Part shown: positions 1 through 64,000 of the stretch, in pieces
Numbering within the stretch: the stretch's first letter is position 1
How the letters are laid out: the number at the start of each line of letters is the position of its first letter
Assembly (NCBI RefSeq): GCF_900156805.1
Contig: NZ_FTOQ01000001.1
Coordinates: 248,001-312,000, forward strand
Reading direction: 5' to 3'
DNA length: 64,000 bases
Origin: Roseivivax lentus
Lineage (GTDB): Bacteria; Pseudomonadota; Alphaproteobacteria; Rhodobacterales; Rhodobacteraceae
Position numbers and translations under genes: made by a program
Notes under the pieces: generated by a model
What the model was told of the DNA's origin: nothing
The model's database searches: none
What the model saw: the letters and a program-made list of their open reading frames with translations, nothing else

Positions 1-1293
1 CAGGTGGCCCGCGCCGAAATGCTCGCCCGTGCGCAGCGCTGCCGACAGCGCCTTGCGCACCGCCTCGGTGCCGTCGAAGGTCTCGGGCGGGCGGTCGCAG
101 AGGTCGCAATGGCCGCAAGGCGCCTCCAGCGTTTCGCCGAAATAGCCCAGCAGCGTCGCGCGCCGGCAGGATTGCGCCTCTGCCAGACCCAGAAGCGCGT
201 TGAGCCGCCCGTGATCGGCGCCGCGACGCTCCGCCGAGGCGAGACCCTCGTCGATCTGCGCGCGTCGCAGCCGGATATCGTCCGCGCCATAAAGCGTCAG
301 CGTCTCGGCGGGCCCGCCATCCCGGCCGGCGCGGCCGATTTCCTGGTAATAGGCCTCGATGGATTTCGGCAGGTCCGCATGGGCGACCCAGCGGATATCG
401 GGCTTGTCGACGCCCATGCCGAAGGCGACCGTCGCCACGACGATCAACCCGTCCTCCTGGGCGAAGGCGGTCTCGACCGCGCGGCGGTCCTCGGCTTCCA
501 TGCCACCGTGATAGGCGCGCGCGGCGTGTCCCTCGGCCCGCAGCGCCTGCGCCAGCGTCTCGGTCTTGGCGCGGGTGCCGCAATAGACGATGCCCGACTG
601 GCCCTTGCGCGCGGCGGCATAGGTCAGGATCTGCTTGCGCGGGCTGTCCTTCGGGGCGAAGGCCAAATGGATATTGGGCCGGTCGAAGCCGCGCAGGAAG
701 ACCTGCGGTGCGGTGCCGGGGAACAGCCGCTCGATGATCTCGGCGCGGGTTTCCTCGTCGGCGGTGGCGGTGAAGGCCGCGACCGGCACATCGAGCTCGC
801 GGCGCAGCGCGCCGATGCGCAGGTAATCGGGGCGGAAATCGTGGCCCCACTGGCTGACGCAATGCGCCTCGTCCACGGCGATGAGATGGACGTCCGATTG
901 CGCCAGAAGCCGCGCGGTGCCGCCGGAGGCCAGCCGTTCGGGCGCGAGATAGAGCAGCTTCAGATCGCCCGCATGGAGCGCGTCGAAGACCGCGTCGTTC
1001 TCCTCGGGCGTGTTGCCGGAGGTGAGCGCACCCGCTGCCACGCCCGCCTCGCGCAGGCCGCGGACCTGGTCGCGCATGAGGGCTATGAGCGGAGAGATCA
1101 CGACCGTCAGTCCGGGGCGCATCAGCGCGGGAAGCTGGAAACACAGGGATTTGCCGCCCCCTGTGGGCATGATCGCCAGCACATCCGCGCCATTGGCGAC
1201 CGCGTCGACGATTTCGCCCTGCCCGGGACGGAACGCATCATAGCCGAAGACGTCACGCAGCAGCGCATCTGCGCCGGAGAGGTCGCGAGGCAT
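1..1293 (-). CDS. recQ: ATP-dependent DNA helicase RecQ (3' end cut off by window)
   Basis: Superfamily 2 3'-5' DNA helicase used in recombination and fork repair. The visible 431 residues start at an ATG (complement of 1291-1293) and run off the left edge without a stop. The helicase motifs are in order: Walker A IMPTGGGKS at residues 41-49, DEAH at 141-144 followed by CVSQWGHDFR, the TATAD motif III, and a motif VI of the QEIGRAGRDG type. A zinc-binding cysteine set (CRRATLL then CGHCDLC) follows. All of this is characteristic of RecQ. The C-terminal HRDC region, if present, lies outside the window. It is transcribed alone, away from the other genes here, and no obvious LexA box was found upstream. 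Identification is secure; only completeness is unknown. Confidence 0.95.
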   Translation of the reverse strand, partial: MPRDLSGADALLRDVFGYDAFRPGQGEIVDAVANGADVLAIMPTGGGKSLCFQLPALMRPGLTVVISPLIALMRDQVRGLREAGVAAGALTSGNTPEENDAVFDALHAGDLKLLYLAPERLASGGTARLLAQSDVHLIAVDEAHCVSQWGHDFRPDYLRIGALRRELDVPVAAFTATADEETRAEIIERLFPGTAPQVFLRGFDRPNIHLAFAPKDSPRKQILTYAAARKGQSGIVYCGTRAKTETLAQALRAEGHAARAYHGGMEAEDRRAVETAFAQEDGLIVVATVAFGMGVDKPDIRWVAHADLPKSIEAYYQEIGRAGRDGGPAETLTLYGADDIRLRRAQIDEGLASAERRGADHGRLNALLGLAEAQSCRRATLLGYFGETLEAPCGHCDLCDRPPETFDGTEAVRKALSAALRTGEHFGAGHL

Positions 1294-1413
1294 GGGGAGA
1301 CCCTGTTTCTTCTATATCTGCTCTTTGGTGCAGAGTCTCATACTAAGAATCGGTGAACAAGGCTTAACCGTGTCCGGCATCGCCATGCCACCCGGGGCGC
1401 GGCCCGGGCCGGG

Positions 1414-1707
1414 TCAGTAGCTGTAGAACAGCGCCGCATTGTTGGCGAGGATGATGCGCAGCGCATAGATGCCGATCAGCGCAACCAGCGGCGCGAGGTC
1501 GAGCCCGCCCATCTGCGGCAGGAAGCGGCGGATGCGCGCATAGGCCGGCTCCAGCAGGCGGTTGAGCCCGTCCCAGATCTGCGCGACCAGCGGCTGGCGC
1601 AGGTTCAGCACCTGGAAGTTGATCAGCCAGCTCATGATCACATGCGCGATTATGAAGAACCACACCACGTCCAGGAGCAGCATCAGGATCTGGAACAGCG
1701 ATTGCAT
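1414..1707 (-). CDS. YggT family membrane protein
   Basis: A 97-residue protein with two hydrophobic segments, near residues 5-28 and 70-90. Between them is the family's typical stretch: SWLINF, then an LNRLLEPAYARIRRFLPQMGG-like segment that matches the YggT/Ycf19 pattern of 'l...lepilrpiRrilP'. Members are inner-membrane proteins linked to osmotic shock tolerance or to organisation of membrane complexes; the exact role here is unknown. It reads toward recQ and is divergent from the thioesterase gene, so the 1708-1844 gap must hold both promoters. Length matches the family. Confidence 0.85.
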   Translation of the reverse strand: MQSLFQILMLLLDVVWFFIIAHVIMSWLINFQVLNLRQPLVAQIWDGLNRLLEPAYARIRRFLPQMGGLDLAPLVALIGIYALRIILANNAALFYSY

Positions 1708-1844
1708 GGGCAGTGTCCTTCAGGGTCAGCGTCCGAATATCCGGCCAGAGGTAAGCGCCGGGATCGACAAGGGCAAGTGCCGCGGCGTTCATGGTTGACC
1801 TTCCGTGCGGGCCTTGCGACGTCGCGCGCAAAAGGAGCGCGCCC

Positions 1845-2378
1845 ATGTATCCCTTCGTCCGTCTCGCCAAGGAAATGTTGCGGTTCCGCAATGCGGAGCC
1901 GATCGCGCTGGGCGAGGAGCACGTGTCGCATCACCTCTGCTGGCCCTGGGACCTCGATATGTGGTGGGAACTGAACAACGGCCGGACGCTGACGCTCTAT
2001 GACCTCGGCCGCATCCCGATGGCGGCGCGCGGCGGGCTGATCGCGGCGATGCGGGCGCGATCCTGGGGGCTGACCATCGCCGGTTCTTCGGTGCGCTATC
2101 GCCGCCGGGTGCGGATGTTCGACCGGATTGAGATGCGCTCCCGGATCGTGGGTTGGGATGCGCGCTTCATGTATCTCGAGCAATCCATGTGGAAGACCAA
2201 CGGCGACTGCGCGAGCCATGCGCTTTATCGTGCCGCGGTAACCGACCGGAACGGCATCGTGCCCTCGGCGACCGTGGCCGAGGCGCTGGGCCACGATCCG
2301 GTCTCGCCCGATCTGCCGGACTGGGTGCGGGCCTGGTCAGACGCCGAAGCGCTGCGCCCCTGGCCGCCCATGTCCTGA
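1845..2378 (+). CDS. Acyl-CoA thioesterase-like hotdog-fold protein
   Basis: A 177-residue protein starting at the ATG at 1845, chosen because AAGGAG lies 7-8 bases upstream; an in-frame ATG at 1791 lacks such a site. The central part (WPWDLDMWWELNNGRTLTL, then a GSSVRYRRRVRMFD-like strand pair) fits the single-domain 4HBT-type thioesterase family that includes THEM6-like proteins, with the Asp of the DLDMWWELNNG motif as the probable catalytic residue. Members hydrolyse acyl-CoA or acyl-carrier thioesters, but the substrate cannot be predicted. It is followed by an MFS gene in the same orientation, 96 bases away. Confidence 0.75.
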   Translation: MYPFVRLAKEMLRFRNAEPIALGEEHVSHHLCWPWDLDMWWELNNGRTLTLYDLGRIPMAARGGLIAAMRARSWGLTIAGSSVRYRRRVRMFDRIEMRSRIVGWDARFMYLEQSMWKTNGDCASHALYRAAVTDRNGIVPSATVAEALGHDPVSPDLPDWVRAWSDAEALRPWPPMS

Positions 2379-2474
2379 CCGGATCGGCCCGCGCGGCGCG
2401 TCCGGAGCGTAACTCCGCTTGCCTTGTCGGCCCGCGCGGCGTTTGATCGCCCACGGGATGGCAACGGGGCAGGC

Positions 2475-3806
2475 ATGACCGAGACGCGCAAACGCATTTG
2501 GGGTTGGTTCTTCTTCGACTGGGCCAGCCAGCCCTACAACACGCTTCTCATCACCTTCATCTTCGCGCCCTACGTGAAGGAGCTGATGGTCGACGGCGCG
2601 GCGGCGCAGACCGCCTGGGCCTTCGGCATCGGCTTTGCCGGGATCGCCATCGCGCTGCTGGCGCCGGTGCTGGGCGCCATCGCCGATACCGGCGGCAACC
2701 GCATCCGCTGGATCTGGGGCTTCTCGGCGCTCTACGTGATCGGATCGGGCATGCTGTGGTTCGCCGCCCCGGACGATTTCAACCTCTATGCCACGCTTTT
2801 CTTCTTCGCGCTGGGCCTCGTCGGCATGGAATTCGCGACGATCTTCACCAATGCGATGCTGCCCGATCTGGGCCCGCGGGAGGAGATCGGGCGGCTCTCG
2901 GGCAATGGCTGGGCCTTCGGCTATGTCGGCGGGCTTCTGACACTGGTCATTATGCTGGTGTTCTTCGCCGAAAGCGCCACGACGGGCCGCACCTTCGTGG
3001 GGCTGACGCCGCCACTCGGTCTCGATGCGGAGGCGCGGGAGGGCACGCGCTTCGTCGGGCCGCTGACCGCGATCTGGTTCGCGATCTTCATGATCCCCTT
3101 CTTCGCCTGGGTCCGCGACCCGCGGGCCAAGCCCGCCCCGCCCGGCGCGGTGCGCAAGGCCTTGGGCGATCTAGGGCGCACGATCCGCACGCTGCCGCGA
3201 TATCCCTCGCTTTTCTCCTATCTCGGCGCGTCGATGTTCTACCGCGACGCGCTGAACGGCATGTATGCCTTCGGCGGCATCTACGCCGCGGGCGTCCTGG
3301 GATGGAGCGTCGTCGATGTGGGCATCTTCGGCATCCTCGCCATCATCTCGGGCGCGCTGTTTGCCTGGCTCGGCGGCAAGGCCGACATGCGGCACGGGCC
3401 GAAGCCGGTCATCACGGTCTGCATCCTCGCGCTGACGGCGGTGGCCATCTCCATCGTGCTCGTCAGCCGGGAGCGGGTCTTCCTGCTGCCCGTCGCCGAA
3501 GGCTCGAACCTGCCCGACATCGCCTTTTACGTCTTCGGCGTGGTGATCGGTGCTGCGGGCGGCGTGCTGCAGGCCGCCTCGCGCACGATGATGGTCCGGC
3601 AGGCGCATGAAACCCGCATGACCGAAGGCTTCGGACTCTACGCGCTGGCCGGCAAGGCGACCTCGTTTCTCGCGCCGATGCTGATCGGTTTCGCGACCTG
3701 GGCCAGCGGCTCACAACAAGTTGGCGTCAGCCCGCTCATTCTGCTTTTCGCGATCGGCCTTCTGTTGTTACGCTGGGTGAAACCCGACGGAGATCGAGCA
3801 GCATGA
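2475..3806 (+). CDS. MFS transporter, UMF1 / Atg22-like family
   Basis: A 443-residue integral membrane protein with about twelve hydrophobic segments. The N-terminus has the hallmark FFFDWASQPYNTLLITFIFAPY block of UMF1-type major facilitator proteins related to fungal vacuole effluxer Atg22. Between TM2 and TM3 is an IADTGGNRIRW-type loop, and the central cytoplasmic loop contains a proline/basic stretch near residue 220. The family includes putative amino-acid or small-metabolite effluxers, but the bacterial substrates are not established. The start at 2475 was preferred to the upstream in-frame ATG at 2424 because the family begins immediately before the KRIWGWFFFDWA motif. The stop overlaps the start of mepA (ATGA), so the two are translationally coupled. 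Confidence 0.88.
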   Translation: MTETRKRIWGWFFFDWASQPYNTLLITFIFAPYVKELMVDGAAAQTAWAFGIGFAGIAIALLAPVLGAIADTGGNRIRWIWGFSALYVIGSGMLWFAAPDDFNLYATLFFFALGLVGMEFATIFTNAMLPDLGPREEIGRLSGNGWAFGYVGGLLTLVIMLVFFAESATTGRTFVGLTPPLGLDAEAREGTRFVGPLTAIWFAIFMIPFFAWVRDPRAKPAPPGAVRKALGDLGRTIRTLPRYPSLFSYLGASMFYRDALNGMYAFGGIYAAGVLGWSVVDVGIFGILAIISGALFAWLGGKADMRHGPKPVITVCILALTAVAISIVLVSRERVFLLPVAEGSNLPDIAFYVFGVVIGAAGGVLQAASRTMMVRQAHETRMTEGFGLYALAGKATSFLAPMLIGFATWASGSQQVGVSPLILLFAIGLLLLRWVKPDGDRAA

Positions 3807-4744
3807 TCCGACCCATAGCCACCCTTGCCCTAGCCGCGGCCCTGTTGACGGGATGCGGCGGCAGCGACGCGCCGGGCGCGCGCAACGCCAATCCCGGCGC
3901 GCCCGAAGCGGCGGCGCCCGCCGCCATCCCGGCGGTTCTGTCCACCCGCAGCGCCAAGCAGCTTTTCGGCACCGAAGCCCGCGCCTCTTCGCAGGCCTCC
4001 CGGCCTTACGGCTCCTATGCGAAGGGCTGTGCCGCGGGCAATGTGCAGCTGCCCGAAACCGGCCCCACCTGGCAGGCGATGCGCCTGTCGCGGAACCGCA
4101 ACTGGGGCCAGCCGGTGATGATCGACTTCCTCGAGGACCTGTCGCGCGTCGCGGCCCGCCAGCCGGGCTGGAACGGGCTTTATATCGGCGATATCAGCCA
4201 GCCCAAGGGCGGGCCCATGCTGACCGGCCATGCAAGCCACCAGATCGGCCTCGATGCGGATGTCTGGATGCGGCCCACCGACCGGCTGAACCTGTCCGCC
4301 TCCGAGCGGGAAAGCATTTCCTCGGTCTCGCTGCGCCGCGCGAACGGCGCCTATACGAACGACAACTGGAGCCGCGCGCATCATGAGATCATGAAGGCCG
4401 CGGCCTCCGATCCGCGCGTGGCCCGCATCTTCGTCTTTCCGGGCGCCAAGGTGCGCATGTGCAACGAGGAGACGGGCAACCGCGACTGGCTGCGCAAGAT
4501 CCGGCCCTGGTACGGGCATCACTACCATTTCCACGTCCGGCTCGCCTGTCCGCCGGGGGCCTCGGGCTGCGTCGACCAGGCCCCGCCGCCGCCGGGCGAT
4601 GGCTGCGCCGATGCGCAGGCCTGGGTGAACAACATCCTGAACCCGCCGCCGCCCGATCCCAACGCACCGCCGCCCAAGCCCAAGCGTGAACTGACCCTCG
4701 CCGACCTGCCTGCGCAATGCACCTCCGTTCTTTCGGCGCGCTGA
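3803..4744 (+). CDS. mepA: Penicillin-insensitive murein endopeptidase MepA (predicted lipoprotein)
   Basis: A 313-residue LAS-type (M74) zinc peptidase that cleaves D-Ala-meso-DAP crosslinks in peptidoglycan. Metal-ligand motifs are visible: GHASHQIGLDADVW in the middle and HYHFHVRLACP near residue 245. A hydrophobic leader ends in LLTGC with Cys18, so it is probably lipid-anchored in the periplasm; E. coli MepA is instead soluble. A proline-rich tail (NPPPPDPNAPPPKPKRE) follows the catalytic domain. It overlaps the MFS gene by 4 bases upstream and the next gene by 28 bases downstream, suggesting one operon. Family identity is clear; the lipid anchor is an inference from the lipobox. Confidence 0.92.
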   Translation: MIRPIATLALAAALLTGCGGSDAPGARNANPGAPEAAAPAAIPAVLSTRSAKQLFGTEARASSQASRPYGSYAKGCAAGNVQLPETGPTWQAMRLSRNRNWGQPVMIDFLEDLSRVAARQPGWNGLYIGDISQPKGGPMLTGHASHQIGLDADVWMRPTDRLNLSASERESISSVSLRRANGAYTNDNWSRAHHEIMKAAASDPRVARIFVFPGAKVRMCNEETGNRDWLRKIRPWYGHHYHFHVRLACPPGASGCVDQAPPPPGDGCADAQAWVNNILNPPPPDPNAPPPKPKRELTLADLPAQCTSVLSAR

Positions 4745-5598
4745 GCGCCCTTCTTCTCGCGGTGCTGCCCGCCTGCGCGGCAGAGCCCGACGCGGACGGC
4801 TTCCTGTCGCGCTACACCTGGCGCATGGCCGGAGAGACCTTCGGCGGCTTCTCGGGTCTGGAAATGTCCGCCGATGGGGCGGCCTTCATCGCGATCAGCG
4901 ACCGGGGCGGCATCGTTGCCGGGCGGATCGAGCGGGAGGGCGCGGCGATTATCGGCATCACCGCAGGGACGATCGAGCCCCTGACCACGCCTACCGGCGA
5001 TGCCCTGTCCGTCGAGGATCGCGATGCCGAAGGTCTGGCGATCAGCCCCTCCGGTACCCGGGTCATCAGCTATGAAGGGGAGTTTCCGCGCCTCTGGGCT
5101 TATGGGGACAAAGGCGTCACCGCGCTGCCGGTGCCGCCTGCCTTTGCAAGCCTTGGTGACAATGCCGGGCTGGAGGCGCTGGCCATCGACGCCGAGGGCG
5201 CGCTCTACACCCTGCCCGAACGTTCGGGCGGTCTGACCCAGCCCTTCCCGGTCTGGAAGCTGCACAAGGGCCGCTGGACCCAGCCCTTCGACATCGCGCG
5301 CCATGGCGGATTTCTGCCCGTGGGGGCGGATTTCGGCCCCGATGGCGCGCTTTACCTGCTGGAGCGCGAATTCAACGGCTTCGGCTTCCGGTCGCGGGTG
5401 CGGCAATTGCGGCTGGTGGAGGATATGGTCGTCTCTGAACGGATCCTGCTGGAAAGCGATTTCGGCACCTTCGACAACCTCGAAGGCATCGCCGCCTGGC
5501 GCGACGCGTCTGGCACGATCCGGCTCACGATGATCTCTGACGACAATTTCCAGTTCATCCAGCGCACCGAGTTCGTGGAATTCCGCGTCACGGAATAA
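4717..5598 (+). CDS. Esterase-like activity of phytase family protein (secreted)
   Basis: A 293-residue protein with an N-terminal secretion signal (LLLAVLPACAAEP; Cys20 could be a lipobox, although Pro at -2 is atypical). The repeated blade-like motifs FGGFSGLEMSADG, EDRDAEGLAISPSG, NAGLEALAIDAEG and FGPDGALYLLERE are the beta-propeller signature of the phytase-like esterase family (PF13449). Several Asp/Glu in these motifs probably bind Ca2+. The substrate is unknown. The start lies inside the 3' end of mepA, a 28-base overlap, so expression is likely coupled to the murein hydrolase. An envelope role is an inference from that context. Confidence 0.85.
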   Translation: MHLRSFGALSALLLAVLPACAAEPDADGFLSRYTWRMAGETFGGFSGLEMSADGAAFIAISDRGGIVAGRIEREGAAIIGITAGTIEPLTTPTGDALSVEDRDAEGLAISPSGTRVISYEGEFPRLWAYGDKGVTALPVPPAFASLGDNAGLEALAIDAEGALYTLPERSGGLTQPFPVWKLHKGRWTQPFDIARHGGFLPVGADFGPDGALYLLEREFNGFGFRSRVRQLRLVEDMVVSERILLESDFGTFDNLEGIAAWRDASGTIRLTMISDDNFQFIQRTEFVEFRVTE

Positions 5599-5694
5599 CT
5601 TGCGCGCGCGCTCCGATCGGTCTATGCGCCGCCTCTGTCCCGGGATCGTCCGGGGCCAAGTCCCCGCAACCTTGCAAAAACGGGAAACGTTTTC

Positions 5695-6324
5695 ATGACC
5701 CGCACACATATCCCCGGCATCCTGGCCATGGCGGCCGTCGTCGTGGCCTCCAACATCCTGGTGCAGTTCCTGTTCGGCCAATGGCTGACCTGGGGCGCCT
5801 TCACCTATCCCATCGCCTTCCTGGTCACCGACCTGATGAACCGCCTTTACGGCAAGGCGGCCGCGCGCCGCGTCGTCTTCGCGGGCTTCATCGTGGGCGT
5901 GGCCTGTTCCTTCGTCGGCACCCAGATCATGGGCGAGTTCGGTCCGCTCGTGACCTGGCGCATCGCCATCGGGTCGGGCCTTGCCTTCCTGACCGCGCAG
6001 CTTCTGGACGTCGCGATCTTCGACCGGCTGCGCGAGGGCCGCTGGTGGCGCGCGCCGCTCGCCTCGACGCTGGTCGGCTCGTCGGTCGATACCGCGCTTT
6101 TCTTCACCATCGCCTTCTCGGGCGCGCTGAGCTTCATCGAGCCCGGCAATGACGTGAGCTGGGCCGGCGAGGCGCTGCCGCTTCTGGGCGCGGGCCCGGT
6201 TGTGCCGCTCTGGGTGTCGCTCGCCGTGGCGGACTGGATGGTGAAGCTGTGCCTCGCGCTGGTGGCGCTGATCCCGTTCCGTTTGATCGTTTCTTGGGCT
6301 CTATCGTCGCCGCGCATGGCCTGA
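5695..6324 (+). CDS. Queuosine precursor transporter (YhhQ / VUT family)
   Basis: A 209-residue membrane protein with about six transmembrane segments. The motifs TYPIAFLVTDLMNRLYGKAAARRVVFAGF, then AFLTAQLLDVAIFDRLR, then STLVGSSVDTALFF are the conserved core of the VUT/DUF165 family, which imports the queuosine precursors preQ0 or preQ1. The charged Asp and Gln within membrane segments are typical. It is a single gene with 96 bases upstream; that leader has a short GC hairpin and an A-rich run but does not match a preQ1 riboswitch consensus. The gene symbol is left empty because E. coli yhhQ naming is not universal in alphaproteobacteria. Confidence 0.88.
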   Translation: MTRTHIPGILAMAAVVVASNILVQFLFGQWLTWGAFTYPIAFLVTDLMNRLYGKAAARRVVFAGFIVGVACSFVGTQIMGEFGPLVTWRIAIGSGLAFLTAQLLDVAIFDRLREGRWWRAPLASTLVGSSVDTALFFTIAFSGALSFIEPGNDVSWAGEALPLLGAGPVVPLWVSLAVADWMVKLCLALVALIPFRLIVSWALSSPRMA

Positions 6325-6403
6325 CCACAAGATTTTGTTTTGCGTCCGAGAAAAACCGTGCCAGACTCGGGGTGTGAGCAACATTGAGAAAGGAGGTGAT
6401 CCA

Positions 6404-6460
6404 GTGTCTAGAGAAGCATTGGAGAGAGGTGTCGGAACAGTTCGGAGGGCCCGGCTCTAG
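6404..6460 (+). CDS. Possible 18-residue peptide with perfect extended Shine-Dalgarno
   Basis: A GTG-started ORF of 18 codons (VSREALERGVGTVRRARL) ending in TAG. Immediately upstream, bases 6389-6402 read AAAGGAGGTGATCC, an exact 14-base complement of the conserved 3' end of 16S rRNA (GGATCACCTCCTTT). The spacing from GGAGG to the GTG is 7 bases, which is optimal. A strong hairpin-plus-T terminator lies 70 bases downstream at 6531-6560, giving a self-contained transcription unit of about 200 bases between the queuosine transporter gene and arfB. The peptide is basic (five Arg) with no membrane segment. It may be a real peptide, a leader peptide or a ribosome-binding RNA. I do not recognise a family. 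Confidence 0.5.
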   Translation: MSREALERGVGTVRRARL

Positions 6461-6530
6461 GGCAGCCCCTACAGGCGGATGACCGTCCGGATTGGTGAAT
6501 GCCTAACCGGTATCGCCTCCACATTCTCGA

Positions 6531-6560
6531 AGGGTCGCCCTCAGGGGCGGCCCTTTAATA
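6531..6560 (+). terminator. Rho-independent terminator of the short transcript before arfB
   Basis: A 10-base-pair stem (6531-6540 with 6545-6554, one G-T pair), a TCAG tetraloop and TTTAATATT after the stem. It lies 30 bases before the arfB start, so it ends the transcript carrying the 18-codon ORF and could also attenuate read-through into arfB. Confidence 0.75.
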
Positions 6561-6589
6561 TTGTAAGCGGGCAACGTAGCGGTAGGGCC

Positions 6590-7009
6590 ATGCTGAAGAT
6601 CAACGACAAGGTGTCGATCGAGGATTGGGAACTGACCGAACAGTTCATCCGCGCGTCGGGGCCCGGCGGGCAGAACGTCAACAAGGTCTCCTCGGCGGTG
6701 GAACTGCGCTTCGAGGCGGAGCGCTCGCCGAACCTGCCCGGCCCGGTAAAGGCGCGGCTGAGGCGGCTTGCCGGGCGGCGCTGGACCAAGGAGGGCGCGC
6801 TCGTCCTGCAGGTCGACGAGACACGCTCGCAGGCGCGCAACCGCGACATCGCCCGCGACCGGCTGGCCGCGCTGATCGCGCAGGCCTTCGAGAAGCCGAA
6901 GAAACGTATCCCGACGCGGCCCACCCTCGGGGCGAAGAAGCGGCGGCTGAAGGCCAAGAAGATCGCCGGCGAGAAGAAGGCGCTGAGGGGGAAGGTCGAT
7001 CCGGAGTGA
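6590..7009 (+). CDS. arfB: Alternative ribosome-rescue factor ArfB (YaeJ)
   Basis: A 139-residue release-factor homologue that frees stalled ribosomes by hydrolysing peptidyl-tRNA without needing a stop codon. The GGQ catalytic motif is present in ASGPGGQNVNKVSSAVELR near residues 24-41. The C-terminal tail is strongly basic (KPKKRIPTRPTLGAKKRRLKAKK), as required for insertion into the empty mRNA channel. Length matches ArfB and excludes RF1/RF2, which carry an extra codon-recognition domain. The start at 6590 was chosen over an in-frame ATG at 6479 because the family begins at this MLKI segment and the earlier start would read through the 6531-6560 terminator. Confidence 0.93.
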   Translation: MLKINDKVSIEDWELTEQFIRASGPGGQNVNKVSSAVELRFEAERSPNLPGPVKARLRRLAGRRWTKEGALVLQVDETRSQARNRDIARDRLAALIAQAFEKPKKRIPTRPTLGAKKRRLKAKKIAGEKKALRGKVDPE

Positions 7010-7136
7010 GTCGCTCTCGTCCAAGCCCGCCAACGGGGCCTCTGGGTGACGGCCTGGCCTTGCGTATTCCAGAGTAGGCTCGTCAGGAGCGCCTCAGAGC
7101 GCGGAATCAAGGCTGCCTTGGCAGCCGCCGCGCTCC

Positions 7137-7265
7137 AGCGCCGGTCCGGCCCGACCGGATTGGCGCTTTGGCACCGCGCGTGAACCGATCATTCCGAGCG
7201 ATGATGTGGCGAGATAAAACGCAGACCCCCGACATCGGAGCGCCAAGCCGCCGGACCGGCGCTCC
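7137..7265. repeat. Two GC-rich hairpins between convergent arfB and mscS-like genes
   Basis: First hairpin: AGCGCC at 7137-7142 pairs with GGCGCT at 7162-7167, enclosing GGTC/GACC, and is followed by TT. Second: GGAGCGCC at 7237-7244 pairs with GGCGCTCC at 7258-7265. Their arms share the GGCGCT core. They sit where arfB and the channel gene converge, so they may terminate both transcripts, but neither has a long T run. Confidence 0.4.
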
Positions 7266-7293
7266 AAGCGTCTTCTCGTCTGACGACGGGCTC

Positions 7294-8619
7294 TTACCCC
7301 TCAGACCGCCCCAGCACCGAACCTTCCAGCACCTTCACCTCACGCTGCGGGAACGGGATCGAGATGCCGTTCTCCTGGAACGCATCCCAGAGCGCCAGGT
7401 AGACGTTGCCGCGGATATTCGTGAGGCCCCCCGTCGGGTCCCTGATCCAGAACCGCAGGATGTAATCGACGGAGCTGTCGCCGAAGCCGACGATGTGACA
7501 GACCGCCGGACGCTCCGACAGCACGCGCTTGGTCTTCGACGCGGCCTCCACGGCGATCCGGCGCACCAGATGCGGATCGTCGCCGTAGGCGGTGCCGAAA
7601 TAGATGTCGAGCCGCACGAAATCGTTCGAATGCGACCAGTTCACCACCTGTCCGGTGATCAGGTCCTCGTTCGGGATAAGGTATTCCTTGCCATCCCGGG
7701 TGGTGATCGAGACGTAGCGCGCGCCCAGCGAATTGATCCAGCCGAAGGTCTCGCCCAGCGAGATGACGTCGCCCGGCTTGATCGAGCGATCGAGCAGCAG
7801 GATGACGCCCGAGACGAGGTTCGACACCACCTTCTGCAGGCCGAAGCCGAGGCCCACGCCGATCGCGCCCGACAGCACGGCAAGCCCGGTCAGGTCGACC
7901 CCGACAAGGCGCAGCGAAATGAAGAACGCCGCGCCATAGAGCACGACCTGCAGGAACTTGATCGCCAGCACCTGCATCGAGGGCGAGATATCCTCGTTGC
8001 TCCGGATCCGCGCGGCGGAGGTGGTCGACAGGAAGCGCGCGGCCACGAACATCAGCACCAGAAGGATCAGCGCCTGCAGGGCAAGCCATAGCGTCAGCCG
8101 GCTTTCGCCCAGCGTCACCCCGACCGAATCGAGCGCGCGGCGGGCCTCCTCGGTCAGACCGAGGATCGACAGCGTGACCCAGGTCCAGGCGCCGTAGCGC
8201 ACCGCGGCGCGCATCACCGGGTTGCCGATCAACCGCGTCGCCACCACGATGAAGAGCCAGGCCGTGGTGAGTTCCGCGACGATCCCCAGAAGGTAGGAAC
8301 GCGACGGCCAGGTTACCTCGCGCATCACCCAGACGATCGTCCAGATCAGGGCGACGAAGAGGATCATCCGGATCCGGCGATGCAGGATCACGAAGAGCCG
8401 CATGCGCCATTTCGCCCAGCCTTCGCGGCTGCGCATCCAGGTATGCACCCGCGGCGCGATGATCCGGGTCAGGATATGGGCCAGCAGGAAGACACCGGCG
8501 ACGATGGCGATCTGGTAGGCGTTCCAGGGGCGCAGCAGGCCCTGCAGGAACAGCGTCAGGTCGCCCAGAAGCGACGTGAGCACCGCCAGGATCTCGGCGA
8601 AGGCGTCATCTGAGGTCAT
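7294..8619 (-). CDS. Mechanosensitive ion channel, MscS family
   Basis: A 441-residue inner-membrane channel opened by membrane tension during osmotic downshock. About five hydrophobic segments precede the pore helix and MscS beta domain. The pore-lining region LAVLSGAIGVGLGFGLQKVVSNLVSGVILLLDRSIKPGDVI, near residues 245-290, has the Gly/Ala packing pattern and the GLGFGLQ hinge of MscS. The following ISLGETFGWINSLGARYVSITTRDGKEYLIPNEDLITG segment is the beta domain. The extra N-terminal helices make it longer than E. coli MscS (286 residues) and closer to mid-size paralogues. It is transcribed alone. Confidence 0.93.
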   Translation of the reverse strand: MTSDDAFAEILAVLTSLLGDLTLFLQGLLRPWNAYQIAIVAGVFLLAHILTRIIAPRVHTWMRSREGWAKWRMRLFVILHRRIRMILFVALIWTIVWVMREVTWPSRSYLLGIVAELTTAWLFIVVATRLIGNPVMRAAVRYGAWTWVTLSILGLTEEARRALDSVGVTLGESRLTLWLALQALILLVLMFVAARFLSTTSAARIRSNEDISPSMQVLAIKFLQVVLYGAAFFISLRLVGVDLTGLAVLSGAIGVGLGFGLQKVVSNLVSGVILLLDRSIKPGDVISLGETFGWINSLGARYVSITTRDGKEYLIPNEDLITGQVVNWSHSNDFVRLDIYFGTAYGDDPHLVRRIAVEAASKTKRVLSERPAVCHIVGFGDSSVDYILRFWIRDPTGGLTNIRGNVYLALWDAFQENGISIPFPQREVKVLEGSVLGRSEG

Positions 8620-8688
8620 GGAAGGGCTCGCGCTGCGGTCATGGGGTCAAGGATGCACCGATCCCGCGCCGCGGCAAGGCAGAAGGCA

Positions 8689-8823
8689 TCAGGCGTCCGA
8701 CAGAACCTGCCCGATTTCCAACGGTTGCGGCGCATCGACACGACCGCTCGAGACCACGAAGGCCAGCGAGACGAGGATCACGAGGATCAAGGCGCCGTTG
8801 ACGAGGTTGAGAGGACTGAACAC
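8689..8823 (-). CDS. Possible 44-residue single-span membrane protein
   Basis: A GTG-started ORF (complement of 8821-8823) with GGAG about 5-8 bases upstream. The first 25 residues (VFSPLNLVNGALILVILVSLAFVV) form one transmembrane helix, followed by a short polar tail ending ...EIGQVLSDA. It lies 69 bases from the start of the MscS-like gene, in the same orientation and upstream of it, so it could be the first gene of that operon. I know no family. Codon choice is GC-rich as in its neighbours. It could be a chance ORF, but the hydrophobic helix together with the ribosome site is suggestive. Confidence 0.45.
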   Translation of the reverse strand: MFSPLNLVNGALILVILVSLAFVVSSGRVDAPQPLEIGQVLSDA

Positions 8824-9219
8824 ATGCGCTCCGAACGTTGTTAAACCGCTTACCTATCCATCGGGCCGCGCCGATCCAATGCCCGGCGGACCGGGTGCGA
8901 CCACATTGCACATGTCGCCCATGCCGGTGGGTGGCGGGCATCCGCGCCGCGTGCCCCTCGCCTGCGCCCCCCGGCCTCGCCCCGCCTGCGGCCTTGCGAG
9001 GCAGGCTCCGACAGGCTATGGCCGTGGCCATGACACGCGTGATCGACCTTGACGACCGGGTGCGGTTGAACGAGCGCTTCTTCGGCGCCAGCCGCCACAC
9101 GGTCCTGGCCCGACTATAAGCCTGCGCCCGCCGCGGGTCCGGTCCGGACATCTCTTCCGGTCTTTGCCTGCGCGCCTCGATGAACCGTTTCACATTTCTC
9201 ACCTATCTGGGGATCCCCC
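8824..9219. other. 396-base gap upstream of leuC; no certain gene
   Basis: This stretch should carry the leuC promoter and the start region of the small minus-strand ORF. A weak + strand ORF (9018-9119, 33 codons, MAVAMTRVIDLDDRV...) ends 100 bases before leuC. It has four Leu codons, not in tandem, and a GTCCGG/CCGGAC palindrome follows at about 9136-9148. This could be a leader but does not meet the usual attenuator criteria. No ribosome site of note precedes it. Confidence 0.3.
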
Positions 9220-10623
9220 ATGGCCGGAAAAACGCTCTACGACAAAATCTGGGACGCCCATGTCGTCCATGCCGCCGATGACGGCACCACGCATCTCTAT
9301 ATCGACCGTCACCTCGTGCACGAAGTGACCAGCCCGCAGGCCTTCGAGGGCCTGCGCATGGCGGGCCGCACGGTGCGCGCGCCGGAGAAGACCATCGCGG
9401 TGCCCGATCACAACGTGCCGACGACCGAGGGCCGCGACGCCAGGATCGAGAACGAGGAAAGCCGCATCCAGGTCGAGGCGCTCGACAAGAACGCGCGCGA
9501 GTTCGGCGTGCATTACTACCCGGTCTCGGACGTGCGGCAGGGCATCGTGCACATTATCGGGCCCGAGCAGGGCTGGACCCAGCCCGGCATGACCATCGTC
9601 TGCGGCGACAGCCACACCGCGACCCATGGCGCCTTCGGGGCGCTGGCGCATGGCATCGGCACTTCGGAGGTCGAGCACGTGCTCGCCACCCAGACGCTGA
9701 TCCAGACCAAGTCGAAGAACATGAAGGTGGAGGTGACCGGCAAACTCGCGCCGGGCGTCACCGCCAAGGACATCGTGCTGTCGATCATCGGCAAGACCGG
9801 GACCGCGGGCGGCACCGGCTACGTCATCGAATATTGCGGCGAGGCGATCCGCGACCTCTCGATGGAAGGCCGCATGACGATCTGCAACATGGCGATTGAG
9901 GGCGGCGCGCGCGCGGGCCTGATCGCACCCGACGAGACCACCTTCGCCTATGTGAAGGGCCGTCCGCACGCGCCGAAGGGCGCGCAGTGGGAAGCGGCGC
10001 TCAACTGGTGGAAGACGCTTTATTCGGACGACGACGCGCATTGGGACAAGGTGCTGACGCTGAAAGCCGAAGAGATCGCGCCGACCGTGACCTGGGGCAC
10101 TTCGCCCGAGGACACGCTGCCCATCGACGCCGAAGTGCCCGCGCCTGAGACCTTCACCGGCGGCAAGGTGGAGGCGGCGAAGCGCTCGCTCGACTATATG
10201 GGGCTGAAGCCTGGCACCAAGCTCAAGGATGTGGAGATCGATACCGTCTTCATCGGCTCCTGCACCAACGGGCGGATCGAGGACCTGCGCGAGGTCGCCA
10301 AGATCATGGCGGGCCGCAAGGTCAAGGAAGGTCTGCGGGCGATGATCGTGCCGGGCTCGGGCCTCGTGCGGGCGCAGGCCGAGGAAGAAGGCATCGCGCA
10401 GCAGCTCATCGATGCGGGATTCGAATGGCGCCTTGCGGGCTGCTCCATGTGCCTCGGCATGAATCCCGACCAGCTGAAGCCGGGCGAGCGCTGCGCGTCG
10501 ACCTCGAACCGCAATTTCGAAGGCCGGCAGGGACGCGGCGGACGCACGCACCTGATGTCGCCGGGCATGGCCGCGGCGGCGGCGGTGACGGGCCGTCTGA
10601 CGGATGTGCGCGACTTGATGTGA
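9220..10623 (+). CDS. leuC: 3-isopropylmalate dehydratase large subunit
   Basis: A 467-residue aconitase-family enzyme that, with LeuD, isomerises 2-isopropylmalate to 3-isopropylmalate in leucine synthesis. The 4Fe-4S ligands are visible: Cys348 in IGSCTNGR, and Cys408 and Cys411 in [12 protein letters not shown]. Substrate loops DNVPTTEGR-like and [13 protein letters not shown] are also present. Length is normal. It is preceded by CTGGGGATCCCCC rather than a classic Shine-Dalgarno. leuD follows after 85 bases that contain a long hairpin. Confidence 0.97.
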
Positions 10624-10632
10624 CCGGACCCC

Positions 10633-10688
10633 GCTCCTCCGCCCTGGCGGGCGTCCTCGCGATGAGAGGCCGCCAGGGCTCGAGGAGC
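10633..10688 (+). repeat. Intercistronic hairpin between leuC and leuD
   Basis: GCTCCTC (10633-10639) and CCCTGGCGG (10642-10650) pair with CCGCCAGGG (10670-10678) and GAGGAGC (10682-10688). This makes a 16-base-pair stem with a small internal loop and a 19-base terminal loop. There is no T run, so it is more likely an mRNA processing or stability element than a terminator. It sits directly before the leuD ribosome site (AGGAG). Confidence 0.6.
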
Positions 10689-10708
10689 TGCTCCGCAGGA
10701 GAACCGAT

Positions 10709-11314
10709 ATGGAAAAATTCGAAAAGATCACCGGGATCGCGGCGCCCCTGCCGCTCGTGAATGTCGACACCGACATGATCATCCCCAAGCAGTTCCTGAA
10801 GACGATCAAGCGCACCGGTCTCGGCGTGAATCTCTTCGACGAGATGCGCTACGACCAGGACGGCAACGAGATCCCCGACTTCGTGCTCAACAAGCCGCAA
10901 TACCGCGACACCGAGGTGCTCATCGCCGGTGAGAATTTCGGCTGCGGCTCCTCGCGTGAGCACGCGCCATGGGCGATCAAGGATTTCGGCATACGCTGCG
11001 TCGTGGCCCCCAGCTTCGCCGACATTTTCTACAACAACTGCTTCAAGAACGGCATCCTGCCGATCACCCTGCCGCAGGAGCAGGTGGACGTGCTGATGAA
11101 GGACGCCGAGAAGGGTGCGAATGCGCGCATGATCGTCGATCTCGAGGCGCAGACCATCACCACCTCGGACGGCGAAAGCTTCAGCTTCGAGATCGACCAG
11201 TTCAAGAAGCACTGCCTGCTGGAGGGGCTCGACGACATCGCCCTGACGCTGGAAAAGGCGGCGGCGATCGACAGGTTCGAAGAGGGCATGGCGCAGTCCC
11301 GCCCCTGGATCTGA
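10709..11314 (+). CDS. leuD: 3-isopropylmalate dehydratase small subunit
   Basis: A 201-residue swivel-domain partner of LeuC. Family motifs are [16 protein letters not shown] near residue 20, [22 protein letters not shown] near residue 72, and [24 protein letters not shown] lies 8 bases before the ATG. Length is standard. A strong terminator follows at 11349-11382, which closes the leuCD transcript and separates it from leuB. Confidence 0.97.
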
Positions 11315-11348
11315 GCCGTGCGCCGCGCGTCGGCGTTAACCCGCTCTT

Positions 11349-11382
11349 AACGGCCGCGGCTTCTGCCTAGCGGCCGTTTTTC
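11349..11382 (+). terminator. Rho-independent terminator after leuD
   Basis: AACGGCCGC (11349-11357) pairs with GCGGCCGTT (11370-11378) around a 12-base loop and runs into TTTTT at 11377-11381. It lies 35 bases after the leuD stop. Confidence 0.85.
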
Positions 11383-11630
11383 GTTCAACCCCAACATCTT
11401 GCGGCTGCACCCAAGGGCGCCATGGGAAGGCCCGGCGGTCGATGCAATTTCGCACCAACCTTACCTGAAATGTGCCGCAATTCGCTGCCAAGCCAGTCAA
11501 CGTTCTTGAGGGATCGACCGAAAGGCGGCAAAAATGGGGCAAAATCGAGGCAAGGGCCGGAAGCGGCAACAAAGCGCCGAGACGAGGACGCGGCAATGAA
11601 TCGCGCCCGCTTGGCCATGAGGGCAGGTTC
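11383..11630 (+). other. Gap between leuD terminator and membrane-protein gene; possible 12-codon leader
   Basis: No certain gene. The region should contain the promoter for the next operon. A 12-codon ORF (11597-11634?, MNRARLAMRAGS in the frame ending TCG-TGA) has its stop overlapping the GTG start of the downstream gene, so it may couple translation. The bases around 11515-11580 are unusually A-rich for this genome (AAAAATGGGGCAAAATCG), which may mark a promoter or ribosome-loading site. Confidence 0.25.
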
Positions 11631-12464
11631 GTGATCAAACGCGTCTTCAGCGCGGGGCTTCGTGCCCTTGTGATGGGCCTGATGGTTGCCCTGCCGGCGT
11701 TGATTCTTCCGCAGGGCAGTCCCGACACCTCCGTTATGCTGATGCTGGCCGCGCTTCTGGCGGCGATGCTCACGATGACCGAATATGCCAGCTCCACGCC
11801 CAGCCTGATCGAGTTCCGCTCGGCCCCGCCGTTCAACCGCATCCGGGTCCTGGTGCTGTTCGCGATGCTCCTGAGCCTGTCGCTCTACATGCGCGACGCG
11901 GTCATGCCCGGCCCGTCCATGGGCGCCGTCGCGGCATTCGGCCACCAGATCGGGCAGGCGCTCGATCTGCCCTTCTCGCCGGTGCGGCTGGTGGCGCTCT
12001 CGGGCGCGGCCATCCAGACCGGGGTGGAGGCGAGCGATATCCGCGCGCTGGCCGGGCTCAGCCTCAGCATCGCGCTCGTGGCGCTGGTGGTCTTCGTGCC
12101 GCTCATCCGCATCATGCGCTGGCCGATCCGCAAGGGCGCCTTCAACGTCTGGATCAACCTGCCGCTGTTCGACCCGACCGCCGGCGGAGACGTCATCTAT
12201 CGCCTCAAGCGCGACGCAAATGTTAACGTCGCATTAGGGTTCCTGCTGCCATTCCTTATCCCGGCGCTGATGAAAGGCGCCGCCAATGTCGGGATCGTGC
12301 TGCCGCTGGGCGATCCGCAGACCCTGATCTGGACCATGGCCGCATGGGCATTCTTGCCGACCTCTCTGATCATGCGCGGCGTCGCCCTCTGGCGCGTCTG
12401 CGACCTGATCGAGGAAAAGCGCCGCCGCGCCTATGCGCAATCGGACGTGCTGCAGCCCGTCTGA
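11631..12464 (+). CDS. Conserved membrane protein of unknown function next to leu genes
   Basis: A 277-residue protein from the GTG at 11631, with about seven hydrophobic segments (for example LRALVMGLMVALPALIL, VMLMLAALLAAMLTM, RVLVLFAMLLSLSLYM, LSIALVALVVFVPLIRI, LGFLLPFLIPALM). A conserved-looking cytoplasmic stretch, FNVWINLPLFDPTAGGDVIYRLKRDA, separates the last helices. I do not recognise a family with a known function. The start was placed at the GTG because the preceding in-frame sequence is low-complexity and basic, and the membrane protein begins at IKRVFSAGLRAL. It is followed directly by an endonuclease/exonuclease/phosphatase family gene. Translational coupling is likely. Confidence 0.75.
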   Translation: MIKRVFSAGLRALVMGLMVALPALILPQGSPDTSVMLMLAALLAAMLTMTEYASSTPSLIEFRSAPPFNRIRVLVLFAMLLSLSLYMRDAVMPGPSMGAVAAFGHQIGQALDLPFSPVRLVALSGAAIQTGVEASDIRALAGLSLSIALVALVVFVPLIRIMRWPIRKGAFNVWINLPLFDPTAGGDVIYRLKRDANVNVALGFLLPFLIPALMKGAANVGIVLPLGDPQTLIWTMAAWAFLPTSLIMRGVALWRVCDLIEEKRRRAYAQSDVLQPV

Positions 12465-13462
12465 TCCCGCGGGCCGCGACATCGCTGGCCTTCCTGCTCC
12501 TCTCCCTTCTCCTGCTCCTGACAGGCCCGCTGGCGGCGGACCCGCTGCGCCTGGCCAGCTGGCATGTCCCGCTGACCCGCAAGGGGCCGGGCCTGCTGCT
12601 GCGCGATCTGATGCGTGCGGAGGATGCCGATCTTGCCGCCGCCCTGGCCGGCATCGAAGCGCTCGACGCCGATATCCTGCTGCTGACCGATATCGATTAC
12701 GATCACGGCCTCGCGGCGCTTTCGGCCCTGAACGACCGGCTCGCTGAACCGTACCCGCATCTGTTCGCGCGGCTGCCCAACACCGGGATGCCGACCGGGC
12801 GGGACCTCGACGGCAATGGCGCCCTGGCGGAACCGAGGGATGCGCAGGGTTATGGCTGGTATGGCGGCGAAGGCGGGATGGCGGTGCTGTCGCGCCTGCC
12901 GCTGTCCCTGATCTGGGAGGGAAGCGCGATGCTCTGGCAGGATGTGCCCGACACGCGGATGCCCCCCGACGATCCGGGCCGCGGCATCCAGCGCCTGTCG
13001 ACCGCCGCCCATTGGATGCTGCGCGCCGGAGACGGGGCCGAGGCGCTCACCCTGATGATGTTCCACGCAACGCCCCCGGTCTTCGACGGGCCCGAGGATC
13101 GCAACGGCGCGCGCAATCACGACGAGATCATGCTCTGGCGGCACCTTCTCGACGGGCGCCTCCCGGTCGCGCCGCCGGAGGGTCGCTTCGTCGTGCTGGG
13201 CCATGCCAATCTCGATCCGGTCCGGGGGGCGGGTCGAAGGCAGGCGATCTCGGCGCTGCTCGATGACCCGCGTCTGCGCGATCCGCATCCCGGCGCGCCC
13301 ACGTCGCTCTGGCCCGAGACGCTGGGCGCGCTGCGGCTGAGCTACGTGCTGCCCTCGCGCGACCTCGTGCTGCAGGGCGCGGGTCTCCGGCCGCCGGCCG
13401 AGGCGACCGGGCCCCATGGCGCGGTCTGGATCGACGTCGCGCCGCCCGACCCGCCCGGCTGA
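12344..13462 (+). CDS. Secreted endonuclease/exonuclease/phosphatase family protein (start uncertain)
   Basis: A DNase I-fold protein. A signal peptide ([21 protein letters not shown]) starts around base 12480, and the mature part has [45 protein letters not shown] and GHANLDP. The last replaces the usual GDFN motif, so activity may be altered. The only in-frame ATG before the signal peptide is at 12344, deep inside the upstream gene, giving an unlikely 39-residue basic extension. A CTG at 12461 overlapping the previous stop (CTGA) would give a natural signal peptide. Substrate could be nucleic acid, phosphoester or sphingolipid-like; unknown. The coordinates use the ATG. Confidence 0.75.
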
Positions 13463-13542
13463 TCGCGCGGGCCGGATTCTTGACGCCACCCGCGGCATTG
13501 CTTAGGCGATCCGAAACCTCGGATCTGCAAAGGACGCATACC

Positions 13543-14646
13543 ATGACCACCCGCTCGCTTCTCATTCTGCCCGGTGACGGGATCGGCCCGGAAGTCATGG
13601 CGGAGGTGCGCAAGGTGATCGACTGGCTGGGCGCCAAGCGCGACCTCGCCTTCGAGGTCAGCGAGGACCTCGTCGGCGGCTGCGCCTACGACAAGCACGG
13701 CACGCCGCTGCACGACGACACCATGGCCAAGGCGCAGGAGGTGGACGCCGTTCTGCTCGGTGCCGTGGGCGGTCCGAAATATGACGACCTGGACTTCTCG
13801 GTGAAGCCTGAACGCGGACTTCTGCGCCTGCGCAAGGAGATGGACCTCTTCGCCAACCTTCGCCCCGCGCAATGCTTCGACGCGCTTGCGGATTTCTCCT
13901 CGCTGAAGCGCGACGTGGTCTCCGGCCTCGATATCATGATCGTCCGCGAACTCACCTCGGGCGTCTATTTCGGCGAGCCTCGCGGCATCTTCGAGGAAGG
14001 CAACGAGCGCGTCGGCATCAACACCCAGCGCTACACCGAGAGCGAGATCGACCGCGTCGCGCGGGCCGCCTTCGATCTGGCGATGAAGCGGGGCAAGAAG
14101 CTCTGCTCCATGGAGAAGGCCAACGTGATGGAATCGGGGATCCTCTGGCGCGAGGTGGTGACCCGCGTCGGCGCCGATTACCCCGAGGTCGAACTGAGCC
14201 ACATGTACGCCGATGCGGGCGCGATGCAGCTGACCCGCTGGCCCAAGCAGTTCGACGTGATCGTCACCGACAACCTGTTCGGCGATCTTCTCTCCGATCT
14301 CGCGGCGATGCTCACGGGCTCGCTCGGCATGTTGCCCTCGGCCTCGCTGGGGGCGCCGATGGAGAATGGCCGCCCCAAGGCGCTCTACGAGCCGGTGCAC
14401 GGCTCCGCGCCGGACATCGCGGGGCAAGGCAAGGCCAACCCCATCGCTTGTATCCTGAGCTTCGCGATGGCGCTGCGCTATTCCTTCGATCTGGGCGAGG
14501 AGGCCGCCCGCGTCGAAGGCGCGGTCGAGGCGGTTCTGGCCAAGGGTCTGCGCACCGCCGATCTTCTGGGCGAGGAGGGTGTCTCGCCGGTCTCCACCGC
14601 CGAGATGGGCGATGCGGTGATCGCAGAGCTCGACGCGTCGCTCTGA
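13543..14646 (+). CDS. leuB: 3-isopropylmalate dehydrogenase
   Basis: A 367-residue NAD-dependent decarboxylating dehydrogenase, the third step specific to leucine synthesis. Motifs: [11 protein letters not shown] at the N-terminus, [12 protein letters not shown], the substrate Arg region [33 protein letters not shown], and [21 protein letters not shown] at the NAD site. The ATG at 13543 follows AAAGGA. It is separated from leuCD by a terminator and two unrelated genes and is probably expressed from its own promoter in the 13463-13542 gap. Confidence 0.97.
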
Positions 14647-14757
14647 CCCGATGTGGGCTGCGGTCCCGGCCGAATTGCCGGTGCCGATTTCCGCACGCGC
14701 CGGCGCGCTTGACCCCTTGCCAAAGGGAGGCGCTTTGGATATCCGGCGCAGCACGGT

Positions 14758-14834
14758 CGGAGTGTAGCTCAGCCTGGTAGAGCACTGTCTTCGGGAGGCA
14801 GGGGTCGTAGGTTCGAATCCTGCCACTCCGACCA
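14758..14834 (+). tRNA. tRNA-Pro (anticodon CGG)
   Basis: A 77-base cloverleaf. The acceptor stem CGGAGTG (14758-14764) pairs with CACTCCG (14824-14830), discriminator A, then encoded CCA. The anticodon loop is TTCGGGA, giving CGG, which reads the proline codon CCG. GGTTCGAATCC forms the T arm. The C1-G72 pair is typical of bacterial tRNA-Pro. Confidence 0.97.
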
Positions 14835-14841
14835 AGTAATC

Positions 14842-14865
14842 AAGGCGCCTTCGGGCGCCTTTTTT
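14842..14865 (+). terminator. Terminator of tRNA-Pro transcript
   Basis: AAGGCGCC, TTCG tetraloop, GGCGCCTT, then a run of six T (14860-14865). A textbook intrinsic terminator 8 bases after the tRNA. Confidence 0.93.
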
Positions 14866-15046
14866 CGTGGCCGCGCCGCCGCCTGCGCCTCCGCCCTGCG
14901 CTGCCGTCCCGCGCCCCGCCGCCGCGTGATGCGGATTTCGCGCACCACCTTGGTTAATTCTTTCTCAACGCCGTCCGTTTGGGCCGCTTTTATGACACAT
15001 TTGCCGAAAGGCCCGCGCTCAGACGGGCACATGAGGCAGAGCAGAC

Positions 15047-16075
15047 ATGGCCCAGATCGTGGTCACCGAAAGTGGCACCGTCGAGGTGTCCAATGGCGAT
15101 ACCGTCATCATCGACATTCCCGGCGGCGGCGATGTCACGCTCGTCGCGGCGCCGGGATCGGATGTCCAGACCTTCCGGATCGAGTTCGTCGATGACGGGC
15201 AGTCCGACTCCGTCGCCATCGACCTGTCCACCTTCAGCGGCGATGGCCTGCATATCGACATCAAGGATTACGATCCCAGCGACCAGATCTCGCTTCTGGG
15301 CGCGTTCGATACCTTCGTCGAACCCAACAATGTCGACGAATACCAGTTCTCCTATACCGGTGACGACGGAGTGACCTATACCGGCTACGTGCGCGCCAAG
15401 GACAAGGACGAGCGGGATTTCACCCAGGATCCGGCGCCGATCATCATCTGTTTCGCGGGCGAGACGGAGTTGAAGACGACGCTTGGCTGGAAGCGGGCGG
15501 ACCAGATCAAGCCCTGGGACTGCCTCGAAACGGCGGATGCCGGGTTCCAGCCGGTGCGCTGGGTCGGTCGCAAGCGGCTTTCGGCGCAGGACCTCGCAAG
15601 CCATCCCGATCAGAGGCCCGTCATCGTCGAGAAGGGCGCGCTTGGTCCGAACATGCCCCGCCGCAGGCTGCGCCTGTCGCCCCAGCATCGCGTGCTAATG
15701 CGCGGCGCGCGGCTGGAGATGCTGTTCGGGCTGGACGAGGCCTTCGTTCCCGTCAAGGCGCTGGTCAATGGCCGGACGATCTATCCGGACGCCTCCGGCG
15801 AAGCGGTGGAATACGTGCATGTCCTGCTCGATGAGCATGCGGTCCTAAACGCGCAGGGCTGTCCCGCGGAATCGCTCCTGATGGCGGACCGCTCCCGCGC
15901 GGCGCTGCGGGATGGCGCCAATGCGTGGGACCGGGCCATGGCCGAGGATGCCGCCTTCGGCACGCTGTCGATGAAGCCGGCGCGGCCGCTGCTGAAAGTC
16001 TCGGAAGGGCGGCTTCTTGTCGAGGCGGAGGAGGCGGCGCGCCCGGCCTCCTGGTCCATGGCGCTGGCAAGCTGA
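15047..16075 (+). CDS. Hint-domain (hedgehog/intein-like) protein
   Basis: A 342-residue protein. Residues 1-135 are an acidic, beta-rich region with many Asp and Gly (TVIIDIPGGGDVTLV, VDDGQSDSVAIDLSTF). A Hint_2-type domain begins at IICFAGETELKTTLGWKRADQIKPWDCLET near residue 137, with a Cys in the usual first position. It continues with VRWVGRKRL, RLRLSPQHRVLM and VHVLLDEHAVLNAQGCPAESLL, which are the later Hint blocks. Related proteins are common in roseobacters, often with Ca-binding repeats and possible type I export, and may self-process. No RTX repeat is seen here. Function unknown. Single gene, convergent with the next operon (13-base gap). Confidence 0.85.
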   Translation: MAQIVVTESGTVEVSNGDTVIIDIPGGGDVTLVAAPGSDVQTFRIEFVDDGQSDSVAIDLSTFSGDGLHIDIKDYDPSDQISLLGAFDTFVEPNNVDEYQFSYTGDDGVTYTGYVRAKDKDERDFTQDPAPIIICFAGETELKTTLGWKRADQIKPWDCLETADAGFQPVRWVGRKRLSAQDLASHPDQRPVIVEKGALGPNMPRRRLRLSPQHRVLMRGARLEMLFGLDEAFVPVKALVNGRTIYPDASGEAVEYVHVLLDEHAVLNAQGCPAESLLMADRSRAALRDGANAWDRAMAEDAAFGTLSMKPARPLLKVSEGRLLVEAEEAARPASWSMALAS

Positions 16076-16088
16076 CCTTTCGCGCCGC

Positions 16089-16370
16089 TCAGGACGCGCC
16101 GCCGCATCCCGCAAGCCCCGCAGGCAGAACCAGCCACGCCCCTGCCGCGTAGAGCGTGGCGACAAATCCGGGCTCCGGGCTGACCAGCACGATGGCATGG
16201 GCGAAGCGGTCGGAAATCGCGACGTGATCGGGCAGGGCCGCCAGGAACGCGTCGGACGGCAGCGGAACCAGCGCGGCGGGCGCCGCGTCGGAGACGGCCA
16301 TGACCCCGGCGAGCACGCCGATCCACGCCGCGACGAGGCCGGCGAGACCGAGGGCGCGCCTAGTAATCAT
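16089..16370 (-). CDS. Small exported or membrane protein, unknown
   Basis: A 93-residue protein with one hydrophobic segment at the N-terminus (LAGLVAAWIGVLAGVMAV) and one near the C-terminus (ATLYAAGAWLVLPAGLAG). No family recognised. It is the last gene of a four-gene operon and overlaps the end of the preceding gene by 11 bases, which supports it being translated. Confidence 0.6.
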   Translation of the reverse strand: MITRRALGLAGLVAAWIGVLAGVMAVSDAAPAALVPLPSDAFLAALPDHVAISDRFAHAIVLVSPEPGFVATLYAAGAWLVLPAGLAGCGGAS

Positions 16371-17403
16371 GGATATGCTCGAGCCGCAGCCCGGCTTCGT
16401 CCAGCCCGCGCAGGGTTTCGGACAGGTCCGCGACCTTCACGCGCAGAAGATGGCGGTGATCGCCGAAGCCCTGCCGCGGTATCGAGATCAGGGTATCCGA
16501 TCCGATCTCCGCGCCGCCGAGCACGGTCAGCATGATGTCGTCGTTGCCCGCGATCTCGACGATCTCGATCCCTTCCGCTGCCAGCTCGGCCAGAAGTCCG
16601 GTCAGCGCACGATACCTGGGCGTCTCGATCTCCACGCCCGGCCCGTTCGGCCCGATCACCGTGACCCCGTCGCGCGGTGCCGGTGCCTCATCCACGACCA
16701 TGCGCAAGGTCAGGTCGTCTTGGCCGGTGGCGGCGACGGCCGCCGCGATGGCTTCGGCATAAAGCGCCTTGGCCCGGTATTCGAGGCCGAGGGCAACGCG
16801 CCGCTCCCGGTCGCGCAGGCTGCCGGTCGAGGCCGCCGCAAGGGCTTGCGCATCGGCGGCGAAGTCATAGCGATACCACGGCACCTGGCGCAGAAAGACC
16901 GCGTATTCACGCGCCTGCCGGGCCGACAGCGTATCGAGGGGGGCCGCCTCCGGACCCCGCCACCAGGTGGCCGCGCGTCCCAGCGTTTCCTCATAGGTGG
17001 CCTTGGCCAGCAACTCGGCCGTGAAGCTGACCCCGACCACGTAGACCATCATCTTGGTCTCGCCCGACACGGGCCCATGGACGCCCGAGGCCTTCGACAG
17101 CGCGCACAGCGTCGTCCAGAAGCCCGCGATCGCGGGCACAAAGCCGTAATCGTGCGGGTCGCCTCTGCGCAGAACCTCGGCATATTCCTCGTAGGCGTGC
17201 ACGATATGCCATTCGGGATAGGTCAGCAGCGTGCGGCTTTCGGGGCGGTGATGCGCCTCGGGCAGGATCGGGTCGTAGGCGGTCTCCGGCGCGGTGGGCC
17301 GGCAGGCGGTTTCCACGTAAAGCACCGGCAGCGCCAACAGGAAGGCCAGCCCGAGAAGCGCCGCAACGAGGGCGCCCAGCGCGCGCAGCAGCCGGACGAT
17401 CAC
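16360..17403 (-). CDS. Conserved membrane-anchored protein of unknown function
   Basis: A 347-residue protein with one N-terminal transmembrane helix (LLRALGALVAALLGLAFLLALPVLYVE) and a large soluble part. Recognisable features are the TLLTYPEWHIVHAYEEYAEVL segment and the GFVPAIAGFWTTLCAL segment, both rich in aromatic and acidic residues, which look conserved rather than random. A C-terminal half with alternating strand-like segments (IEIVEIAGNDDIMLTVLGG) follows. I do not recognise a known function. Its start overlaps the stop of the preceding small membrane protein (ATGA), so it belongs to the FAD-oxidase operon. A role as partner of the oxidase is an inference from position only. Confidence 0.75.
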   Translation of the reverse strand: MIVRLLRALGALVAALLGLAFLLALPVLYVETACRPTAPETAYDPILPEAHHRPESRTLLTYPEWHIVHAYEEYAEVLRRGDPHDYGFVPAIAGFWTTLCALSKASGVHGPVSGETKMMVYVVGVSFTAELLAKATYEETLGRAATWWRGPEAAPLDTLSARQAREYAVFLRQVPWYRYDFAADAQALAAASTGSLRDRERRVALGLEYRAKALYAEAIAAAVAATGQDDLTLRMVVDEAPAPRDGVTVIGPNGPGVEIETPRYRALTGLLAELAAEGIEIVEIAGNDDIMLTVLGGAEIGSDTLISIPRQGFGDHRHLLRVKVADLSETLRGLDEAGLRLEHIHDY

Positions 17404-17804
17404 GCCCGTTCGACCCGCAGGCCGGCCCAGAGCGCTACGCCGCCCAGAAGAAGATGCGGCGCGTTGGCCAGAAACCGGAACAGCGTGAAAGAGGGGCCGA
17501 GGGACGCGTCGGTGAAGATGCCCAGATCGAGATAACCGTAGCCGGTGAAGAGCCCGAAGATACCGTCGCCGAGATAAAGCGCACCGAAGAGGATCAGGAA
17601 TGTCCGCGCCGCGCGCTGCGAGATCAGCGCCGCCGCCAACGCCCAGAGCGCCGAGGCCACGTGGAGCGCGTCATCGAAGATGTCGAGCGCGAAGATGCCG
17701 AAGGCCAGCCCCTCCGCGTCGGTGAGGCCGGGGATGTAGTTCAGCGAGGCCGCCGCCATCAGGACGGCGAAATAGCCGAGGCACAATTTGCGCAGACGGG
17801 TCAT
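17400..17804 (-). CDS. Four-helix membrane protein, unknown (134 residues)
   Basis: Four predicted transmembrane segments (YFAVLMAAASLNYI, ASALWALAAALI, FLILFGALYLGDGIFGL, HLLLGGVALWAGL). A conserved-looking DIFDDALHVASALWAL motif puts two Asp and a His at the membrane edge, similar to DUF4383-like proteins, but I am not certain of the family. It starts on the last bases of the FAD-oxidase gene (4-base overlap) and ends on the start of the 347-residue gene, so three genes are locked in one translation chain. Confidence 0.75.
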   Translation of the reverse strand: MTRLRKLCLGYFAVLMAAASLNYIPGLTDAEGLAFGIFALDIFDDALHVASALWALAAALISQRAARTFLILFGALYLGDGIFGLFTGYGYLDLGIFTDASLGPSFTLFRFLANAPHLLLGGVALWAGLRVERA

Positions 17805-19288
17805 AGCGGCTCCAGATACCGATCCCACAGGTTGTTGCGGAAGAGCAGGCGCGGATCGAGCGCGCGCTTGGCCGCAGCGAATTCCGCGGCGCGGGGATAG
17901 GCGGCGGTCAGTTGCGCCCCGGTCGCATGCGGACGATAGGGCAGATAATAGGTGCCGCCCAGCCCGATCATCCCGTCGATCAGCGCGCGCGTCATGCGGG
18001 CCATGTCGGCTTCGGCGCGCGCGGTCTTCTCCTGGCTGAAGGACATGACGGCGGCGATCCGCGGGCCGGGCGCATAGGTCAGCCAGCTCTCCGCATCGCT
18101 GTCCACGAACCGCAGGGTCACGTTCAGGAACTGCTGGTATGAGGCCGGGATCACCGCGCGGCAGAGCGCGAGGAACTCCTCGAAGCGCTCCGGCGGGACG
18201 AAATATTCGTGCAGGATGTCGGTGCGGGCAGGGTCGCGGTCGTCGAGCGTGGCGACCGGCTCGTTGACCAGCGAATTTCGGGTGACGGCGCCGCCGCCCA
18301 CAAGCGGACCGAGCCCGGTCTCGAACCACCAGCGCAGTTTCCGGCCCCATTCGCGCCCGAGCTGGGCCCGGTAGACGCGGCTGGCCGCATGCGCGGTCCA
18401 GCCAGACCCGGCGGCTTGCGGCAGGTCGCTCTGGTCGTCATCGGGGCGATAGCTGACCAGGAACGCCTCCTCGAAGAACCGCGCATGATCCACGTTCAGG
18501 CGCCCGTAGGCCATGTTGACGCCCGGGTCCCGTACGGCGGCGAGAAAGGCCTCCGCGAAGTCCTGCGCCGGCATCGCCGCGAAGCGCGGCTGGAGGCGAA
18601 GGTTGTCCGCGGCCGCCACCTCCAGCGCGACGATCGCCCCGGTCAGACCGTATCCGCCCATCGTCATCGCGAAGAGCGCGGGCTCCTCCGTGCGGCTGCA
18701 CCGCACCAGGCTGCCATCCGGGGTGACGATCTCGATCGCCTCCACGGTCGCACCCATCGGTCCGAACGGCACGGCCCAGCCATGGGCGTTGACGCAGAAG
18801 GTCGCGGCGACGCCGAAGTCGTTGTTGGACTGCATCACCTGCGGCGAAAAGCCTTGCGGATCGAGGGCTGCGATCACATCCGACCAGCGCGCACCGGCAT
18901 GCACGCGGTAGCGCCTCTGCGCCCGGTCGAGGTCCAGCCGCGGATTGTCGAAGGTGATGGCATGCCCATGGCGCGGGATCGCCTGACCGCCCATGGAATG
19001 CCGCGCGGCGCCGATATTGACCGGGCGGCCCTCCTGCGCCGCCGCGCGCATTTCCTCGCGGATACGGGTGACCAGCGCGGCATCGGCGTCCTCGGTCAGG
19101 ATGATGTGGCGGTGGACCGGCGTCGGGCTGAGCTCGCTCGCATCATTCAGGATCAGATCGTTCGATGGGGCGGGCGGGACGCCCTTGCGCGGGATGCGCG
19201 GCAGGTCCGACATCGTGAGCCCGACCGCGCCGGCGCCGATTGCCGCGCCGGAGCCCAGCAGGATCGCCCGGCGGGTCAGCGCGCGCAT
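17801..19288 (-). CDS. Tat-exported FAD-dependent oxidoreductase (vanillyl-alcohol-oxidase fold)
   Basis: A 495-residue protein. The N-terminus has RRAILLGSGAAIGAGAVGLT, a twin-arginine signal. The FAD PP-loop region GRPVNIGAARHSMGGQAIP and the second part SNNDFGVAATFCVNAHGWAVPFGPMGATVEAIEIVTPDGS mark the FAD_binding_4 family that includes sugar-lactone oxidases (ALO type) and DprE1. The C-terminus ends with KRALDPRLLFRNNLWDRYLEPL, as in lactone oxidases. The substrate may be a sugar lactone or polyol; unknown. It heads an operon with three small or unknown membrane proteins, so the complex is probably periplasmic with membrane partners. Confidence 0.87.
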   Translation of the reverse strand: MRALTRRAILLGSGAAIGAGAVGLTMSDLPRIPRKGVPPAPSNDLILNDASELSPTPVHRHIILTEDADAALVTRIREEMRAAAQEGRPVNIGAARHSMGGQAIPRHGHAITFDNPRLDLDRAQRRYRVHAGARWSDVIAALDPQGFSPQVMQSNNDFGVAATFCVNAHGWAVPFGPMGATVEAIEIVTPDGSLVRCSRTEEPALFAMTMGGYGLTGAIVALEVAAADNLRLQPRFAAMPAQDFAEAFLAAVRDPGVNMAYGRLNVDHARFFEEAFLVSYRPDDDQSDLPQAAGSGWTAHAASRVYRAQLGREWGRKLRWWFETGLGPLVGGGAVTRNSLVNEPVATLDDRDPARTDILHEYFVPPERFEEFLALCRAVIPASYQQFLNVTLRFVDSDAESWLTYAPGPRIAAVMSFSQEKTARAEADMARMTRALIDGMIGLGGTYYLPYRPHATGAQLTAAYPRAAEFAAAKRALDPRLLFRNNLWDRYLEPL

Positions 19289-19597
19289 CGCGGCCGCCCC
19301 TCATGTGTCCGGACCGCGCCCGGCGCCCGTCTTGCGCTCTTCATGGTATCCGCTCTTCCCCGATCCCGCGCGAAGCCTAGACGAAATCCCGCGGCTCGCA
19401 ACGGTGGCAATCCTGACCTTTTCCGCCCTGCTTGTGGTCTGCGTGGCGGTCAGGGTGGGATGCGGCAGCGCCTTGGCCCCGCGGGCCGCGCTTGAACGTT
19501 TCGCGTTGCGCCGCGGCGCCCGCCTCGGTCGCGCCGCGGCCTTTCGCAACCGATCCGCGCCAAGCCCGTCAGGGCGCGGGGCCCGTGATCGACCGGA
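19289..19597. other. 309-base gap between FAD-oxidase and response-regulator genes
   Basis: No convincing gene on either strand. It should contain the promoter of the minus-strand FAD-oxidase operon near 19300-19400 and the 3' end of the regulator transcript. I see no strong terminator hairpin with a T run. Confidence 0.3.
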
Positions 19598-20026
19598 TCA
19601 GGCGGGCGTTTCGCAGAGATCCCAGAACTGCGTGATCCGCTGCAGGATCGCCACCATCTGCTCGGCGGTCTCGGGCTTGACGAAATAGCCCGCTATTCCG
19701 CGGTCATAGGCTTCCGAAATGTCGACATGGTAATCCGAGGTCGTCACGACGAAGACCTGCGGGTAGGAGCATCGCCCGGCGGCCCGCAACTCGTCGAGGA
19801 ATTCGAGCCCGCCCATGCGCGGCATGTTGAGGTCGAGCAGAATCACGAAAGGGCTTTCCGGCGGACGGACCTTCGACTCACCGCGCAGGATCTCGAGGGC
19901 CTCGACCCCGTCCTGGGCACGCACGATCTGCCGGCAATCCTCCAGCTTTGCGAAGCCGCGGGTGACACGCTTCACATCGTAATCGTTGTCCTCGACGAGG
20001 AGGACGTTCTTGCGTCGCGCTGTCAT
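19598..20026 (-). CDS. Single-domain response regulator (CheY-like)
   Basis: A 142-residue receiver. Acidic pair Glu12/Asp13 in LLVEDNDYD, phospho-acceptor Asp65 in ILLDLNMPRMGG, Thr in VVTTSDYH and Lys in GYFVKPET. No output domain, so it signals by protein contact or phosphotransfer. It is the last gene of the kinase-regulator cluster, 3 bases after the CHASE kinase, with its ribosome site (GGAG) inside the end of that gene. The receiver resembles those encoded next to bacteriophytochrome-like kinases. Confidence 0.93.
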   Translation of the reverse strand: MTARRKNVLLVEDNDYDVKRVTRGFAKLEDCRQIVRAQDGVEALEILRGESKVRPPESPFVILLDLNMPRMGGLEFLDELRAAGRCSYPQVFVVTTSDYHVDISEAYDRGIAGYFVKPETAEQMVAILQRITQFWDLCETPA

Positions 20027-20029
20027 GAT

Positions 20030-21841
20030 TCACTCCGCCGCGATTTCGGACAGGCTGGCCACGAGCCTAGCCGGGAAAGTGACAATAAATCGTGTACCCT
20101 CGCCCGGCTGTGACCGGACGGCGACGGTTCCGTCCACGCTGTCGACCGCCTTGCGCACGATGGCGAGGCCGATCCCCGTCGACTGCTCCGCCTTGCCCGG
20201 GTCGAGTGATTGGAACATCTCGAAGATTTTCTCGTGGTATTGCGGATCGATCCCGGGACCGTTGTCGGCCACCGTGAAGATTGCACCGTCTTCGGTATGC
20301 TCGCCCGTCACGACGATCCGCAGCGGGCCCGGCCCGGTGGCATGGGTCACCGCATTGGACAGCAGGTTGCCGAATATCTGCTTCATCGCCGTGGCGCTGA
20401 CATGCAGGTCGGGGAAGGTGCCCTCGATACGCAGCTGATCCCCGCTCAGTCGCAAGTCATCGCCGAGATCCCGGATCAGGTCGTAGGGACTGGTCGGATG
20501 CGCCGGTTCGGCATGCACCGGGATCTGCGCGCATTCGAGGACACCCTTGACCAGCGCGTCCATGCGGCGGTTCAGCTTCTTCAATTCGCCGAACTGGCGC
20601 AGGATTTCCGTGTCGTGCATCGCCTCGGGGTGACGGTCGCCGAGATCCTCCATGAGGTAATCCGTGGCATCGCGCATGCTGCGGATCGGTGTCTTGAGGT
20701 CGTGGGACGCCACGTAGGAGAACTGCTCGAGCGCCTCGTTGATCGTCATGAGATCGCGTTTCTCTTTCTGGAGTTCGCTGGTCACCTGGTCCGCATAGGC
20801 GATCGCGCGGTGATTGCTGCGGGCCATCGAGGTGAAGAGGCCGAGCAGCAGCGCATCGATCATCAGGCCGCAGATCAGGATGATCGTCGGCTGAACGGAG
20901 ACGTTCGCCTCCCGGAAGGCCACGTTCGTGCGCAGATCGACGGTCCATGCGCGCCCGTACATGTCCATGTCGATAGTGCGGGTGAACAGGGGATCGGGGT
21001 CATGTCCCTCGTCTTCGGTCAGGTGTTCGTCGTAAAGCAGGGTGGAGCCGTCCGAGATGCTCACCCAGACCTGCCGCTTGGTGCGGTCGAGAACCCCCTG
21101 CATGAGCTTCTTCATCACGAAAGGCGCGTAGACCGCGCCGCCGAAGCTCGACTGTCGCGCGGAGAGGCTGTCAGTGTCGGTCACGCTGTAGAACGGGGAG
21201 TAGAACAGGAAGCCCGGCGTCGCTTCGGCGTCCTGGACGAGGGTGATCGGGCCGGTGATTCGCGGCTGTCCGGTATCGCGGGCCGCGATCAGCGCCTCGA
21301 AGCGGTTGTCCTCGAAGGCCATGTCGAGACCGATCGCCTGGGCATTCGGCGCTTCGGGTTCGATGAAGGTGATCGGCATGTTGACGCCACGGTCGTGATC
21401 GGGATGCAGAGCGAAGTTCGGGCGCGTCTCGCGCTGCGCTGCAAGGAAGGCCTCCATCTCGTCCTCGGGCACGTGGAAGATGACGCCGATCCCGTTGATG
21501 CCGGGATATTGCTGATCGATCCGGAGGGTTTGCGCGAAACTGCGCCAGCTTGCATGGCTGATCGCGCCGGCCTTGGTGGCGAACAGGCCGACGCCTGCAC
21601 GCAGCCCGTCTTCGTAGCTCTTCATGCGTTCGGTGATGAGTTCCAGCATTTGCGCCACCGCGTTGTCGAAAGCCGCGGCGGACTGGCGTTCCGCGGTCCG
21701 CGTTGCGTAAGTCCACACGACGAGCGTCAGGATCAGCGAGCCCACGAGGACGAGGTAGTGGTAATAGTGCAGGCTCTTGAGCGGTTCGCTCGAGCCGCGG
21801 TTCGTGCCGCCGGTTCCGGGAAGATCGAAACGTACTGACAT
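20030..21841 (-). CDS. CHASE-domain sensor histidine kinase
   Basis: A 603-residue membrane kinase. The ATG at 21841 is preferred (ACAGGA 7 bases upstream); another in-frame ATG at 21859 would add six residues. One transmembrane helix near residues 28-50 is followed by a periplasmic CHASE domain (QQYPGINGIGVIFHVP, FEDNRFEALIAARDTG, PFYS) and a second helix near residues 315-335. HisKA follows with phospho-acceptor His380 in SYVASHDLKTPIRSM, then HATPase_c with N (FGNLLSNAVTHA), G1 (VADNGPGID) and G2 (STGIGLAIVRK) boxes. CHASE domains bind extracellular small ligands such as cytokinin-like molecules or peptides in other systems; the ligand here is unknown. Confidence 0.93.
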   Translation of the reverse strand: MSVRFDLPGTGGTNRGSSEPLKSLHYYHYLVLVGSLILTLVVWTYATRTAERQSAAAFDNAVAQMLELITERMKSYEDGLRAGVGLFATKAGAISHASWRSFAQTLRIDQQYPGINGIGVIFHVPEDEMEAFLAAQRETRPNFALHPDHDRGVNMPITFIEPEAPNAQAIGLDMAFEDNRFEALIAARDTGQPRITGPITLVQDAEATPGFLFYSPFYSVTDTDSLSARQSSFGGAVYAPFVMKKLMQGVLDRTKRQVWVSISDGSTLLYDEHLTEDEGHDPDPLFTRTIDMDMYGRAWTVDLRTNVAFREANVSVQPTIILICGLMIDALLLGLFTSMARSNHRAIAYADQVTSELQKEKRDLMTINEALEQFSYVASHDLKTPIRSMRDATDYLMEDLGDRHPEAMHDTEILRQFGELKKLNRRMDALVKGVLECAQIPVHAEPAHPTSPYDLIRDLGDDLRLSGDQLRIEGTFPDLHVSATAMKQIFGNLLSNAVTHATGPGPLRIVVTGEHTEDGAIFTVADNGPGIDPQYHEKIFEMFQSLDPGKAEQSTGIGLAIVRKAVDSVDGTVAVRSQPGEGTRFIVTFPARLVASLSEIAAE

Positions 21842-21918
21842 CGGATCGTCCTGTGACATGTTCCGGGTTCGGCTGGATCGCCGTGGGGTGGGGTGTCGCG
21901 CGGGAGGGGGGCTGCGGG

Positions 21919-22653
21919 TCAGGCCGGACGCGCGTGGTCGCCATAGCCGGTTTCTGCGGTGGAGCCCGTCTCGGTCTGGGCCCGGCACATCTCCGCCGCG
22001 GAGCGTTCGAGCCCGTCAACGAACAGCCACATCTGATGGCAGGATTGAGCCAGCGCCGCATCGGCCTCGCTGTCCGACTCGGCACTGCGGCGATTGCGAA
22101 TATGGCGCAGCATCTGCGACAGCATCGGCTTCATCTCCTCCTTGCAGTCCGTGGCGAAGTCCTGGAGCGTCGACAGAAGCGACGTTCGCATCTCCTCAGA
22201 CGTGTTGATCTGGGATCTCAGCCGCGCATTCTCGACTGCGGTGGTGACGGATCGTTTGAGCCAATTCGGGTCGAGCGCGTCTTTCAGCACATAATCGCTG
22301 CACCCGGACTTGAGCGCGCTGACCGCGATCTCCGCCTGGCCGATCCCGGCAACCATGATCGTCGCCGCGTTGGCATGGTTGGCGTGGCGCTTGATATGGT
22401 AGAGCGCGGTCAGCCCATCGCCGTCGTCGAGCCGGTAATCGATGAAGATGAGGTCGAAACGCTGCTCGTTCAGGGCCTCTTTCATCTCCGCGAGCGACCG
22501 CGCCTCTTGGAACGAGATGTTGAGAAGGGCGCGATCGCACATGGCCTTGAGGCGCCGGCGGTCGATCTTGTTGTCATCGACGATCAGGGCCCGGATCGCG
22601 TCGCGCGGGGGGGCGACGCCGTCGGGCAGCGAAATCGGATTGGTCTGGTTCAT
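21919..22653 (-). CDS. Response regulator with helical C-terminal extension
   Basis: A 244-residue protein. The receiver has Asp26/Asp27 in LIVDDNKID, Asp72 in IFIDYRLDDGDG and a Lys in SDYVLKDALDP. After residue 140 a helical region (ENARLRSQINTSEEMRTSLLSTLQDFATDCKEEMKPMLSQML) has no DNA-binding or enzyme motif I recognise. The start overlaps the end of the upstream soluble kinase by 4 bases (ATGA), implying a cognate pair. The C-terminal helices may dimerise or contact an output protein. Confidence 0.9.
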   Translation of the reverse strand: MNQTNPISLPDGVAPPRDAIRALIVDDNKIDRRRLKAMCDRALLNISFQEARSLAEMKEALNEQRFDLIFIDYRLDDGDGLTALYHIKRHANHANAATIMVAGIGQAEIAVSALKSGCSDYVLKDALDPNWLKRSVTTAVENARLRSQINTSEEMRTSLLSTLQDFATDCKEEMKPMLSQMLRHIRNRRSAESDSEADAALAQSCHQMWLFVDGLERSAAEMCRAQTETGSTAETGYGDHARPA

Positions 22654-23486
22654 CGGGAAGCTCCTTTCGTGTCGTCCGCGCCGTCTTCCGGCCTGGACGT
22701 ACCCGTCGCTGAGCCGCCTTGGGCGTTCCTGTCGTCGGCCCCGGCAGCCAGGGGCAGGGAGACGACGAAATCGCTGCCGCGCCCGCCCGGATTGGGCAGT
22801 ACCTTGGAGGAGCCGCCATATTCATCGGTGATTCGCCTCACGAGGCCGAGCCCGATCCCGTTGCCGCGGCGCGAATCGAGGGTGCGGAACATCCCGAAGA
22901 CCTCTTCCGCCAGTTCCGGGGCGATGCCCGGACCGTCATCGCGGACGCGAAACCACGCCTGACCGCCCTCGGACCAGCCGTCGATGGCGATCTCGCCATC
23001 GCTCCGGTCGTGGTATTTCACCGCGTTGGAGATCAGATTGCGGACGACGAGGCCGAATTCGACCGGGCTGCAGGCGACATTCGGCATCTCCTGGCCCACC
23101 CGCACATGCATGCCCTCGGGAACCGCGCAGATATCGACGCAGTCCTGGATGACGGAGCGCGCCTCGAAGGCATGGGGGGCGTTCCCCGCGAAGCCCACCT
23201 GCGAATAATGCAGCAGGTCCTGCAGGAGCTTGCCCATGCGAAGGCCCTGCTCCTGCAGCTCCAGCAGGTCGCTGTTGATCTGCTCGGGCACCTTGCCGAA
23301 GGTCGTCTCGATATCCTCGCGCACCCATTCGGCGATCGACATCATGGCACGCAGCGGCGAGCGCAGGTCGTGACTGGCGATCTGGGCGAAGCTTTCGAGC
23401 CGCCGATTGGCCGCCTTGAGCTTCTCCAGATGATCCAGCGGATTGTCGTACTCGTCGATATTCACACTCTGAAGCGCGGCCGCCAT
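22650..23486 (-). CDS. Soluble histidine kinase without sensor domain
   Basis: A 278-residue kinase. After a short coiled segment (LDHLEKLKAANRRLESF) comes HisKA with His39 in QIASHDLRSPLRAM, then the ATPase domain with N box (VRNLISNAVKYHD), G1 (RDDGPGI) and G2 (GNGIGLGLVRRI). There is no transmembrane helix, PAS or GAF domain, so input probably comes from a partner protein. A disordered tail of about 35 residues follows. It is the first gene of a four-gene unit: kinase, regulator, CHASE kinase, regulator. Confidence 0.92.
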   Translation of the reverse strand: MAAALQSVNIDEYDNPLDHLEKLKAANRRLESFAQIASHDLRSPLRAMMSIAEWVREDIETTFGKVPEQINSDLLELQEQGLRMGKLLQDLLHYSQVGFAGNAPHAFEARSVIQDCVDICAVPEGMHVRVGQEMPNVACSPVEFGLVVRNLISNAVKYHDRSDGEIAIDGWSEGGQAWFRVRDDGPGIAPELAEEVFGMFRTLDSRRGNGIGLGLVRRITDEYGGSSKVLPNPGGRGSDFVVSLPLAAGADDRNAQGGSATGTSRPEDGADDTKGASR

Positions 23487-23732
23487 CTGGGATCCTCACT
23501 CGATAAAAGGCGCCCGGGGCGCCACCGGGATATCCGGTCCGGCGCAGACCTTGGCGCGGAAGAGTTTCGAAGTGGCAAAGAAAGCCTAGACAATTTTCCT
23601 AGAACGCGGATTTTTCCCCTCCACCCGGCGCCCCGCGCCTCTTCGCGCGTCCCGAAGGTCCGGGCGCGGTTGTTCTCGGGCCCAAAACGGATAAGGCTTC
23701 GCCCGATCCCGCCGCCATCCGGAGCCACAGCC

Positions 23733-25766
23733 TTGACCGGCATCCTGCGCTGCCTTGCCCTGTCGATCCTGTTCTCGGCCGCGCCGCTTTGGGCCGCGAC
23801 GAGCCCCGAGGGTGACGTCGATGCAGGCGTTCCCCCGGGCGCGGCGCCCGCGCTCGCCATCGGGCTGAACGGCATCACCGACTGGACGACGCAGCACCCC
23901 TTCATCGACCTCTTCAAGACCTCGCGGCCCTGGATCGGGCATCTGCCGGGGCGCTGGGGCGGCATTTCGGCGGATGAGCTGCGCGCGGCGGGGCATGTGG
24001 ATGCCGATGGCTGGCCGCTGTCCATCCCGCCCGAGGCGGAGCGGATCGAGGCGCTGATGCTGACGGGCCAGCAGGAGGACGCGACCCATCTGCGCGGCTA
24101 TTACGTGCTGACCTACGAGGGGCAGGGCCGACTGTCGCTGGCGGGGAACGCGCGCCGCGTCGCGACCCAGCCCGGGCGGCTGCGCTTCTTCTATACGCCG
24201 GGGCCGGGGGCGGTCGGCGTCTCCATCGAGGAAATCGACCCCGACGATCCCATTCGCAACATCCGCGTCATGCGCGAGGATCACGCGGCACTGCACGCCG
24301 CGGGCGCGCTCTTCAATCCCGACTGGCTGCGGCGGATCGCGGATGTGCGCGCGGTCCGGTTCATGGACTGGATGCAGACCAACAACTCGACCCTGTCCGA
24401 CTGGGAGGACCGTCCGCGCCTCACCGACGCGACCTATGCCGAATGGGGCGTTCCGCTGCCGGTGATGATCCGCCTCGCCAACGAGATCGGTGCCGACCCG
24501 TGGTTCACTCTGCCGCACCAGGCCGACGACACCTTCGTGCGCCGCTTTGCCGAGACCGTGCGCGACACGCTCGACCCGCGGCTGAAGGCTTACGTGGAAT
24601 ATTCCAACGAGGTCTGGAACGGCGTCTTCCAGCAGGGCCTCTGGGCGCATGAGCAGGCCACGGCCCTCTGGGGCGAGACGGGCGAGGGGCGGCATCAATA
24701 TTACGGCTACCGCGCGGCGCAGGTGATGGACATGTTCACCGAGATCTTCGGCGACGCGGCGGAAGACCGGCTGGTGCGCGTCTTCGCGACCCATACCGGC
24801 TGGCTGGGCCTCGAGGAGCAGTCGCTGAACGCGCCGCTGGCCTTTCTCGGGCTCGGTCGCATGCCGGTCGAAAGCTTCGACGCCTACGCGGTGACGGGGT
24901 ATTTCTTCAACGACTTCAAGGGAGATAACGCAGAGACGCTGCGCGCTTTGCTGGACGATGCCGAAGTGGCCGCCGAAGATGCGGGACGCGAGGCCGGGCT
25001 GCAGCGCGTGGCCTTGCGCGAATATGTGCGCGAGGCGCGGTTCGAGGCCGCCTTCGCGCCGCTGGCCGAAGACATCGCCGAGACCTCGATCGCGCGGCTG
25101 ACCTCGGAGATCTTCCCCTATCACGCGGAGGCCGCGGCGAAATACGGGCTCGACCTCATCATGTACGAAGGCGGCGCGCATCTGACGGCGGTGGCCTCCG
25201 ACATGGACGAGGAGCGGCTGACGGAGTTTCTGACCGCGTTCGGCGACTCGCCGCAGATGGGCGAGCTTTACGACCGGCTCCTGTCGGGCTGGACGGCGGC
25301 CGGAGGGCGGCTCTTCAATGCCTTCGTGGATGTCGCCGTGCCGTCGAAATTCGGCATCTGGGGCGCGCTGCCACATCTGAGCGCCGAGACCCCGCGCTGG
25401 GACGCGCTCCTGCGTTACAACGACACCGCGCCCAGGCCCGACACGCGGCCCGTCGCGGTCTTCGCGAACGGCGCGCTTGCGGCGGGAACGGAGGACGACG
25501 ACGAGATCGCGGGCTCGCCCGAGGAGGACGTGATCCTCGCCGGTCCGGGCGATGACCTGATCCGCTCGGGCGGCGGGGCCGACATGATCCATGGCGGCGC
25601 GGGCAACGACACGGTGATCCTGCCCGGTGCGCGGCAGGATTACGTGATGTCCGAGGATGCGGAGGGCCGGACGCTGCTGCGGGCGGGCTGGCGCGTCGTC
25701 CGGCTGACCGAGGTGGAGGCGCTGGGTTTCGACGCCACACCCGGCGATATCCGTCCAATCCCCTGA
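23733..25766 (+). CDS. Secreted glycoside-hydrolase-like protein with C-terminal Ca-binding repeats
   Basis: A 677-residue protein starting at TTG 23733, supported by GGAG 8 bases upstream and by an immediate signal peptide (LRCLALSILFSAAPLWAA); no ATG or GTG is suitably placed. The large domain has YVEYSNEVWNG with Glu293 after Asn, and LIMYEGGAHL with Glu479, resembling the acid/base and nucleophile of clan GH-A TIM barrels. Residues about 594-630 carry GSPEEDVILAGPGDDLIRSGGG followed by GGAGNDTV, a short RTX-type block. It lies at the left edge of the EPS locus, divergent from the kinase cluster. An EPS lyase, hydrolase or trimming enzyme is plausible, not shown. Confidence 0.78.
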   Translation: MTGILRCLALSILFSAAPLWAATSPEGDVDAGVPPGAAPALAIGLNGITDWTTQHPFIDLFKTSRPWIGHLPGRWGGISADELRAAGHVDADGWPLSIPPEAERIEALMLTGQQEDATHLRGYYVLTYEGQGRLSLAGNARRVATQPGRLRFFYTPGPGAVGVSIEEIDPDDPIRNIRVMREDHAALHAAGALFNPDWLRRIADVRAVRFMDWMQTNNSTLSDWEDRPRLTDATYAEWGVPLPVMIRLANEIGADPWFTLPHQADDTFVRRFAETVRDTLDPRLKAYVEYSNEVWNGVFQQGLWAHEQATALWGETGEGRHQYYGYRAAQVMDMFTEIFGDAAEDRLVRVFATHTGWLGLEEQSLNAPLAFLGLGRMPVESFDAYAVTGYFFNDFKGDNAETLRALLDDAEVAAEDAGREAGLQRVALREYVREARFEAAFAPLAEDIAETSIARLTSEIFPYHAEAAAKYGLDLIMYEGGAHLTAVASDMDEERLTEFLTAFGDSPQMGELYDRLLSGWTAAGGRLFNAFVDVAVPSKFGIWGALPHLSAETPRWDALLRYNDTAPRPDTRPVAVFANGALAAGTEDDDEIAGSPEEDVILAGPGDDLIRSGGGADMIHGGAGNDTVILPGARQDYVMSEDAEGRTLLRAGWRVVRLTEVEALGFDATPGDIRPIP

Positions 25767-25887
25767 ACCGGCTCCATTCTAATGCCATCTTTGACTGTCA
25801 GGCGCGCGTGGATTGGATAAGGTCCGCCCCGAAGGACACCCGGGCCGAGGTCCGGGCACGGGGCAGGGGCGCAGGGCACGGGGCGAG

Positions 25888-26733
25888 ATGATCGAACAGG
25901 CGCCGCAGATCAGCGTGATCGTACCCGCCTCGAACGAGGCCGGGCAGATCGGCGCGTGCCTGACCGCCCTGTCGGTGTCGGACTGGACCGCCGAGGCCGC
26001 GCCCGAGATCATCGTCGTCGACAACGGCTCGCAGGATGACACGGCAGGGGTCGCCCGAAGCTTCGAGGCGGCGTTCGCGGCGCGCGGCTGGAATCTGCGG
26101 GTCATCACCGCGCCCAAAGCCGGCAAGCCGTCTGCGCTCAATGCGGGCGATGCGGCGGCGCGGGGGCTGGCGCGGATGTATCTCGATGCGGACGTGACCG
26201 TCTCGCCCGCCCTTTTGGCGCAGGTGACAGCGGCGCTCGCCGCGCCCGAGCCGCGCTTCGTCACCGGAACGCTGGCGATCACCGCCCCGCACAGCGCGGT
26301 CAGCCGCGCCTATGCGCGGGTCTGGGCGCAGGTCCCGTTCATGGCCGATTGCGTGCCCGGCTGCGGGCTGTTTGCGGTCAATGCCGTCGGCCGCCTGCGG
26401 TGGAACGCCTTTCCGCAGCTCATTTCCGACGATACCTTCGTGCGGCTGCATTTCGCGCCACATGAACGGCACGCCGTGCCTGCCCGCTATGACTGGCCGG
26501 TGGTCGCGGGCTTCGGCAACCTCGTGAAGGTACGCGCGCGGCAGGACCGTGGCGTGACCGAGATCAGGCAGGTGCATCCCGACCTTGCGCGCAACGATGA
26601 AGGCCGGCCCTTCCCGCTGTCGCGGAAGCTCGGCCTGGCCGCCCGCGATCCCCTTGGCTTCGCGGTCTATTCGGGCGTGGCGCTGGCCGCGCGTCTGCGG
26701 CCCGCCGCCGATGGCTGGAGCCGGGGACGATGA
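25888..26733 (+). CDS. Glycosyltransferase family 2
   Basis: A 281-residue GT-A enzyme. QISVIVPASNEAGQIGACLTAL is the nucleotide-sugar binding start, IIVVDNGSQDDT follows, and MYLDADVTVSP supplies the Asp-x-Asp metal motif. The acceptor region is around PGCGLFAVNAVGRL. The ATG at 25888 was chosen because the GT2 fold starts within ten residues of it; an in-frame ATG at 25813 adds a low-complexity leader. It overlaps the flippase gene by 4 bases. It has no transmembrane segments except a possible amphipathic C-terminus. Sugar unknown. Confidence 0.9.
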   Translation: MIEQAPQISVIVPASNEAGQIGACLTALSVSDWTAEAAPEIIVVDNGSQDDTAGVARSFEAAFAARGWNLRVITAPKAGKPSALNAGDAAARGLARMYLDADVTVSPALLAQVTAALAAPEPRFVTGTLAITAPHSAVSRAYARVWAQVPFMADCVPGCGLFAVNAVGRLRWNAFPQLISDDTFVRLHFAPHERHAVPARYDWPVVAGFGNLVKVRARQDRGVTEIRQVHPDLARNDEGRPFPLSRKLGLAARDPLGFAVYSGVALAARLRPAADGWSRGR

Positions 26734-28097
26734 GCGTCTTCGGCCTCACGCGGTTCCGCGGCGCCTCGCTGGGCGCGCGGGCGGTCCGTTCGTCGCTCTG
26801 GTCGACCGGGGCCTTCGCCGCGAGCCAGCTGCTCCGCCTCGGCTCGAACCTCATCCTGACACGGCTTCTGTTCCCCGAGGCCTTCGGCCTGATGGCGCTT
26901 GTCGCGGTCATCATCCAGGGCCTCACGAATTTCTCCGATACCGGCGTCATGCAGGCGGTGATGAGCCACAAGCGCGGCGAGGACCCGCGCTTTCTGAACA
27001 CCGCCTTCACCATTCAGGCGATCCGGGGCGTGCTGCTCTGGGTCTTCGCCTGCCTGCTCGCCTGGCCGCTGTCGCTATTCTACAACGCCCCGCAGCTGAT
27101 CCAGATCCTGCCCGCCGCGGCGCTCAGCCTGATCGTGATGGGCGTCAACCCGATGCGGGTCGCGACGGCGCATCGGCATCTGCTGCTCGGTCGGGTGTCG
27201 CTGCTGGATATCCTGTCGCAGACGCTGGGCGTCCTCATTGCCATCGCGCTTGCATGGTGGATGCAATCGGTCTGGGCGCTGGTGATTTCGGGGGTGCTGG
27301 CCGCAATCATCAACGTGGCCTTCAACTGGGCGTTCCTGCCCGGCCATCCCGACCGGCTGCAATGGGACCGCGCGGCGGCGCGCGAGCTGACATCCTTCGG
27401 CAAGTGGATCTTCCTGTCGACCATCGCGGGCTTCTTCGTCAGCCAGGGCGACCGCATCCTGATCGGCCGCTTCCTGAGCCTCGGGGCGTTCGGCGTCTAC
27501 AATATCGGCTATTTCCTCGCCTCCTTCCCCAACATGCTGGGCCGCATGGTGGCGGGCAAGGTGCTGATCCCGATCTACCGCGAGGCGCCCCCGGGCGAAA
27601 GCCGGGCGAATTTCCTGAAGCTGCGGCGCATGCGGATGGTGGTGACCGCGACGCTTCTGGCGATCATCGCCGTGCTGGGGATGGCGGGTTTGTGGCTTGT
27701 TGAGCTGCTTTACGACGAACGCTACCGCGATGCGGGTCCGGTGATCGTGCTTCTGGCGGTGATGTGGATCCCGCAGATCATCGCGCTGACCTACGATCAG
27801 GCGGCCCTTGCGGTGGGCGACAGCCGCAACTTCTTCGTGCTGGCGCTGTTTCGTGCAGTGACGCTTCTGGGCTGCGTCTATCTCGGGCTCGAGATGGCGG
27901 GGCTCCTGGGGGCGATCATCGGGCAGGGCATGGCGGGGCTTCTGTCCTATCCCGTGGTGGTCTGGCTGTCGCGGAAATCGGGCGCCTGGGATCCTCTGCA
28001 CGATGCGCTTTTCGCGATGCTGGGCCTCGCCGTCACTGCCGTGCTGTTCACGGCGCACCGCGCCGATATCGTGGCGCTCGCGGCGGGCGCCCTGTGA
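26730..28097 (+). CDS. Oligosaccharide flippase (Wzx/MOP superfamily)
   Basis: A 455-residue membrane protein with about twelve transmembrane segments. The N-terminus (RSSLWSTGAFAASQLLRLGSNLILTRLLFPEAFGLMALV) is the conserved start of the lipopolysaccharide/EPS flippases related to WzxC. Motifs TGVMQAVM, GDRILIGRFLSLGAFGVYNIGYFLASFPN and AGLWLVELLYDERYRDAGPVI follow. It moves undecaprenyl-linked repeat units across the inner membrane, supplying the Wzy-like polymerase at 51.6-53.0 kb. It is coupled by ATGA overlap with the GT2 upstream; the PKS gene starts 111 bases later. Confidence 0.93.
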   Translation: MSVFGLTRFRGASLGARAVRSSLWSTGAFAASQLLRLGSNLILTRLLFPEAFGLMALVAVIIQGLTNFSDTGVMQAVMSHKRGEDPRFLNTAFTIQAIRGVLLWVFACLLAWPLSLFYNAPQLIQILPAAALSLIVMGVNPMRVATAHRHLLLGRVSLLDILSQTLGVLIAIALAWWMQSVWALVISGVLAAIINVAFNWAFLPGHPDRLQWDRAAARELTSFGKWIFLSTIAGFFVSQGDRILIGRFLSLGAFGVYNIGYFLASFPNMLGRMVAGKVLIPIYREAPPGESRANFLKLRRMRMVVTATLLAIIAVLGMAGLWLVELLYDERYRDAGPVIVLLAVMWIPQIIALTYDQAALAVGDSRNFFVLALFRAVTLLGCVYLGLEMAGLLGAIIGQGMAGLLSYPVVVWLSRKSGAWDPLHDALFAMLGLAVTAVLFTAHRADIVALAAGAL

Positions 28098-28136
28098 CAT
28101 CTCGGCGCTGAAAAAGGGCGCTTTATCGCATATGTT

Positions 28137-28172
28137 ACCGCAAGGCCGTCAAATTTCCCCCGCATTTGCGGT
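28137..28172 (+). promoter_or_regulatory. Inverted repeat upstream of the PKS operon, possible operator
   Basis: ACCGCAA at 28137-28143 and TTGCGGT at 28166-28172 are exact inverted copies 22 bases apart. They sit 37-72 bases before the PKS start in the only AT-rich stretch of this cluster (TTTATCGCATATGTT next to it). The position suits an operator or promoter region for the PKS-GT2-NRPS-PPTase operon. No regulator gene is adjacent. Confidence 0.4.
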
Positions 28173-28208
28173 ATATCCGTTTCGGGCAGGAGCAGCAGGA
28201 CAACAGGC

Positions 28209-31200
28209 ATGACACGACCTGACCAGGGTCCGGATTCGTCCTATTCCGACATTGCCATTGTCGGGATGGCCGCGCATTTGCCGGGCGCAGAGACGATTGC
28301 CCAATATTGGGACAATCTGCGCCGGGGTGTATCCTCCATCGCGCGGCTGAGCGAAGCGGAGCTTCTGGAGGCAGGCGTGCCGCCGGGGCTCTTGCGCCGC
28401 AAGGATTACGTGCCCTATGCCGCGCGTCTCGACGGGTTCGAGATGTTCGATGCGGAGTTCTTCGGCTTCTCCCCGAAAGAGGCGGCGATCCTCGACCCGC
28501 AACACCGCCGCTTCCTCGAGGTGGCGTGGGAGGCGATGGAGAATGCCGGCCACGTCCCGCAGACCTTCCCGGGCGCGGTGGGCGTTTTCGCGGGCTGCGG
28601 CATGGGCAGCTATTTCTATTTCAATCTCTGCTCCAACAGCGACCTCGTGGACAGCACGGGCATGTTCCTGCTGCGCCATACCGGCAACGACAAGGATTTC
28701 CTGACCACGCGGGCGAGCCACATTTTCGACCTCAAGGGCCCGTCGCTGTCGCTGCAGACGGCCTGCTCCACCTCGCTCGTGGCGGTGCATTACGCGGCGC
28801 AGTCGCTGCTGAACGGCGAATGCGACATGGCGCTGGCGGGCGGCGTGACGATCGAGCTGCCGCAGGGCCAGGGCTATGTCTTCAAGGAGAACGAGATCCT
28901 GTCGCCCGACGGCGCATGCCATGCCTTCGATCATCGCGCGCAGGGCACGGTCTTTGGCTCCGGCGCGGGCGTCGTGGTGCTGCGGCGCCTCGCCGATGCC
29001 ATCGCGGATGGCGATCATATCTGGGCGGTCATCAAGGGCAGCGCGGTCAACAACGACGGCGCCGACAAGGCGGGCTACCTCGCGCCGTCCGTGGGCGGAC
29101 AGGCCGCCGCCGTGGCCGAGGCGCAGGCCATCGCGAACACGCCCGCGGACACGATCGATTACGTCGAATGCCACGGCACCGGCACCTATCTGGGCGATCC
29201 GATCGAGGTCTCCGCCCTGACCGCGGCTTTCCGCGAGACCACGGAGGCCGAAGGCTTCTGCCGCATCGGGTCGGTAAAGACGAATATCGGCCATCTCGAC
29301 ACGGCGGCGGGCGCGGCGAGCCTCATCAAGACCGCGCTCGCGCTCAAACACGGGCAGATGCCGCCCAGCCTCGGCTATGAGGCGCCCAACCCCGCCATCG
29401 ATTTCGAGACCTCGCCGTTTCGCGTGAACGACAGGCTGCGCGACTGGCCGCGCCGCGATCATCCGCGCCGGGCCGGGGTCAATTCGCTGGGTGTGGGCGG
29501 CACCAACGCGCATGTGGTGCTGCAGGAGGCGCCGGAACGTGCCGCCTCCGAGACACCGGAATTTCCGTTCCAGATCCTGACGCTCTCGGCGCGGTGCAAG
29601 GCCGCGCTCGACGGCAATACGGCCCGGCTCGCGGCGCATCTGCGCAGTCATCCCGACCAGCCGCTGGCCGACGCGGCCTATACGCTGCGGACGGGCCGCG
29701 CGGAATTCGCCGAGCGCCGCATCGTCGTGGCCGAAACCCATGCGGAGGCCGCGGCTCTACTGGAGAAGGGCGACCGCTACCGCGTGCACAGCCACAAGGC
29801 GCTGACCGCTCCGGACGTGGCCTTTCTCTTTCCCGGCGGCGGCGCGCAATATCCGCAGATGGCGCGCGGTCTCTACGAGACCGAGCCGGTCTTCGCCGAC
29901 TGGATGGATCGCGGCCTCGATCACCTCGCGACCCTGACGGCGGAGGATCCGCGCGCGGCGTGGCTCGCCTCCGGTCCCGAGGCCGAGCAGCGCCTGCGCC
30001 AGCCCTCCGTGCAGCTGCCGCTCATTCTGATCACCGAGGTGGCGCTGGCGCGGCTCTGGGAGAGCTGGGGCGTGACCCCGGCCGCGCTCATGGGGCATTC
30101 CATGGGCGAGAACACCGCGGCCTGCATCGCGGGGGTCCTCGGCTTAGAAGACGCCATAGGTCTGGTGCATCTGCGCGGCACGCTGTTCGATTCCGTTCCC
30201 CGCGGCGGCATGTTGTCGGTCGCCATGTCCGAGGCCGCGCTCCTGCCGCATCTGGGCGAGGGGCTGGATCTCGCCGCGGTCAATGCGGCGCAATTGTCCG
30301 TCGCGACCGGCCCCGATGACGCGCTCGACGCGCTGGAGACCCGGCTGAAGGCGCAAGGCGTCGAATGCCAGCGCATCGGCATCAATGTGGCCGCCCATTC
30401 CCGGATGCTGGAGCCGATCCTGCCGGCCTTCCGAGCATATCTCGCGGGTCTCGACCTGAAGCCGCCGCAGATTCCCATCGTCTCCAACCGCTCGGGCGAC
30501 TGGCTGACCGACGCGGAGGCGACGAGCCCCGATTACTGGGCCGATCACCTGCGCAACACGGTGCGCTTTGCCGACGGGATCGCCACGCTCGGCGCGCCGG
30601 AAAACCGCGTTCTGCTCGAGGTCGGGCCGGGCCATGCCCTTTCGACGCTGGCACGCCAGCAGCCGCAGATCGGAGCGAACCGCGTGCTGACCGCCCTGCG
30701 CCACCCGAACGATGCCATCGCCGACGACCGCTATTTCCACGAGGCGCTGGGCCGTCTCTGGGCGCTGGGCGTCGCGGTCGACTGGGACCAGGTCTGGGGC
30801 GAGGCGCGCCGCAACCGCGTGCCGCTGCCGACCTACGCCTTCCAGCACGCGCCCTATTTCATCGAACCGGCGACCGGCAGGGCTGATACCTCGGCGCGCT
30901 ACCCCGCGCGGCGCGACGACATGCGCGCCTGGGGCACCGTTCCGGTCTGGCGTCCGCGCGCCTCCGAGCCGGCGGTGGATATCGACCACGATCCCGCGGC
31001 GCTGCCCACCGAGACCTGGCTCGTCTTCGCCGACGATGCCGGCCTGTCGGAGCAGGCGCTCGCGCCGCTGAGACGTGCCGGACACCGGGTCGTCGAGGTC
31101 CGCCCGGGCGACATCTTCGCGCGGGCGTCGGAGACCGCCTACCGCATCGCGCCGGAGCGCGGGCGGGAAGGCTACGACCTGCTTCTGGCCGATCTCGCAG

Positions 31201-34200
31201 CGCGCGGTCTTCTGCCCAGCCGCATCGCGCATTTCTGGGGGGTGACGGCGGATGAAAGCCATCGGCCGGGGTCGAGCTTTTTCCATCGACTGCAGGAACA
31301 GGGCTTCTATTCGCTGCTGTTTCTCGCCCAGGCGCTGGTCGATGAGGGGCTGACCCACGTTCATGTCGACGTCATCACCAATGGCGCTGCGCGGGTGCGG
31401 GACGAGGCGCTGCCGCATCCGGTGAAGGCCACCATCGCCGGGCCCGTCCGGGTGATTCCGCGCGAGGCCGAGGGGCTGAGCATGGCCACGCTCGATATCG
31501 TGCTGCCCGTGCCGGACGACGCGCCGTTCTGGCGCCCGGGCAAGGCCCGGCACACCCGGCAGGAGGCCTTCGCGGCGCTCGCCCGGCAGGTCACCGACGA
31601 ATTGATCTCGCCACCCGGGGGGCGCGAAGCCGCGATCCGCGACGGTCGGCGATACGCGCGCGGGCTTATCGAGGCGCCGCTGCCGCCGCAGGCGGAGACG
31701 CCGCTTTCGGGCACGATCCTGATGACGGGCGGTTTCGGCGGCATCTGCCGCACGTTCGGCCTCGCTGCCGCCGCGCATGGCGCGAAGCTGATCCTCGTGT
31801 CGCGGACCGAGCTTCCACCCCGCGCCGACTGGGCCGAATACAGCCGGCGCCACGCGCCGCAGGACCCGGTCTGCCGGGCCATCGCGCATGTCGCGGCACT
31901 GGAGGCGGCGGGTGCGGAGGTGATGGTCGCCACCGCCGATGTCTGCAACGAGGACGCCATGCGGCGCATCCGGGACGCCGCCGAGGACTGCTTCGGGCCG
32001 ATCACCGGCGTGATCCACGCGGCGGGCCGTCTGTCGGATCAGCCCTTCCTCGCGCTGAGCCCGGCGGATGTGGAGGAAATCTTCACCCCGAAACTGCACG
32101 GCACCGACGTGATCGACCGGCTCTTTTCCGGAGGTCGCGCGCAATGGATCGCGCATTTCTCGTCGGTCTCCACGATGGCGGCAGCGGCGGGGCAGCTCGA
32201 TTACGTGGCGGCCAACGAATACCTCAACGCGCTGGCCGAGGCGCGGGCGGACGATGCCACCCGGACGGTCGCGATCAACTGGGGCATCTGGGCCGAGGCC
32301 GGCATGGCCGCCGATGCGCTGGCGGCGCGCACCGGCACGCTCGAGCATTCCCCCGAAGAGCCCGCATCGCATCCGCTGCTCGACACGATGCGCTTCGATG
32401 CCGAGGGGCGGCGGGTCTTCGAGACGCAGCTGTCGACCGCCGATTGGGTGATCGACGAGCACCGCACGCGCGACGGCCTCGCGCTGCTGCCGGGGACCGC
32501 GTCGGTGACGCTTGCCGCGCATGCGCTGTCCGAGGCGGGCGAGGCCGGCGCCTTCGTGATCCGCGATCTCGCCTTCCTGCGGCCCTTCACCGTGCCCGAA
32601 GAGGGCAGCCGCCGCCTGACCACCCGGCTCGAGCGCAGCGATGCGGGCTACACGTTCGAACTTCTCTGCGAGGCCCGCGCCGAGGGGCGCACGGGCCGCA
32701 CGCGCTTTGCCGAGGCGCAGATCGACCTGCGCGCCCGGGGGCCTGCCCCGCGCATCGACCTGCCCGCGATCCGCGCCCGTCTCGGCGCGCCCGAGACCGC
32801 GCCCACGGGCCAGACCCTGACCACCGGGCAGGAGGCGCATCTCGCGTTCGGCCCGCGCTGGCGGGTGCTGACCGCCCGGGCGCTGTCCGCCGATGAGGGG
32901 CTGGCCGATCTGACGCTGGCGGATGCGGCTGTCGGGGACGCGTGTCTCGTGCATCCCGCGCTTCTCGATATCGCGACCGGCTGGGCGATGGAGCTTATTC
33001 CCGGCTACGCGCCCGATCACCTGTGGGTGCCTCTGTCCTATGTGCGCGTGACGGTCTGGGGGCCGCTTCCGGAGCGTATCGTCAGCTGGGTCCGGCCCGC
33101 GCAGGACGGCCATGCCACCACCGAAAGCGCGAGTTTCGATGTCACGCTCGCCACGCCGGACGGCACCGTGGTGATGGAGATCGCGGGCTTTGCCATCCGG
33201 CGGCTGGGCGATGCCGCGCAATTGCGCCGCCCGGCGCGGCTGAGCGCTGCGGAGATCGAAACCGATCAGGCCGGCGCCGGTGCGCCGCTATCCCCGGGCG
33301 AGGAGATGCTGCAGCACAACCTGAGCCAGGGCATCCGGCCCGAGGAAGGCGCCGAGGCCTTTGCGCGTGCCATGGCGCAAGCCCGGCCCGTCGTCGCGGT
33401 CAGCCCCGTTGCCATCGCCGCGCTGCGGGCGCAGGCCGAAATTGCGGCGCGGCCCGCGACCCAGATGCAGGCCTTCGAACGGCCCGTGATGGACGAGGAT
33501 TTCGCCGCGCCGGAGACCGATATCGAAAAGCGGCTCGCGGGGTTCTGGGAGGACCTTCTCGGCGTGCGCAACGTGGGCGTCGATGACAGCTTCTTCGATC
33601 TGGGTGGGCATTCGCTGATCGCGGTGCGGCTCTTCTCGATGGTCAAGAAGACCTACCGCGTGGATTTCCCGATCTCGGTGCTGTTCGAAGCGCCGACGAT
33701 CCGCGCCTGCGCCGCGCTGATCGCCGAAAAGGCGGGGATTTCCGACACCGCCTCCGGCACCGGCGAGGCGCCCGCACCGGCCCGGCCCGAGCGGCGCTTC
33801 TCGCATCTCGTGCCGATGCACGAGGGCGAACCGGGGCGGAAGGCGCCGTTCTTCCTCGTCGCGGGCATGTTCGGCAACGTTCTGAACCTGCGTCACCTCG
33901 CGCTTCTGATGGGCCGCGACCGGCCCTTCTACGGGCTGCAGGCCAAGGGCCTTTACGGGGACGAAGAGCCGCATCGCAGCATCGGCGAGGCCGCGCGCGA
34001 CTACATCGCCGAGCTGAAGCAGGTGCAGCCCGACGGGCCCTATCACCTGGGCGGGTTTTCGGGCGGCGGCATCATCGCCTTCGAGATGGCGCGGCAGCTC
34101 ACCGCGCTGGGCGACACGGTCGCGCTGGTGGCGCTGCTCGACACGCCCTTGCCGCAGAAGCGTCCGCTCCTGCCCGTCGACCGCGCGGTGATCCAGCTGC

Positions 34201-34664
34201 AGGAGCTGCGCCGCAAAGGCGTGGGCTACCCGTTCATCTGGGCGCGCAATCGCCTCCGCTGGGAGATCGAGAAGCGGCGCGCGAAAGCGGCGACGGGGGC
34301 CCCGGAAAGCTTCCACAACACCGAGATCGAGGCGGCCTTCCTCGGCGCCATCGCCGCTTACGAGGTGGCCTCCTATGACGGGCGCGTGGTCCTCTTCCGC
34401 CCGCCCCTGCGCGAGAAATGGCGCGTCGCGGGCGGACGGCTGGTGAACGACGAACGCGCTTATCTCAGCGACGACAACGATTGGGGCGGGCACCTGACGG
34501 ACCTGACCGTGATCGAGGTGCCGGGCGATCACGATTCGATGGTGCTGGAGCCCAATGTGCGCGTGCTCGCGGCAGCGCTGAAACAGGCCATGCGGGATGC
34601 CGGCCTGCCGCCCGGCGAAGGCGGCGCGGTGGTGCCCTTCGTGCGCACGGAGGCGGCGGAATGA
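28209..34664 (+). CDS. Modular type I polyketide synthase: KS-AT-KR-DH-ACP-TE
   Basis: A 2151-residue single-module PKS. KS, about residues 12-445: active Cys186 in TACSTSL, His322 in HGTGT, His362 in NIGHLDTAAG. AT, about 538-860: Ser631 in GHSMGE; the specificity motif reads VAAHS, not the malonyl HAFHS or methylmalonyl YASHS, so the extender is unclear. KR, about 1165-1365: TGGFGGI at 1173-1179 and Tyr1332 in YVAAN. DH, about 1390-1690: His1418 in DEHRTRDGLALLPG and Asp1587 in HPALLD. ACP: Ser1802 in GGHSL. TE, about 1850-2140: Ser1951 in GFSGGG, His2108 in GDHDS. All catalytic residues appear intact; no ER. It starts with a KS, so it needs an upstream loading module, which the NRPS gene of the same operon can supply. 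Confidence 0.95.
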   Translation: MTRPDQGPDSSYSDIAIVGMAAHLPGAETIAQYWDNLRRGVSSIARLSEAELLEAGVPPGLLRRKDYVPYAARLDGFEMFDAEFFGFSPKEAAILDPQHRRFLEVAWEAMENAGHVPQTFPGAVGVFAGCGMGSYFYFNLCSNSDLVDSTGMFLLRHTGNDKDFLTTRASHIFDLKGPSLSLQTACSTSLVAVHYAAQSLLNGECDMALAGGVTIELPQGQGYVFKENEILSPDGACHAFDHRAQGTVFGSGAGVVVLRRLADAIADGDHIWAVIKGSAVNNDGADKAGYLAPSVGGQAAAVAEAQAIANTPADTIDYVECHGTGTYLGDPIEVSALTAAFRETTEAEGFCRIGSVKTNIGHLDTAAGAASLIKTALALKHGQMPPSLGYEAPNPAIDFETSPFRVNDRLRDWPRRDHPRRAGVNSLGVGGTNAHVVLQEAPERAASETPEFPFQILTLSARCKAALDGNTARLAAHLRSHPDQPLADAAYTLRTGRAEFAERRIVVAETHAEAAALLEKGDRYRVHSHKALTAPDVAFLFPGGGAQYPQMARGLYETEPVFADWMDRGLDHLATLTAEDPRAAWLASGPEAEQRLRQPSVQLPLILITEVALARLWESWGVTPAALMGHSMGENTAACIAGVLGLEDAIGLVHLRGTLFDSVPRGGMLSVAMSEAALLPHLGEGLDLAAVNAAQLSVATGPDDALDALETRLKAQGVECQRIGINVAAHSRMLEPILPAFRAYLAGLDLKPPQIPIVSNRSGDWLTDAEATSPDYWADHLRNTVRFADGIATLGAPENRVLLEVGPGHALSTLARQQPQIGANRVLTALRHPNDAIADDRYFHEALGRLWALGVAVDWDQVWGEARRNRVPLPTYAFQHAPYFIEPATGRADTSARYPARRDDMRAWGTVPVWRPRASEPAVDIDHDPAALPTETWLVFADDAGLSEQALAPLRRAGHRVVEVRPGDIFARASETAYRIAPERGREGYDLLLADLAARGLLPSRIAHFWGVTADESHRPGSSFFHRLQEQGFYSLLFLAQALVDEGLTHVHVDVITNGAARVRDEALPHPVKATIAGPVRVIPREAEGLSMATLDIVLPVPDDAPFWRPGKARHTRQEAFAALARQVTDELISPPGGREAAIRDGRRYARGLIEAPLPPQAETPLSGTILMTGGFGGICRTFGLAAAAHGAKLILVSRTELPPRADWAEYSRRHAPQDPVCRAIAHVAALEAAGAEVMVATADVCNEDAMRRIRDAAEDCFGPITGVIHAAGRLSDQPFLALSPADVEEIFTPKLHGTDVIDRLFSGGRAQWIAHFSSVSTMAAAAGQLDYVAANEYLNALAEARADDATRTVAINWGIWAEAGMAADALAARTGTLEHSPEEPASHPLLDTMRFDAEGRRVFETQLSTADWVIDEHRTRDGLALLPGTASVTLAAHALSEAGEAGAFVIRDLAFLRPFTVPEEGSRRLTTRLERSDAGYTFELLCEARAEGRTGRTRFAEAQIDLRARGPAPRIDLPAIRARLGAPETAPTGQTLTTGQEAHLAFGPRWRVLTARALSADEGLADLTLADAAVGDACLVHPALLDIATGWAMELIPGYAPDHLWVPLSYVRVTVWGPLPERIVSWVRPAQDGHATTESASFDVTLATPDGTVVMEIAGFAIRRLGDAAQLRRPARLSAAEIETDQAGAGAPLSPGEEMLQHNLSQGIRPEEGAEAFARAMAQARPVVAVSPVAIAALRAQAEIAARPATQMQAFERPVMDEDFAAPETDIEKRLAGFWEDLLGVRNVGVDDSFFDLGGHSLIAVRLFSMVKKTYRVDFPISVLFEAPTIRACAALIAEKAGISDTASGTGEAPAPARPERRFSHLVPMHEGEPGRKAPFFLVAGMFGNVLNLRHLALLMGRDRPFYGLQAKGLYGDEEPHRSIGEAARDYIAELKQVQPDGPYHLGGFSGGGIIAFEMARQLTALGDTVALVALLDTPLPQKRPLLPVDRAVIQLQELRRKGVGYPFIWARNRLRWEIEKRRAKAATGAPESFHNTEIEAAFLGAIAAYEVASYDGRVVLFRPPLREKWRVAGGRLVNDERAYLSDDNDWGGHLTDLTVIEVPGDHDSMVLEPNVRVLAAALKQAMRDAGLPPGEGGAVVPFVRTEAAE

Positions 34665-35668
34665 GCGGGCGCGATGTCAGGCTCCTCGCGGTTCTTCTGA
34701 ACTGGCGCACCCCGGCGATGACGATCCGGGCGGCGGAGGCGCTGGCGCGCGCGCTCGACGGTCTCGATGCGGAGATCGTGATCGTCGACAATGACAGCGG
34801 CGACGGGTCCGAAGCCGCCCTGCGCGCCCATGTCGCCGCGTCGGACTGGCCGGTGCCCGCGCGCGTCCTGCAATCGGGGCAGAACGGCGGCTTCGCCTTC
34901 GGCAACAATGCGGGCATCCGGGCGGGCCGCAGCGACGGGGCGCGGCCCGACTACGTCTACGTCCTCAACTCCGACGCCTTTCCCGCCGCCGATGCCGTGC
35001 GCGTGCTGATCGACCATCTCGAGGCGCATCCCCGCGACGGCTTCGCCGGATCGCAGCTCTGGTCCGAGGACATGCCGATCCACATCTCGGCCTTCCGGTT
35101 TCCCACCATCGCCTCGGAATTCGAGGGCACCGCGCGGACGGGGATCATCACCCGCGCACTGCACCGGTACCGGGTGCCCTTCATGGACCTCACGCGGACG
35201 CGGCCCGTCGACTGGCTTGCCGGGGCGTCGATGCTCATGCGGCAGGACATGCTGGATCAGGTCGGGCTGCTGGACGATGGCTTCTTCCTCTATTTCGAGG
35301 AGACGGAGCATTTCTTCCGCGCCCGCCGCAAGGGCTGGACCGCGACCTACCTCGTCGAAAGCCGGGTGGAGCATCTGGGGTCGGTCTCGACCGGCATGAA
35401 GCAATGGACAGAGGTGCCGGATTACTGGTTCGACAGCCGCTGGCGGTACTTCACCCTGTCCCATGGCCGCGCCTATGCGGCATGCGCGACGCTGGCACGG
35501 GTGGCCGGGCTGTCGCTCTGGAAGCTGCGGCGTCTCATGGGCGCGCCCCGGCTCGATCCGCCGGGTACGTTGCGCCGGCTCCTGCGGCACGATCTGCGCG
35601 CCCTCTTCCAGACCACCCGGCGGCGCGACACGCGCGTCAGCCGGCCCAGATCGTCCCCTGCGGAGTAA
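34661..35668 (+). CDS. Glycosyltransferase family 2 within the PKS-NRPS operon
   Basis: A 335-residue enzyme starting at the ATG that overlaps the PKS stop (ATGA). VRLLAVLLNWRTPAMT, IVIVDNDSGDGSE and QNGGFAFGNNAGI are the rhamnosyl/mannosyl-type GT2 (WcaA/RfbN-like) blocks. VLNSDAFP replaces DXD, GASMLMRQDMLDQVGLLDDGFFLYFEE matches the family's acceptor loop with E-E, and the C-terminus is basic. It lies 6 bases before the NRPS gene, so it is translated with the assembly line. This places sugar transfer next to NRPS-PKS product formation, but its acceptor could equally be the EPS repeat unit. Confidence 0.9.
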   Translation: MSGRDVRLLAVLLNWRTPAMTIRAAEALARALDGLDAEIVIVDNDSGDGSEAALRAHVAASDWPVPARVLQSGQNGGFAFGNNAGIRAGRSDGARPDYVYVLNSDAFPAADAVRVLIDHLEAHPRDGFAGSQLWSEDMPIHISAFRFPTIASEFEGTARTGIITRALHRYRVPFMDLTRTRPVDWLAGASMLMRQDMLDQVGLLDDGFFLYFEETEHFFRARRKGWTATYLVESRVEHLGSVSTGMKQWTEVPDYWFDSRWRYFTLSHGRAYAACATLARVAGLSLWKLRRLMGAPRLDPPGTLRRLLRHDLRALFQTTRRRDTRVSRPRSSPAE

Positions 35669-35674
35669 GACGCG

Positions 35675-38600
35675 ATGTTTTCAGCGATCCTGATCGGCAA
35701 TGACCGCTTGACGCGTGAAGCGGGCGACAAGCTGTTGCGCGCGGGCCACCGGATCACCGCCTGCGTCAGCCGCGACGCCGATATCCGTGGCTGGGCCGAG
35801 GCGGCGGGCCTGCCGGTGATCGCGCCCGGCGCGGGACTGGCCGACCGGCTTGCGGGTCATGCCGCGGACTGGGTGCTGAGCGTGGCCAATCTCGACCTCT
35901 TGCCGTCCGAGGTGCTGGCGCTGGGCGCGCGGGGCGGGGTGAATTTCCACGACGGTCCGCTGCCGCGCTATGCCGGGCTCAACGCGCCGGTCTGGGCGCT
36001 TATGGCGGGCGAGACGCGGCACGGCATCACCTGGCACATGATGGAGGAAGGGGTGGATCGCGGCGACATCCTCGTCGCCCGGTCGGTCGAGATCGGGCCG
36101 GAGGATACCGCGCTCACGCTCAACATGAAGTGCTTCGCCGCGGCGCTCGATTCCTTCGACGCGGTGATCGAGGCGCTTTCGGCGGGCGCGCCCGACCGTT
36201 TCGCCCAGCCCGACGAGGCGCGCAGCTATTTCGGCCTTGTCGCGCGCCCGGCCCATCACGGCGTTCTGGACTTTGGCCAGCCCGCGGCGACGCTGGCGCG
36301 CTTGGTGCGCGCGCTCGATCATGGCGGCTACTGGAACCCGCTGGCGCTGCCCAAGATCATGACCGGGGCCGGGCTGTTCGCGGTCGGACGTGCGGAGCCT
36401 GCCGACGGGACGGGGGCGCCAGGCACGGTCCTTGCCGGCGAGGGCGACAGCCTGACCCTGGCCTGCGCGGAGGGCGCATTGCGCCTGTCTGGGCTGACGC
36501 CGCTTCCGGGAACGGCGCCTGTGCTGCCGCGGGCCGGGGACATCCTGCCGCCACCGCCCGCGGACGACCTCTCCGATCTGGCGCGCGCCGAACGGGGCTG
36601 GCGGGATCGGCTGGAGGCCTATTCCCCGGCAAATCTGCCGGGTTTCGGGCCGCCCTCGGGCGACATGGACGCACTTCCCCTGAGCGATCTGGCCGATCCG
36701 GCTGGCGCAATGGCGCTTCTGGCTGGGCGGCTCGCCCCCGACGGCGCGGCCCATATCGCCTGCGCCACGCCCGAGGTAACGGCCCGCGCGAAGACCGGCC
36801 TGTCGCTGCCGTGGCTGCCGGTCGCGGCAGGAACCGGGGGCCGCGCGTCCGAGGCCCGCGCGGCATTCCATGACCGCCTTGCCGCGGCCCGCGCAGCCGG
36901 GCCGTTCGCCCGCGACCTGCCTGCCCGGATGCCCGAGCTTGCGGGTTTCGAGACACCCGCCCTGGCGATCAGCGATGGCGCGGGGCCGGTGCCCGGGGCG
37001 CTCCTGACGCTGGAGATCGGTCCGGAGGCGCGGCTCCACTACGACACCGGCGCGATCCCAGCGGATATGGCGGCACTTCTGGCCGACCGTCTGCGCGCGC
37101 TCGACGCCCATGACGGCCCCGCCGCGCAGGCGCCGCTCATGGACGCGGCGGAGCGCCGCCTGACGCTCGAGACGTGGAACGCGACCGACAGGCCGCTGAC
37201 CGATACCACGATGATCGACCGCTTCGAGGCGCAGGTGGATGCGACGCCGGACGCGACCGCGCTCGTCTTCGAAGACCATGCGATGAGTTTTCGCGACCTC
37301 GACGACTACGCCAACCGCATCGCGCATCTTCTGTGCGACATGGGCGCGGGTCCGGACAGCGTCGTCGCACTCCATCTTGCCCGCGGACCCCGGCTGATGG
37401 CGGCGGCCTTCGGTGTGCTGAAGGCGGGGGCCGCCTATCTGCCGCTCGATCCGGCCTATCCGGCGGATCGGCAGGCGCATTACCTCGCCGATAGCGGTGC
37501 CGCGATCATCGTCACCGAAAGCACCATCGCCCGGACGCTGCCGCGGCACAAGGCGGCGGAGCTGTGGCTCGACAGCGACACGCGGCTCTTCTCGGCCTCG
37601 CCGGCGCGGCCCGGCATCGCACCCGACCCGGGGCATCTGGCCTACCTGATCTACACCTCCGGTTCGACCGGCAAGCCCAAGGGCGTGATGATCGAACACG
37701 CCCAGGTCGCCAATTTCTTCACCGCGATGGACGCGGTCGTGCCGGACCCGGGCGGCACATGGCTCGCGGTCACCTCGCTCAATTTCGATATCTCGGTGCT
37801 CGAGCTCTTCTACGCGGTCTCGCGCGGCTTCAAGGTGGTCATGGCGTCCGAGAACGTGGCCTCGACGGTCTCCTCCGGGCCGCGCCGCACCTCGGGGATG
37901 AACCTGTCGCTGTATTACTGGGGCAACGATGACGGCACCGGGCGCGACAAGTACCGCACGTTGCTGGAAGGCGCGAAATTCGCCGATGCGCATGGATTCT
38001 GCGCGGTCTGGACGCCCGAGCGGCATTTCCATGCCTTCGGCGGACCCTATCCGAACCCGTCGGTCACCGGCGCCGCGGTCGCGGGTGTGACCAGCCGCAT
38101 CGGCGTGCGGGCGGGGTCCTGCGTGGCGCCCCTGCACCATCCCGCCCGCGTGGCCGAGGAATGGGCGGTGATCGACAACCTGACCGAGGGGCGCGCGGGC
38201 CTCGCCATCGCCAGCGGTTGGCAGCCCGACGATTTCGTGCTGCGCCCCGAGAATGCGCCACCCGACAACAAGGCCGCGATGCTGACCGCCATCGACCAGA
38301 TAAGGCGTCTCTGGCGCGGCGAGGCGGTGGGATTCCCGCGTGCCGATGGCAGCCTGCACGAGGTGGTGACGCAGCCGCGCCCGGTCTCGCCGGAACTGCC
38401 GCTCTGGGTCACCACGGCGGGCAATCCCGAGACCTGGCGCGAAGCGGGGCGGCTGGGCGCCAACGTGCTGACCCATCTTCTGGGCCAGAGCATCGAGGAG
38501 GTCGGCGAGAAGATCGCGATCTACCGCGCGGCCAGGGCCGAGGCCGGGCTCGATCCCGAGGCGGGCGAGGTCTGCCTGATGCTGCACACCTACCTGGCCG

Positions 38601-40297
38601 AGACCCGCGATGCCGCCCGCGAGACCGCGCGGGAGCCGATGAAGGATTACCTGCGCTCGGCAGCGGGGCTGATCAAGCAATATGCCTGGGCCTTCCCGGC
38701 CTTCAAGAAACCCAAGGGCGTCGACAACCCGCACCAGATCGACCTCGGCAGTCTCGAGGCGGAGGAACTGGAAGGGATCCTCGATTTCGCCTTCGAGCGG
38801 TATTTCAACGATTCGGGCCTTTTCGGAACGATCGAGGACGCCGTGGCGCGCATCGCGGATCTGAAGGCCATCGGCGTGAAGGAAGTGGCCTGCCTCATCG
38901 ATTACGGCATCGCACCGGACGTGGTGCTGGACGGGCTGAAGCCCCTGGCCGAGGTCGTGGCACAGGTCTCCGGCGAGGACGTGCCGGATGAGCGCGACTT
39001 CTCGGTCGCGGCGCAGATCCGGCGCCACGGCGCCACACATCTGCAATGCACGCCGTCGCTGATGCGGCTGATGCTGGCCGATGACGGCGCGCGCGCCGCG
39101 TTGCGGCAGCTCGATCACATCTTCCTCGGTGGCGAGGCGCTGCCCGGACCGCTGGTCGATGCGCTGGGCGCGGTCACGCGGGCCAAGGTGCAGAACATGT
39201 ACGGGCCGACCGAGACGACGATCTGGTCGGCGGTGGGCCCCGCGCAATCCGTGCCGGGGATCGTGCCCATCGGCGCGCCCATCGCCAATACGGCGCTCTA
39301 CGTTCTGGACGAGGCGGGGGCGCCCTGCGCCATCGGGCAACCGGGCGCGCTCTGGATCGGCGGGAAGGGCGTCGCGCGCGGCTACTGGCAGCGCGACGCG
39401 CTGACCGCGGACCGGTTCCGCCCCGATCCCTTCGCCGGTTCGGGCTCGGGCGCCGGCCCCGCGCGCATGTATTGCACCGGCGACAGCGTGATGCGGCGCG
39501 CGGATGGGAGGCTCGAGTTCCTCGGGCGCACGGACGGGCAGGTCAAGTTGCGCGGCATGCGGATCGAGCTGGGCGAGGTGGAGGCCCGGATCGAGGCGCT
39601 CGACGGTGTGACCCAGGCGGCGGCATTGGTGCGCGCGGACCGGCTTCTGGCCTATGTCACCGGCACGCCCGGCGACGAGGCCGCGATGAAGGCGGCGCTT
39701 GCGGCGCGTCTGCCTGCCCACATGGTGCCCGCGCGGATCGTGACGCTCGATACGCTGCCGCTGACGCCCAACAAGAAGGTCGACCGCACCGCCTTGCCCG
39801 ACCCGGCGGCCCCGGCCCCGCAGAGCGCGGTGCCCGCCGCACCGGCGGTCAGCGCAGCGCCGGCCCCCGAGGTGACCCGGCAAGGCCAGCCCGGCGCGTC
39901 GCCCGCGCTGCAGGCCGAACTGGCGGACCTCTGGGCGGTAACGCTGGGGGTGGGGCAGGTCGCGGCGGCGGATAATTTCTTCGCCCTCGGCGGCCATTCC
40001 CTGCTGGCGGTGGAACTGCACCGCGCGATCCGCGACGGTATACGCGCGAAAGGCTTCTCGATCACCGATGTCTTCCGCTTCCCGACGCTTGGCGCGATGG
40101 CGCAGCGCGTGGCGGAGTTGCGGGGCGATGCGCCCGTGCGCGCCGCGCAAGTCCGTGCGAAACCCGCCGCATCCCCGCCGCCCGACGCCCCCCCGGCGCC
40201 GATGGCCGAGGCCGCGCCGATCCGCAACCCGCGGGCCGATGCCCGCCGCGCCGCCATGGCCAAACGGCGCGAGATGCGCGCCCGCGCACAGGTCTGA
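35675..40297 (+). CDS. Hybrid NRPS initiation protein: formyltransferase - A domain with inserted luciferase-like monooxygenase - PCP
   Basis: A 1540-residue protein. Residues 1-300 are a formyltransferase of the Fmt/ArnA/LgrA type with Asn90, His92 (NFHDGPLPRYAG) and Asp128 (VDRGD). Residues 300-500 resemble the tail of a condensation domain without HHxxxDG. An adenylation domain starts near 500: YTSGSTG at 660-666, FDIS at 704-707. It is interrupted at about 741-1095 by an FMN-dependent luciferase-like monooxygenase (MupA/Atu3671 type: WTPERHFHAFGG, GLAIASGWQPDDF, LWVTTAGN). It resumes with LQCTPSLM, NMYGPTETTIW (1174-1184), GRTDGQVKLRGMRIELGEVE and NKKVDR. A PCP has Ser1442 in GGHSL. The specificity residues read D-I-L-Q-F-G-M-I-W-K, close to the glycine code. 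A basic Ala/Pro tail ends the protein. Confidence 0.93.
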   Translation: MFSAILIGNDRLTREAGDKLLRAGHRITACVSRDADIRGWAEAAGLPVIAPGAGLADRLAGHAADWVLSVANLDLLPSEVLALGARGGVNFHDGPLPRYAGLNAPVWALMAGETRHGITWHMMEEGVDRGDILVARSVEIGPEDTALTLNMKCFAAALDSFDAVIEALSAGAPDRFAQPDEARSYFGLVARPAHHGVLDFGQPAATLARLVRALDHGGYWNPLALPKIMTGAGLFAVGRAEPADGTGAPGTVLAGEGDSLTLACAEGALRLSGLTPLPGTAPVLPRAGDILPPPPADDLSDLARAERGWRDRLEAYSPANLPGFGPPSGDMDALPLSDLADPAGAMALLAGRLAPDGAAHIACATPEVTARAKTGLSLPWLPVAAGTGGRASEARAAFHDRLAAARAAGPFARDLPARMPELAGFETPALAISDGAGPVPGALLTLEIGPEARLHYDTGAIPADMAALLADRLRALDAHDGPAAQAPLMDAAERRLTLETWNATDRPLTDTTMIDRFEAQVDATPDATALVFEDHAMSFRDLDDYANRIAHLLCDMGAGPDSVVALHLARGPRLMAAAFGVLKAGAAYLPLDPAYPADRQAHYLADSGAAIIVTESTIARTLPRHKAAELWLDSDTRLFSASPARPGIAPDPGHLAYLIYTSGSTGKPKGVMIEHAQVANFFTAMDAVVPDPGGTWLAVTSLNFDISVLELFYAVSRGFKVVMASENVASTVSSGPRRTSGMNLSLYYWGNDDGTGRDKYRTLLEGAKFADAHGFCAVWTPERHFHAFGGPYPNPSVTGAAVAGVTSRIGVRAGSCVAPLHHPARVAEEWAVIDNLTEGRAGLAIASGWQPDDFVLRPENAPPDNKAAMLTAIDQIRRLWRGEAVGFPRADGSLHEVVTQPRPVSPELPLWVTTAGNPETWREAGRLGANVLTHLLGQSIEEVGEKIAIYRAARAEAGLDPEAGEVCLMLHTYLAETRDAARETAREPMKDYLRSAAGLIKQYAWAFPAFKKPKGVDNPHQIDLGSLEAEELEGILDFAFERYFNDSGLFGTIEDAVARIADLKAIGVKEVACLIDYGIAPDVVLDGLKPLAEVVAQVSGEDVPDERDFSVAAQIRRHGATHLQCTPSLMRLMLADDGARAALRQLDHIFLGGEALPGPLVDALGAVTRAKVQNMYGPTETTIWSAVGPAQSVPGIVPIGAPIANTALYVLDEAGAPCAIGQPGALWIGGKGVARGYWQRDALTADRFRPDPFAGSGSGAGPARMYCTGDSVMRRADGRLEFLGRTDGQVKLRGMRIELGEVEARIEALDGVTQAAALVRADRLLAYVTGTPGDEAAMKAALAARLPAHMVPARIVTLDTLPLTPNKKVDRTALPDPAAPAPQSAVPAAPAVSAAPAPEVTRQGQPGASPALQAELADLWAVTLGVGQVAAADNFFALGGHSLLAVELHRAIRDGIRAKGFSITDVFRFPTLGAMAQRVAELRGDAPVRAAQVRAKPAASPPPDAPPAPMAEAAPIRNPRADARRAAMAKRREMRARAQV

Positions 40298-40301
40298 CCG
40301 C

Positions 40302-40976
40302 ATGTCCTCCAGCCAGCTTCAGAGAATGATCCGCGGCCTGGGCGATGCCTGGCCCGACGGCGTGGCCGTCGCCGTGGTCGATCCCGAAGAGGCGACGGAA
40401 CCGCTTTTCCCCATCGAGGAGGCGGCGGTGCGCCGGGCGGTGGCCGGGCGGCGGGCGGAATTCACCGCGGGCCGGCAGGCCGCGCGGCAGGCGCTGGCGA
40501 TGCTGGGCTATCCGCCGATCGCCATCCCCATGGCCGAGGATCGCGCGCCCGTCTGGCCCCAGGGCATCGTCGGGTCGCTGTCGCATTGCCCGGCGGTCTG
40601 CATCGCCGTGGTGGCGGATGCGAGCCGCATCGCCAGCCTCGGCGTCGATATCGAGCCCTTCGATCCCCTGCCCGAGGACATCGTGCACGAGATCGGCCGG
40701 GAGGACGAGATCGCGGGTATCGGCCCGGACCGCCGCCTTGCGGCCCGGCAGCTCTTTTCCGCCAAGGAAGCGGCCTACAAGGCGCAATACCCGCTGACAC
40801 GCACACTCTTCGGCTTCGAGGGGCTGCGCTACGATCAGGTCCGGCGCACGCTGCGGTTCGCCCGGCCGGTGCCGCCCTTCGCCAAGGGCGATCCGATCCC
40901 GGTCAGCCAATGGACCGGCGACGGGCTGTGCCTGTCGCTCTCGGTGCTCCACACGGGACCGGGGGGCACGTCATGA
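40302..40976 (+). CDS. 4'-phosphopantetheinyl transferase, Sfp/EntD type
   Basis: A 224-residue enzyme that activates carrier proteins by moving phosphopantetheine from CoA to their Ser. Motifs: AGRQAARQAL, WPQGIVGSLSHC (P1), LGVDIEP with the Mg-binding Asp and Glu, and FSAKEAAYKAQYP (P3). It starts 4 bases after the NRPS stop, so it serves Ser1442 of the NRPS and Ser1802 of the PKS. Its presence makes the operon self-sufficient. The start at 40302 follows the NRPS stop; the longer in-frame ORF upstream lies inside the NRPS gene. Confidence 0.95.
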   Translation: MSSSQLQRMIRGLGDAWPDGVAVAVVDPEEATEPLFPIEEAAVRRAVAGRRAEFTAGRQAARQALAMLGYPPIAIPMAEDRAPVWPQGIVGSLSHCPAVCIAVVADASRIASLGVDIEPFDPLPEDIVHEIGREDEIAGIGPDRRLAARQLFSAKEAAYKAQYPLTRTLFGFEGLRYDQVRRTLRFARPVPPFAKGDPIPVSQWTGDGLCLSLSVLHTGPGGTS

Positions 40977-41107
40977 TCCGGCCCCGGCGATCGTCCACGT
41001 CCGCGCAACAGACCGTTTCCGCCGATACGGGCCACGCCGTTCGCGCCGCGCGCCGCTCTACGATACAGTTCCGCGGGCGCCCACCCGCTCAGGCCGGGAT
41101 CTTCCCG

Positions 41108-41134
41108 CCTGGGCACCACGCCCTGCTGCCCAGG
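41108..41134 (+). promoter_or_regulatory. Hairpin in the leader of the Wzz-like gene
   Basis: CCTGGGCA (41108-41115) pairs with TGCCCAGG (41127-41134) around an 11-base loop. It ends six bases before the GGGAG ribosome site of the gene at 41150. It could affect initiation, or could terminate the PPTase transcript although it has no T run. Confidence 0.35.
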
Positions 41135-41149
41135 GCCGGGAGATAAGCC

Positions 41150-42475
41150 ATGGTTCAATTTCAAAGCCGCGAAGAGCTGTTCGCCGCGATCCGGCGGCGC
41201 TTGCCGATCATGCTCCTGATCGTTCTGATCGGCTGCATCGCCGCGGTCTATGTCGCGATGAACAAGACCAAGCTCTACCGCGCCACGGCAGCGGTCCAGA
41301 TCGAAAGCCCGCGCATCCCCGACGCCGATAGCGGGCGGCGCATGAGCGAGGAATCGGTGCGCCGGATCGAGCTGATCCGCCAGCGCATGACCTCGACCAT
41401 GTCGCTGTTGCAGGTCTCCGAGGAGATCGGCCTGTTCCAGCCGCGCGAACCGGGCGGCCGCATGCCCAGCCGCGACGAGCGGCTGATCGTGCTGCGCAAC
41501 GCGGTCTCCGTGCGGGCGGAAAGCGGCAATTTCGCCTTCTCGCCCACCGTCGCCCCCTTCGCGATCATCATCGAAGTGGTCTGGGAAGAGCCCGAGGCCG
41601 CCGCGGCGCTGGCCAACGGGATCATGACCGCGGCCATCGCGGAATCGCGCGCGCGCAACCTGCAGCGGGCGCAGGACGCGCTGACCTTCTTCGACGAGGA
41701 AGCCGCCGAGATCGACTCGCGCATCATCGCCGTCGAGGCCGAGATCGCCGAGTTCCGCCGCGCCAATGACGAGGCGCTGCCGGGCTCCATCGCCGCCCTG
41801 CGGTCGCAGCTCGCCGCGCTCGAGGTGTCGGAGTTCGAGATCGACCGCCAGCTGGCCGAGCTGCAGGTCAATTCGGATCGTCTGCGCGAGGCCGACCTCG
41901 CCCGCCGCACCGAGCTTCTGGAGGACCAGAAACGCCTCATCGTGGCGCGCGAGACCGAGATCGAGGCCGCCATCGCCCGCGCGCCCGAGGTCGCGCGCGA
42001 TCTCGGCGTTCTCGAACGCCAGCTCGCCGCTTTGCAGGAGCAATACAGCATCGTCGTGCAACAGCGCGGCGATGCCGAGTTCGAGCAGGTGATGGAGGTG
42101 CAGGACCAGTCCGAACGGCTCGAGATCCTCGAACAGGCGGTGCCGCCGGAATATTCCTTCTCGCGCAGCCGCAAATCCATCGCGATGCTGGGCGCGCTTT
42201 TCAGCGTGATCGTGGCACTCGGCGCCGGCTACCTGCTGGAGCTGTTCAACCCGGCCATCCGCAGCGCCGCCCAGCTGGAACGGCAATTGGGCATCAAGCC
42301 GGTGATCTCCGTGCCGGTGGTGCAGCCGCGCCGGACGCCCTTCGACCGCTGGGGTCGCCGTGGCGGGCTTCTGGCGCTGATCCTCGGCGGTCTCGCACTG
42401 CTGGCGGCGGGTCTCGGGCGGTTCGTCGATCCGAACCTCTGGTCGCGGTTCCTGCCCCGGCGCGCGGGGTCCTGA
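41150..42475 (+). CDS. Wzz/GumC-like polysaccharide chain-length determinant
   Basis: A 441-residue inner-membrane protein. TM1 (LPIMLLIVLIGCIAAVYVAM) is near residues 18-38, with a Wzz domain after it (YRATAAVQIESPRIPD). A long coiled coil occupies about residues 170-320 (ALTFFDEEAAEIDSRIIAVEAE and so on), and TM2 is near residues 340-365 followed by IRSAAQLERQLGIKPVISVPVV. A third hydrophobic stretch (GLLALILGGLALLAAGL) sits in the tail. There is no Walker motif; the kinase domain is encoded separately and convergently at 42537-44600. GGGAG lies 8 bases before the ATG. Confidence 0.92.
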   Translation: MVQFQSREELFAAIRRRLPIMLLIVLIGCIAAVYVAMNKTKLYRATAAVQIESPRIPDADSGRRMSEESVRRIELIRQRMTSTMSLLQVSEEIGLFQPREPGGRMPSRDERLIVLRNAVSVRAESGNFAFSPTVAPFAIIIEVVWEEPEAAAALANGIMTAAIAESRARNLQRAQDALTFFDEEAAEIDSRIIAVEAEIAEFRRANDEALPGSIAALRSQLAALEVSEFEIDRQLAELQVNSDRLREADLARRTELLEDQKRLIVARETEIEAAIARAPEVARDLGVLERQLAALQEQYSIVVQQRGDAEFEQVMEVQDQSERLEILEQAVPPEYSFSRSRKSIAMLGALFSVIVALGAGYLLELFNPAIRSAAQLERQLGIKPVISVPVVQPRRTPFDRWGRRGGLLALILGGLALLAAGLGRFVDPNLWSRFLPRRAGS

Positions 42476-42536
42476 CGCGCGCCGCGCGGGGGCGCACTGC
42501 CGCCCCGGATCATCGGGATTGGCGGGTCGCCCGGGT

Positions 42537-44600
42537 TCAGTACCCGTATTGCCGCGTCTTCGATCCCTCGGCGCGGTTCAGCACCACACCCAGAAGCGGC
42601 GTCTCGGTGCCGAGGCGGTTCTCGACCTCGCGGATTTCGTTTGCGGTGGTCAGGCCGCCCCCGACGACGAGGATCACCGCGTCGATGAGCGGGCGCATCG
42701 CCAGAACGTCGTCGCCGTAAAGCGCGGGCGGCGTGTCGAACAGCATGAGTTTCGGGGCGAACCGTTCCTCGATCCGGCGCAGCGTGTCGGCGGTGCGGGG
42801 GTCCTGCAGCAACTCCGACGCATAGGCCTCGCGCGCATCGTTGAAGGCGAAGGCGAGGTTGGGCCCGGCATGGATGCTGTTGGGGCCCAGCCGTTGCAGG
42901 TGATCCTCGGGCGCGGTCTTGCCGCGCAGCATGTCGCCGATGGCGCCCGTCGCGGTGGCGCCGAAGGTGCGCGCCAGCATCGGGTCGCGCAGATCGGTGT
43001 CGAACAGGATCGTCGGGCAGTTTTCCTGCCGCGCGAGGCTGATGGCGAGGTTGGCTGCGGTGAAGGTCTTGCCGCAGCCCTTGGTGGGCGAGGTGATCGC
43101 GATCCGCGACCAGCCCCGCTCGGCCACGGCCTGCAGGAGCCGCGTGCGCAGTACGTCGAAGGCCGCATGGGCGGGATCGTAGCGCGTGGCGGTGATGACG
43201 CGGTGCCGGTCGAGCACGCGCTCATCGACGATGACCGGGGCGAGGCGCGCCCAAAGCGCGCCGTCGGTCTCCGGGCTGGCGGCGTCCGTGGGCGGTTTCG
43301 CGATGGCGGGGTCGGGGTCCGGCGCACCGGGGTCCGTCACCTGCGCCTGTCCCGCCTTCGGCTCTGTGTCCTCGGCCTCGGATACCTGGTTCCCGGCCTC
43401 CGGCTCGTCCCGGTCGACATCGGTCTCGACGGAATCCGGCTCGTCCGCCGTCTCTGAAGCCTTTGCCCCGCCACCGTTCATCATCTCCGCACCGCCTTCT
43501 CTGGCGCCAGCGTCGACCGGATCGGTGCGTGGAGCAACAGGGCCGTCCTCGATGCGGTCGCCCAGATGGTGATCGGGCTCCACCGATTCGGTTGTGGGCT
43601 CATCCGCGAAGAGGTTCTCGATATCGGACGACTCCTCCCCGCCGACATGGGGCGACGGTTCGGCTTCCACCGCGATCCGTTCGGCCTCGGGGCTGGTCTC
43701 CGGCTCCGGGTGTTGTGCCATGAGCGGATCGGGTTCGGTGCGCGCCCTGTCGCCCGCGTCTTCGGGCGCGCGGGCGGAGATCGACGGGGTCGCTTCGATG
43801 GCCGCGATTTCGTCGGCTTCGTCCAGCTCCTGCGCATCGCGCGTCGTATCCGCAGGCGGCATCGCTGTCGGCAGCGGTTTCTCCGGTTCGCGCGTCGGCG
43901 CTATGGCCTGCGGCGGCAGCGGATGTGTCTCGGGTGTCTGGTCGGGCTTTTGTGCGACGGGCGGGGTCACCGGGTCCGCCTCCTTCGGCGCGGGTTCGGG
44001 GGCGTCCGCGCGCTGGGTGTCCTGCAGGACGAGCGGCGCGTCGGGTGCGGTCGCTGCGTCGCTGCGTGTGTCGGCGCCCGGGCCGCTGGAATTCGGCGCG
44101 TCCGGTTCCGAAGCGGTCGGAGGCACGCTCGGCTTCTCTTCATCCGCCTCCGCATGCCCTTCCATCTTCGTGTCGTCCCAAGCCGCAGGTGCCGCCTCGG
44201 GCGTGGGCTTCTCAGACCGCGCGGGCGGCGCGTCGTCCTCGACGGTCAGGTCCGGAAACGCGAGATCCTCGGCGAAGGCCAGCAACGCCTCACGTGAGGT
44301 CTCGGGATGCGGGGCCGGCTCGTCCGACGCGAGCGGCGGGAAAGCCTGCTCCGCCGACCGGCGGGGCCGCTCGTTATGGACCAGTTGCGGTTTGGGCGCG
44401 GGCTGTTGCGGCTCCGGTGTCGGCTCCGCTTGGGTCTCGCCTGGTGCGACACTGCGTTTCTGCCGCCGAAAGACCTTCGGCGACGGGCTATCGTGTGCGT
44501 CCGCCGAATCGTCACGCGAAGCCGCAGGCTGCGCCTGCGCCTCGGGTTCGGACCGCGCATGGGGGCGGTTCTTGCGCCGAAAGACCCGTTCAGCAGTCAT
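42537..44600 (-). CDS. BY-kinase (CpsD/CapB-type tyrosine autokinase) with long disordered acidic N-terminus
   Basis: A 687-residue protein from the ATG at 44600 (GGAGGGG upstream); an in-frame ATG 42 bases earlier has no good ribosome site. Residues 1-440 are low complexity, rich in Glu, Asp, Pro and Ala, with two copies of a basic VFRR(K/Q) motif at the N-terminus. The last 230 residues are the kinase: Walker A ITSPTKGCGKTFTAANLA (Lys511), Walker A' ILFDTDLRDP, Walker B LMLFDTPPALYGDD, and a C-terminus ending TRQYGY, a short Tyr cluster. It probably controls EPS polymerisation with the Wzz-like protein by phosphorylation cycling. Normal CpsD is about 230-250 residues, so the N-terminal extension is unusual. 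Confidence 0.9.
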   Translation of the reverse strand: MTAERVFRRKNRPHARSEPEAQAQPAASRDDSADAHDSPSPKVFRRQKRSVAPGETQAEPTPEPQQPAPKPQLVHNERPRRSAEQAFPPLASDEPAPHPETSREALLAFAEDLAFPDLTVEDDAPPARSEKPTPEAAPAAWDDTKMEGHAEADEEKPSVPPTASEPDAPNSSGPGADTRSDAATAPDAPLVLQDTQRADAPEPAPKEADPVTPPVAQKPDQTPETHPLPPQAIAPTREPEKPLPTAMPPADTTRDAQELDEADEIAAIEATPSISARAPEDAGDRARTEPDPLMAQHPEPETSPEAERIAVEAEPSPHVGGEESSDIENLFADEPTTESVEPDHHLGDRIEDGPVAPRTDPVDAGAREGGAEMMNGGGAKASETADEPDSVETDVDRDEPEAGNQVSEAEDTEPKAGQAQVTDPGAPDPDPAIAKPPTDAASPETDGALWARLAPVIVDERVLDRHRVITATRYDPAHAAFDVLRTRLLQAVAERGWSRIAITSPTKGCGKTFTAANLAISLARQENCPTILFDTDLRDPMLARTFGATATGAIGDMLRGKTAPEDHLQRLGPNSIHAGPNLAFAFNDAREAYASELLQDPRTADTLRRIEERFAPKLMLFDTPPALYGDDVLAMRPLIDAVILVVGGGLTTANEIREVENRLGTETPLLGVVLNRAEGSKTRQYGY

Positions 44601-44708
44601 CGGGACCCCTCCCGTATCCGGGCGATCTGCGGTGCTCGACAAATGAATTCCCGAACGATCATGTCTGAGCTTTCTGCCCTAAGTGGATGCATGAATGCTT
44701 AATGCCCT

Positions 44709-44731
44709 TTGAAACAGGCAAATCTGTTCAA
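44709..44731 (-). promoter_or_regulatory. Palindrome in the upstream region of the BY-kinase gene
   Basis: TTGAAACAG (44709-44717) and CTGTTCAA (44724-44731) form an inverted repeat with a one-base mismatch in arm length, about 110-130 bases before the kinase start. It lies in an AT-rich stretch (44640-44760) unlike the surrounding DNA. A TTGACC hexamer on the minus strand sits next to it (complement of about 44738-44743). Probable promoter and operator region; the regulator is unknown. Confidence 0.4.
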
Positions 44732-44784
44732 AATTAGGTCAAATCGAGGGTATTGTTGACGCATCGCGCGGCAATCGTCGGTGC

Positions 44785-45789
44785 TCAGGACGGGCGGCGA
44801 TACTCGATCAGGGCGAGGTCGCGGCCGGTTGCGCGGCGCAGATGATAGCGCAGCATGCCCTGCAGCGTCGGCAGTTTCGCAAGCGTGAAAAGCGCGGCGA
44901 AAGCCAGCGCGTCGCGGGGCGGGACTTGGTCTTTCCGCAGCGCCCGGTAGCCGCGCGCGCCGCTCAGCGGATAGAGCAGCAGCAGGGCCAGGGCGAGGCC
45001 CGGCACCCAAGGCAGCATCAGCAGAAAGGCCAGCGGCAAGGCGCCGCCCAACAGCCAGGCGCGGCGGCGTTCGCGAAGGCGCGCATGGCCGTGTTTCGCC
45101 GCGAGTTGCGCGAGGCCGTGACCCGCCCGTTCGGTCCGTCGCCACCAAGCGCTAAGCGTGGTCATCGCCGCGTCGTGGTGCACCATGAGGCGCGGCAACC
45201 GCTCCAGACGCCAGCCCGCCGCGATCAGGCGCAGGCACAGGTCTTCCTCCTCAGACGCGATGAAGGCGGGGTCGAAGCCGCCCACGGCGTCGAAGGCGGC
45301 GCGGCGCAGCAGCATGTTTCCGGTGGCCGAATTGACCGGACCCGCGGGCGCTTTCCATTCCCAGTCGATCAGCCGGTTGTAGACGGAGCGGCCGGGATGC
45401 TCTTCCGCGGCCCAGCCGGTGACCATCGCGTGATCCGGATGGGCGTCGAGGAAGGCGCGCGCCTCGGCCAGCCAGCCCGGCGCCGCCACGCAATCGCCAT
45501 CAAAGAAATGCAGGTAAGGGGCGGGGTCGTCGAATTCCGCAGCGCCCGCATTGCGCGCCCGGGCCGCGGTGAAAGGCACGGCAAGGTCGAGCGGGACCAC
45601 GGGGACGCCTGCTGTCGCCACGATCTCGCGGCTGTCATCGGTGGAGCCCGAATCGACATAGACTGTGCGGGCACCGGTTCCGGCCAAGGCGGACAGGACC
45701 GCGGGCAGGCGCGCGGCCTCGTTGCGGCCGATCAGGACGATGTCCATGGCCGTGGCCTCGGCGCTGGCGGGGGAGGGGTGCGAAGTCAT
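44785..45789 (-). CDS. Glycosyltransferase family 2
   Basis: A 334-residue enzyme. MDIVLIGRNEAARLPAVL near residue 15, VYVDSGSTDDSREI, and HFFDGDCVAAPGW (a DxD variant) are GT2 motifs. EEDLCLRLIAAGWRLERLP follows, with the Glu-Asp of the catalytic loop, and a C-terminal hydrophobic pair (ALPLAFLLMLPWVPGLALALLLLYPL) anchors it to the membrane. The start at 45789 overlaps the upstream GT4 stop by 4 bases; an alternative in-frame ATG at 45747 matches the GT2 domain start better. Transcribed with the GT4 gene. Confidence 0.88.
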   Translation of the reverse strand: MTSHPSPASAEATAMDIVLIGRNEAARLPAVLSALAGTGARTVYVDSGSTDDSREIVATAGVPVVPLDLAVPFTAARARNAGAAEFDDPAPYLHFFDGDCVAAPGWLAEARAFLDAHPDHAMVTGWAAEEHPGRSVYNRLIDWEWKAPAGPVNSATGNMLLRRAAFDAVGGFDPAFIASEEEDLCLRLIAAGWRLERLPRLMVHHDAAMTTLSAWWRRTERAGHGLAQLAAKHGHARLRERRRAWLLGGALPLAFLLMLPWVPGLALALLLLYPLSGARGYRALRKDQVPPRDALAFAALFTLAKLPTLQGMLRYHLRRATGRDLALIEYRRPS

Positions 45790-46988
45790 CGCGCCGCTTC
45801 GATCAGGCGGGAGAGTTTCGCGGCCTCGGTTGCCACGTTGAACTCCGCGGCCACCTTCCGACGAGCCGCCGCGCCCATGGCCCGGGCGCCGTCCTGATCG
45901 CCGAGACAGCGCGACAGCGCGTCGGTCAATGCCGCGAGGTCGCCCGGCGGCACGAGCCGGCCCGTCACGCCGTCCTCGATCAGCTCGGGAATGCCCGCGA
46001 TCCGGCTGGTCACGACCGCGCGCTCGGCGGCCATCGCCTCCATCAGGACGACCGGCACGCCCTCGGCGAAGCTCGGCAGGCAGAAAACATCCGCCTCGGC
46101 CAGCGCATCGGCCACGGCGGCGGGCGGCTGGAATCCCAGGAACCGCACGCGGTCCGCAAGCCCGTCGGCCCGCGCCTTGGCCTCGAGCTCCGCGCGGTCG
46201 GGACCGTCACCCAGATAGGTCAGCGTCGCCTCGGGATGATCGGCGGACAGCCGCGCGAGGGCCTCGAGCAGCAGGCGCGGCCCCTTCACCCCCACGAGCC
46301 GCCCCACGAACAAAAGCCGCGTTCCGCGAAATTCGCCGCCGCGATAGGCCTCGGGCGTGATGCCGCAATGCACGATGTGCAGCTTGTCCCAATCCTCGGG
46401 CGCCGCGAAACACATCAGCTGCGACCGCGCGAAATGCGAGATGCAAGCGACGAAGGCCGCGTGGCGGACCTTGGTCCCCAGATGCCAGCGCGGCGCCTCG
46501 AAGAAGGTGTCGGGGCCGTGGATGGTGAAGGAATAGGGAATGCCCGAGAGCGCCGAAGTCAGCAGCGCCACGTTGCACGATTGCGAGGCGAGGTGGTTGT
46601 GCAGGTGCTCTATGCCCGATTGTTCCAGATGGCGCGCCAGCACGGCGGCCTCGAGGAAGTAGAAGATCTGCCACAGCATCGCGCGGGGCCCGTCGGCCGA
46701 GGTCGACACCGCCAGGCGCAGCGCGCGGGCCCAGCGCCGGGGATGCCTGCGCAGATAATGCCAGTGCGCGCCCATCAGCCGGGCGGGCGACGAGGCGGCC
46801 TCGACCACGTGCCAGGTGCGGTCCTGCTCGACCTTCTGGTCGGGGCCCGAAAGGTCCGAGGCCGGCGTGCGGCGGATCGAGCAGGTCTCGACCGTGTGCC
46901 CCAAGGCGCGCAAGGCTGCGACCTCCCGCTCGATGAACGTATGGGAGGCGCGCGGGTAATTCCCGGTCAGATAGGCCACGCGTTTCAT
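45786..46988 (-). CDS. Glycosyltransferase family 4 (GT-B fold)
   Basis: A 400-residue retaining-type glycosyltransferase. N-terminal MKRVAYLTGNYPRASHTFIEREV is the typical 'TFI..E' acceptor start, HLHNHLASQSCNVA follows, and LLFVGRLVGVKGPRLLLEA and YLGDGPDRAELE begin the donor domain. The E-x7-E motif is within FAEGVPVVLMEAMAAERAVV. First gene of a two-gene minus-strand unit with the GT2; its promoter region (46989-47176) is shared divergently with the WecB-type gene. Sugar not predictable. Confidence 0.92.
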   Translation of the reverse strand: MKRVAYLTGNYPRASHTFIEREVAALRALGHTVETCSIRRTPASDLSGPDQKVEQDRTWHVVEAASSPARLMGAHWHYLRRHPRRWARALRLAVSTSADGPRAMLWQIFYFLEAAVLARHLEQSGIEHLHNHLASQSCNVALLTSALSGIPYSFTIHGPDTFFEAPRWHLGTKVRHAAFVACISHFARSQLMCFAAPEDWDKLHIVHCGITPEAYRGGEFRGTRLLFVGRLVGVKGPRLLLEALARLSADHPEATLTYLGDGPDRAELEAKARADGLADRVRFLGFQPPAAVADALAEADVFCLPSFAEGVPVVLMEAMAAERAVVTSRIAGIPELIEDGVTGRLVPPGDLAALTDALSRCLGDQDGARAMGAAARRKVAAEFNVATEAAKLSRLIEAAR

Positions 46989-47176
46989 GTCCGCCCTCTT
47001 GTTGCCGCGCCGCGCCCCAGGAACGCGCGCGGGTCCTGCCAGATGGGCCGGGACAGGCCCGGTTTGGCAAGCGCCGGGGCCGGATCGGTGCCCGGCTGAC
47101 GCAACTGGGTCGCACTTTGCGTGCCGCGCGCAGGCAGGTCTCCCCGACGCCGATCCGGCCTGCTAGGAGCGGGTCC

Positions 47177-47950
47177 ATGAACACGCGACGCGCGATGACT
47201 TTCGAGACAGGCGAGACCCGGATCGCGGTGACGGTCCGGGACCGCGCCGCGCTCGATGCGCAGTTGCGCGAACGGATGCGGCGCGGCGAAGGCTACGCGC
47301 TGGCGACGATCAACCTCGATCATCTGGTGAAACTGCGCCGGGATCCGGCCTTCCGCGCGGCCTATGCGGCGCATGATCTGGTGACCGCGGACGGCAACCC
47401 GATCGTCTGGCTGGGCCGCCTCGCCGGGCACGACCTGTCGCTGGTGACCGGGTCGGACGCCATCGTGCCGATGTGCCGAACGGCGGCGCAGCTGGGGGTG
47501 AAGGTCGGTTTCGTGGGCAGCACCGATGCGGTGTTGCAGGCGGCCCGCGCCTATCTCAGGGGCGAGGTGCCGAACCTCGAGATCGCCTTTGCCGAGGCGC
47601 CGCCGATGGGATTCGATCCCGATGGGCCGGACGCCGCGGACATCCTCGACCGTGCGGCGGCGGCGGGGGCGGGGTTGCTGTTTCTCGCCCTGGGTGCGCC
47701 CAAGCAGGAACGCTTCGCGGCGCTCGGGCGGCGCCTGCAGCCGGAGATGGGGTTCGCCTCCATCGGCGCGGGGCTGGATTTCTTCTCGGGCACGCAGCGG
47801 CGCGCCCCGGCCTGGATGCGGCGGTTCGCATTGGAATGGGTGTGGCGGATGCTGAGCGACCCGCGCCGGCTGGCTTTGCGATACACCGACTGCGCCGCGA
47901 TCCTCCCGCGTGAGGTCTTCTCCGCGCTCAGACAACGCCGTCATCGGTGA
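47177..47950 (+). CDS. WecB/TagA/CpsF-family glycosyltransferase
   Basis: A 257-residue family-26 glycosyltransferase, usually transferring N-acetylmannosaminuronic acid or a similar sugar to a lipid-linked acceptor. Motifs: ATINLDHLVKLRRDPAFRAAY, LVTADGNPIVWLGRL (catalytic Asp), VGFVGSTDAVL, LFLALGAPKQERF and IGAGLDFFSGTQRRAPAWM. The ATG at 47177 follows TAGGAGC; the family starts here. The 3' end overlaps the convergent SDR gene by 23 bases. No transmembrane segment. Confidence 0.93.
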   Translation: MNTRRAMTFETGETRIAVTVRDRAALDAQLRERMRRGEGYALATINLDHLVKLRRDPAFRAAYAAHDLVTADGNPIVWLGRLAGHDLSLVTGSDAIVPMCRTAAQLGVKVGFVGSTDAVLQAARAYLRGEVPNLEIAFAEAPPMGFDPDGPDAADILDRAAAAGAGLLFLALGAPKQERFAALGRRLQPEMGFASIGAGLDFFSGTQRRAPAWMRRFALEWVWRMLSDPRRLALRYTDCAAILPREVFSALRQRRHR

Positions 47951-48704
47951 TCCTCCGGGTGCGGGGCGTGCGCCGCGTGACGACGTTCCACAACCGCCGT
48001 TTCAGGCTGACGGGCTCCGGCACCTCGCGGTCCCGCTCGAAGGTTACGCCCATCAGGCTTCGATCCGCCGAAAGCGTCAGGGCAGCCCCCCATCGGGCCG
48101 CGGTTTCGGGCGGTATGCCATCGGGCAGACCCATGTCGGTACGCAGCGCGCCCGGGATCCAGTCCGAGATGACGATACCCGGCAAGCGGTCTCCGGTCTC
48201 GACGATCAGCGCGCGGGTGAAGATGCGCTGCGCGCCCTTCGACACCGAATAGGCCGCCGATCCCGGCAGCGGTGCGCGGTCGGCGAAGGTCGCGACGTTC
48301 ACGATCCGGCCGCGCCCGCGCAGCGCCATGTCCTGCAGCGCAGCGTGGCTGCAGGCGACTGTGCCTCCCAGATTGACCGCGACCGCGCCCATCAGCGTGC
48401 GGGGAGACCCGGTCAGGAAATCCGCGACGGGATAGATCGCGGCGTTGTTCACCAATGCGGCGATGGGACCCTCGGCGGCCAGCGCGGCGAAGGCCTCGGC
48501 CACCGCCTCCGCGTCGGCGATATCGAGGGGCAGGGGCGCGATCCCGGGATGCCCCGCCGCGCTGTCTTCCAGCGCATCGAGGCGGCGCCCGATCACGGTC
48601 ACGGCGAAGCCCTGTTCCGCAAAGCGCCGGGCCAGCGCGCGACCGAGGCCCGAGCCGCCGCCGGTCACGACGATGCGGCCCTCGTCGGGGGTGATGCGGC
48701 TCAT
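47928..48704 (-). CDS. Short-chain dehydrogenase/reductase
   Basis: A 258-residue NAD(P)-dependent oxidoreductase. TGGGSGLGRALARRF is the cofactor loop, LVNNAAIYP the NNAG-like motif, and YSVSK the catalytic Tyr/Lys pair. Last gene of the minus-strand EPS operon; it starts within the end of the GMC oxidoreductase gene (4-base overlap), so the two may act in sequence on the same sugar or alcohol. The substrate is unknown; a sugar keto-reduction is plausible in this setting. Confidence 0.9.
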   Translation of the reverse strand: MSRITPDEGRIVVTGGGSGLGRALARRFAEQGFAVTVIGRRLDALEDSAAGHPGIAPLPLDIADAEAVAEAFAALAAEGPIAALVNNAAIYPVADFLTGSPRTLMGAVAVNLGGTVACSHAALQDMALRGRGRIVNVATFADRAPLPGSAAYSVSKGAQRIFTRALIVETGDRLPGIVISDWIPGALRTDMGLPDGIPPETAARWGAALTLSADRSLMGVTFERDREVPEPVSLKRRLWNVVTRRTPRTRRITDDGVV

Positions 48705-50260
48705 CCGCGGTCCTCCATCACATGTTCCGCGACCCTGAGCGCGTTGGCCGCGATGGTCAGGCTGGGATTGACCCCCATGGCCGAGGGCATGAAGGACGCG
48801 TCCGCGACCCACAGATTGGCGATGCCGTGGACCCGGCATTCCGGGGTCAAAGCCGAGCTGCGCGGGTCGGTGCCGAAGCGCATCGTGCCGCAGGCATGGC
48901 CGAAATTCAGCTCCGGCCAATGGGTCAGCAGCAGGTGCCGCGTGCCCTTGAGCCGCCTGCGCAAAGCGCGCCGGAAGGCCCGGCGCCGGGCATGCAGCGC
49001 CTCGGGGATCGTGTAGTCGACGACCAGCGCGCCGGGGTCTTCGGGATCGAAGCGCACGCGGTTCTCCGGCAGGCCCGGATCCTCCAGAAGCCCGACGAAG
49101 ATGTAGCCGCGTCCCAGCGCCTTGGTACCCAGCGCCGCGACGGGCCGGGTCAGGCGGCGCAGCCGGCCAAGCCCCTGCCGCGTCAGGGCCTGATCGAGAA
49201 ACTGCGCGATCTGGCCGAAACCTGCGCGCAGGCCCATGGATTGCACGAGGCCGAAGCGATCCGCCGGATCGTGGTAGAGGTCGCGGAAGGCTAACGACCG
49301 GGCGGGCCCGTCCCCGTCGCGCTGCGCCCGCGGCCAGAGCGCCACAAGCTCGTTGAGATGAAACATCAGGTGGCGTCCGACCTGACCTTCCGCATTGCCG
49401 ATCCCCTCGGGGGCGGCTTCGGCGCGGGACGCCAGCAGCAGGCGCGGCGATCCGAACGCGCCGCCCGCCAGGATCACGCGCCGGGGCGTCAGGCGATGCG
49501 TCGCGCCCGCGTGGCGCAGGGTGAGGCCGGTGATCCGCGCGCCGTCGGTGTCGAGCCGGGTGACCTCGGCCCCGGTGATGCAGACCGCGCGGCCGGTGGC
49601 CAGCGCGGGCTCCACCCCGGCGGAGCGGCCGTCCATCTTGCAGGGGCGCGGGCATTTGTGGCCGATGCAGAAGCGGCAATCGGGCCCGCCCTCGATCGCG
49701 GTATTGAGCCGGTAGGGATGCAGCCCCGCGCGCTCCAGATCGGCCAGCAGCGACGCCTCGCCGCGGCTCATTTCCGGGGGTGAACGCAGCGGAAGCGGCG
49801 CGGTCTCCGACAGCGGATCCGCCGTGCCGCTCAGCCGGTAGAGTGTGGCGGCGCGGGCGAAATACGGCTCGAACTCCGCGTAAGGCACGGGCCAGCCGCC
49901 GGTCGGATGGGGCCGCGCCGCGCTGTCATCGAGATCATGCGGCGCGGGCCGTTCAAGCGCCGCGGCATAGTATAGCGACGAGCCGCCGATCCCCGCGCCC
50001 GCATAGGGAAAGCGCTGTTCCCGCCGCCCGTCGAGGGTCAGGCGCATCGGGTCGGGATAGGCGCCGCGCGCCAGCCGGGCGGCGCGGTGCGGCGTGGTCA
50101 TGTCGAGATGGGTCTCCTCGCGACGGAACCCCGCCGCGCCCTGTTCGAGAAAGAGCACCCTGAGGCCGCCTTCGGCGAGGGCACGGCCCGCCGTGCCGCC
50201 GCCGATGCCCGTGCCGACGATCACGACGTCCCAGTCTTCGCGGAATGCGGGATGGCTCAT
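48701..50260 (-). CDS. GMC-family FAD oxidoreductase
   Basis: A 519-residue flavoprotein. GTGIGGGTAGRALAEGG is the FAD dinucleotide motif, FPYAGAGIGGSSLYYAA the GMC signature 1-like region, and CGTMRFGTDPRSS, NLWVADASFMPSAMGVNPSLTIAANALRVAE the C-terminal signature with the active-site His/Asn region. A Cys-rich insert (CRFCIGHKCPRPCKMDG) near residue 205 is typical of a subgroup of bacterial GMC enzymes and may bind iron-sulfur or a metal. It may oxidise an alcohol on a sugar or polyprenyl-linked substrate. It overlaps both neighbouring genes by 4 bases. Confidence 0.9.
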   Translation of the reverse strand: MSHPAFREDWDVVIVGTGIGGGTAGRALAEGGLRVLFLEQGAAGFRREETHLDMTTPHRAARLARGAYPDPMRLTLDGRREQRFPYAGAGIGGSSLYYAAALERPAPHDLDDSAARPHPTGGWPVPYAEFEPYFARAATLYRLSGTADPLSETAPLPLRSPPEMSRGEASLLADLERAGLHPYRLNTAIEGGPDCRFCIGHKCPRPCKMDGRSAGVEPALATGRAVCITGAEVTRLDTDGARITGLTLRHAGATHRLTPRRVILAGGAFGSPRLLLASRAEAAPEGIGNAEGQVGRHLMFHLNELVALWPRAQRDGDGPARSLAFRDLYHDPADRFGLVQSMGLRAGFGQIAQFLDQALTRQGLGRLRRLTRPVAALGTKALGRGYIFVGLLEDPGLPENRVRFDPEDPGALVVDYTIPEALHARRRAFRRALRRRLKGTRHLLLTHWPELNFGHACGTMRFGTDPRSSALTPECRVHGIANLWVADASFMPSAMGVNPSLTIAANALRVAEHVMEDRG

Positions 50261-51588
50261 GCGGGGCGTGCTCCGGCAACCGGGTCGTCGGCGAAGAGGT
50301 CGGGCGCGGGGCGGGGGGCGCCCTGCAGCACCCATTCATAGACCCGCGCGACCTGCGCGGCCTTGGCCTGCCATGTGAAATGCGCCTCGACCCGTGCCGC
50401 CGCGGCGGCCCCCTTGGCGCGCAGGCTGAAGGGCTGCGCCACGATCTCGCCAAGCGCGGCGCGCAGCGCAGGCACCAGCGCGTCGGGCGGCAGGCAGGGG
50501 ATGGTGAACCCGACGGCGTCATCCACCAGCTCGCCCGGGCCCGCGTAATCCACGACAAGCGGCGGCAGGCCGAGGGCCATCGCCTCAAGCACCACGCCGC
50601 CGCCGAATTCGCGGATCGACGGGAAACCCAGAAGGTCGGCGCCCGCAAGAATGTCCTGCACCCGCGCATGGGGTTGCCAGCCATGGAACAGCACGCCGGA
50701 ACCAAGCTCCCCGGCCATCCCGCGCAGCCGGTCCATCTCCGGTCCGTCCCCGACGATATCGAGCGCCACCTGCCCGGCCTCGATCAGGGGGCGCGCGGCG
50801 TCGATCAGCATGTCGCAGCCCTTGTAGGGCACCAGCCGACCGACGAAGGCGACCCGCAGCGGCCGGCCCTGACCGGGTTGCGCGCGGCGGGAAAACCGCT
50901 CCGGCGCGATGCCGTTTTCGGGCAGCCAGAGGACCTTGTCCGCGCAGCGCGCGGGCATTTCCGAGGCGGTGTGGCGCGAACCCGCAAGGATCGCGCTGGC
51001 ATGGGTGAGGGTGGCGCGCCGTCCGGGCAGAAGCTTGTAGGCGGCGCGCAGGGGCGCCAGCCATTCCCGCTCCGCGCGGCGGGCCGCCTCGTAGCCTTCG
51101 GGCCAGGGCACCCCGCCATTGAGCGGACCGAGCACGAAGGGTACGCCGATCTTCGCCAGACGCGGCGCGAGGGGCGATTGCACCGTCGGCGAGAGCGGCG
51201 TGATCCGGTGCACGATGTCGTATTCGCCCGCCCTGAGGGCATCCCCGAACCGCCGCCAGACCAGATGTTCGAAATAGGGATAACTCAGCGCATTGGCCGC
51301 CTGCAGGATGGTCCAGCCCTTGCCCGCATCACCGCGCAGCCTGTCGGCGAGCCTGTAGGCCGGGCGGGCGAGGGCCTCGGAATCGATGGCGGTGAAATCG
51401 CGCCCCTCGACATAACCTGCCGCCAGGATGGCCGCGCGGTTGCGTACCTGCGTAACCAGATGCACCTCGGCCACCGCGCGCAGGGAATGGGCCAGCGACC
51501 AGCCCACCAGCGGGACCGAGACCCAGTCGGGATTGGCAGCCTCGGCGATGGCGAGGATGCGGGGCCTGCGAGGCGCGGCCGCGGTCAC
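50257..51588 (-). CDS. Glycosyltransferase family 4 / family 1 (GT-B)
   Basis: A 443-residue enzyme from GTG 51588, which overlaps the polymerase stop (GTGA). RILAIAEAANPDWVSVPLVGWSLAHSLRAVAEVHLVTQ and FEHLVWRRFGDALRAGEYDIVHRITPLSPT form the acceptor domain. RVAFVGRLVPYKGCDMLIDA, LDIVGDGPEMDRL and PSIREFGGGVVLEAMALGLPPLVVDYAGPGELV form the donor domain with the EX7E motif. The longer in-frame ORF upstream lies inside the polymerase gene and is not used. Part of the minus-strand EPS operon: polymerase, this GT, GMC, SDR. Confidence 0.92.
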   Translation of the reverse strand: MTAAAPRRPRILAIAEAANPDWVSVPLVGWSLAHSLRAVAEVHLVTQVRNRAAILAAGYVEGRDFTAIDSEALARPAYRLADRLRGDAGKGWTILQAANALSYPYFEHLVWRRFGDALRAGEYDIVHRITPLSPTVQSPLAPRLAKIGVPFVLGPLNGGVPWPEGYEAARRAEREWLAPLRAAYKLLPGRRATLTHASAILAGSRHTASEMPARCADKVLWLPENGIAPERFSRRAQPGQGRPLRVAFVGRLVPYKGCDMLIDAARPLIEAGQVALDIVGDGPEMDRLRGMAGELGSGVLFHGWQPHARVQDILAGADLLGFPSIREFGGGVVLEAMALGLPPLVVDYAGPGELVDDAVGFTIPCLPPDALVPALRAALGEIVAQPFSLRAKGAAAAARVEAHFTWQAKAAQVARVYEWVLQGAPRPAPDLFADDPVAGARPA

Positions 51589-52976
51589 AGGACGGGCTTC
51601 CAGCGCAGGGGCCGGTTGCGCCAATCGACATCGCGGGTCTGGACGCCCTCGGCATAGCCCAGAAGCGCGCCCGCGATCATCCAGGTGACCGGCGTCAGCG
51701 TGGCGTTCGGGATCAGATCGAAGATGTTCACCGCAAGCAAGAGCGCCAGCGTGACCGCCATGGGATCGAAGGCATCCGGCCTGCGGGTAATGCCCGCGCG
51801 GATCAAGAGCACGATGGGCAGCATCAGGAGCCCGAATTCCGCAAGGAAGCCGACCAGTCCGAACACCCCGAGCGCGATCACCCAGCGACCGTCGGTCACC
51901 GTCAGAAGGTTGCCGCTGACCGGGTCGATGATGTGGTTGCGCGCCCAGCTGCCCCAGCCGAAAACCGGCTTTTCCAGCGCGCGTTCCAGCAGCATGGATT
52001 CGTTGTCGAGCCGGAATTCGAGCGAGAAGGCCCGCTCCTCGCTCAGCTTGGCGATCTGGCCGAGGATCCGGTCCTGGGGGATGTAGCCCGCGCTTTTCAG
52101 CGCCGGGTAGAGGATGCAGAAGAGCCCGATCAGCAGCGCCGCATAGACCTGCAGCCGCCGTCCGCGGATCAGCAGGACCGGCAGCAGGAGCACCAGCATC
52201 AGAAGCGCCCCGAAGGACTTGATCAGAACCATCATGACGCTGAGAACCGCCGCGGCGAAGAGGTACCGGGTCCGGCCCGTCCCGGTGGCGCGCCACAGGC
52301 TCCAAGCGAGGCAGGTGGCGGTCAGCAGGAAGAAGGCCACCCACAGCCCGTGTTCGAGGAACACGACCGGGCGGAACGTGTCGCCCCGGATGGCCTGGAA
52401 GGGCAGCGATTGCTGGAAGCCGTAGATCGCCGAATGCAGGACCGGTCCGAACGGCACCTCGACCAGCATCAGCGGCACATAGGCCATCGCCGCGATCACC
52501 AGCGCCACCATCAGCTCGCGCATCGCCCCGCCCGAGGCGAGATGCAGCCGCGCCAGAAGGAACGGCAGGATCGAGAAGAACTGCTGCATCGACAGGCCCA
52601 GCGCGTCCTTGTAGCTGACCGGCGGCAGCTCGAGCCGCCCCCAGAAGACCGGCGCGTTGTTGGTCGCGGCGGTGGCGAAGGGCACGAAGATGTAGACCAG
52701 CACCAGCGCCTTCGCGATGCGGCCATCGGGCAGCAGGCGGCGGTTGTCCTCGGGATTGAGGTAGAGCAGGCAGACGAGGCTGATCAGCGCCGGCAGGTTG
52801 GTCTTGTTGAGCGGCGGGATCAGCGGCAGGTCGAACGCCGCCGCGGGTCCGGGCAGCAGCAGGAAACCCGCGATCAGCGTCGCCAGCAGCGCCCGCCTCT
52901 GGGACATCTCCCGGAACAGGATCACCGTCACGACCGGCCAGGCCGCGAGGATCAACAAGGCGAACGCGTTGGGCAT
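51585..52976 (-). CDS. Wzy-like polysaccharide polymerase / O-antigen ligase-type membrane protein
   Basis: A 463-residue protein with about eleven transmembrane segments and a large periplasmic loop around residues 300-345 (EERAFSLEFRLDNESMLLERALEKPVFGWGSWARNHI), the pattern of Wzy/WaaL family proteins in which Arg and His residues of the loop contact lipid-linked sugars. It would polymerise the repeat units flipped by the protein at 26730-28097. First gene of the four-gene minus-strand operon; the 53 bases before it to the next gene contain its promoter or read-through. Family assignment is by topology and motif, since sequence similarity in this family is low. Confidence 0.85.
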   Translation of the reverse strand: MPNAFALLILAAWPVVTVILFREMSQRRALLATLIAGFLLLPGPAAAFDLPLIPPLNKTNLPALISLVCLLYLNPEDNRRLLPDGRIAKALVLVYIFVPFATAATNNAPVFWGRLELPPVSYKDALGLSMQQFFSILPFLLARLHLASGGAMRELMVALVIAAMAYVPLMLVEVPFGPVLHSAIYGFQQSLPFQAIRGDTFRPVVFLEHGLWVAFFLLTATCLAWSLWRATGTGRTRYLFAAAVLSVMMVLIKSFGALLMLVLLLPVLLIRGRRLQVYAALLIGLFCILYPALKSAGYIPQDRILGQIAKLSEERAFSLEFRLDNESMLLERALEKPVFGWGSWARNHIIDPVSGNLLTVTDGRWVIALGVFGLVGFLAEFGLLMLPIVLLIRAGITRRPDAFDPMAVTLALLLAVNIFDLIPNATLTPVTWMIAGALLGYAEGVQTRDVDWRNRPLRWKPVL

Positions 52977-53040
52977 GGTTTCCTTCGGCCCTCGAGGTTT
53001 CGTCAGGCGGCGGCGCGGGGCGCGCGGACCGCCGGTCGGT

Positions 53041-53538
53041 CTATGCTATCCCGTCCGTTGCGGGTTGCGACAGGGGGCCGAGCGTGGCCGCCGCCTCCGC
53101 GGCGGACATGAAGCCGAAATTGCCCGCATCCATCTCGCCCGGCGCCACCTCGCTCAGGCAGCAGACCGGTTTCGGGCCGTCGGGCGTGTGCAGCGTCACG
53201 CGGGTCTCGTCGCGCGCCTCGTCGTAATCGAAGGACAGATCCGCGATCCCGGCCGCTCCCATCGCATCGGGATAGACCACCACGACCTGGTCGATTTCGG
53301 GATCGAAGCGATCGAACCGGGCTTCCTGCGCCACCATGTCTGGCAGGGTCACGCCGCCACCGGCCACGCCCGGACCCGCCTCGGGTAGGGGCAGGGGCAG
53401 CGCGGTGCGGGCCTCGGTCTCGGCAAGCGCGTCGGCCTCCGCGTCGCCCCCGGCCGCCTCCGTCTCCGCCGTCGCGGCCAGCCCGCCCAGCGTTCCGCCC
53501 AGAAGCGTCACGCCGATCGCCGTCAATGCCTCCAACAT
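53041..53538 (-). CDS. Small acidic protein, unknown
   Basis: A 165-residue protein from ATG 53538 (MLEALTAIGVTLLGGTLGGLAATAE), with GGCAGG upstream. A longer start at 53568 has no ribosome site. The hydrophobic N-terminus is followed by an acidic low-complexity segment (EAAGGDAEADALAETEAR), then a beta-rich part with DRFDPEIDQVVVVYPDA and TLHTPDGPKPVCCLSEVA, containing an adjacent Cys pair. I know no function. The FDPEIDQVVV motif recalls acidic C-terminal domains found in roseobacter secreted Ca-binding proteins. Confidence 0.65.
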   Translation of the reverse strand: MLEALTAIGVTLLGGTLGGLAATAETEAAGGDAEADALAETEARTALPLPLPEAGPGVAGGGVTLPDMVAQEARFDRFDPEIDQVVVVYPDAMGAAGIADLSFDYDEARDETRVTLHTPDGPKPVCCLSEVAPGEMDAGNFGFMSAAEAAATLGPLSQPATDGIA

Positions 53539-53651
53539 CGCGCCTGCCTCGTTCCAATGGCCCCGCATATGGGGGATCGGCGGGCAGGCTACGCCGCGAT
53601 CCCGGCGGGATTATGGCGAGATTGGAAACAATCGCGGCAGGGCTCCGTGCC

Positions 53652-54284
53652 TCACCGGCCGCGGAACCAGTCGGTGAGGCGCTTGCGGCGGCTGCGCAGC
53701 CCATCGGTCGCGTCGTCGAAACTGTCCTCGACCTGGTCGAGCACCGGATCGATCCGCGCCTGCCGGAAACGCCGCCAGCGCACCCAGATCGCCCAGAAGA
53801 CCGCGACCATCAAGATCAGCGTGAAGATCGCGCGCCACGGGATGATGGTCACGTCGGGCCCGGCCACGGGCTTGATCGACAGCGCGTTCGGGAAGACCGA
53901 CAGGAATTCCAGCCGCCAGCCGTAATGCCGGATCGCCACCCAGCGCGGCGCCTCGGCGGTGGAGCGCAGATCCGCCGCCTCCGCCTGCAGGTTGGAGCTG
54001 TCGAACTTGAAGAAGGGCGGCCAGCCCCAGCCGGTATCTTCGTTGCGGTAGACCATGATGTCGTCGCCCGCGCGCCGGGTCTGGATGAAGAAGACGTCGC
54101 GGCTGTCGGCCTGCGCGGCGCCCGCATCGCCGCGGGTCCAGAACAGGGCGTTGGCGCCGATATCCTCGCGCTTTTCATAGGTGTCGGTGATGCGCGCGAT
54201 ATCGTTCTGCGGCAGGGTGTAATGCAGAAAGCTCAGCACCACGATCCACCAAAGCGCGATCAGCGTCCATTTCACGTAAGCCAT
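53652..54284 (-). CDS. DUF1523 family protein
   Basis: A 210-residue protein of a family (DUF1523) common in Rhodobacterales. It has an N-terminal transmembrane segment (YVKWTLIALWWIVVLSFLHYTLPQNDIARITDTYEKR) and a soluble domain with RDVFFIQTRR, MVYRNEDTGWGWPPFFKFDSSNLQAEA and ALSIKPV. A second segment (IFTLILMVAVFWAIWVRWRRFRQA) precedes a basic tail. The function is unknown; GWGWPPFFKFDS is the most conserved-looking stretch. The start at 54284 is the first ATG before the membrane segment. Confidence 0.85.
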   Translation of the reverse strand: MAYVKWTLIALWWIVVLSFLHYTLPQNDIARITDTYEKREDIGANALFWTRGDAGAAQADSRDVFFIQTRRAGDDIMVYRNEDTGWGWPPFFKFDSSNLQAEAADLRSTAEAPRWVAIRHYGWRLEFLSVFPNALSIKPVAGPDVTIIPWRAIFTLILMVAVFWAIWVRWRRFRQARIDPVLDQVEDSFDDATDGLRSRRKRLTDWFRGR

Positions 54285-54506
54285 GACGAGGGTCCTTCGA
54301 TGGGGCAGGCGAGCGCGGCGCGCCACCTGCCTAACTTGGCGCTTTCCCGGCCGCTGTCCAAGGGGGTGCCGCGCGCTTTCTGCGCCCGCAGGCATCGGGT
54401 GCCCGCTCATGTCCCGCTCCCGTCACCGCCCGCGCGTCCCTCGCCGGGCAATCGGCGCGCCGCCCCTGTCACGGCCGGACCGGAAATACCTCCGGGGAGC
54501 GCGAGG

Positions 54507-54616
54507 GGCTGGCCCCTCGCTTCTCGGAGTGCGCCGATGGTCCAAGGGCATCGACGGCAGCGGCTGGCCCCTCGCCTTTTTCGCGTGCCGATGGCCCATG
54601 GGCATCGACGGCGGAA
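54507..54616. repeat. Two imperfect tandem copies of a 55-base unit
   Basis: Copy 1 (about 54507-54561) and copy 2 (about 54562-54616) share GGCTGGCCCCTCGC at the start and GGGCATCGACGGC at the end, with about ten differences and small indels between. The unit includes a GAGGGGC/GCCCCTC hairpin (54503-54518) and an imperfect palindrome around CCCATGGG. The rest of the 369-base gap (54285-54653) has no convincing gene and should hold the promoter of the DUF1523 gene. Confidence 0.6.
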
Positions 54617-54653
54617 CCGCCCCCGCGCCCGCAAAGCTCCGTAGAATAACCGC

Positions 54654-55448
54654 TCAGAGGTCGAGCAAAGCCTGCAACATCCGGCTGTCCGGCGTCTCAA
54701 GCCCCTCGACCACGTCGAAATGGTGCTTGCCGTCCTCCTCCACCAGCTCCGCGTCCCAGGCCTCGGCCAGCCACCGCGCCTGATCGAGGAAGACCGGCCG
54801 CTCTTCCGCGCCGACCCAGATGGTCACCGGCACCCCGGGTTTGGGCTGGTGCCGGGGGCTTTCGCTGCGCGCGGTCTCCGCATCGAGGCCGAGATCGGCA
54901 TTCATCGAGGTGCGCAGCAGCGGCTCCAGATCCGACAGCGGCGAGATCGGCATGACCCGCGCGATCCGCGCCGCGACATCCTCGGGCAGCATGTCCGGCG
55001 CCAGCATCCGGGCCACCAGATGCCCGCCCGCCGAATGACCGGCCAGCCGGATCGGCACGTCCGGCACTTCCCGCGCGGCGACGGTGACGGCGTCGGCGAT
55101 CTGGCGGGTGATATCGGCGATCCGCACGCGCGGGCAGAGATCGTAGGAGGGCATCGCCACCGCCCAGCGGTTCTGCAGCGCGCCCTCTGCGAGGTGCGAC
55201 CAGTCCTCGCGGTCGAAGCGCAGCCAATACCCGCCATGAACGAAGATCAGCAGGCCCTCGGGACGGCGCAGCGGAAGGAACAGGTCACTGGCATTCCGCG
55301 TTCCGTGACCGTACATGAGGCCAAGCCGGGCGCGGTTTGCCGCACCGAGCTTGCCGCGCATCGCACGGGCCTTTTCGGCCCAACGCGGCGGGTAGGAGTC
55401 GGCCTCGGGAATATAGGGTGCATTTGCGTAAGCGTCGTCGAGTTCCAT
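54654..55448 (-). CDS. Alpha/beta hydrolase (kynurenine formamidase-like)
   Basis: A 264-residue hydrolase from ATG 55448, with GGAGGCAGGT immediately upstream. LLIFVHGGYWLRFDREDW is the oxyanion HGG motif, RLAGHSAGGHLVARML the nucleophile elbow with Ser, and DGKHHFDVVEGLE supplies the His. Asp is probably in PVTIWVGAEERPVF or nearby. This pattern is shared with arylformamidase (KynB-like) and lipase/esterase enzymes, so the substrate could be N-formylkynurenine or another ester. No kynurenine pathway genes are near. Confidence 0.82.
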   Translation of the reverse strand: MELDDAYANAPYIPEADSYPPRWAEKARAMRGKLGAANRARLGLMYGHGTRNASDLFLPLRRPEGLLIFVHGGYWLRFDREDWSHLAEGALQNRWAVAMPSYDLCPRVRIADITRQIADAVTVAAREVPDVPIRLAGHSAGGHLVARMLAPDMLPEDVAARIARVMPISPLSDLEPLLRTSMNADLGLDAETARSESPRHQPKPGVPVTIWVGAEERPVFLDQARWLAEAWDAELVEEDGKHHFDVVEGLETPDSRMLQALLDL

Positions 55449-55530
55449 ACCTGCCTCCGGTCGCCGTGCTGCGACCATACCGCGCTGAATTTTGGGGTCC
55501 ATCCCCGCATTAAACCGAAAGGAGAGCGTC

Positions 55531-57009
55531 ATGCTCGACCAAACCACAAACCTGCCGGGACTGCTCAAGGATCCGAGCCTTCTGGAAAGCCGTGCCTATG
55601 TGGGCGGCCAGTGGATCGACGGTGACGATGGCACCTTCGAGGTGACCAATCCCGCCCGCGGCGATGTCATCGCCAATGTCGCCGATCTCTCGCGCGCGCA
55701 GGTCGGCAAGGCCATCGACGCCGCCTATGCCGCGCAGAAGGACTGGGCCCGCTGGACCGGGAAGGAGCGCGCGAACGTGCTGCGCAAATGGTTCGACCTG
55801 ATGATGGAAAACCAGGAGGACCTCGGCAAGATCATGACCGCCGAGCAGGGCAAGCCGCTGGCCGAGGCCAAGGGCGAGATCGCCTACGGCGCCTCTTTCG
55901 TGGAGTTCTTCGCCGAAGAGGCCAAGCGCGTTCTGGGTGAGCAGATCCCCGGCCATGGCCGGGACAAGCGCATCCTGGTGATGAAGCAGCCCATTGGTGT
56001 GGCCGCCTCGATCACGCCGTGGAACTTCCCCAACGCGATGATCACCCGCAAGGCCGCCCCGGCCCTCGCCGCGGGCTGTTCCTTCGTCGCCCGCCCCGCC
56101 GCAGAGACGCCGCTCTCGGCAATTGCACTGGGCGTTCTGGCCGAACGCGCGGGCATTCCCGCGGGCGTGTTCAACGTGGTGCCCTCGTCCTCGTCCTCCG
56201 AGGTCGGCAAGGAATTCTGCGAGAACGAGAAGGTGCGCAAGCTGACCTTCACGGGCTCCACCGAGGTGGGCCGCATCCTGCTGCGCCAGGCCGCCGACCA
56301 GGTGATGAAATGCTCCATGGAGCTTGGCGGCAATGCGCCCTTCATCGTCTTCGACGACGCCGATATCGACGCCGCGGTCGAGGGCGCCATCGCCTGCAAA
56401 TTCCGCAACAACGGCCAGACCTGCGTCTGCGCGAACCGGCTTTACGTGCAATCGGGCGTCTATGACGAATTCGCGCAGAAGCTGAAGGCGGCGGTCGAGA
56501 AGCTGAAGGTCGGCGACGGCCTGTCCGAGGACGGCGTCGATCTCGGCCCGCTGATCACCCGCGATGCCATCGACAAGGTGCAGGAGCATATCCGCGACGC
56601 CACCTCGAAGGGTGCGACGCTGATCCTCGGCTCCGACAAGGACGACGCGGACGGAAACTTCTTCCATCCCGCCATCGTCACCGGCGCCACGCAGGAGATG
56701 GCCTTCGCCAAGGAAGAAACCTTCGGCCCGCTCGCGCCGCTCTTCAAGTTCGACGACGTGGATGACGTGATCGCCATGGCGAACGACACGATCTTCGGCC
56801 TCGCCTCGTATTTCTACGCCAAGGACCTGTCCCGCGTCTGGAAGGTCGCCGAAGAGCTGGAATACGGCATCGTCGGCGTCAATACGGGCCTCATCTCGAC
56901 CGAGGTCGCCCCCTTCGGCGGCGTCAAGCAATCGGGCTTGGGCCGCGAAGGCAGCCACCACGGGATCGAGGAATACATGGAGATGAAATACGTCTGCCTG
57001 ACCGTCTGA
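55531..57009 (+). CDS. gabD: NAD(P)-dependent succinate-semialdehyde dehydrogenase (GabD-type)
   Basis: A 492-residue aldehyde dehydrogenase. The catalytic motif FRNNGQTCVCANRLYV carries the Cys, MELGGNAPFIVFDDAD supplies the Glu, and GSTEVGRILLRQ is the NAD(P) G-motif. A preserved TPWNFPNAMITRK matches SSADH. AAAGGAGAG lies 8 bases before ATG 55531. The ORF could start at 55492, but the strong ribosome site decides. It oxidises succinate semialdehyde to succinate in GABA or related catabolism; other short aldehydes remain possible. Alone on its transcript, with a perfect palindromic terminator shared with the convergent hsp20. Confidence 0.92.
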   Translation: MLDQTTNLPGLLKDPSLLESRAYVGGQWIDGDDGTFEVTNPARGDVIANVADLSRAQVGKAIDAAYAAQKDWARWTGKERANVLRKWFDLMMENQEDLGKIMTAEQGKPLAEAKGEIAYGASFVEFFAEEAKRVLGEQIPGHGRDKRILVMKQPIGVAASITPWNFPNAMITRKAAPALAAGCSFVARPAAETPLSAIALGVLAERAGIPAGVFNVVPSSSSSEVGKEFCENEKVRKLTFTGSTEVGRILLRQAADQVMKCSMELGGNAPFIVFDDADIDAAVEGAIACKFRNNGQTCVCANRLYVQSGVYDEFAQKLKAAVEKLKVGDGLSEDGVDLGPLITRDAIDKVQEHIRDATSKGATLILGSDKDDADGNFFHPAIVTGATQEMAFAKEETFGPLAPLFKFDDVDDVIAMANDTIFGLASYFYAKDLSRVWKVAEELEYGIVGVNTGLISTEVAPFGGVKQSGLGREGSHHGIEEYMEMKYVCLTV

Positions 57010-57143
57010 GGATGCTTGGCGGGGGCGGGCCACGCGCCCGTCCCCGCGCCCTCGCATGCTGCAGGCGACAGGGCGGTCCGGGCATGACGGCGCCTTCGCG
57101 CCGGGCACTGCCTGAACCGCCAAAACGTATCTCACGCATCAAC

Positions 57144-57173
57144 GCAAAACGCCCCGGCCATGGCCGGGGCGTT
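57144..57173. terminator. Bidirectional palindromic terminator between gabD and hsp20
   Basis: Bases 57148-57173 form a perfect 26-base palindrome (AACGCCCCGGCC and its complement around a central AT). Read on the minus strand it is followed by TTTT, so it ends the hsp20 transcript well; on the plus strand it lies 139 bases after gabD and lacks a T run. Confidence 0.8.
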
Positions 57174-57209
57174 CGTGCTTCAACGGGTGTTCAATGGGCT
57201 CGGGCCCGA

Positions 57210-57683
57210 TCAGTTGACCTTGTCGGCCTCGAGCACGTCCTTGCGGGTCTCGACCGTATCGACCTTCTGAATCGCGATGCGGCGCGGCTTCAGCGCCTCG
57301 GGGATCTCGCGCTCGAGGTCGATATGCAGCATGCCGTCGGTATGCGACGCGCCGATCACGCGCACATGGTCCGCGAGCTGGAACCGGCGCTCGAAGGCGC
57401 GGGTGGCGATGCCGCGATGCAGGTAGGTGCGGCCTTCCTCTTCGTCGGCCTTGCGCGCGGAGACGACCAGCGCGTGGTCCTTCACCTCGACCGAGAGGTC
57501 ATTTTCGGAAAAGCCCGCCACGGCGATCGAGATGCGATAGGCGTCGTCGGCCGTCTTCTCGATGTTGTAGGGCGGATAGGTGGGCTGGGCGCCTTCGGAT
57601 GTCAGGACCCGGTCCATCATGTCGGCGATCTGGTCGAAGCCGACGGTTGCACGATAAAGTGGTGCGAAATCAAAGCTACGCAT
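57210..57683 (-). CDS. Small heat-shock protein, Hsp20/alpha-crystallin family
   Basis: A 157-residue ATP-independent chaperone that holds unfolding proteins. PPYNIEKTADDAYRISIAVAGFSENDLSVEV starts the alpha-crystallin domain. GRTYLHRGIATRAFERRFQLADHV and ASHTDGMLHIDLEREIPEALKPRRI form the central and final strands, with IPE as the C-terminal IXI-like motif. It is preceded by an RpoH-like promoter and a ROSE-like hairpin that masks its Shine-Dalgarno, so it should be heat-induced at two levels. Confidence 0.93.
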   Translation of the reverse strand: MRSFDFAPLYRATVGFDQIADMMDRVLTSEGAQPTYPPYNIEKTADDAYRISIAVAGFSENDLSVEVKDHALVVSARKADEEEGRTYLHRGIATRAFERRFQLADHVRVIGASHTDGMLHIDLEREIPEALKPRRIAIQKVDTVETRKDVLEADKVN

Positions 57684-57777
57684 GGGTTATCCTCCTTTGA
57701 GCGATACCATATCTGTGTTGCGCCTTCCCGATGGGGACAGGCGGCTCCGTGATGCCGGGCCCCTGTCTGGCGACCCG
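57684..57777 (-). promoter_or_regulatory. ROSE-like RNA thermometer in the hsp20 leader
   Basis: The mRNA directly before the start folds as a hairpin at 57685-57708 (minus strand GGTATC-G-CTC, AAAG loop, GAG-GAT-A-ACC). The AAGGAGG ribosome site lies in the loop and 3' arm and a bulged G lies opposite it. The anti-Shine-Dalgarno side reads UCGCU, matching the ROSE consensus U(U/C)GCU. A second hairpin upstream uses GACAGG/CCTGTC. ROSE elements melt on heating and release the ribosome site; they are known before hsp20 genes of alphaproteobacteria. Confidence 0.75.
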
Positions 57778-57784
57778 GTGAGAG

Positions 57785-57815
57785 ATATCTGGGAAGCGGA
57801 ATTGCCCGTTTCAAG
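57785..57815 (-). promoter_or_regulatory. Heat-shock (RpoH-type) promoter of hsp20
   Basis: On the minus strand CTTGAAA (complement of 57809-57815) and CCCAGATAT (complement of 57785-57793) are 15 bases apart. This matches the RpoH pattern CTTGAAA-N11..16-CCCATNT. Transcription would start about 10 bases further on, giving a leader of about 90-100 bases. Confidence 0.75.
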
Positions 57816-57897
57816 ACCCTTCGACATGCGGACGTGATCGGTGCAAGCCGCTGAGAATGCGCGTTTTTACGGGATAGAGGCGGGAAAGCCCAGCCGT

Positions 57898-58731
57898 CTA
57901 GTCTTCCGGCTCGGGCTCGCTGGGCGCCGGACGGATGAATTTCGCGCCTTCGTCCATATCCTCGGGGCCGCGGATGGTCCGCACGCCGGGCGGACGCGCG
58001 CCACCGATTTCCGCCTCGAGAAGATCGCGCACCGTGTCGACCGTCCCGTCCAGCACCACGCCGAGCGAAACCGCGTCACCGCCCGCCTGGGCCTTGGCCG
58101 AGACGACCGAAACGATTCGCGGCGTCCCCGTGTCGAGCGAAAAGACCGGCGCGCCCGAAGCGCCGAAATCGACCTCGCATGACAGCACGAAGATCCCCTC
58201 CTGCCGCGACAGCACGGTGCAGCTGTCCTGCAGGCCCGGGGCGTCTCGCCCGTCGCGCGCATAGGAGACGACGCCCACCCGGTCGCCGGGATCCGGGTCG
58301 CGACCGGTCTCGAAGGGCGTGATCGTGGTGTTGCGGATCGGGTGCTGCAATTCCAGGAGTGCGATGTCGAAGCGCACGCGCCGGGCGTCCGAGGCCGCGT
58401 CGAAGACGAAATCGGGATGCGCGACGGCGCGGCGGACCCGGCGATAGGACTCGGCCCGTCCCTCGCGCCATCCGGCGAGGAATTCCATCTCCTCGACCGG
58501 GACGGTTTCACCGTTTTCGCGATCGTAAAGGCAATGTGCCGCCGTCAGCACCAGATCCTCGGCGATCAAGGCGCCGGTGCAGAAGGCCTTGCCGTCGAAT
58601 TCGAGCCGCCCGACCGCGCCCCAATCGTCGGCGTCGGCGCCGAACAACTGGAAAAAGCCCTGCGCGGAGGCAGGGCCGGATAGCATGGGCAGACAAACAC
58701 AAACGGCCCAGAGACACTGGCGAAAGGACAC
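57898..58731 (-). CDS. Secreted trypsin-like serine protease (S1)
   Basis: A 277-residue protein. Signal peptide (LWAVCVCLPMLSGPASAQG, cleavage near 23), then the S1 fold: His66 in VLTAAHCLYD, Asp122 in RFDIALLELQHP, and Ser192 in VDFGASGAPVF. The canonical GDSG is GASG here, with the serine retained and the preceding Asp changed to Ala, so the oxyanion loop may differ. The C-terminal tail is acidic and Pro-rich (PSEPEPED). Periplasmic protease or sensor; substrate unknown. It starts 89 bases before the glcF stop, and both genes read in the same direction. Confidence 0.9.
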   Translation of the reverse strand: MSFRQCLWAVCVCLPMLSGPASAQGFFQLFGADADDWGAVGRLEFDGKAFCTGALIAEDLVLTAAHCLYDRENGETVPVEEMEFLAGWREGRAESYRRVRRAVAHPDFVFDAASDARRVRFDIALLELQHPIRNTTITPFETGRDPDPGDRVGVVSYARDGRDAPGLQDSCTVLSRQEGIFVLSCEVDFGASGAPVFSLDTGTPRIVSVVSAKAQAGGDAVSLGVVLDGTVDTVRDLLEAEIGGARPPGVRTIRGPEDMDEGAKFIRPAPSEPEPED

Positions 58732-58820
58732 AAACTTTCCTTCGGTTGAACGCCTACATTTTTCAATAAATGCGTGGCAGAACTGTGTCTGTCAGCCTCG
58801 GTTTTGTTGGGAATACGGCA

Positions 58821-60200
58821 TCAATCCGTTTCCATCAGCTTCGGCGGCTTCGGCCCGCCGGTGGCCCAATCCAGCAATTCCACCGTGTGCACGACGGGAA
58901 TGTCGGTGCCGCCGCCGATCTGCATCATGCAGCCGATATTGCCCGCCGCGATCACTTCGGGCGCCTTGGCCTCCAGGGTGCGGACCTTGCGCTCCTTCAG
59001 CTGCTTCGAGATCACCGGCTGCATCAGGTTGTAGGTGCCCGCGGAGCCGCAGCACAGATGGCTGTCGGCGGGTTCCACCACCTCGAAGCCGGCCTTTTTC
59101 AGAAGCGCCTTCGGGTAGGTCTTGATCTGCTGGCCGTGCTGCAGCGAGCAGGCCGCGTGATAGGCCACCCGCATCGCGCCGCCCGCCGCGCCCTTGGGCG
59201 GCGAAAAGATGCCGTGGCCGGGTGCCGCATCGGTGCCGGCGATGCCCTCGCGCGCTTCCTGCGCCGTGTCGACATCGGCGCTGGCCATCAGCGTGTTCAG
59301 CACCTCCGACACGTCGCGGGTGATGGCCGAGACGCGCGCGGCATCCTCGGCCATGTCGGTGGTGCGGAACATGTGGCCGTAATCCTTCACGGTGGTGCCG
59401 CAGCCGCTGGTGTTGATGACCACCGCATCGAGGCCCTTGCCGTCCATCTCGCGCGCCCAGGCGCGGATGTTCTTGGCCGCCGTGCCGTGGCTTTCGTCGA
59501 TCTTGCCCATGTGATGGGTCAGCGCACCGCAGCAGCCGATGCCCTCGGCGATCACCACCTCGGCGCCGAGCCGGGTCAGCAGCCGGATCGTGGCGTCGTT
59601 GATGTCGGTGTTGAGCGCGCGCTGCGCGCAGCCGGTCATCAGCGCGACGCGCATCTTCGTCTCGCCCTCGGCGGGGAAGGTCTGCGGATCGTCGTTGCGC
59701 GACACTGGCGGGATGGTCTTCGGCGCCATTTCGAGCATTGCCTGAAGCCGCACGTCGGGCATCAGCCTGGCGAAGGGCCGCCCGATCTTGGCGCCCAGCA
59801 GCGCCAGCCGGAAGCGGCCGGGATAGGGCAGGATGCGCGCCAGCACCCAGCGCAGCGCGCGATCCTGCCAGGGCCGTTCGTACTTTTCCTCGATATAGGC
59901 GCGGGCATGGTCGACGAGATGCATGTAATGCACGCCCGAGGGACAGGTCGTCATGCAGGCAAGGCAGCTCAGGCAGCGGTCGATATGCCTGACGGTCTTC
60001 TCGTCCGGCACACGCTCGTTCTCGAGCATGTCCTTGATGAGGTAGATGCGCCCGCGCGGGCTGTCCAATTCGTCCCCCAGCACCTGGTAGGTCGGACAGG
60101 TCGCCGTGCAGAAGCCGCAATGCACGCAATTGCGCAGGATCTCGTTCGAGCGCGCGACATCGGCATCCTTGAGCTGTTCGGGTGTGAAGGTCGTCTGCAT
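58821..60200 (-). CDS. glcF: Glycolate oxidase iron-sulfur subunit
   Basis: A 459-residue subunit of membrane glycolate oxidase. Two ferredoxin-type clusters: CVHCGFCTATCP near residue 26 and CLSCLACMTTCPSG near residue 80. Two CCG-type domains follow (GCCGALTHH and HLCCGSAGTY). It passes electrons from the FAD subunits to the quinone pool. It follows glcE in the operon, separated by a small membrane protein gene. Confidence 0.96.
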   Translation of the reverse strand: MQTTFTPEQLKDADVARSNEILRNCVHCGFCTATCPTYQVLGDELDSPRGRIYLIKDMLENERVPDEKTVRHIDRCLSCLACMTTCPSGVHYMHLVDHARAYIEEKYERPWQDRALRWVLARILPYPGRFRLALLGAKIGRPFARLMPDVRLQAMLEMAPKTIPPVSRNDDPQTFPAEGETKMRVALMTGCAQRALNTDINDATIRLLTRLGAEVVIAEGIGCCGALTHHMGKIDESHGTAAKNIRAWAREMDGKGLDAVVINTSGCGTTVKDYGHMFRTTDMAEDAARVSAITRDVSEVLNTLMASADVDTAQEAREGIAGTDAAPGHGIFSPPKGAAGGAMRVAYHAACSLQHGQQIKTYPKALLKKAGFEVVEPADSHLCCGSAGTYNLMQPVISKQLKERKVRTLEAKAPEVIAAGNIGCMMQIGGGTDIPVVHTVELLDWATGGPKPPKLMETD

Positions 60201-60212
60201 TGGGAGAAATCC

Positions 60213-60554
60213 TCAGATAGAGAGCATCTGCGCGGTGGCGAGGCCGAACCACGGGATCGTTGTGGCAAGGCACCCCGCGACCCGCGTGGCGCGGTCGGTT
60301 TTCGGACGGTTTGTCAGGCGCCGGGCGGTATGGGCGATGAAGGCGACCGCGCCGATCCAGCCGAGCCAGATCGCCGCCAGACCCGTCAGCGGCGCGGTGT
60401 CCGACAGCCGCAGGCCGACAATCGCGGCCCCCAGCGCGCCGATGGCCAGCGCGGCCAGAAGCGGCTTCGTCGGATCGGGCTGGATGAGCAGCAGGAACAG
60501 AACCGGGCCGACCGCGAAGGACAGCACGAAGGCGATCGCGAGTTGTGGGGTCAT
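60213..60554 (-). CDS. Small membrane protein in the glycolate oxidase operon
   Basis: A 113-residue protein with three hydrophobic segments (LAIAFVLSFAVGPVLFLLLI, LLAALAIGALGAAIVGL, LAAIWLGWIGAVAFIAHTA). No family function known. Its start overlaps the stop of glcE by 4 bases, and glcF starts 12 bases after its stop, so it is co-translated with the oxidase. It may help assemble the complex or anchor it to the membrane; that is an inference from position. Confidence 0.72.
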   Translation of the reverse strand: MTPQLAIAFVLSFAVGPVLFLLLIQPDPTKPLLAALAIGALGAAIVGLRLSDTAPLTGLAAIWLGWIGAVAFIAHTARRLTNRPKTDRATRVAGCLATTIPWFGLATAQMLSI

Positions 60555-61675
60555 GCCGGCACGGGCGCCAGGTTGAACAGACCGCGAGGATCGAAGCGCG
60601 CGCGCAGACCGTCGGTGAGTTTCGCCACCGGCGCAGGTTCGGGATGCAGCCGCGGAATGCGCCCGCGGCTGCCATCGCTCATCCGCACCAGCGTGCCGTG
60701 CCCGGCGATATCGCCCATCTTCGTCCGTGCGTCGGTGCCTTCCGGCATCCGCGCCCAGACCAGCCCGCCGCCCCAATCCAGAAGGATATCCTCGGCCCCC
60801 AGCGCCGCGGCGAGCTTCGGCCCGTCCGAGGGCTTGACCGAGAAACGCCAGACATCGCCGGGCTTATCCTTCATCAGCGCCACGTCCCGCACCCAGGCCC
60901 AACCGGCCGCCACGCGGTCCTGATCGGTCTCGACCGCGATGTCGCCGAACTCGGCGAGCAGTTTTTTCAGCTCACCCGCGCGATAGGTGATCTGGGTCTC
61001 GAACCCTTCGATCCGCAGCATCGTGACCGGATGGCCGTCGACGCCCCGCGGCGCATGGGCGGCCCCCGTGATCTCGAACGGGGAGCCAAGCGCGCGGCTC
61101 ATCGCGGCGACCGCGCGGGTCTCGTTGAGCCCGTTGATGAGCAGCGTCGCGATCATCTCGGGCACCGGCAGCACCTTCAGCGACACCTCCGTCATCACGC
61201 CAAGCTGGCCCCAACTGCCCGCCATCAGTTTGACCAGGTCGTAGCCCGTGACGTTCTTCATAACCCGGCCGCCATTCTTGACGATGTTGCCCGCCCCGTC
61301 GACGAAGCGCACACCGAGCATGAAATCGCGGGCAGCACCCACCTGGATGCGGCGCGGCCCCGAGGCGTTGGTCGCAGCGACCCCGCCCAGCGTCGGTTCG
61401 CCGCTTGAGCCCAGTAGCGTGCGGTGATCGAGCGGTTCGAAGGCGAGGCGCTGGTTTTCGCGGGCCAGCGCGGTATCGATCTCGGCGAGCGGCGTGCCAG
61501 CCCCGGCAACCAGCGTCAGCGCGCCCGGCTCGTAAAGCGATATGCCCGAGAGCCCGCCCGTCTCCAGGAGCGCGCCAGTGCCCGCCCCGCCGCGCGTGCC
61601 GCCGCCGCGGATCTGCAGCGGGTCCCGGGCCGCCTTGATGATCTCGCTCAGCTCGTCTTCGGTCTTCGGTGTCAT
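60551..61675 (-). CDS. glcE: Glycolate oxidase subunit GlcE (FAD-binding)
   Basis: A 374-residue FAD_binding_4 protein. RGGGTRGGAGTGALLETGGLSG and LTLVAGAGTPLAEIDTALA start the FAD domain. GSSGEPTLGGVAATNASGPRRIQVGAARDFMLGVRFVDGAG is the family's second FAD motif, and YDLVKLMAGSWGQLGVMTEVSLKVLP follows. It lacks the longer C-terminal domain of GlcD and pairs with it. It starts 59 bases after the glcD stop. Confidence 0.95.
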   Translation of the reverse strand: MTPKTEDELSEIIKAARDPLQIRGGGTRGGAGTGALLETGGLSGISLYEPGALTLVAGAGTPLAEIDTALARENQRLAFEPLDHRTLLGSSGEPTLGGVAATNASGPRRIQVGAARDFMLGVRFVDGAGNIVKNGGRVMKNVTGYDLVKLMAGSWGQLGVMTEVSLKVLPVPEMIATLLINGLNETRAVAAMSRALGSPFEITGAAHAPRGVDGHPVTMLRIEGFETQITYRAGELKKLLAEFGDIAVETDQDRVAAGWAWVRDVALMKDKPGDVWRFSVKPSDGPKLAAALGAEDILLDWGGGLVWARMPEGTDARTKMGDIAGHGTLVRMSDGSRGRIPRLHPEPAPVAKLTDGLRARFDPRGLFNLAPVPA

Positions 61676-61734
61676 GGTCTCATCTCGCAGCGGTCGGAAG
61701 GCCCCGGCGCGCGGGCCGGGGGCGATGGGGCGGC

Positions 61735-63183
61735 TTATTCCGCGGCGACGTCCAGCGCGCGGCGCGCATCGGAGGCGTCGAGCGGGAAGACCTTCGCGGA
61801 GTTCAGGAGCCAGTTCGGATCGAACACGTCCTTCACCGCCATCTGCGCCTCGAGGTCGGCGGGCGCATATTGCACATGCATCAGGTCGCGCTTCTCGATG
61901 CCGACGCCATGTTCGCCGGTCAGGCAGCCGCCTACCTCGACGCAGAGCTTGAGGATATCCGCGCCCAGTTCTTCGCACTTCTCCAGATCGCCGGGCTTGT
62001 TGGCGTCGAACAGGATGAGCGGGTGCATGTTGCCGTCGCCCGCATGGAACACGTTGGCGACGTCGAGCCCGTATTCCTTCGACATCTCGCCGATGCGGGT
62101 CAGCACGCGGGGCAGCTCCGAGACCGGGATCGTGCCGTCGAGGCACATGTAGTCGTTGATCTGGCCCATCGCGCCGAAGGCCGATTTCCGGCCCAGCCAG
62201 ATGCGGCCCGCCTCGTCGGCATCCTTGGCCTCGCGCAGCTCCACCGGGTTGTGGCGGCGGGCGATGTCCATGATCAGCTTGAGCTGATGGTCGATCTCTT
62301 CGTCCGAGCCTTCGACCTCGACGATCAGCAGCGCCTCGCAGTCGGGATAGCCCGCTTTGGCGAAGGCCTCGCAGGCACGGATGCAGGGGCGGTCCATGAA
62401 CTCGATCGCCACGGGCAGGACGCCCGCCTTGATGATGTCCGACACGCAGGCGCCGGCCACTTCATTGGCGTCGAAGCCCATCAGCACGGGCCGCGCGCCT
62501 TCGGGCTTTCTGAGGATGCGCAAGGTGGCCTCGGTCACGACGCCGAGCTGCCCTTCGGAGCCGCAGATCACACCCAGAAGGTCGAGCCCCGCCGCATCGA
62601 GATGGGCGCCGCCCAGCTCCACCACCGTGCCATCCATCATCACCATGGTGACGCCCAGAAGGTTGTTCGTGGTCACGCCGTATTTCAGGCAATGGGCGCC
62701 CCCGGAATTCATCGCGATATTGCCCGAGATGGCGCAGGCCAGCTGCGACGAGGGATCGGGCGCGTAGAAGAAATCCTGCTCCTCGACGGCACCGGTCACC
62801 GAGAGGTTGGTCCGGCCCGTCTGCACGCGGATGAAACGGTTGTCGTAATCGGTCTCGAGCACCTCGTTCAGCTTCGAGACCCCGAGGATCACGCAATCGG
62901 CGGTGGGCAGCGCGCCACCGGCAAGCGAGGTGCCCGACCCGCGCGGCACCACCGGCACGTCCATCTCGTGGCAGATCTTCAAGACCGCCGCGACCTCTTC
63001 GGTGCTGGCGGGCAGCACGGCGGCCAGCGGCGGGCACTTGTAAGCGGTCAGCGCGTCGCATTCATAGGCCCGCGTCTCGGCCACGTCGTCGATCACCGCA
63101 TCGGCGGGCAGGACGCCGCGCAGCCTGTCCACGATTTCGGCCTTGCGGCTGAGGACACGGGCGTCGGGGGTTGGCATTTGCAT
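61735..63183 (-). CDS. glcD: Glycolate oxidase catalytic subunit GlcD (FAD-linked)
   Basis: A 482-residue FAD-linked oxidase of the VAO family that oxidises glycolate (and D-lactate in homologues) to glyoxylate. VPVVPRGSGTSLAGGALP is the FAD PP-loop, DPSSQLACAISGNIAMNSGGAHCLKYGVTTNNLLG the second motif, and ICGSEGQLGVVTEATLRIL the third. The C-terminal VFHAGDGNMHPLILFD motif carries the active-site His, and GEHGVGIEKRDLM the final family signature. First gene of the operon; divergent from the HemJ-like gene, with 148 bases between. Confidence 0.96.
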   Translation of the reverse strand: MQMPTPDARVLSRKAEIVDRLRGVLPADAVIDDVAETRAYECDALTAYKCPPLAAVLPASTEEVAAVLKICHEMDVPVVPRGSGTSLAGGALPTADCVILGVSKLNEVLETDYDNRFIRVQTGRTNLSVTGAVEEQDFFYAPDPSSQLACAISGNIAMNSGGAHCLKYGVTTNNLLGVTMVMMDGTVVELGGAHLDAAGLDLLGVICGSEGQLGVVTEATLRILRKPEGARPVLMGFDANEVAGACVSDIIKAGVLPVAIEFMDRPCIRACEAFAKAGYPDCEALLIVEVEGSDEEIDHQLKLIMDIARRHNPVELREAKDADEAGRIWLGRKSAFGAMGQINDYMCLDGTIPVSELPRVLTRIGEMSKEYGLDVANVFHAGDGNMHPLILFDANKPGDLEKCEELGADILKLCVEVGGCLTGEHGVGIEKRDLMHVQYAPADLEAQMAVKDVFDPNWLLNSAKVFPLDASDARRALDVAAE

Positions 63184-63331
63184 CGCGAAAACTCCCTTGC
63201 AACTTCGAGGCTATATCTAGCATTCCCCGACGCAAAGCCATAGCCAAGAAACCGGCGGTGCATCGACGCAGGCGACCCGGACGGGGCGCAGGGCCGATTG
63301 TCCGGGGGCGGAACGTACAAGGAACAGCGGC

Positions 63332-63742
63332 ATGATTTGGGTCAAGGTCATTCACATTCTCTGCGTGATGGGCTGGGTGACGTCCATCTTCGCGGTGCCG
63401 CGCGCGCTGATCTACTGGAAACGCGAACATGCCACCCTCGATGCCTTCGGGCCGCTCGGCGATCTGACGATCCGGCTCTACCGCTTTTCGCTGGGCCTCG
63501 GCGTGATCGCCATCATCACCGGCTTCTGGCTCGCGGGCATGCTGGCGATGCCGGGCTGGGTCTGGTGGAAGGTGGCGCTGGTGGCGGCGCTGGCGGTGCA
63601 TTACGGCTGGACCGGCCGGATGGTGCTGCGCGCCCGCCGCGGGGTCTTCACCGAAAGCGATCGCTTCCTGCGCATCTTCAACGAGGTCAGCGTCCTCGGC
63701 GTCATTGCCGTCCTCTGGGTCGTCGTGGCCCAGCCCGCATGA
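63332..63742 (+). CDS. HemJ/CopD-like membrane protein
   Basis: A 136-residue four-helix membrane protein. The N-terminal MIWVKVIHILCVMGWVTSIFAVPRALIYWKRE and the C-terminal FNEVSVLGVIAVLWVVVAQP closely resemble HemJ (UPF0093), the protoporphyrinogen IX oxidase of many alphaproteobacteria. The first-helix His (His8) and a Lys in the third helix (WWKVALVAALAVHYGW), thought to bind haem in HemJ, are present. It is slightly shorter than typical HemJ (about 140-150), so it may be a paralogue. ATGA overlap with the following DUF599 gene. Confidence 0.72.
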   Translation: MIWVKVIHILCVMGWVTSIFAVPRALIYWKREHATLDAFGPLGDLTIRLYRFSLGLGVIAIITGFWLAGMLAMPGWVWWKVALVAALAVHYGWTGRMVLRARRGVFTESDRFLRIFNEVSVLGVIAVLWVVVAQPA

Positions 63743-64000
63743 TGCTGCCCGAGGTGCTGCAATTCATGGCGCCCTCCGACTGGGCCGCGCTCGGCCTCCT
63801 GGTGCTGTGCTGGCTCGGCGTCACCCAGGCGATCGAGCATCCGCCCGCCGCGCGGCCCTCCACCTCGGCGCTGATGTCGGAATATCGCGGCGCCTGGATG
63901 CTGCATTTCCTGCACCGCGATCCGCGCATCTTCGACAGCCAGATCGTCGGCATCCTGCGGCAGGGCGCCACCTTCTTCGCCTCGGCCTCGATGATTTCCA
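63739..64000 (+). CDS. DUF599 family membrane protein (5' part only)
   Basis: The first 87 codons to the window edge: MMLPEVLQFMAPSDWAALGLLVLCWLG, one transmembrane segment, then SEYRGAWMLHFLHRDPRIFDSQIVGILRQGATFFAS. The W..HFLHRDPRIFDSQIV and FFAS blocks match DUF599, a family of unknown function common in Rhodobacterales. The start overlaps the previous stop (ATGATGA); the second ATG at 63742 is equally possible. Incomplete at the window end. Confidence 0.75.
   Translation, partial: MMLPEVLQFMAPSDWAALGLLVLCWLGVTQAIEHPPAARPSTSALMSEYRGAWMLHFLHRDPRIFDSQIVGILRQGATFFASASMIS

Follow-up and report, generated by a model that had tools for sequence, protein, structure and literature searches.

Many bacteria, often marine, hold within their slime-coat genes a small assembly line whose product is probably a short formylated, oxidised, glycine-derived acid, and decoration of the coat is the most likely purpose of that acid. 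In Roseivivax lentus the line is encoded by four adjoining genes, for a PKS, a GT2 glycosyltransferase, an NRPS with an FMN monooxygenase embedded in its adenylation (A) domain and a 4'-phosphopantetheinyl transferase (PPTase), which lie in an exopolysaccharide (EPS) locus. Whether this is a dedicated line making a small acyl unit for the EPS of the surrounding locus was judged to be an evenly balanced question.

Layout and domains of the four-gene cluster

The window, i.e. the whole stretch of DNA analysed, comprises 64 kb of contig NZ_FTOQ01000001.1. The four genes (Table 1) follow each other in the order PKS, GT2, NRPS, PPTase; the GT2 ATG lies within a 4-base overlap with the PKS stop, the gap between GT2 and NRPS is 6 bases and that between NRPS and PPTase is 4 bases, the PPTase starting with the ATG at 40302. 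Genes, order, overlap and gaps were as given in a preliminary description made from the letters of this DNA, and the PKS domain order and the PPTase of that description were both recovered by Pfam. With its long frames and its conservation across many genomes, the quartet is far beyond chance.

Table 1. Positions (in the window), strand and supporting evidence of the genes and domains of the cluster and of its neighbours
Feature	Position	Strand	Evidence
Large protein (locus family 12)	22719..25766	+	one RTX repeat match; family in 38/92 loci
Second GT2	25813..26733	+	PF00535; family in 52/92 loci
Polysaccharide flippase	26730..28097	+	PF13440, 1.3e-50; family in 51/92 loci
Type I PKS, KS-AT-KR-DH-ACP-TE, 2151 aa	28209..34664	+	Pfam
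KS domain, aa 14-390	28248..29378	+	PF00109/PF02801
AT domain, aa 537-832, GHSMG motif	29817..30704	+	PF00698
KR domain, aa 1168-1363; D1277 at LDD place, Y1332, N1336	31710..32297	+	PF08659
DH domain, aa 1388-1672	32370..33224	+	PF21089/PF14765
ACP, aa 1775-1838	33531..33722	+	PF00550
Terminal TE, about aa 1905-2130	33921..34598	+	PF00975; S1951, H2108 in 84/84
GT2 glycosyltransferase	34661..35668	+	PF00535; between PKS and NRPS in 77/80 best loci
NRPS, F-A(N)-MOX-A(C)-PCP and basic C-terminal tail, 1540 aa	35675..40297	+	Pfam, TIGR04020
Formyltransferase (F) domain, about aa 1-290, triad N90/H92/D128	35675..36544	+	PF00551
Well-folded region, about aa 295-500	36557..37174	+	pLDDT mostly >90
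A domain, N part up to motif A4 (FDISVLE, aa 704-710)	37181..37891	+	
Embedded FMN luciferase-like monooxygenase (MOX), aa 744-1094	37904..38956	+	TIGR04020
A domain, C part; A5 NMYGPTE, aa 1174-1180; pocket DILQFGMIW	38996..39796	+	
PCP, Ser1442	39917..40111	+	PF00550
4'-Phosphopantetheinyl transferase	40302..40976	+	PF17837/PF01648
Wzz-like chain-length protein	41150..42475	+	PF02706, 22.7 bits, cut-off 25.5; family in 59/92 loci
ParA/CbiA-type ATPase protein, Wzc-like place in locus	42537..44642	-	PF01656
Third GT2	44785..45789	-	PF13632/PF00535; 50/92 loci
GT4	45786..46988	-	PF13692/PF00534; family in 54/92 loci
WecG/TagA/CpsF glycosyltransferase	47117..47950	+	PF03808, 4.2e-44; sole match in this genome

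Eleven catalytic residues of the PKS (C186, H322, H362, S631, Y1332, N1336, H1418, D1587, S1802, S1951 and H2108) were each kept in all 84 PKS sequences compared, which marks the protein as a type I extension module with TE and with the checked KS, AT, KR, ACP and TE residues intact. H1418 and D1587 are those of the DH domain, but its loop is one residue longer and DxATG stands in place of the usual DxxxQ/H; because of these two features, and because the KR precedes the DH, dehydration is uncertain. The AT domain carries AAHS at the position of YASH in methylmalonyl AT, and a methylmalonyl extender was rejected on this ground. No ER domain was found in a Pfam scan of the PKS, so a saturated chain is not expected.

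Monomodular PKS genes linked to capsular polysaccharide are known (rkpA), and a PKS of this kind might build the lipid anchor or carrier of the polysaccharide instead of a decoration. This is very unlikely here: the PKS ends in a TE, it is loaded by an NRPS with an F domain and a glycine-type A domain, and the ER domain that an RkpA-type lipid-making PKS presumably needs is lacking by Pfam.

The NRPS had been described as a formyltransferase/A/PCP protein, and these parts were recovered by Pfam (Formyl_trans_N, AMP-binding and PP-binding), but the monooxygenase had been overlooked. Since this TIGR04020 domain (473 bits, cut-off 244) splits the A domain, the architecture is F-A(MOX)-A-PCP. The insert of about 350 aa is of the MupA/Atu3671 type and lies between motifs A4 and A5; its model resembles the OX domain of PuwE (6ket, TMt 0.88). 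In fold comparison the A-MOX-A model scored best against DhbF (5u89, E 6e-45), with a TM of 0.40 that is low because the insert spoils global superposition; module 1 of DhbF accepts glycine. The pocket DILQxGM(I/V)W was found in 90 of 90 NRPS sequences and is close to the glycine code DILQLGLIWK, which is consistent with the glycine proposed earlier. The Asn-His-Asp triad of the F domain was likewise kept in 90/90, and the PCP serine in 89/90 with one gap. The F domain model (pLDDT 93) was most similar to ArnA and Met-tRNA formyltransferase among PDB entries; a viral fold library yielded only a further pair of formyltransferase hits (E 0.001).

Condensation domains were not found by Pfam at E 0.001 in the quartet proteins, in agreement with the earlier statement for the NRPS. 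For the region around aa 295-500, between F and A, half of a condensation domain was considered; Pfam gave no match above a cut-off in ten proteins (that of the window and nine relatives), though the model is well folded. With regard to possible docking of the PCP to the KS, the 14 NRPS tails listed end in a basic stretch. A-MOX modules lacking the F domain were seen in other settings, e.g. on Streptomyces and Nostoc plasmids.

Co-inheritance and the polysaccharide locus

The cluster was present in 39 of 100 sampled genera of Rhodobacteraceae, counted with the MOX piece as query, which copies lacking it would escape. With the PKS piece, which recovered 6/6 carriers as a control, one MOX-less copy was detected among 50 of the 61 negatives. 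This copy (genome G105) is the same locus with PKS and NRPS altered together and the usual active-site residues lost, so separate conservation of the genes was not seen in these 50 genomes. Its form did not recur among 61 genomes, and a comparison of its PKS with plasmids gave ordinary relatives only, among the matches listed (20 of 39 records). At the best 80 loci the PKS adjoins the NRPS in every case, and the GT2 is absent from one and moved in two. Distance matrices of PKS and NRPS correlate with r 0.91 over 67 loci, a value to which shared ancestry contributes. A chance operon was rejected on the adjacency, this correlation and the result in the MOX-negative genomes, and the view of the quartet as a self-contained line was upheld.

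That NRPS and PKS merely share an operon and have nothing to do with each other might be argued from their being separate proteins in which a Pfam scan recognised no docking domains; set against the 80/80 co-occurrence, the matrix correlation (with its share of common ancestry), the joint alteration in G105 and the joint presence in Deinococcus, the idea is hardly credible.

The neighbours include features of a Wzx/Wzy-type EPS locus: a flippase, a Wzz-like protein and several glycosyltransferases. The flippase claimed in the preliminary description was borne out and its Wzz-like gene is a weak match below the cut-off, whereas a Wzy-like gene was not identified in the window. A weak GDSL-like signal was noted in one relative of the family 12 protein. 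The priming sugar transferase PF02397 was not found in the 64-kb window; it occurs at four places in the genome, the nearest on the same contig being 21 kb past the window end. In 38 carrier genomes a flippase lies within 30 kb of the cluster in 30 (chance about 3% each) and a WecG-type glycosyltransferase in 34 (chance about 2% each), and the WecG family occurs in 38/38 carriers vs 9/50 non-carriers. The EPS setting proposed earlier is thus far above chance. Six of the eight carriers with no flippase within that distance have none on that contig (one of them, G070, has none at all) and in two it is distant; none of six EPS gene families was found at 6/80 loci, or at 3/63 among loci of at least 24 kb.

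Polysaccharide genes also adjoin the copies in Rhizobiaceae, Phyllobacteriaceae and Methylobacterium, and both Hydrogenophaga loci have at least a WecG gene. In Deinococcus a related set lies in a polysaccharide locus, with the formyltransferase as a separate protein and with a condensation domain (HHLAADA) in place of the TE; condensation-type enzymes join a chain to a nucleophile. At the Aliiroseovarius locus an NRPS of the window's kind is paired with a longer PKS that terminates in C-A-PCP-TE, and the neighbours there, nitrous-oxide reductase and exosortase genes, do not form a clear EPS locus.

This Aliiroseovarius version would suit a free secreted small molecule (a signal, antibiotic or metallophore) whose genes sit in EPS loci for operonic or regulatory convenience, and TE-terminated hybrid lines usually do release free acids or lactones. 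The accessible passages of two earlier papers also treat the cluster as secondary metabolism (PMC4337385, PMC5014874). Against the frequencies of flippase and WecG genes near the cluster, and the same pairing with polysaccharide genes outside the family, we regard a free product as rather unlikely.

Proposed product and its destination

The sequences themselves show the domains, catalytic residues, glycine-type pocket, insertion site, joint inheritance and EPS linkage; what we infer from them concerns substrate, hydroxylation, a single turn and transfer to a glycan. The PPTase would arm PCP and ACP; the A domain would activate glycine and load the PCP, the F domain would N-formylate the glycyl-S-PCP, and the embedded FMN monooxygenase would hydroxylate the glycine alpha carbon to give an N-formyl carbinolamide. 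The KS would then accept the chain for one malonyl extension, and KR and probably DH would lead to an ACP-bound 4-formamido-but-2-enoyl group or its 4-hydroxy form. TEs often merely hydrolyse; here the TE may instead hand the acyl group to an OH or amino group on a sugar, a glycan precursor or the GT2 product. The formylated 4-amino-2-butenoate core suggested earlier leaves out the monooxygenase, and from this domain the product is probably more oxidised.

Alternatively, formylation might serve only to make an amide: the carbinolamide would collapse, formamide would be lost, and the glyoxylyl-S-PCP left behind would prime the PKS, giving a nitrogen-free 4-oxo-but-2-enoyl group. According to accessible passages on myxothiazol and melithiazol synthesis, hydroxylated glycine does break down there and leaves glyoxylate on the carrier (PMC10204066, PMC11342130), but solanimycin B keeps its hydroxyglycine (PMC10204066). 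Collapse would also be costly, with one formyl group and one amine wasted per turn, and is held to be improbable.

A class of polysaccharide systems may be outlined, for which we see somewhat less than an even chance: a hybrid line made up of a formyltransferase, a glycine A domain into which a monooxygenase is built, and a single PKS module, with release by TE or condensation domain, would make a reactive C4-C5 formamido-acyl group and fix it onto exopolysaccharide in Alphaproteobacteria, at the two Hydrogenophaga loci and in a Deinococcus. Slime coats would then bear assembly-line chemistry, perhaps in the form of electrophilic groups or carbinolamides able to crosslink or bind, and assembly-line enzymology and surface glycans would become joined fields. 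The system would also be compact: with two megaenzymes, each making one turn, it would let formylation, oxidation by an embedded domain and product release be studied within a single line. For a cluster carried by roughly two in five of the genera sampled, no product is named in the accessible passages of PMC4337385 and PMC5014874; if it is an exopolysaccharide substituent, searches for a free metabolite used the wrong fraction, and polysaccharide chemists gain a gene-based prediction.

Comparison with known systems

As in RkpA/swf systems, a single-module PKS is tied to surface polysaccharide; these are not known to have an NRPS loader and have a different domain set. Conglobatin and oxazolomycin synthesis likewise hands a formylglycine starter to a PKS; these are large modular lines giving oxazoles, and we know of no EPS link for them. 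The closest likeness by PDB sequence matches is to LgrA of linear gramicidin, whose entries rank first for the NRPS. Both have an N-terminal formyltransferase followed by A and PCP with no C domain before, and with the Asn-His-Asp triad present formyl transfer is predicted. However, LgrA A1 takes valine, and LgrA has no monooxygenase, whereas in the window's line a MOX is present and the chain would be passed to a PKS.

The monooxygenase has its likeness in MtaG and MelG (myxothiazol, melithiazol), where in accessible passages such domains are described as hydroxylating the glycyl C-alpha (PMC10204066, PMC11342130) and, in one of the two papers, as located between A4 and A5. The TIGR04020 domain of the window lies at this site in an A domain that is glycine-type by its pocket code, and hydroxylation is predicted. 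In SolF (solanimycin) a glycine A domain likewise houses an FMN monooxygenase, but the insertion is at A8-A9 (PMC10204066). The modules of MtaG, MelG and SolF extend or end a chain, whereas that of the window is a formylating starter module.

A system of this kind had been thought undescribed, but the same four-gene set is in print as an orphan of roseobacters, in PMC4337385 (Collins et al. 2015) and in PMC5014874 (2016, on Leisingera JC1), both papers citing Martens et al. (2007). The JC1 paper lists PKS, GT, NRPS and PPTase, and in our set the JC1 locus has the same genes and order, with the PKS cut by the contig end. The accessible passages of both papers identify no product and mention neither formyltransferase, embedded monooxygenase, glycine pocket nor polysaccharide locus, and the word 'exopolysaccharide' has no occurrence in either. 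The four-gene cluster itself was therefore already known; as far as those passages go, what is new here is its embedded monooxygenase, its glycine pocket and its link to polysaccharide.

Domain organization and active sites of the four genes

PKS, GT2, NRPS and PPTase lie at the positions given in the preliminary description, with a 4-base overlap followed by gaps of 6 and 4 bases. Pfam bore out the PKS domain order KS, AT, KR, DH, ACP, TE and likewise recovered GT2, PPTase and the formyltransferase (F)-A-PCP protein, in which a monooxygenase (MOX) inside the A domain had been overlooked. This insert of 350 residues is an FMN monooxygenase of the MupA/Atu3671 family (TIGR04020; score 473 bits, cut-off 244), situated between motifs A4 (aa 704–710) and A5 (aa 1174–1180). 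An AlphaFold model of the A-MOX-A part (mean pLDDT 80, pTM 0.54, 28 sequences) matched NRPS adenylation structures, best DhbF 5u89 (TM 0.40 over the whole including the insert), and in its insert 6ket, the monooxygenase domain of PuwE (TMt 0.88). The N-terminal part was modelled at pLDDT 93, with ArnA and Met-tRNA formyltransferases as fold matches.

The F triad was N, H, D in 90/90 aligned NRPS, and the PCP serine was present in 89, the remaining one being a gap. The nine readable residues of the A-domain pocket were DILQxGMIW, with x variable and an I/V change in two. Compared code against code, they come close to DILQLGLIWK, the glycine code of adenylation domains. Eleven catalytic residues checked across KS, AT, KR, DH, ACP and TE were each found in all 84 aligned PKS (from genome loci, plasmid records and the window itself); the DH is odd in that its histidine loop is longer by one residue and DxATG stands at the place of the usual DxxxQ/H. 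On the most likely route, glycine would be loaded on the PCP and there formylated and hydroxylated, the hydroxylation being put forward after papers on MtaG/MelG-type domains; the PCP-bound unit would be extended once with malonyl, the chain reduced and probably dehydrated, and the finished unit moved off by the TE.

Features and loci of the comparison (L, numbered loci; G, numbered genomes)
Feature	Location	Strand	Remark
PKS	window:28209-34664	+	
GT2	window:34661-35668	+	
NRPS	window:35675-40297	+	
PPTase	window:40302-40976	+	
F-to-A linking region, ~200 residues	window:36557-37174	+	confidently folded in model; no Pfam match above cut-off
Open frame antisense to NRPS, 1540 codons	window:35681-40303	-	equal length coincidental; probably a by-product of high-GC codon usage
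Hint-domain protein	window:15047-16075		PF13403, 5.6e-44
Neighbour family, 35 of 92 loci	L016:23309-24247		and relatives
Neighbour family, 38 of 92 loci	L065:18273-20828		and relatives
Rhizobium sp. BG6 PKS	L014:11168-17685	-	reads as overlapping frames of 1586 and 770 aa; possible frameshift or misreading
Carrier PKS pieces	G017:C3, near 517815-521755		open frames of just 656 and 1078 aa
Hydrogenophaga pseudoflava PKS	L075:4606-11089		best match stops early (residue 1323); 1.8 kb from frame to GT2; perhaps broken
A-PCP-C-A-PCP-TE protein	L075:18735-24740		downstream
Deinococcus actinosclerus plasmid (L127)	CP029777.1:287354-312147		
Aliiroseovarius M344 (L013)	NZ_CP081154.1:110504-150862		
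G105 locus (L113-L114)	G105:C17:136000-170000		

Conservation and polysaccharide setting

A species-genome scan supplied the best 80 of at least 585 confirmed relatives as genome loci. Among these, PKS adjoined NRPS in 80/80 (some cut by contig ends), in line with one self-contained assembly line. In 77 the two flank a GT2 of like orientation; GT2 has moved within the locus in two and was not found in one, and a PPTase was found 3' of NRPS in 72. Distance matrices for 67 loci agreed with r values of 0.91 (PKS-NRPS), 0.81 (PKS-GT2), 0.76 (NRPS-GT2) and 0.45 to 0.65 (PPTase pairs); common descent by itself pushes such values up. Counting the window's own genome, the locus was carried by 8/9 Roseivivax genomes and 39/100 Rhodobacteraceae genomes (one per genus; one a fragment), and matches better than E 1e-100 came from 5/289 alphaproteobacterial genomes, four being Rhodobacteraceae. 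At least 80% of NRPS was present in 16 plasmid records, where A-MOX modules without an F domain were more widespread.

Genes of 92 loci were called by mutual homology with a home-made caller, which can err, and the recurrent neighbour families, whose names rest on one or two members per family, were Wzz-like (59 loci), GT4 (54), a second GT2 (52), flippase (51), a third GT2 (50), ParA-type ATPase (48), WecG-type GT (45) and a polytopic protein with a weak Wzy signal (44). Of the 80 genome loci, 74 contained one or more of six polysaccharide families, as did 60/63 of those that were at least 24 kb long. Two further neighbour families gave weak SGNH/GDSL-like signals below cut-off and are possible acyl-handling enzymes.

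As a control, two Pfam families were located in 38 of the 39 carriers (family genomes matching the monooxygenase piece), the fragment being omitted. Within 30 kb of NRPS a flippase was found in 30/38 and WecG in 34/38, against roughly 3% and 2% per genome expected if genes were placed at random in 4 Mb. Six of the eight flippase exceptions had no copy on the NRPS contig (one, G070, had none at all) and two had a distant copy only; the four WecG exceptions had no copy on that contig. WecG was present in 38/38 carriers versus 9/50 non-carriers, chosen for completeness from 61 (Fisher 2e-16, kinship ignored).

Variant loci and a natural alteration

On Shinella, Neorhizobium, Rhizobium and Aminobacter plasmids, PKS is inverted beside NRPS and PPTase, and polysaccharide genes are there too. 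In Methylobacterium bullatum, NRPS and PKS stand in tandem, and nearby are two GT4 genes and genes for a UDP-sugar dehydrogenase, an aminotransferase and an epimerase; two Hydrogenophaga loci (L055, L075) have all four genes, the PKS match being cut short in one, and each has a WecG gene. Most telling outside the family is the Deinococcus plasmid, where polysaccharide genes surround a separate formyltransferase gene (40% identity to the window F over 210 residues), the gene of an A-MOX-PCP protein whose pocket reads DILQLGMVW, and a PKS that shares the window's domains except that a condensation domain replaces the TE. From the linkage and this condensation domain we infer that the TE or GT2 would deliver the unit to the polysaccharide. 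The Aliiroseovarius locus, where PKS extends into C-A-PCP-TE beside genes for nitrous-oxide reductase (nos) and exosortase, counts against the polysaccharide link.

G105, one of 50 family genomes lacking a match to the monooxygenase piece, had a PKS relative, in a polysaccharide locus as in carriers. Its NRPS is without MOX, with F triad A/R/A, PCP serine gone and pocket DILQMGMIW; its PKS consists of two open frames with one in-frame stop between, the KS, AT and KR catalytic residues and the DH histidine being replaced, with aspartate retained in the DH, serine in the ACP and both serine and histidine in the TE. The joint loss of active sites is consistent with a single pathway, and the persistence of the locus with a decoration that the cell can do without. 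In this single genome, with none of its genus among the 61 searched, the frames remain long though active sites are lost, and the megasynthase could be in decay or a reduced glycine-transfer system.

Relation to published clusters

The system had been judged novel. No description of an EPS link or of the monooxygenase was found in the mostly open-access literature searched; the four genes themselves were already in print. An NRPS-like/T1PKS region that PMC10608839 sets side by side for four genomes, including Aquicoccus porphyridii L1 8-17 (our locus L049), is probably the same cluster. According to Collins et al. 2015 (PMC4337385), the four genes are conserved in 28/57 roseobacter genomes and their product is uncharacterised; the same four are listed in the paper on Leisingera JC1 (PMC5014874; genome = our locus L070), so that the cluster is not new.
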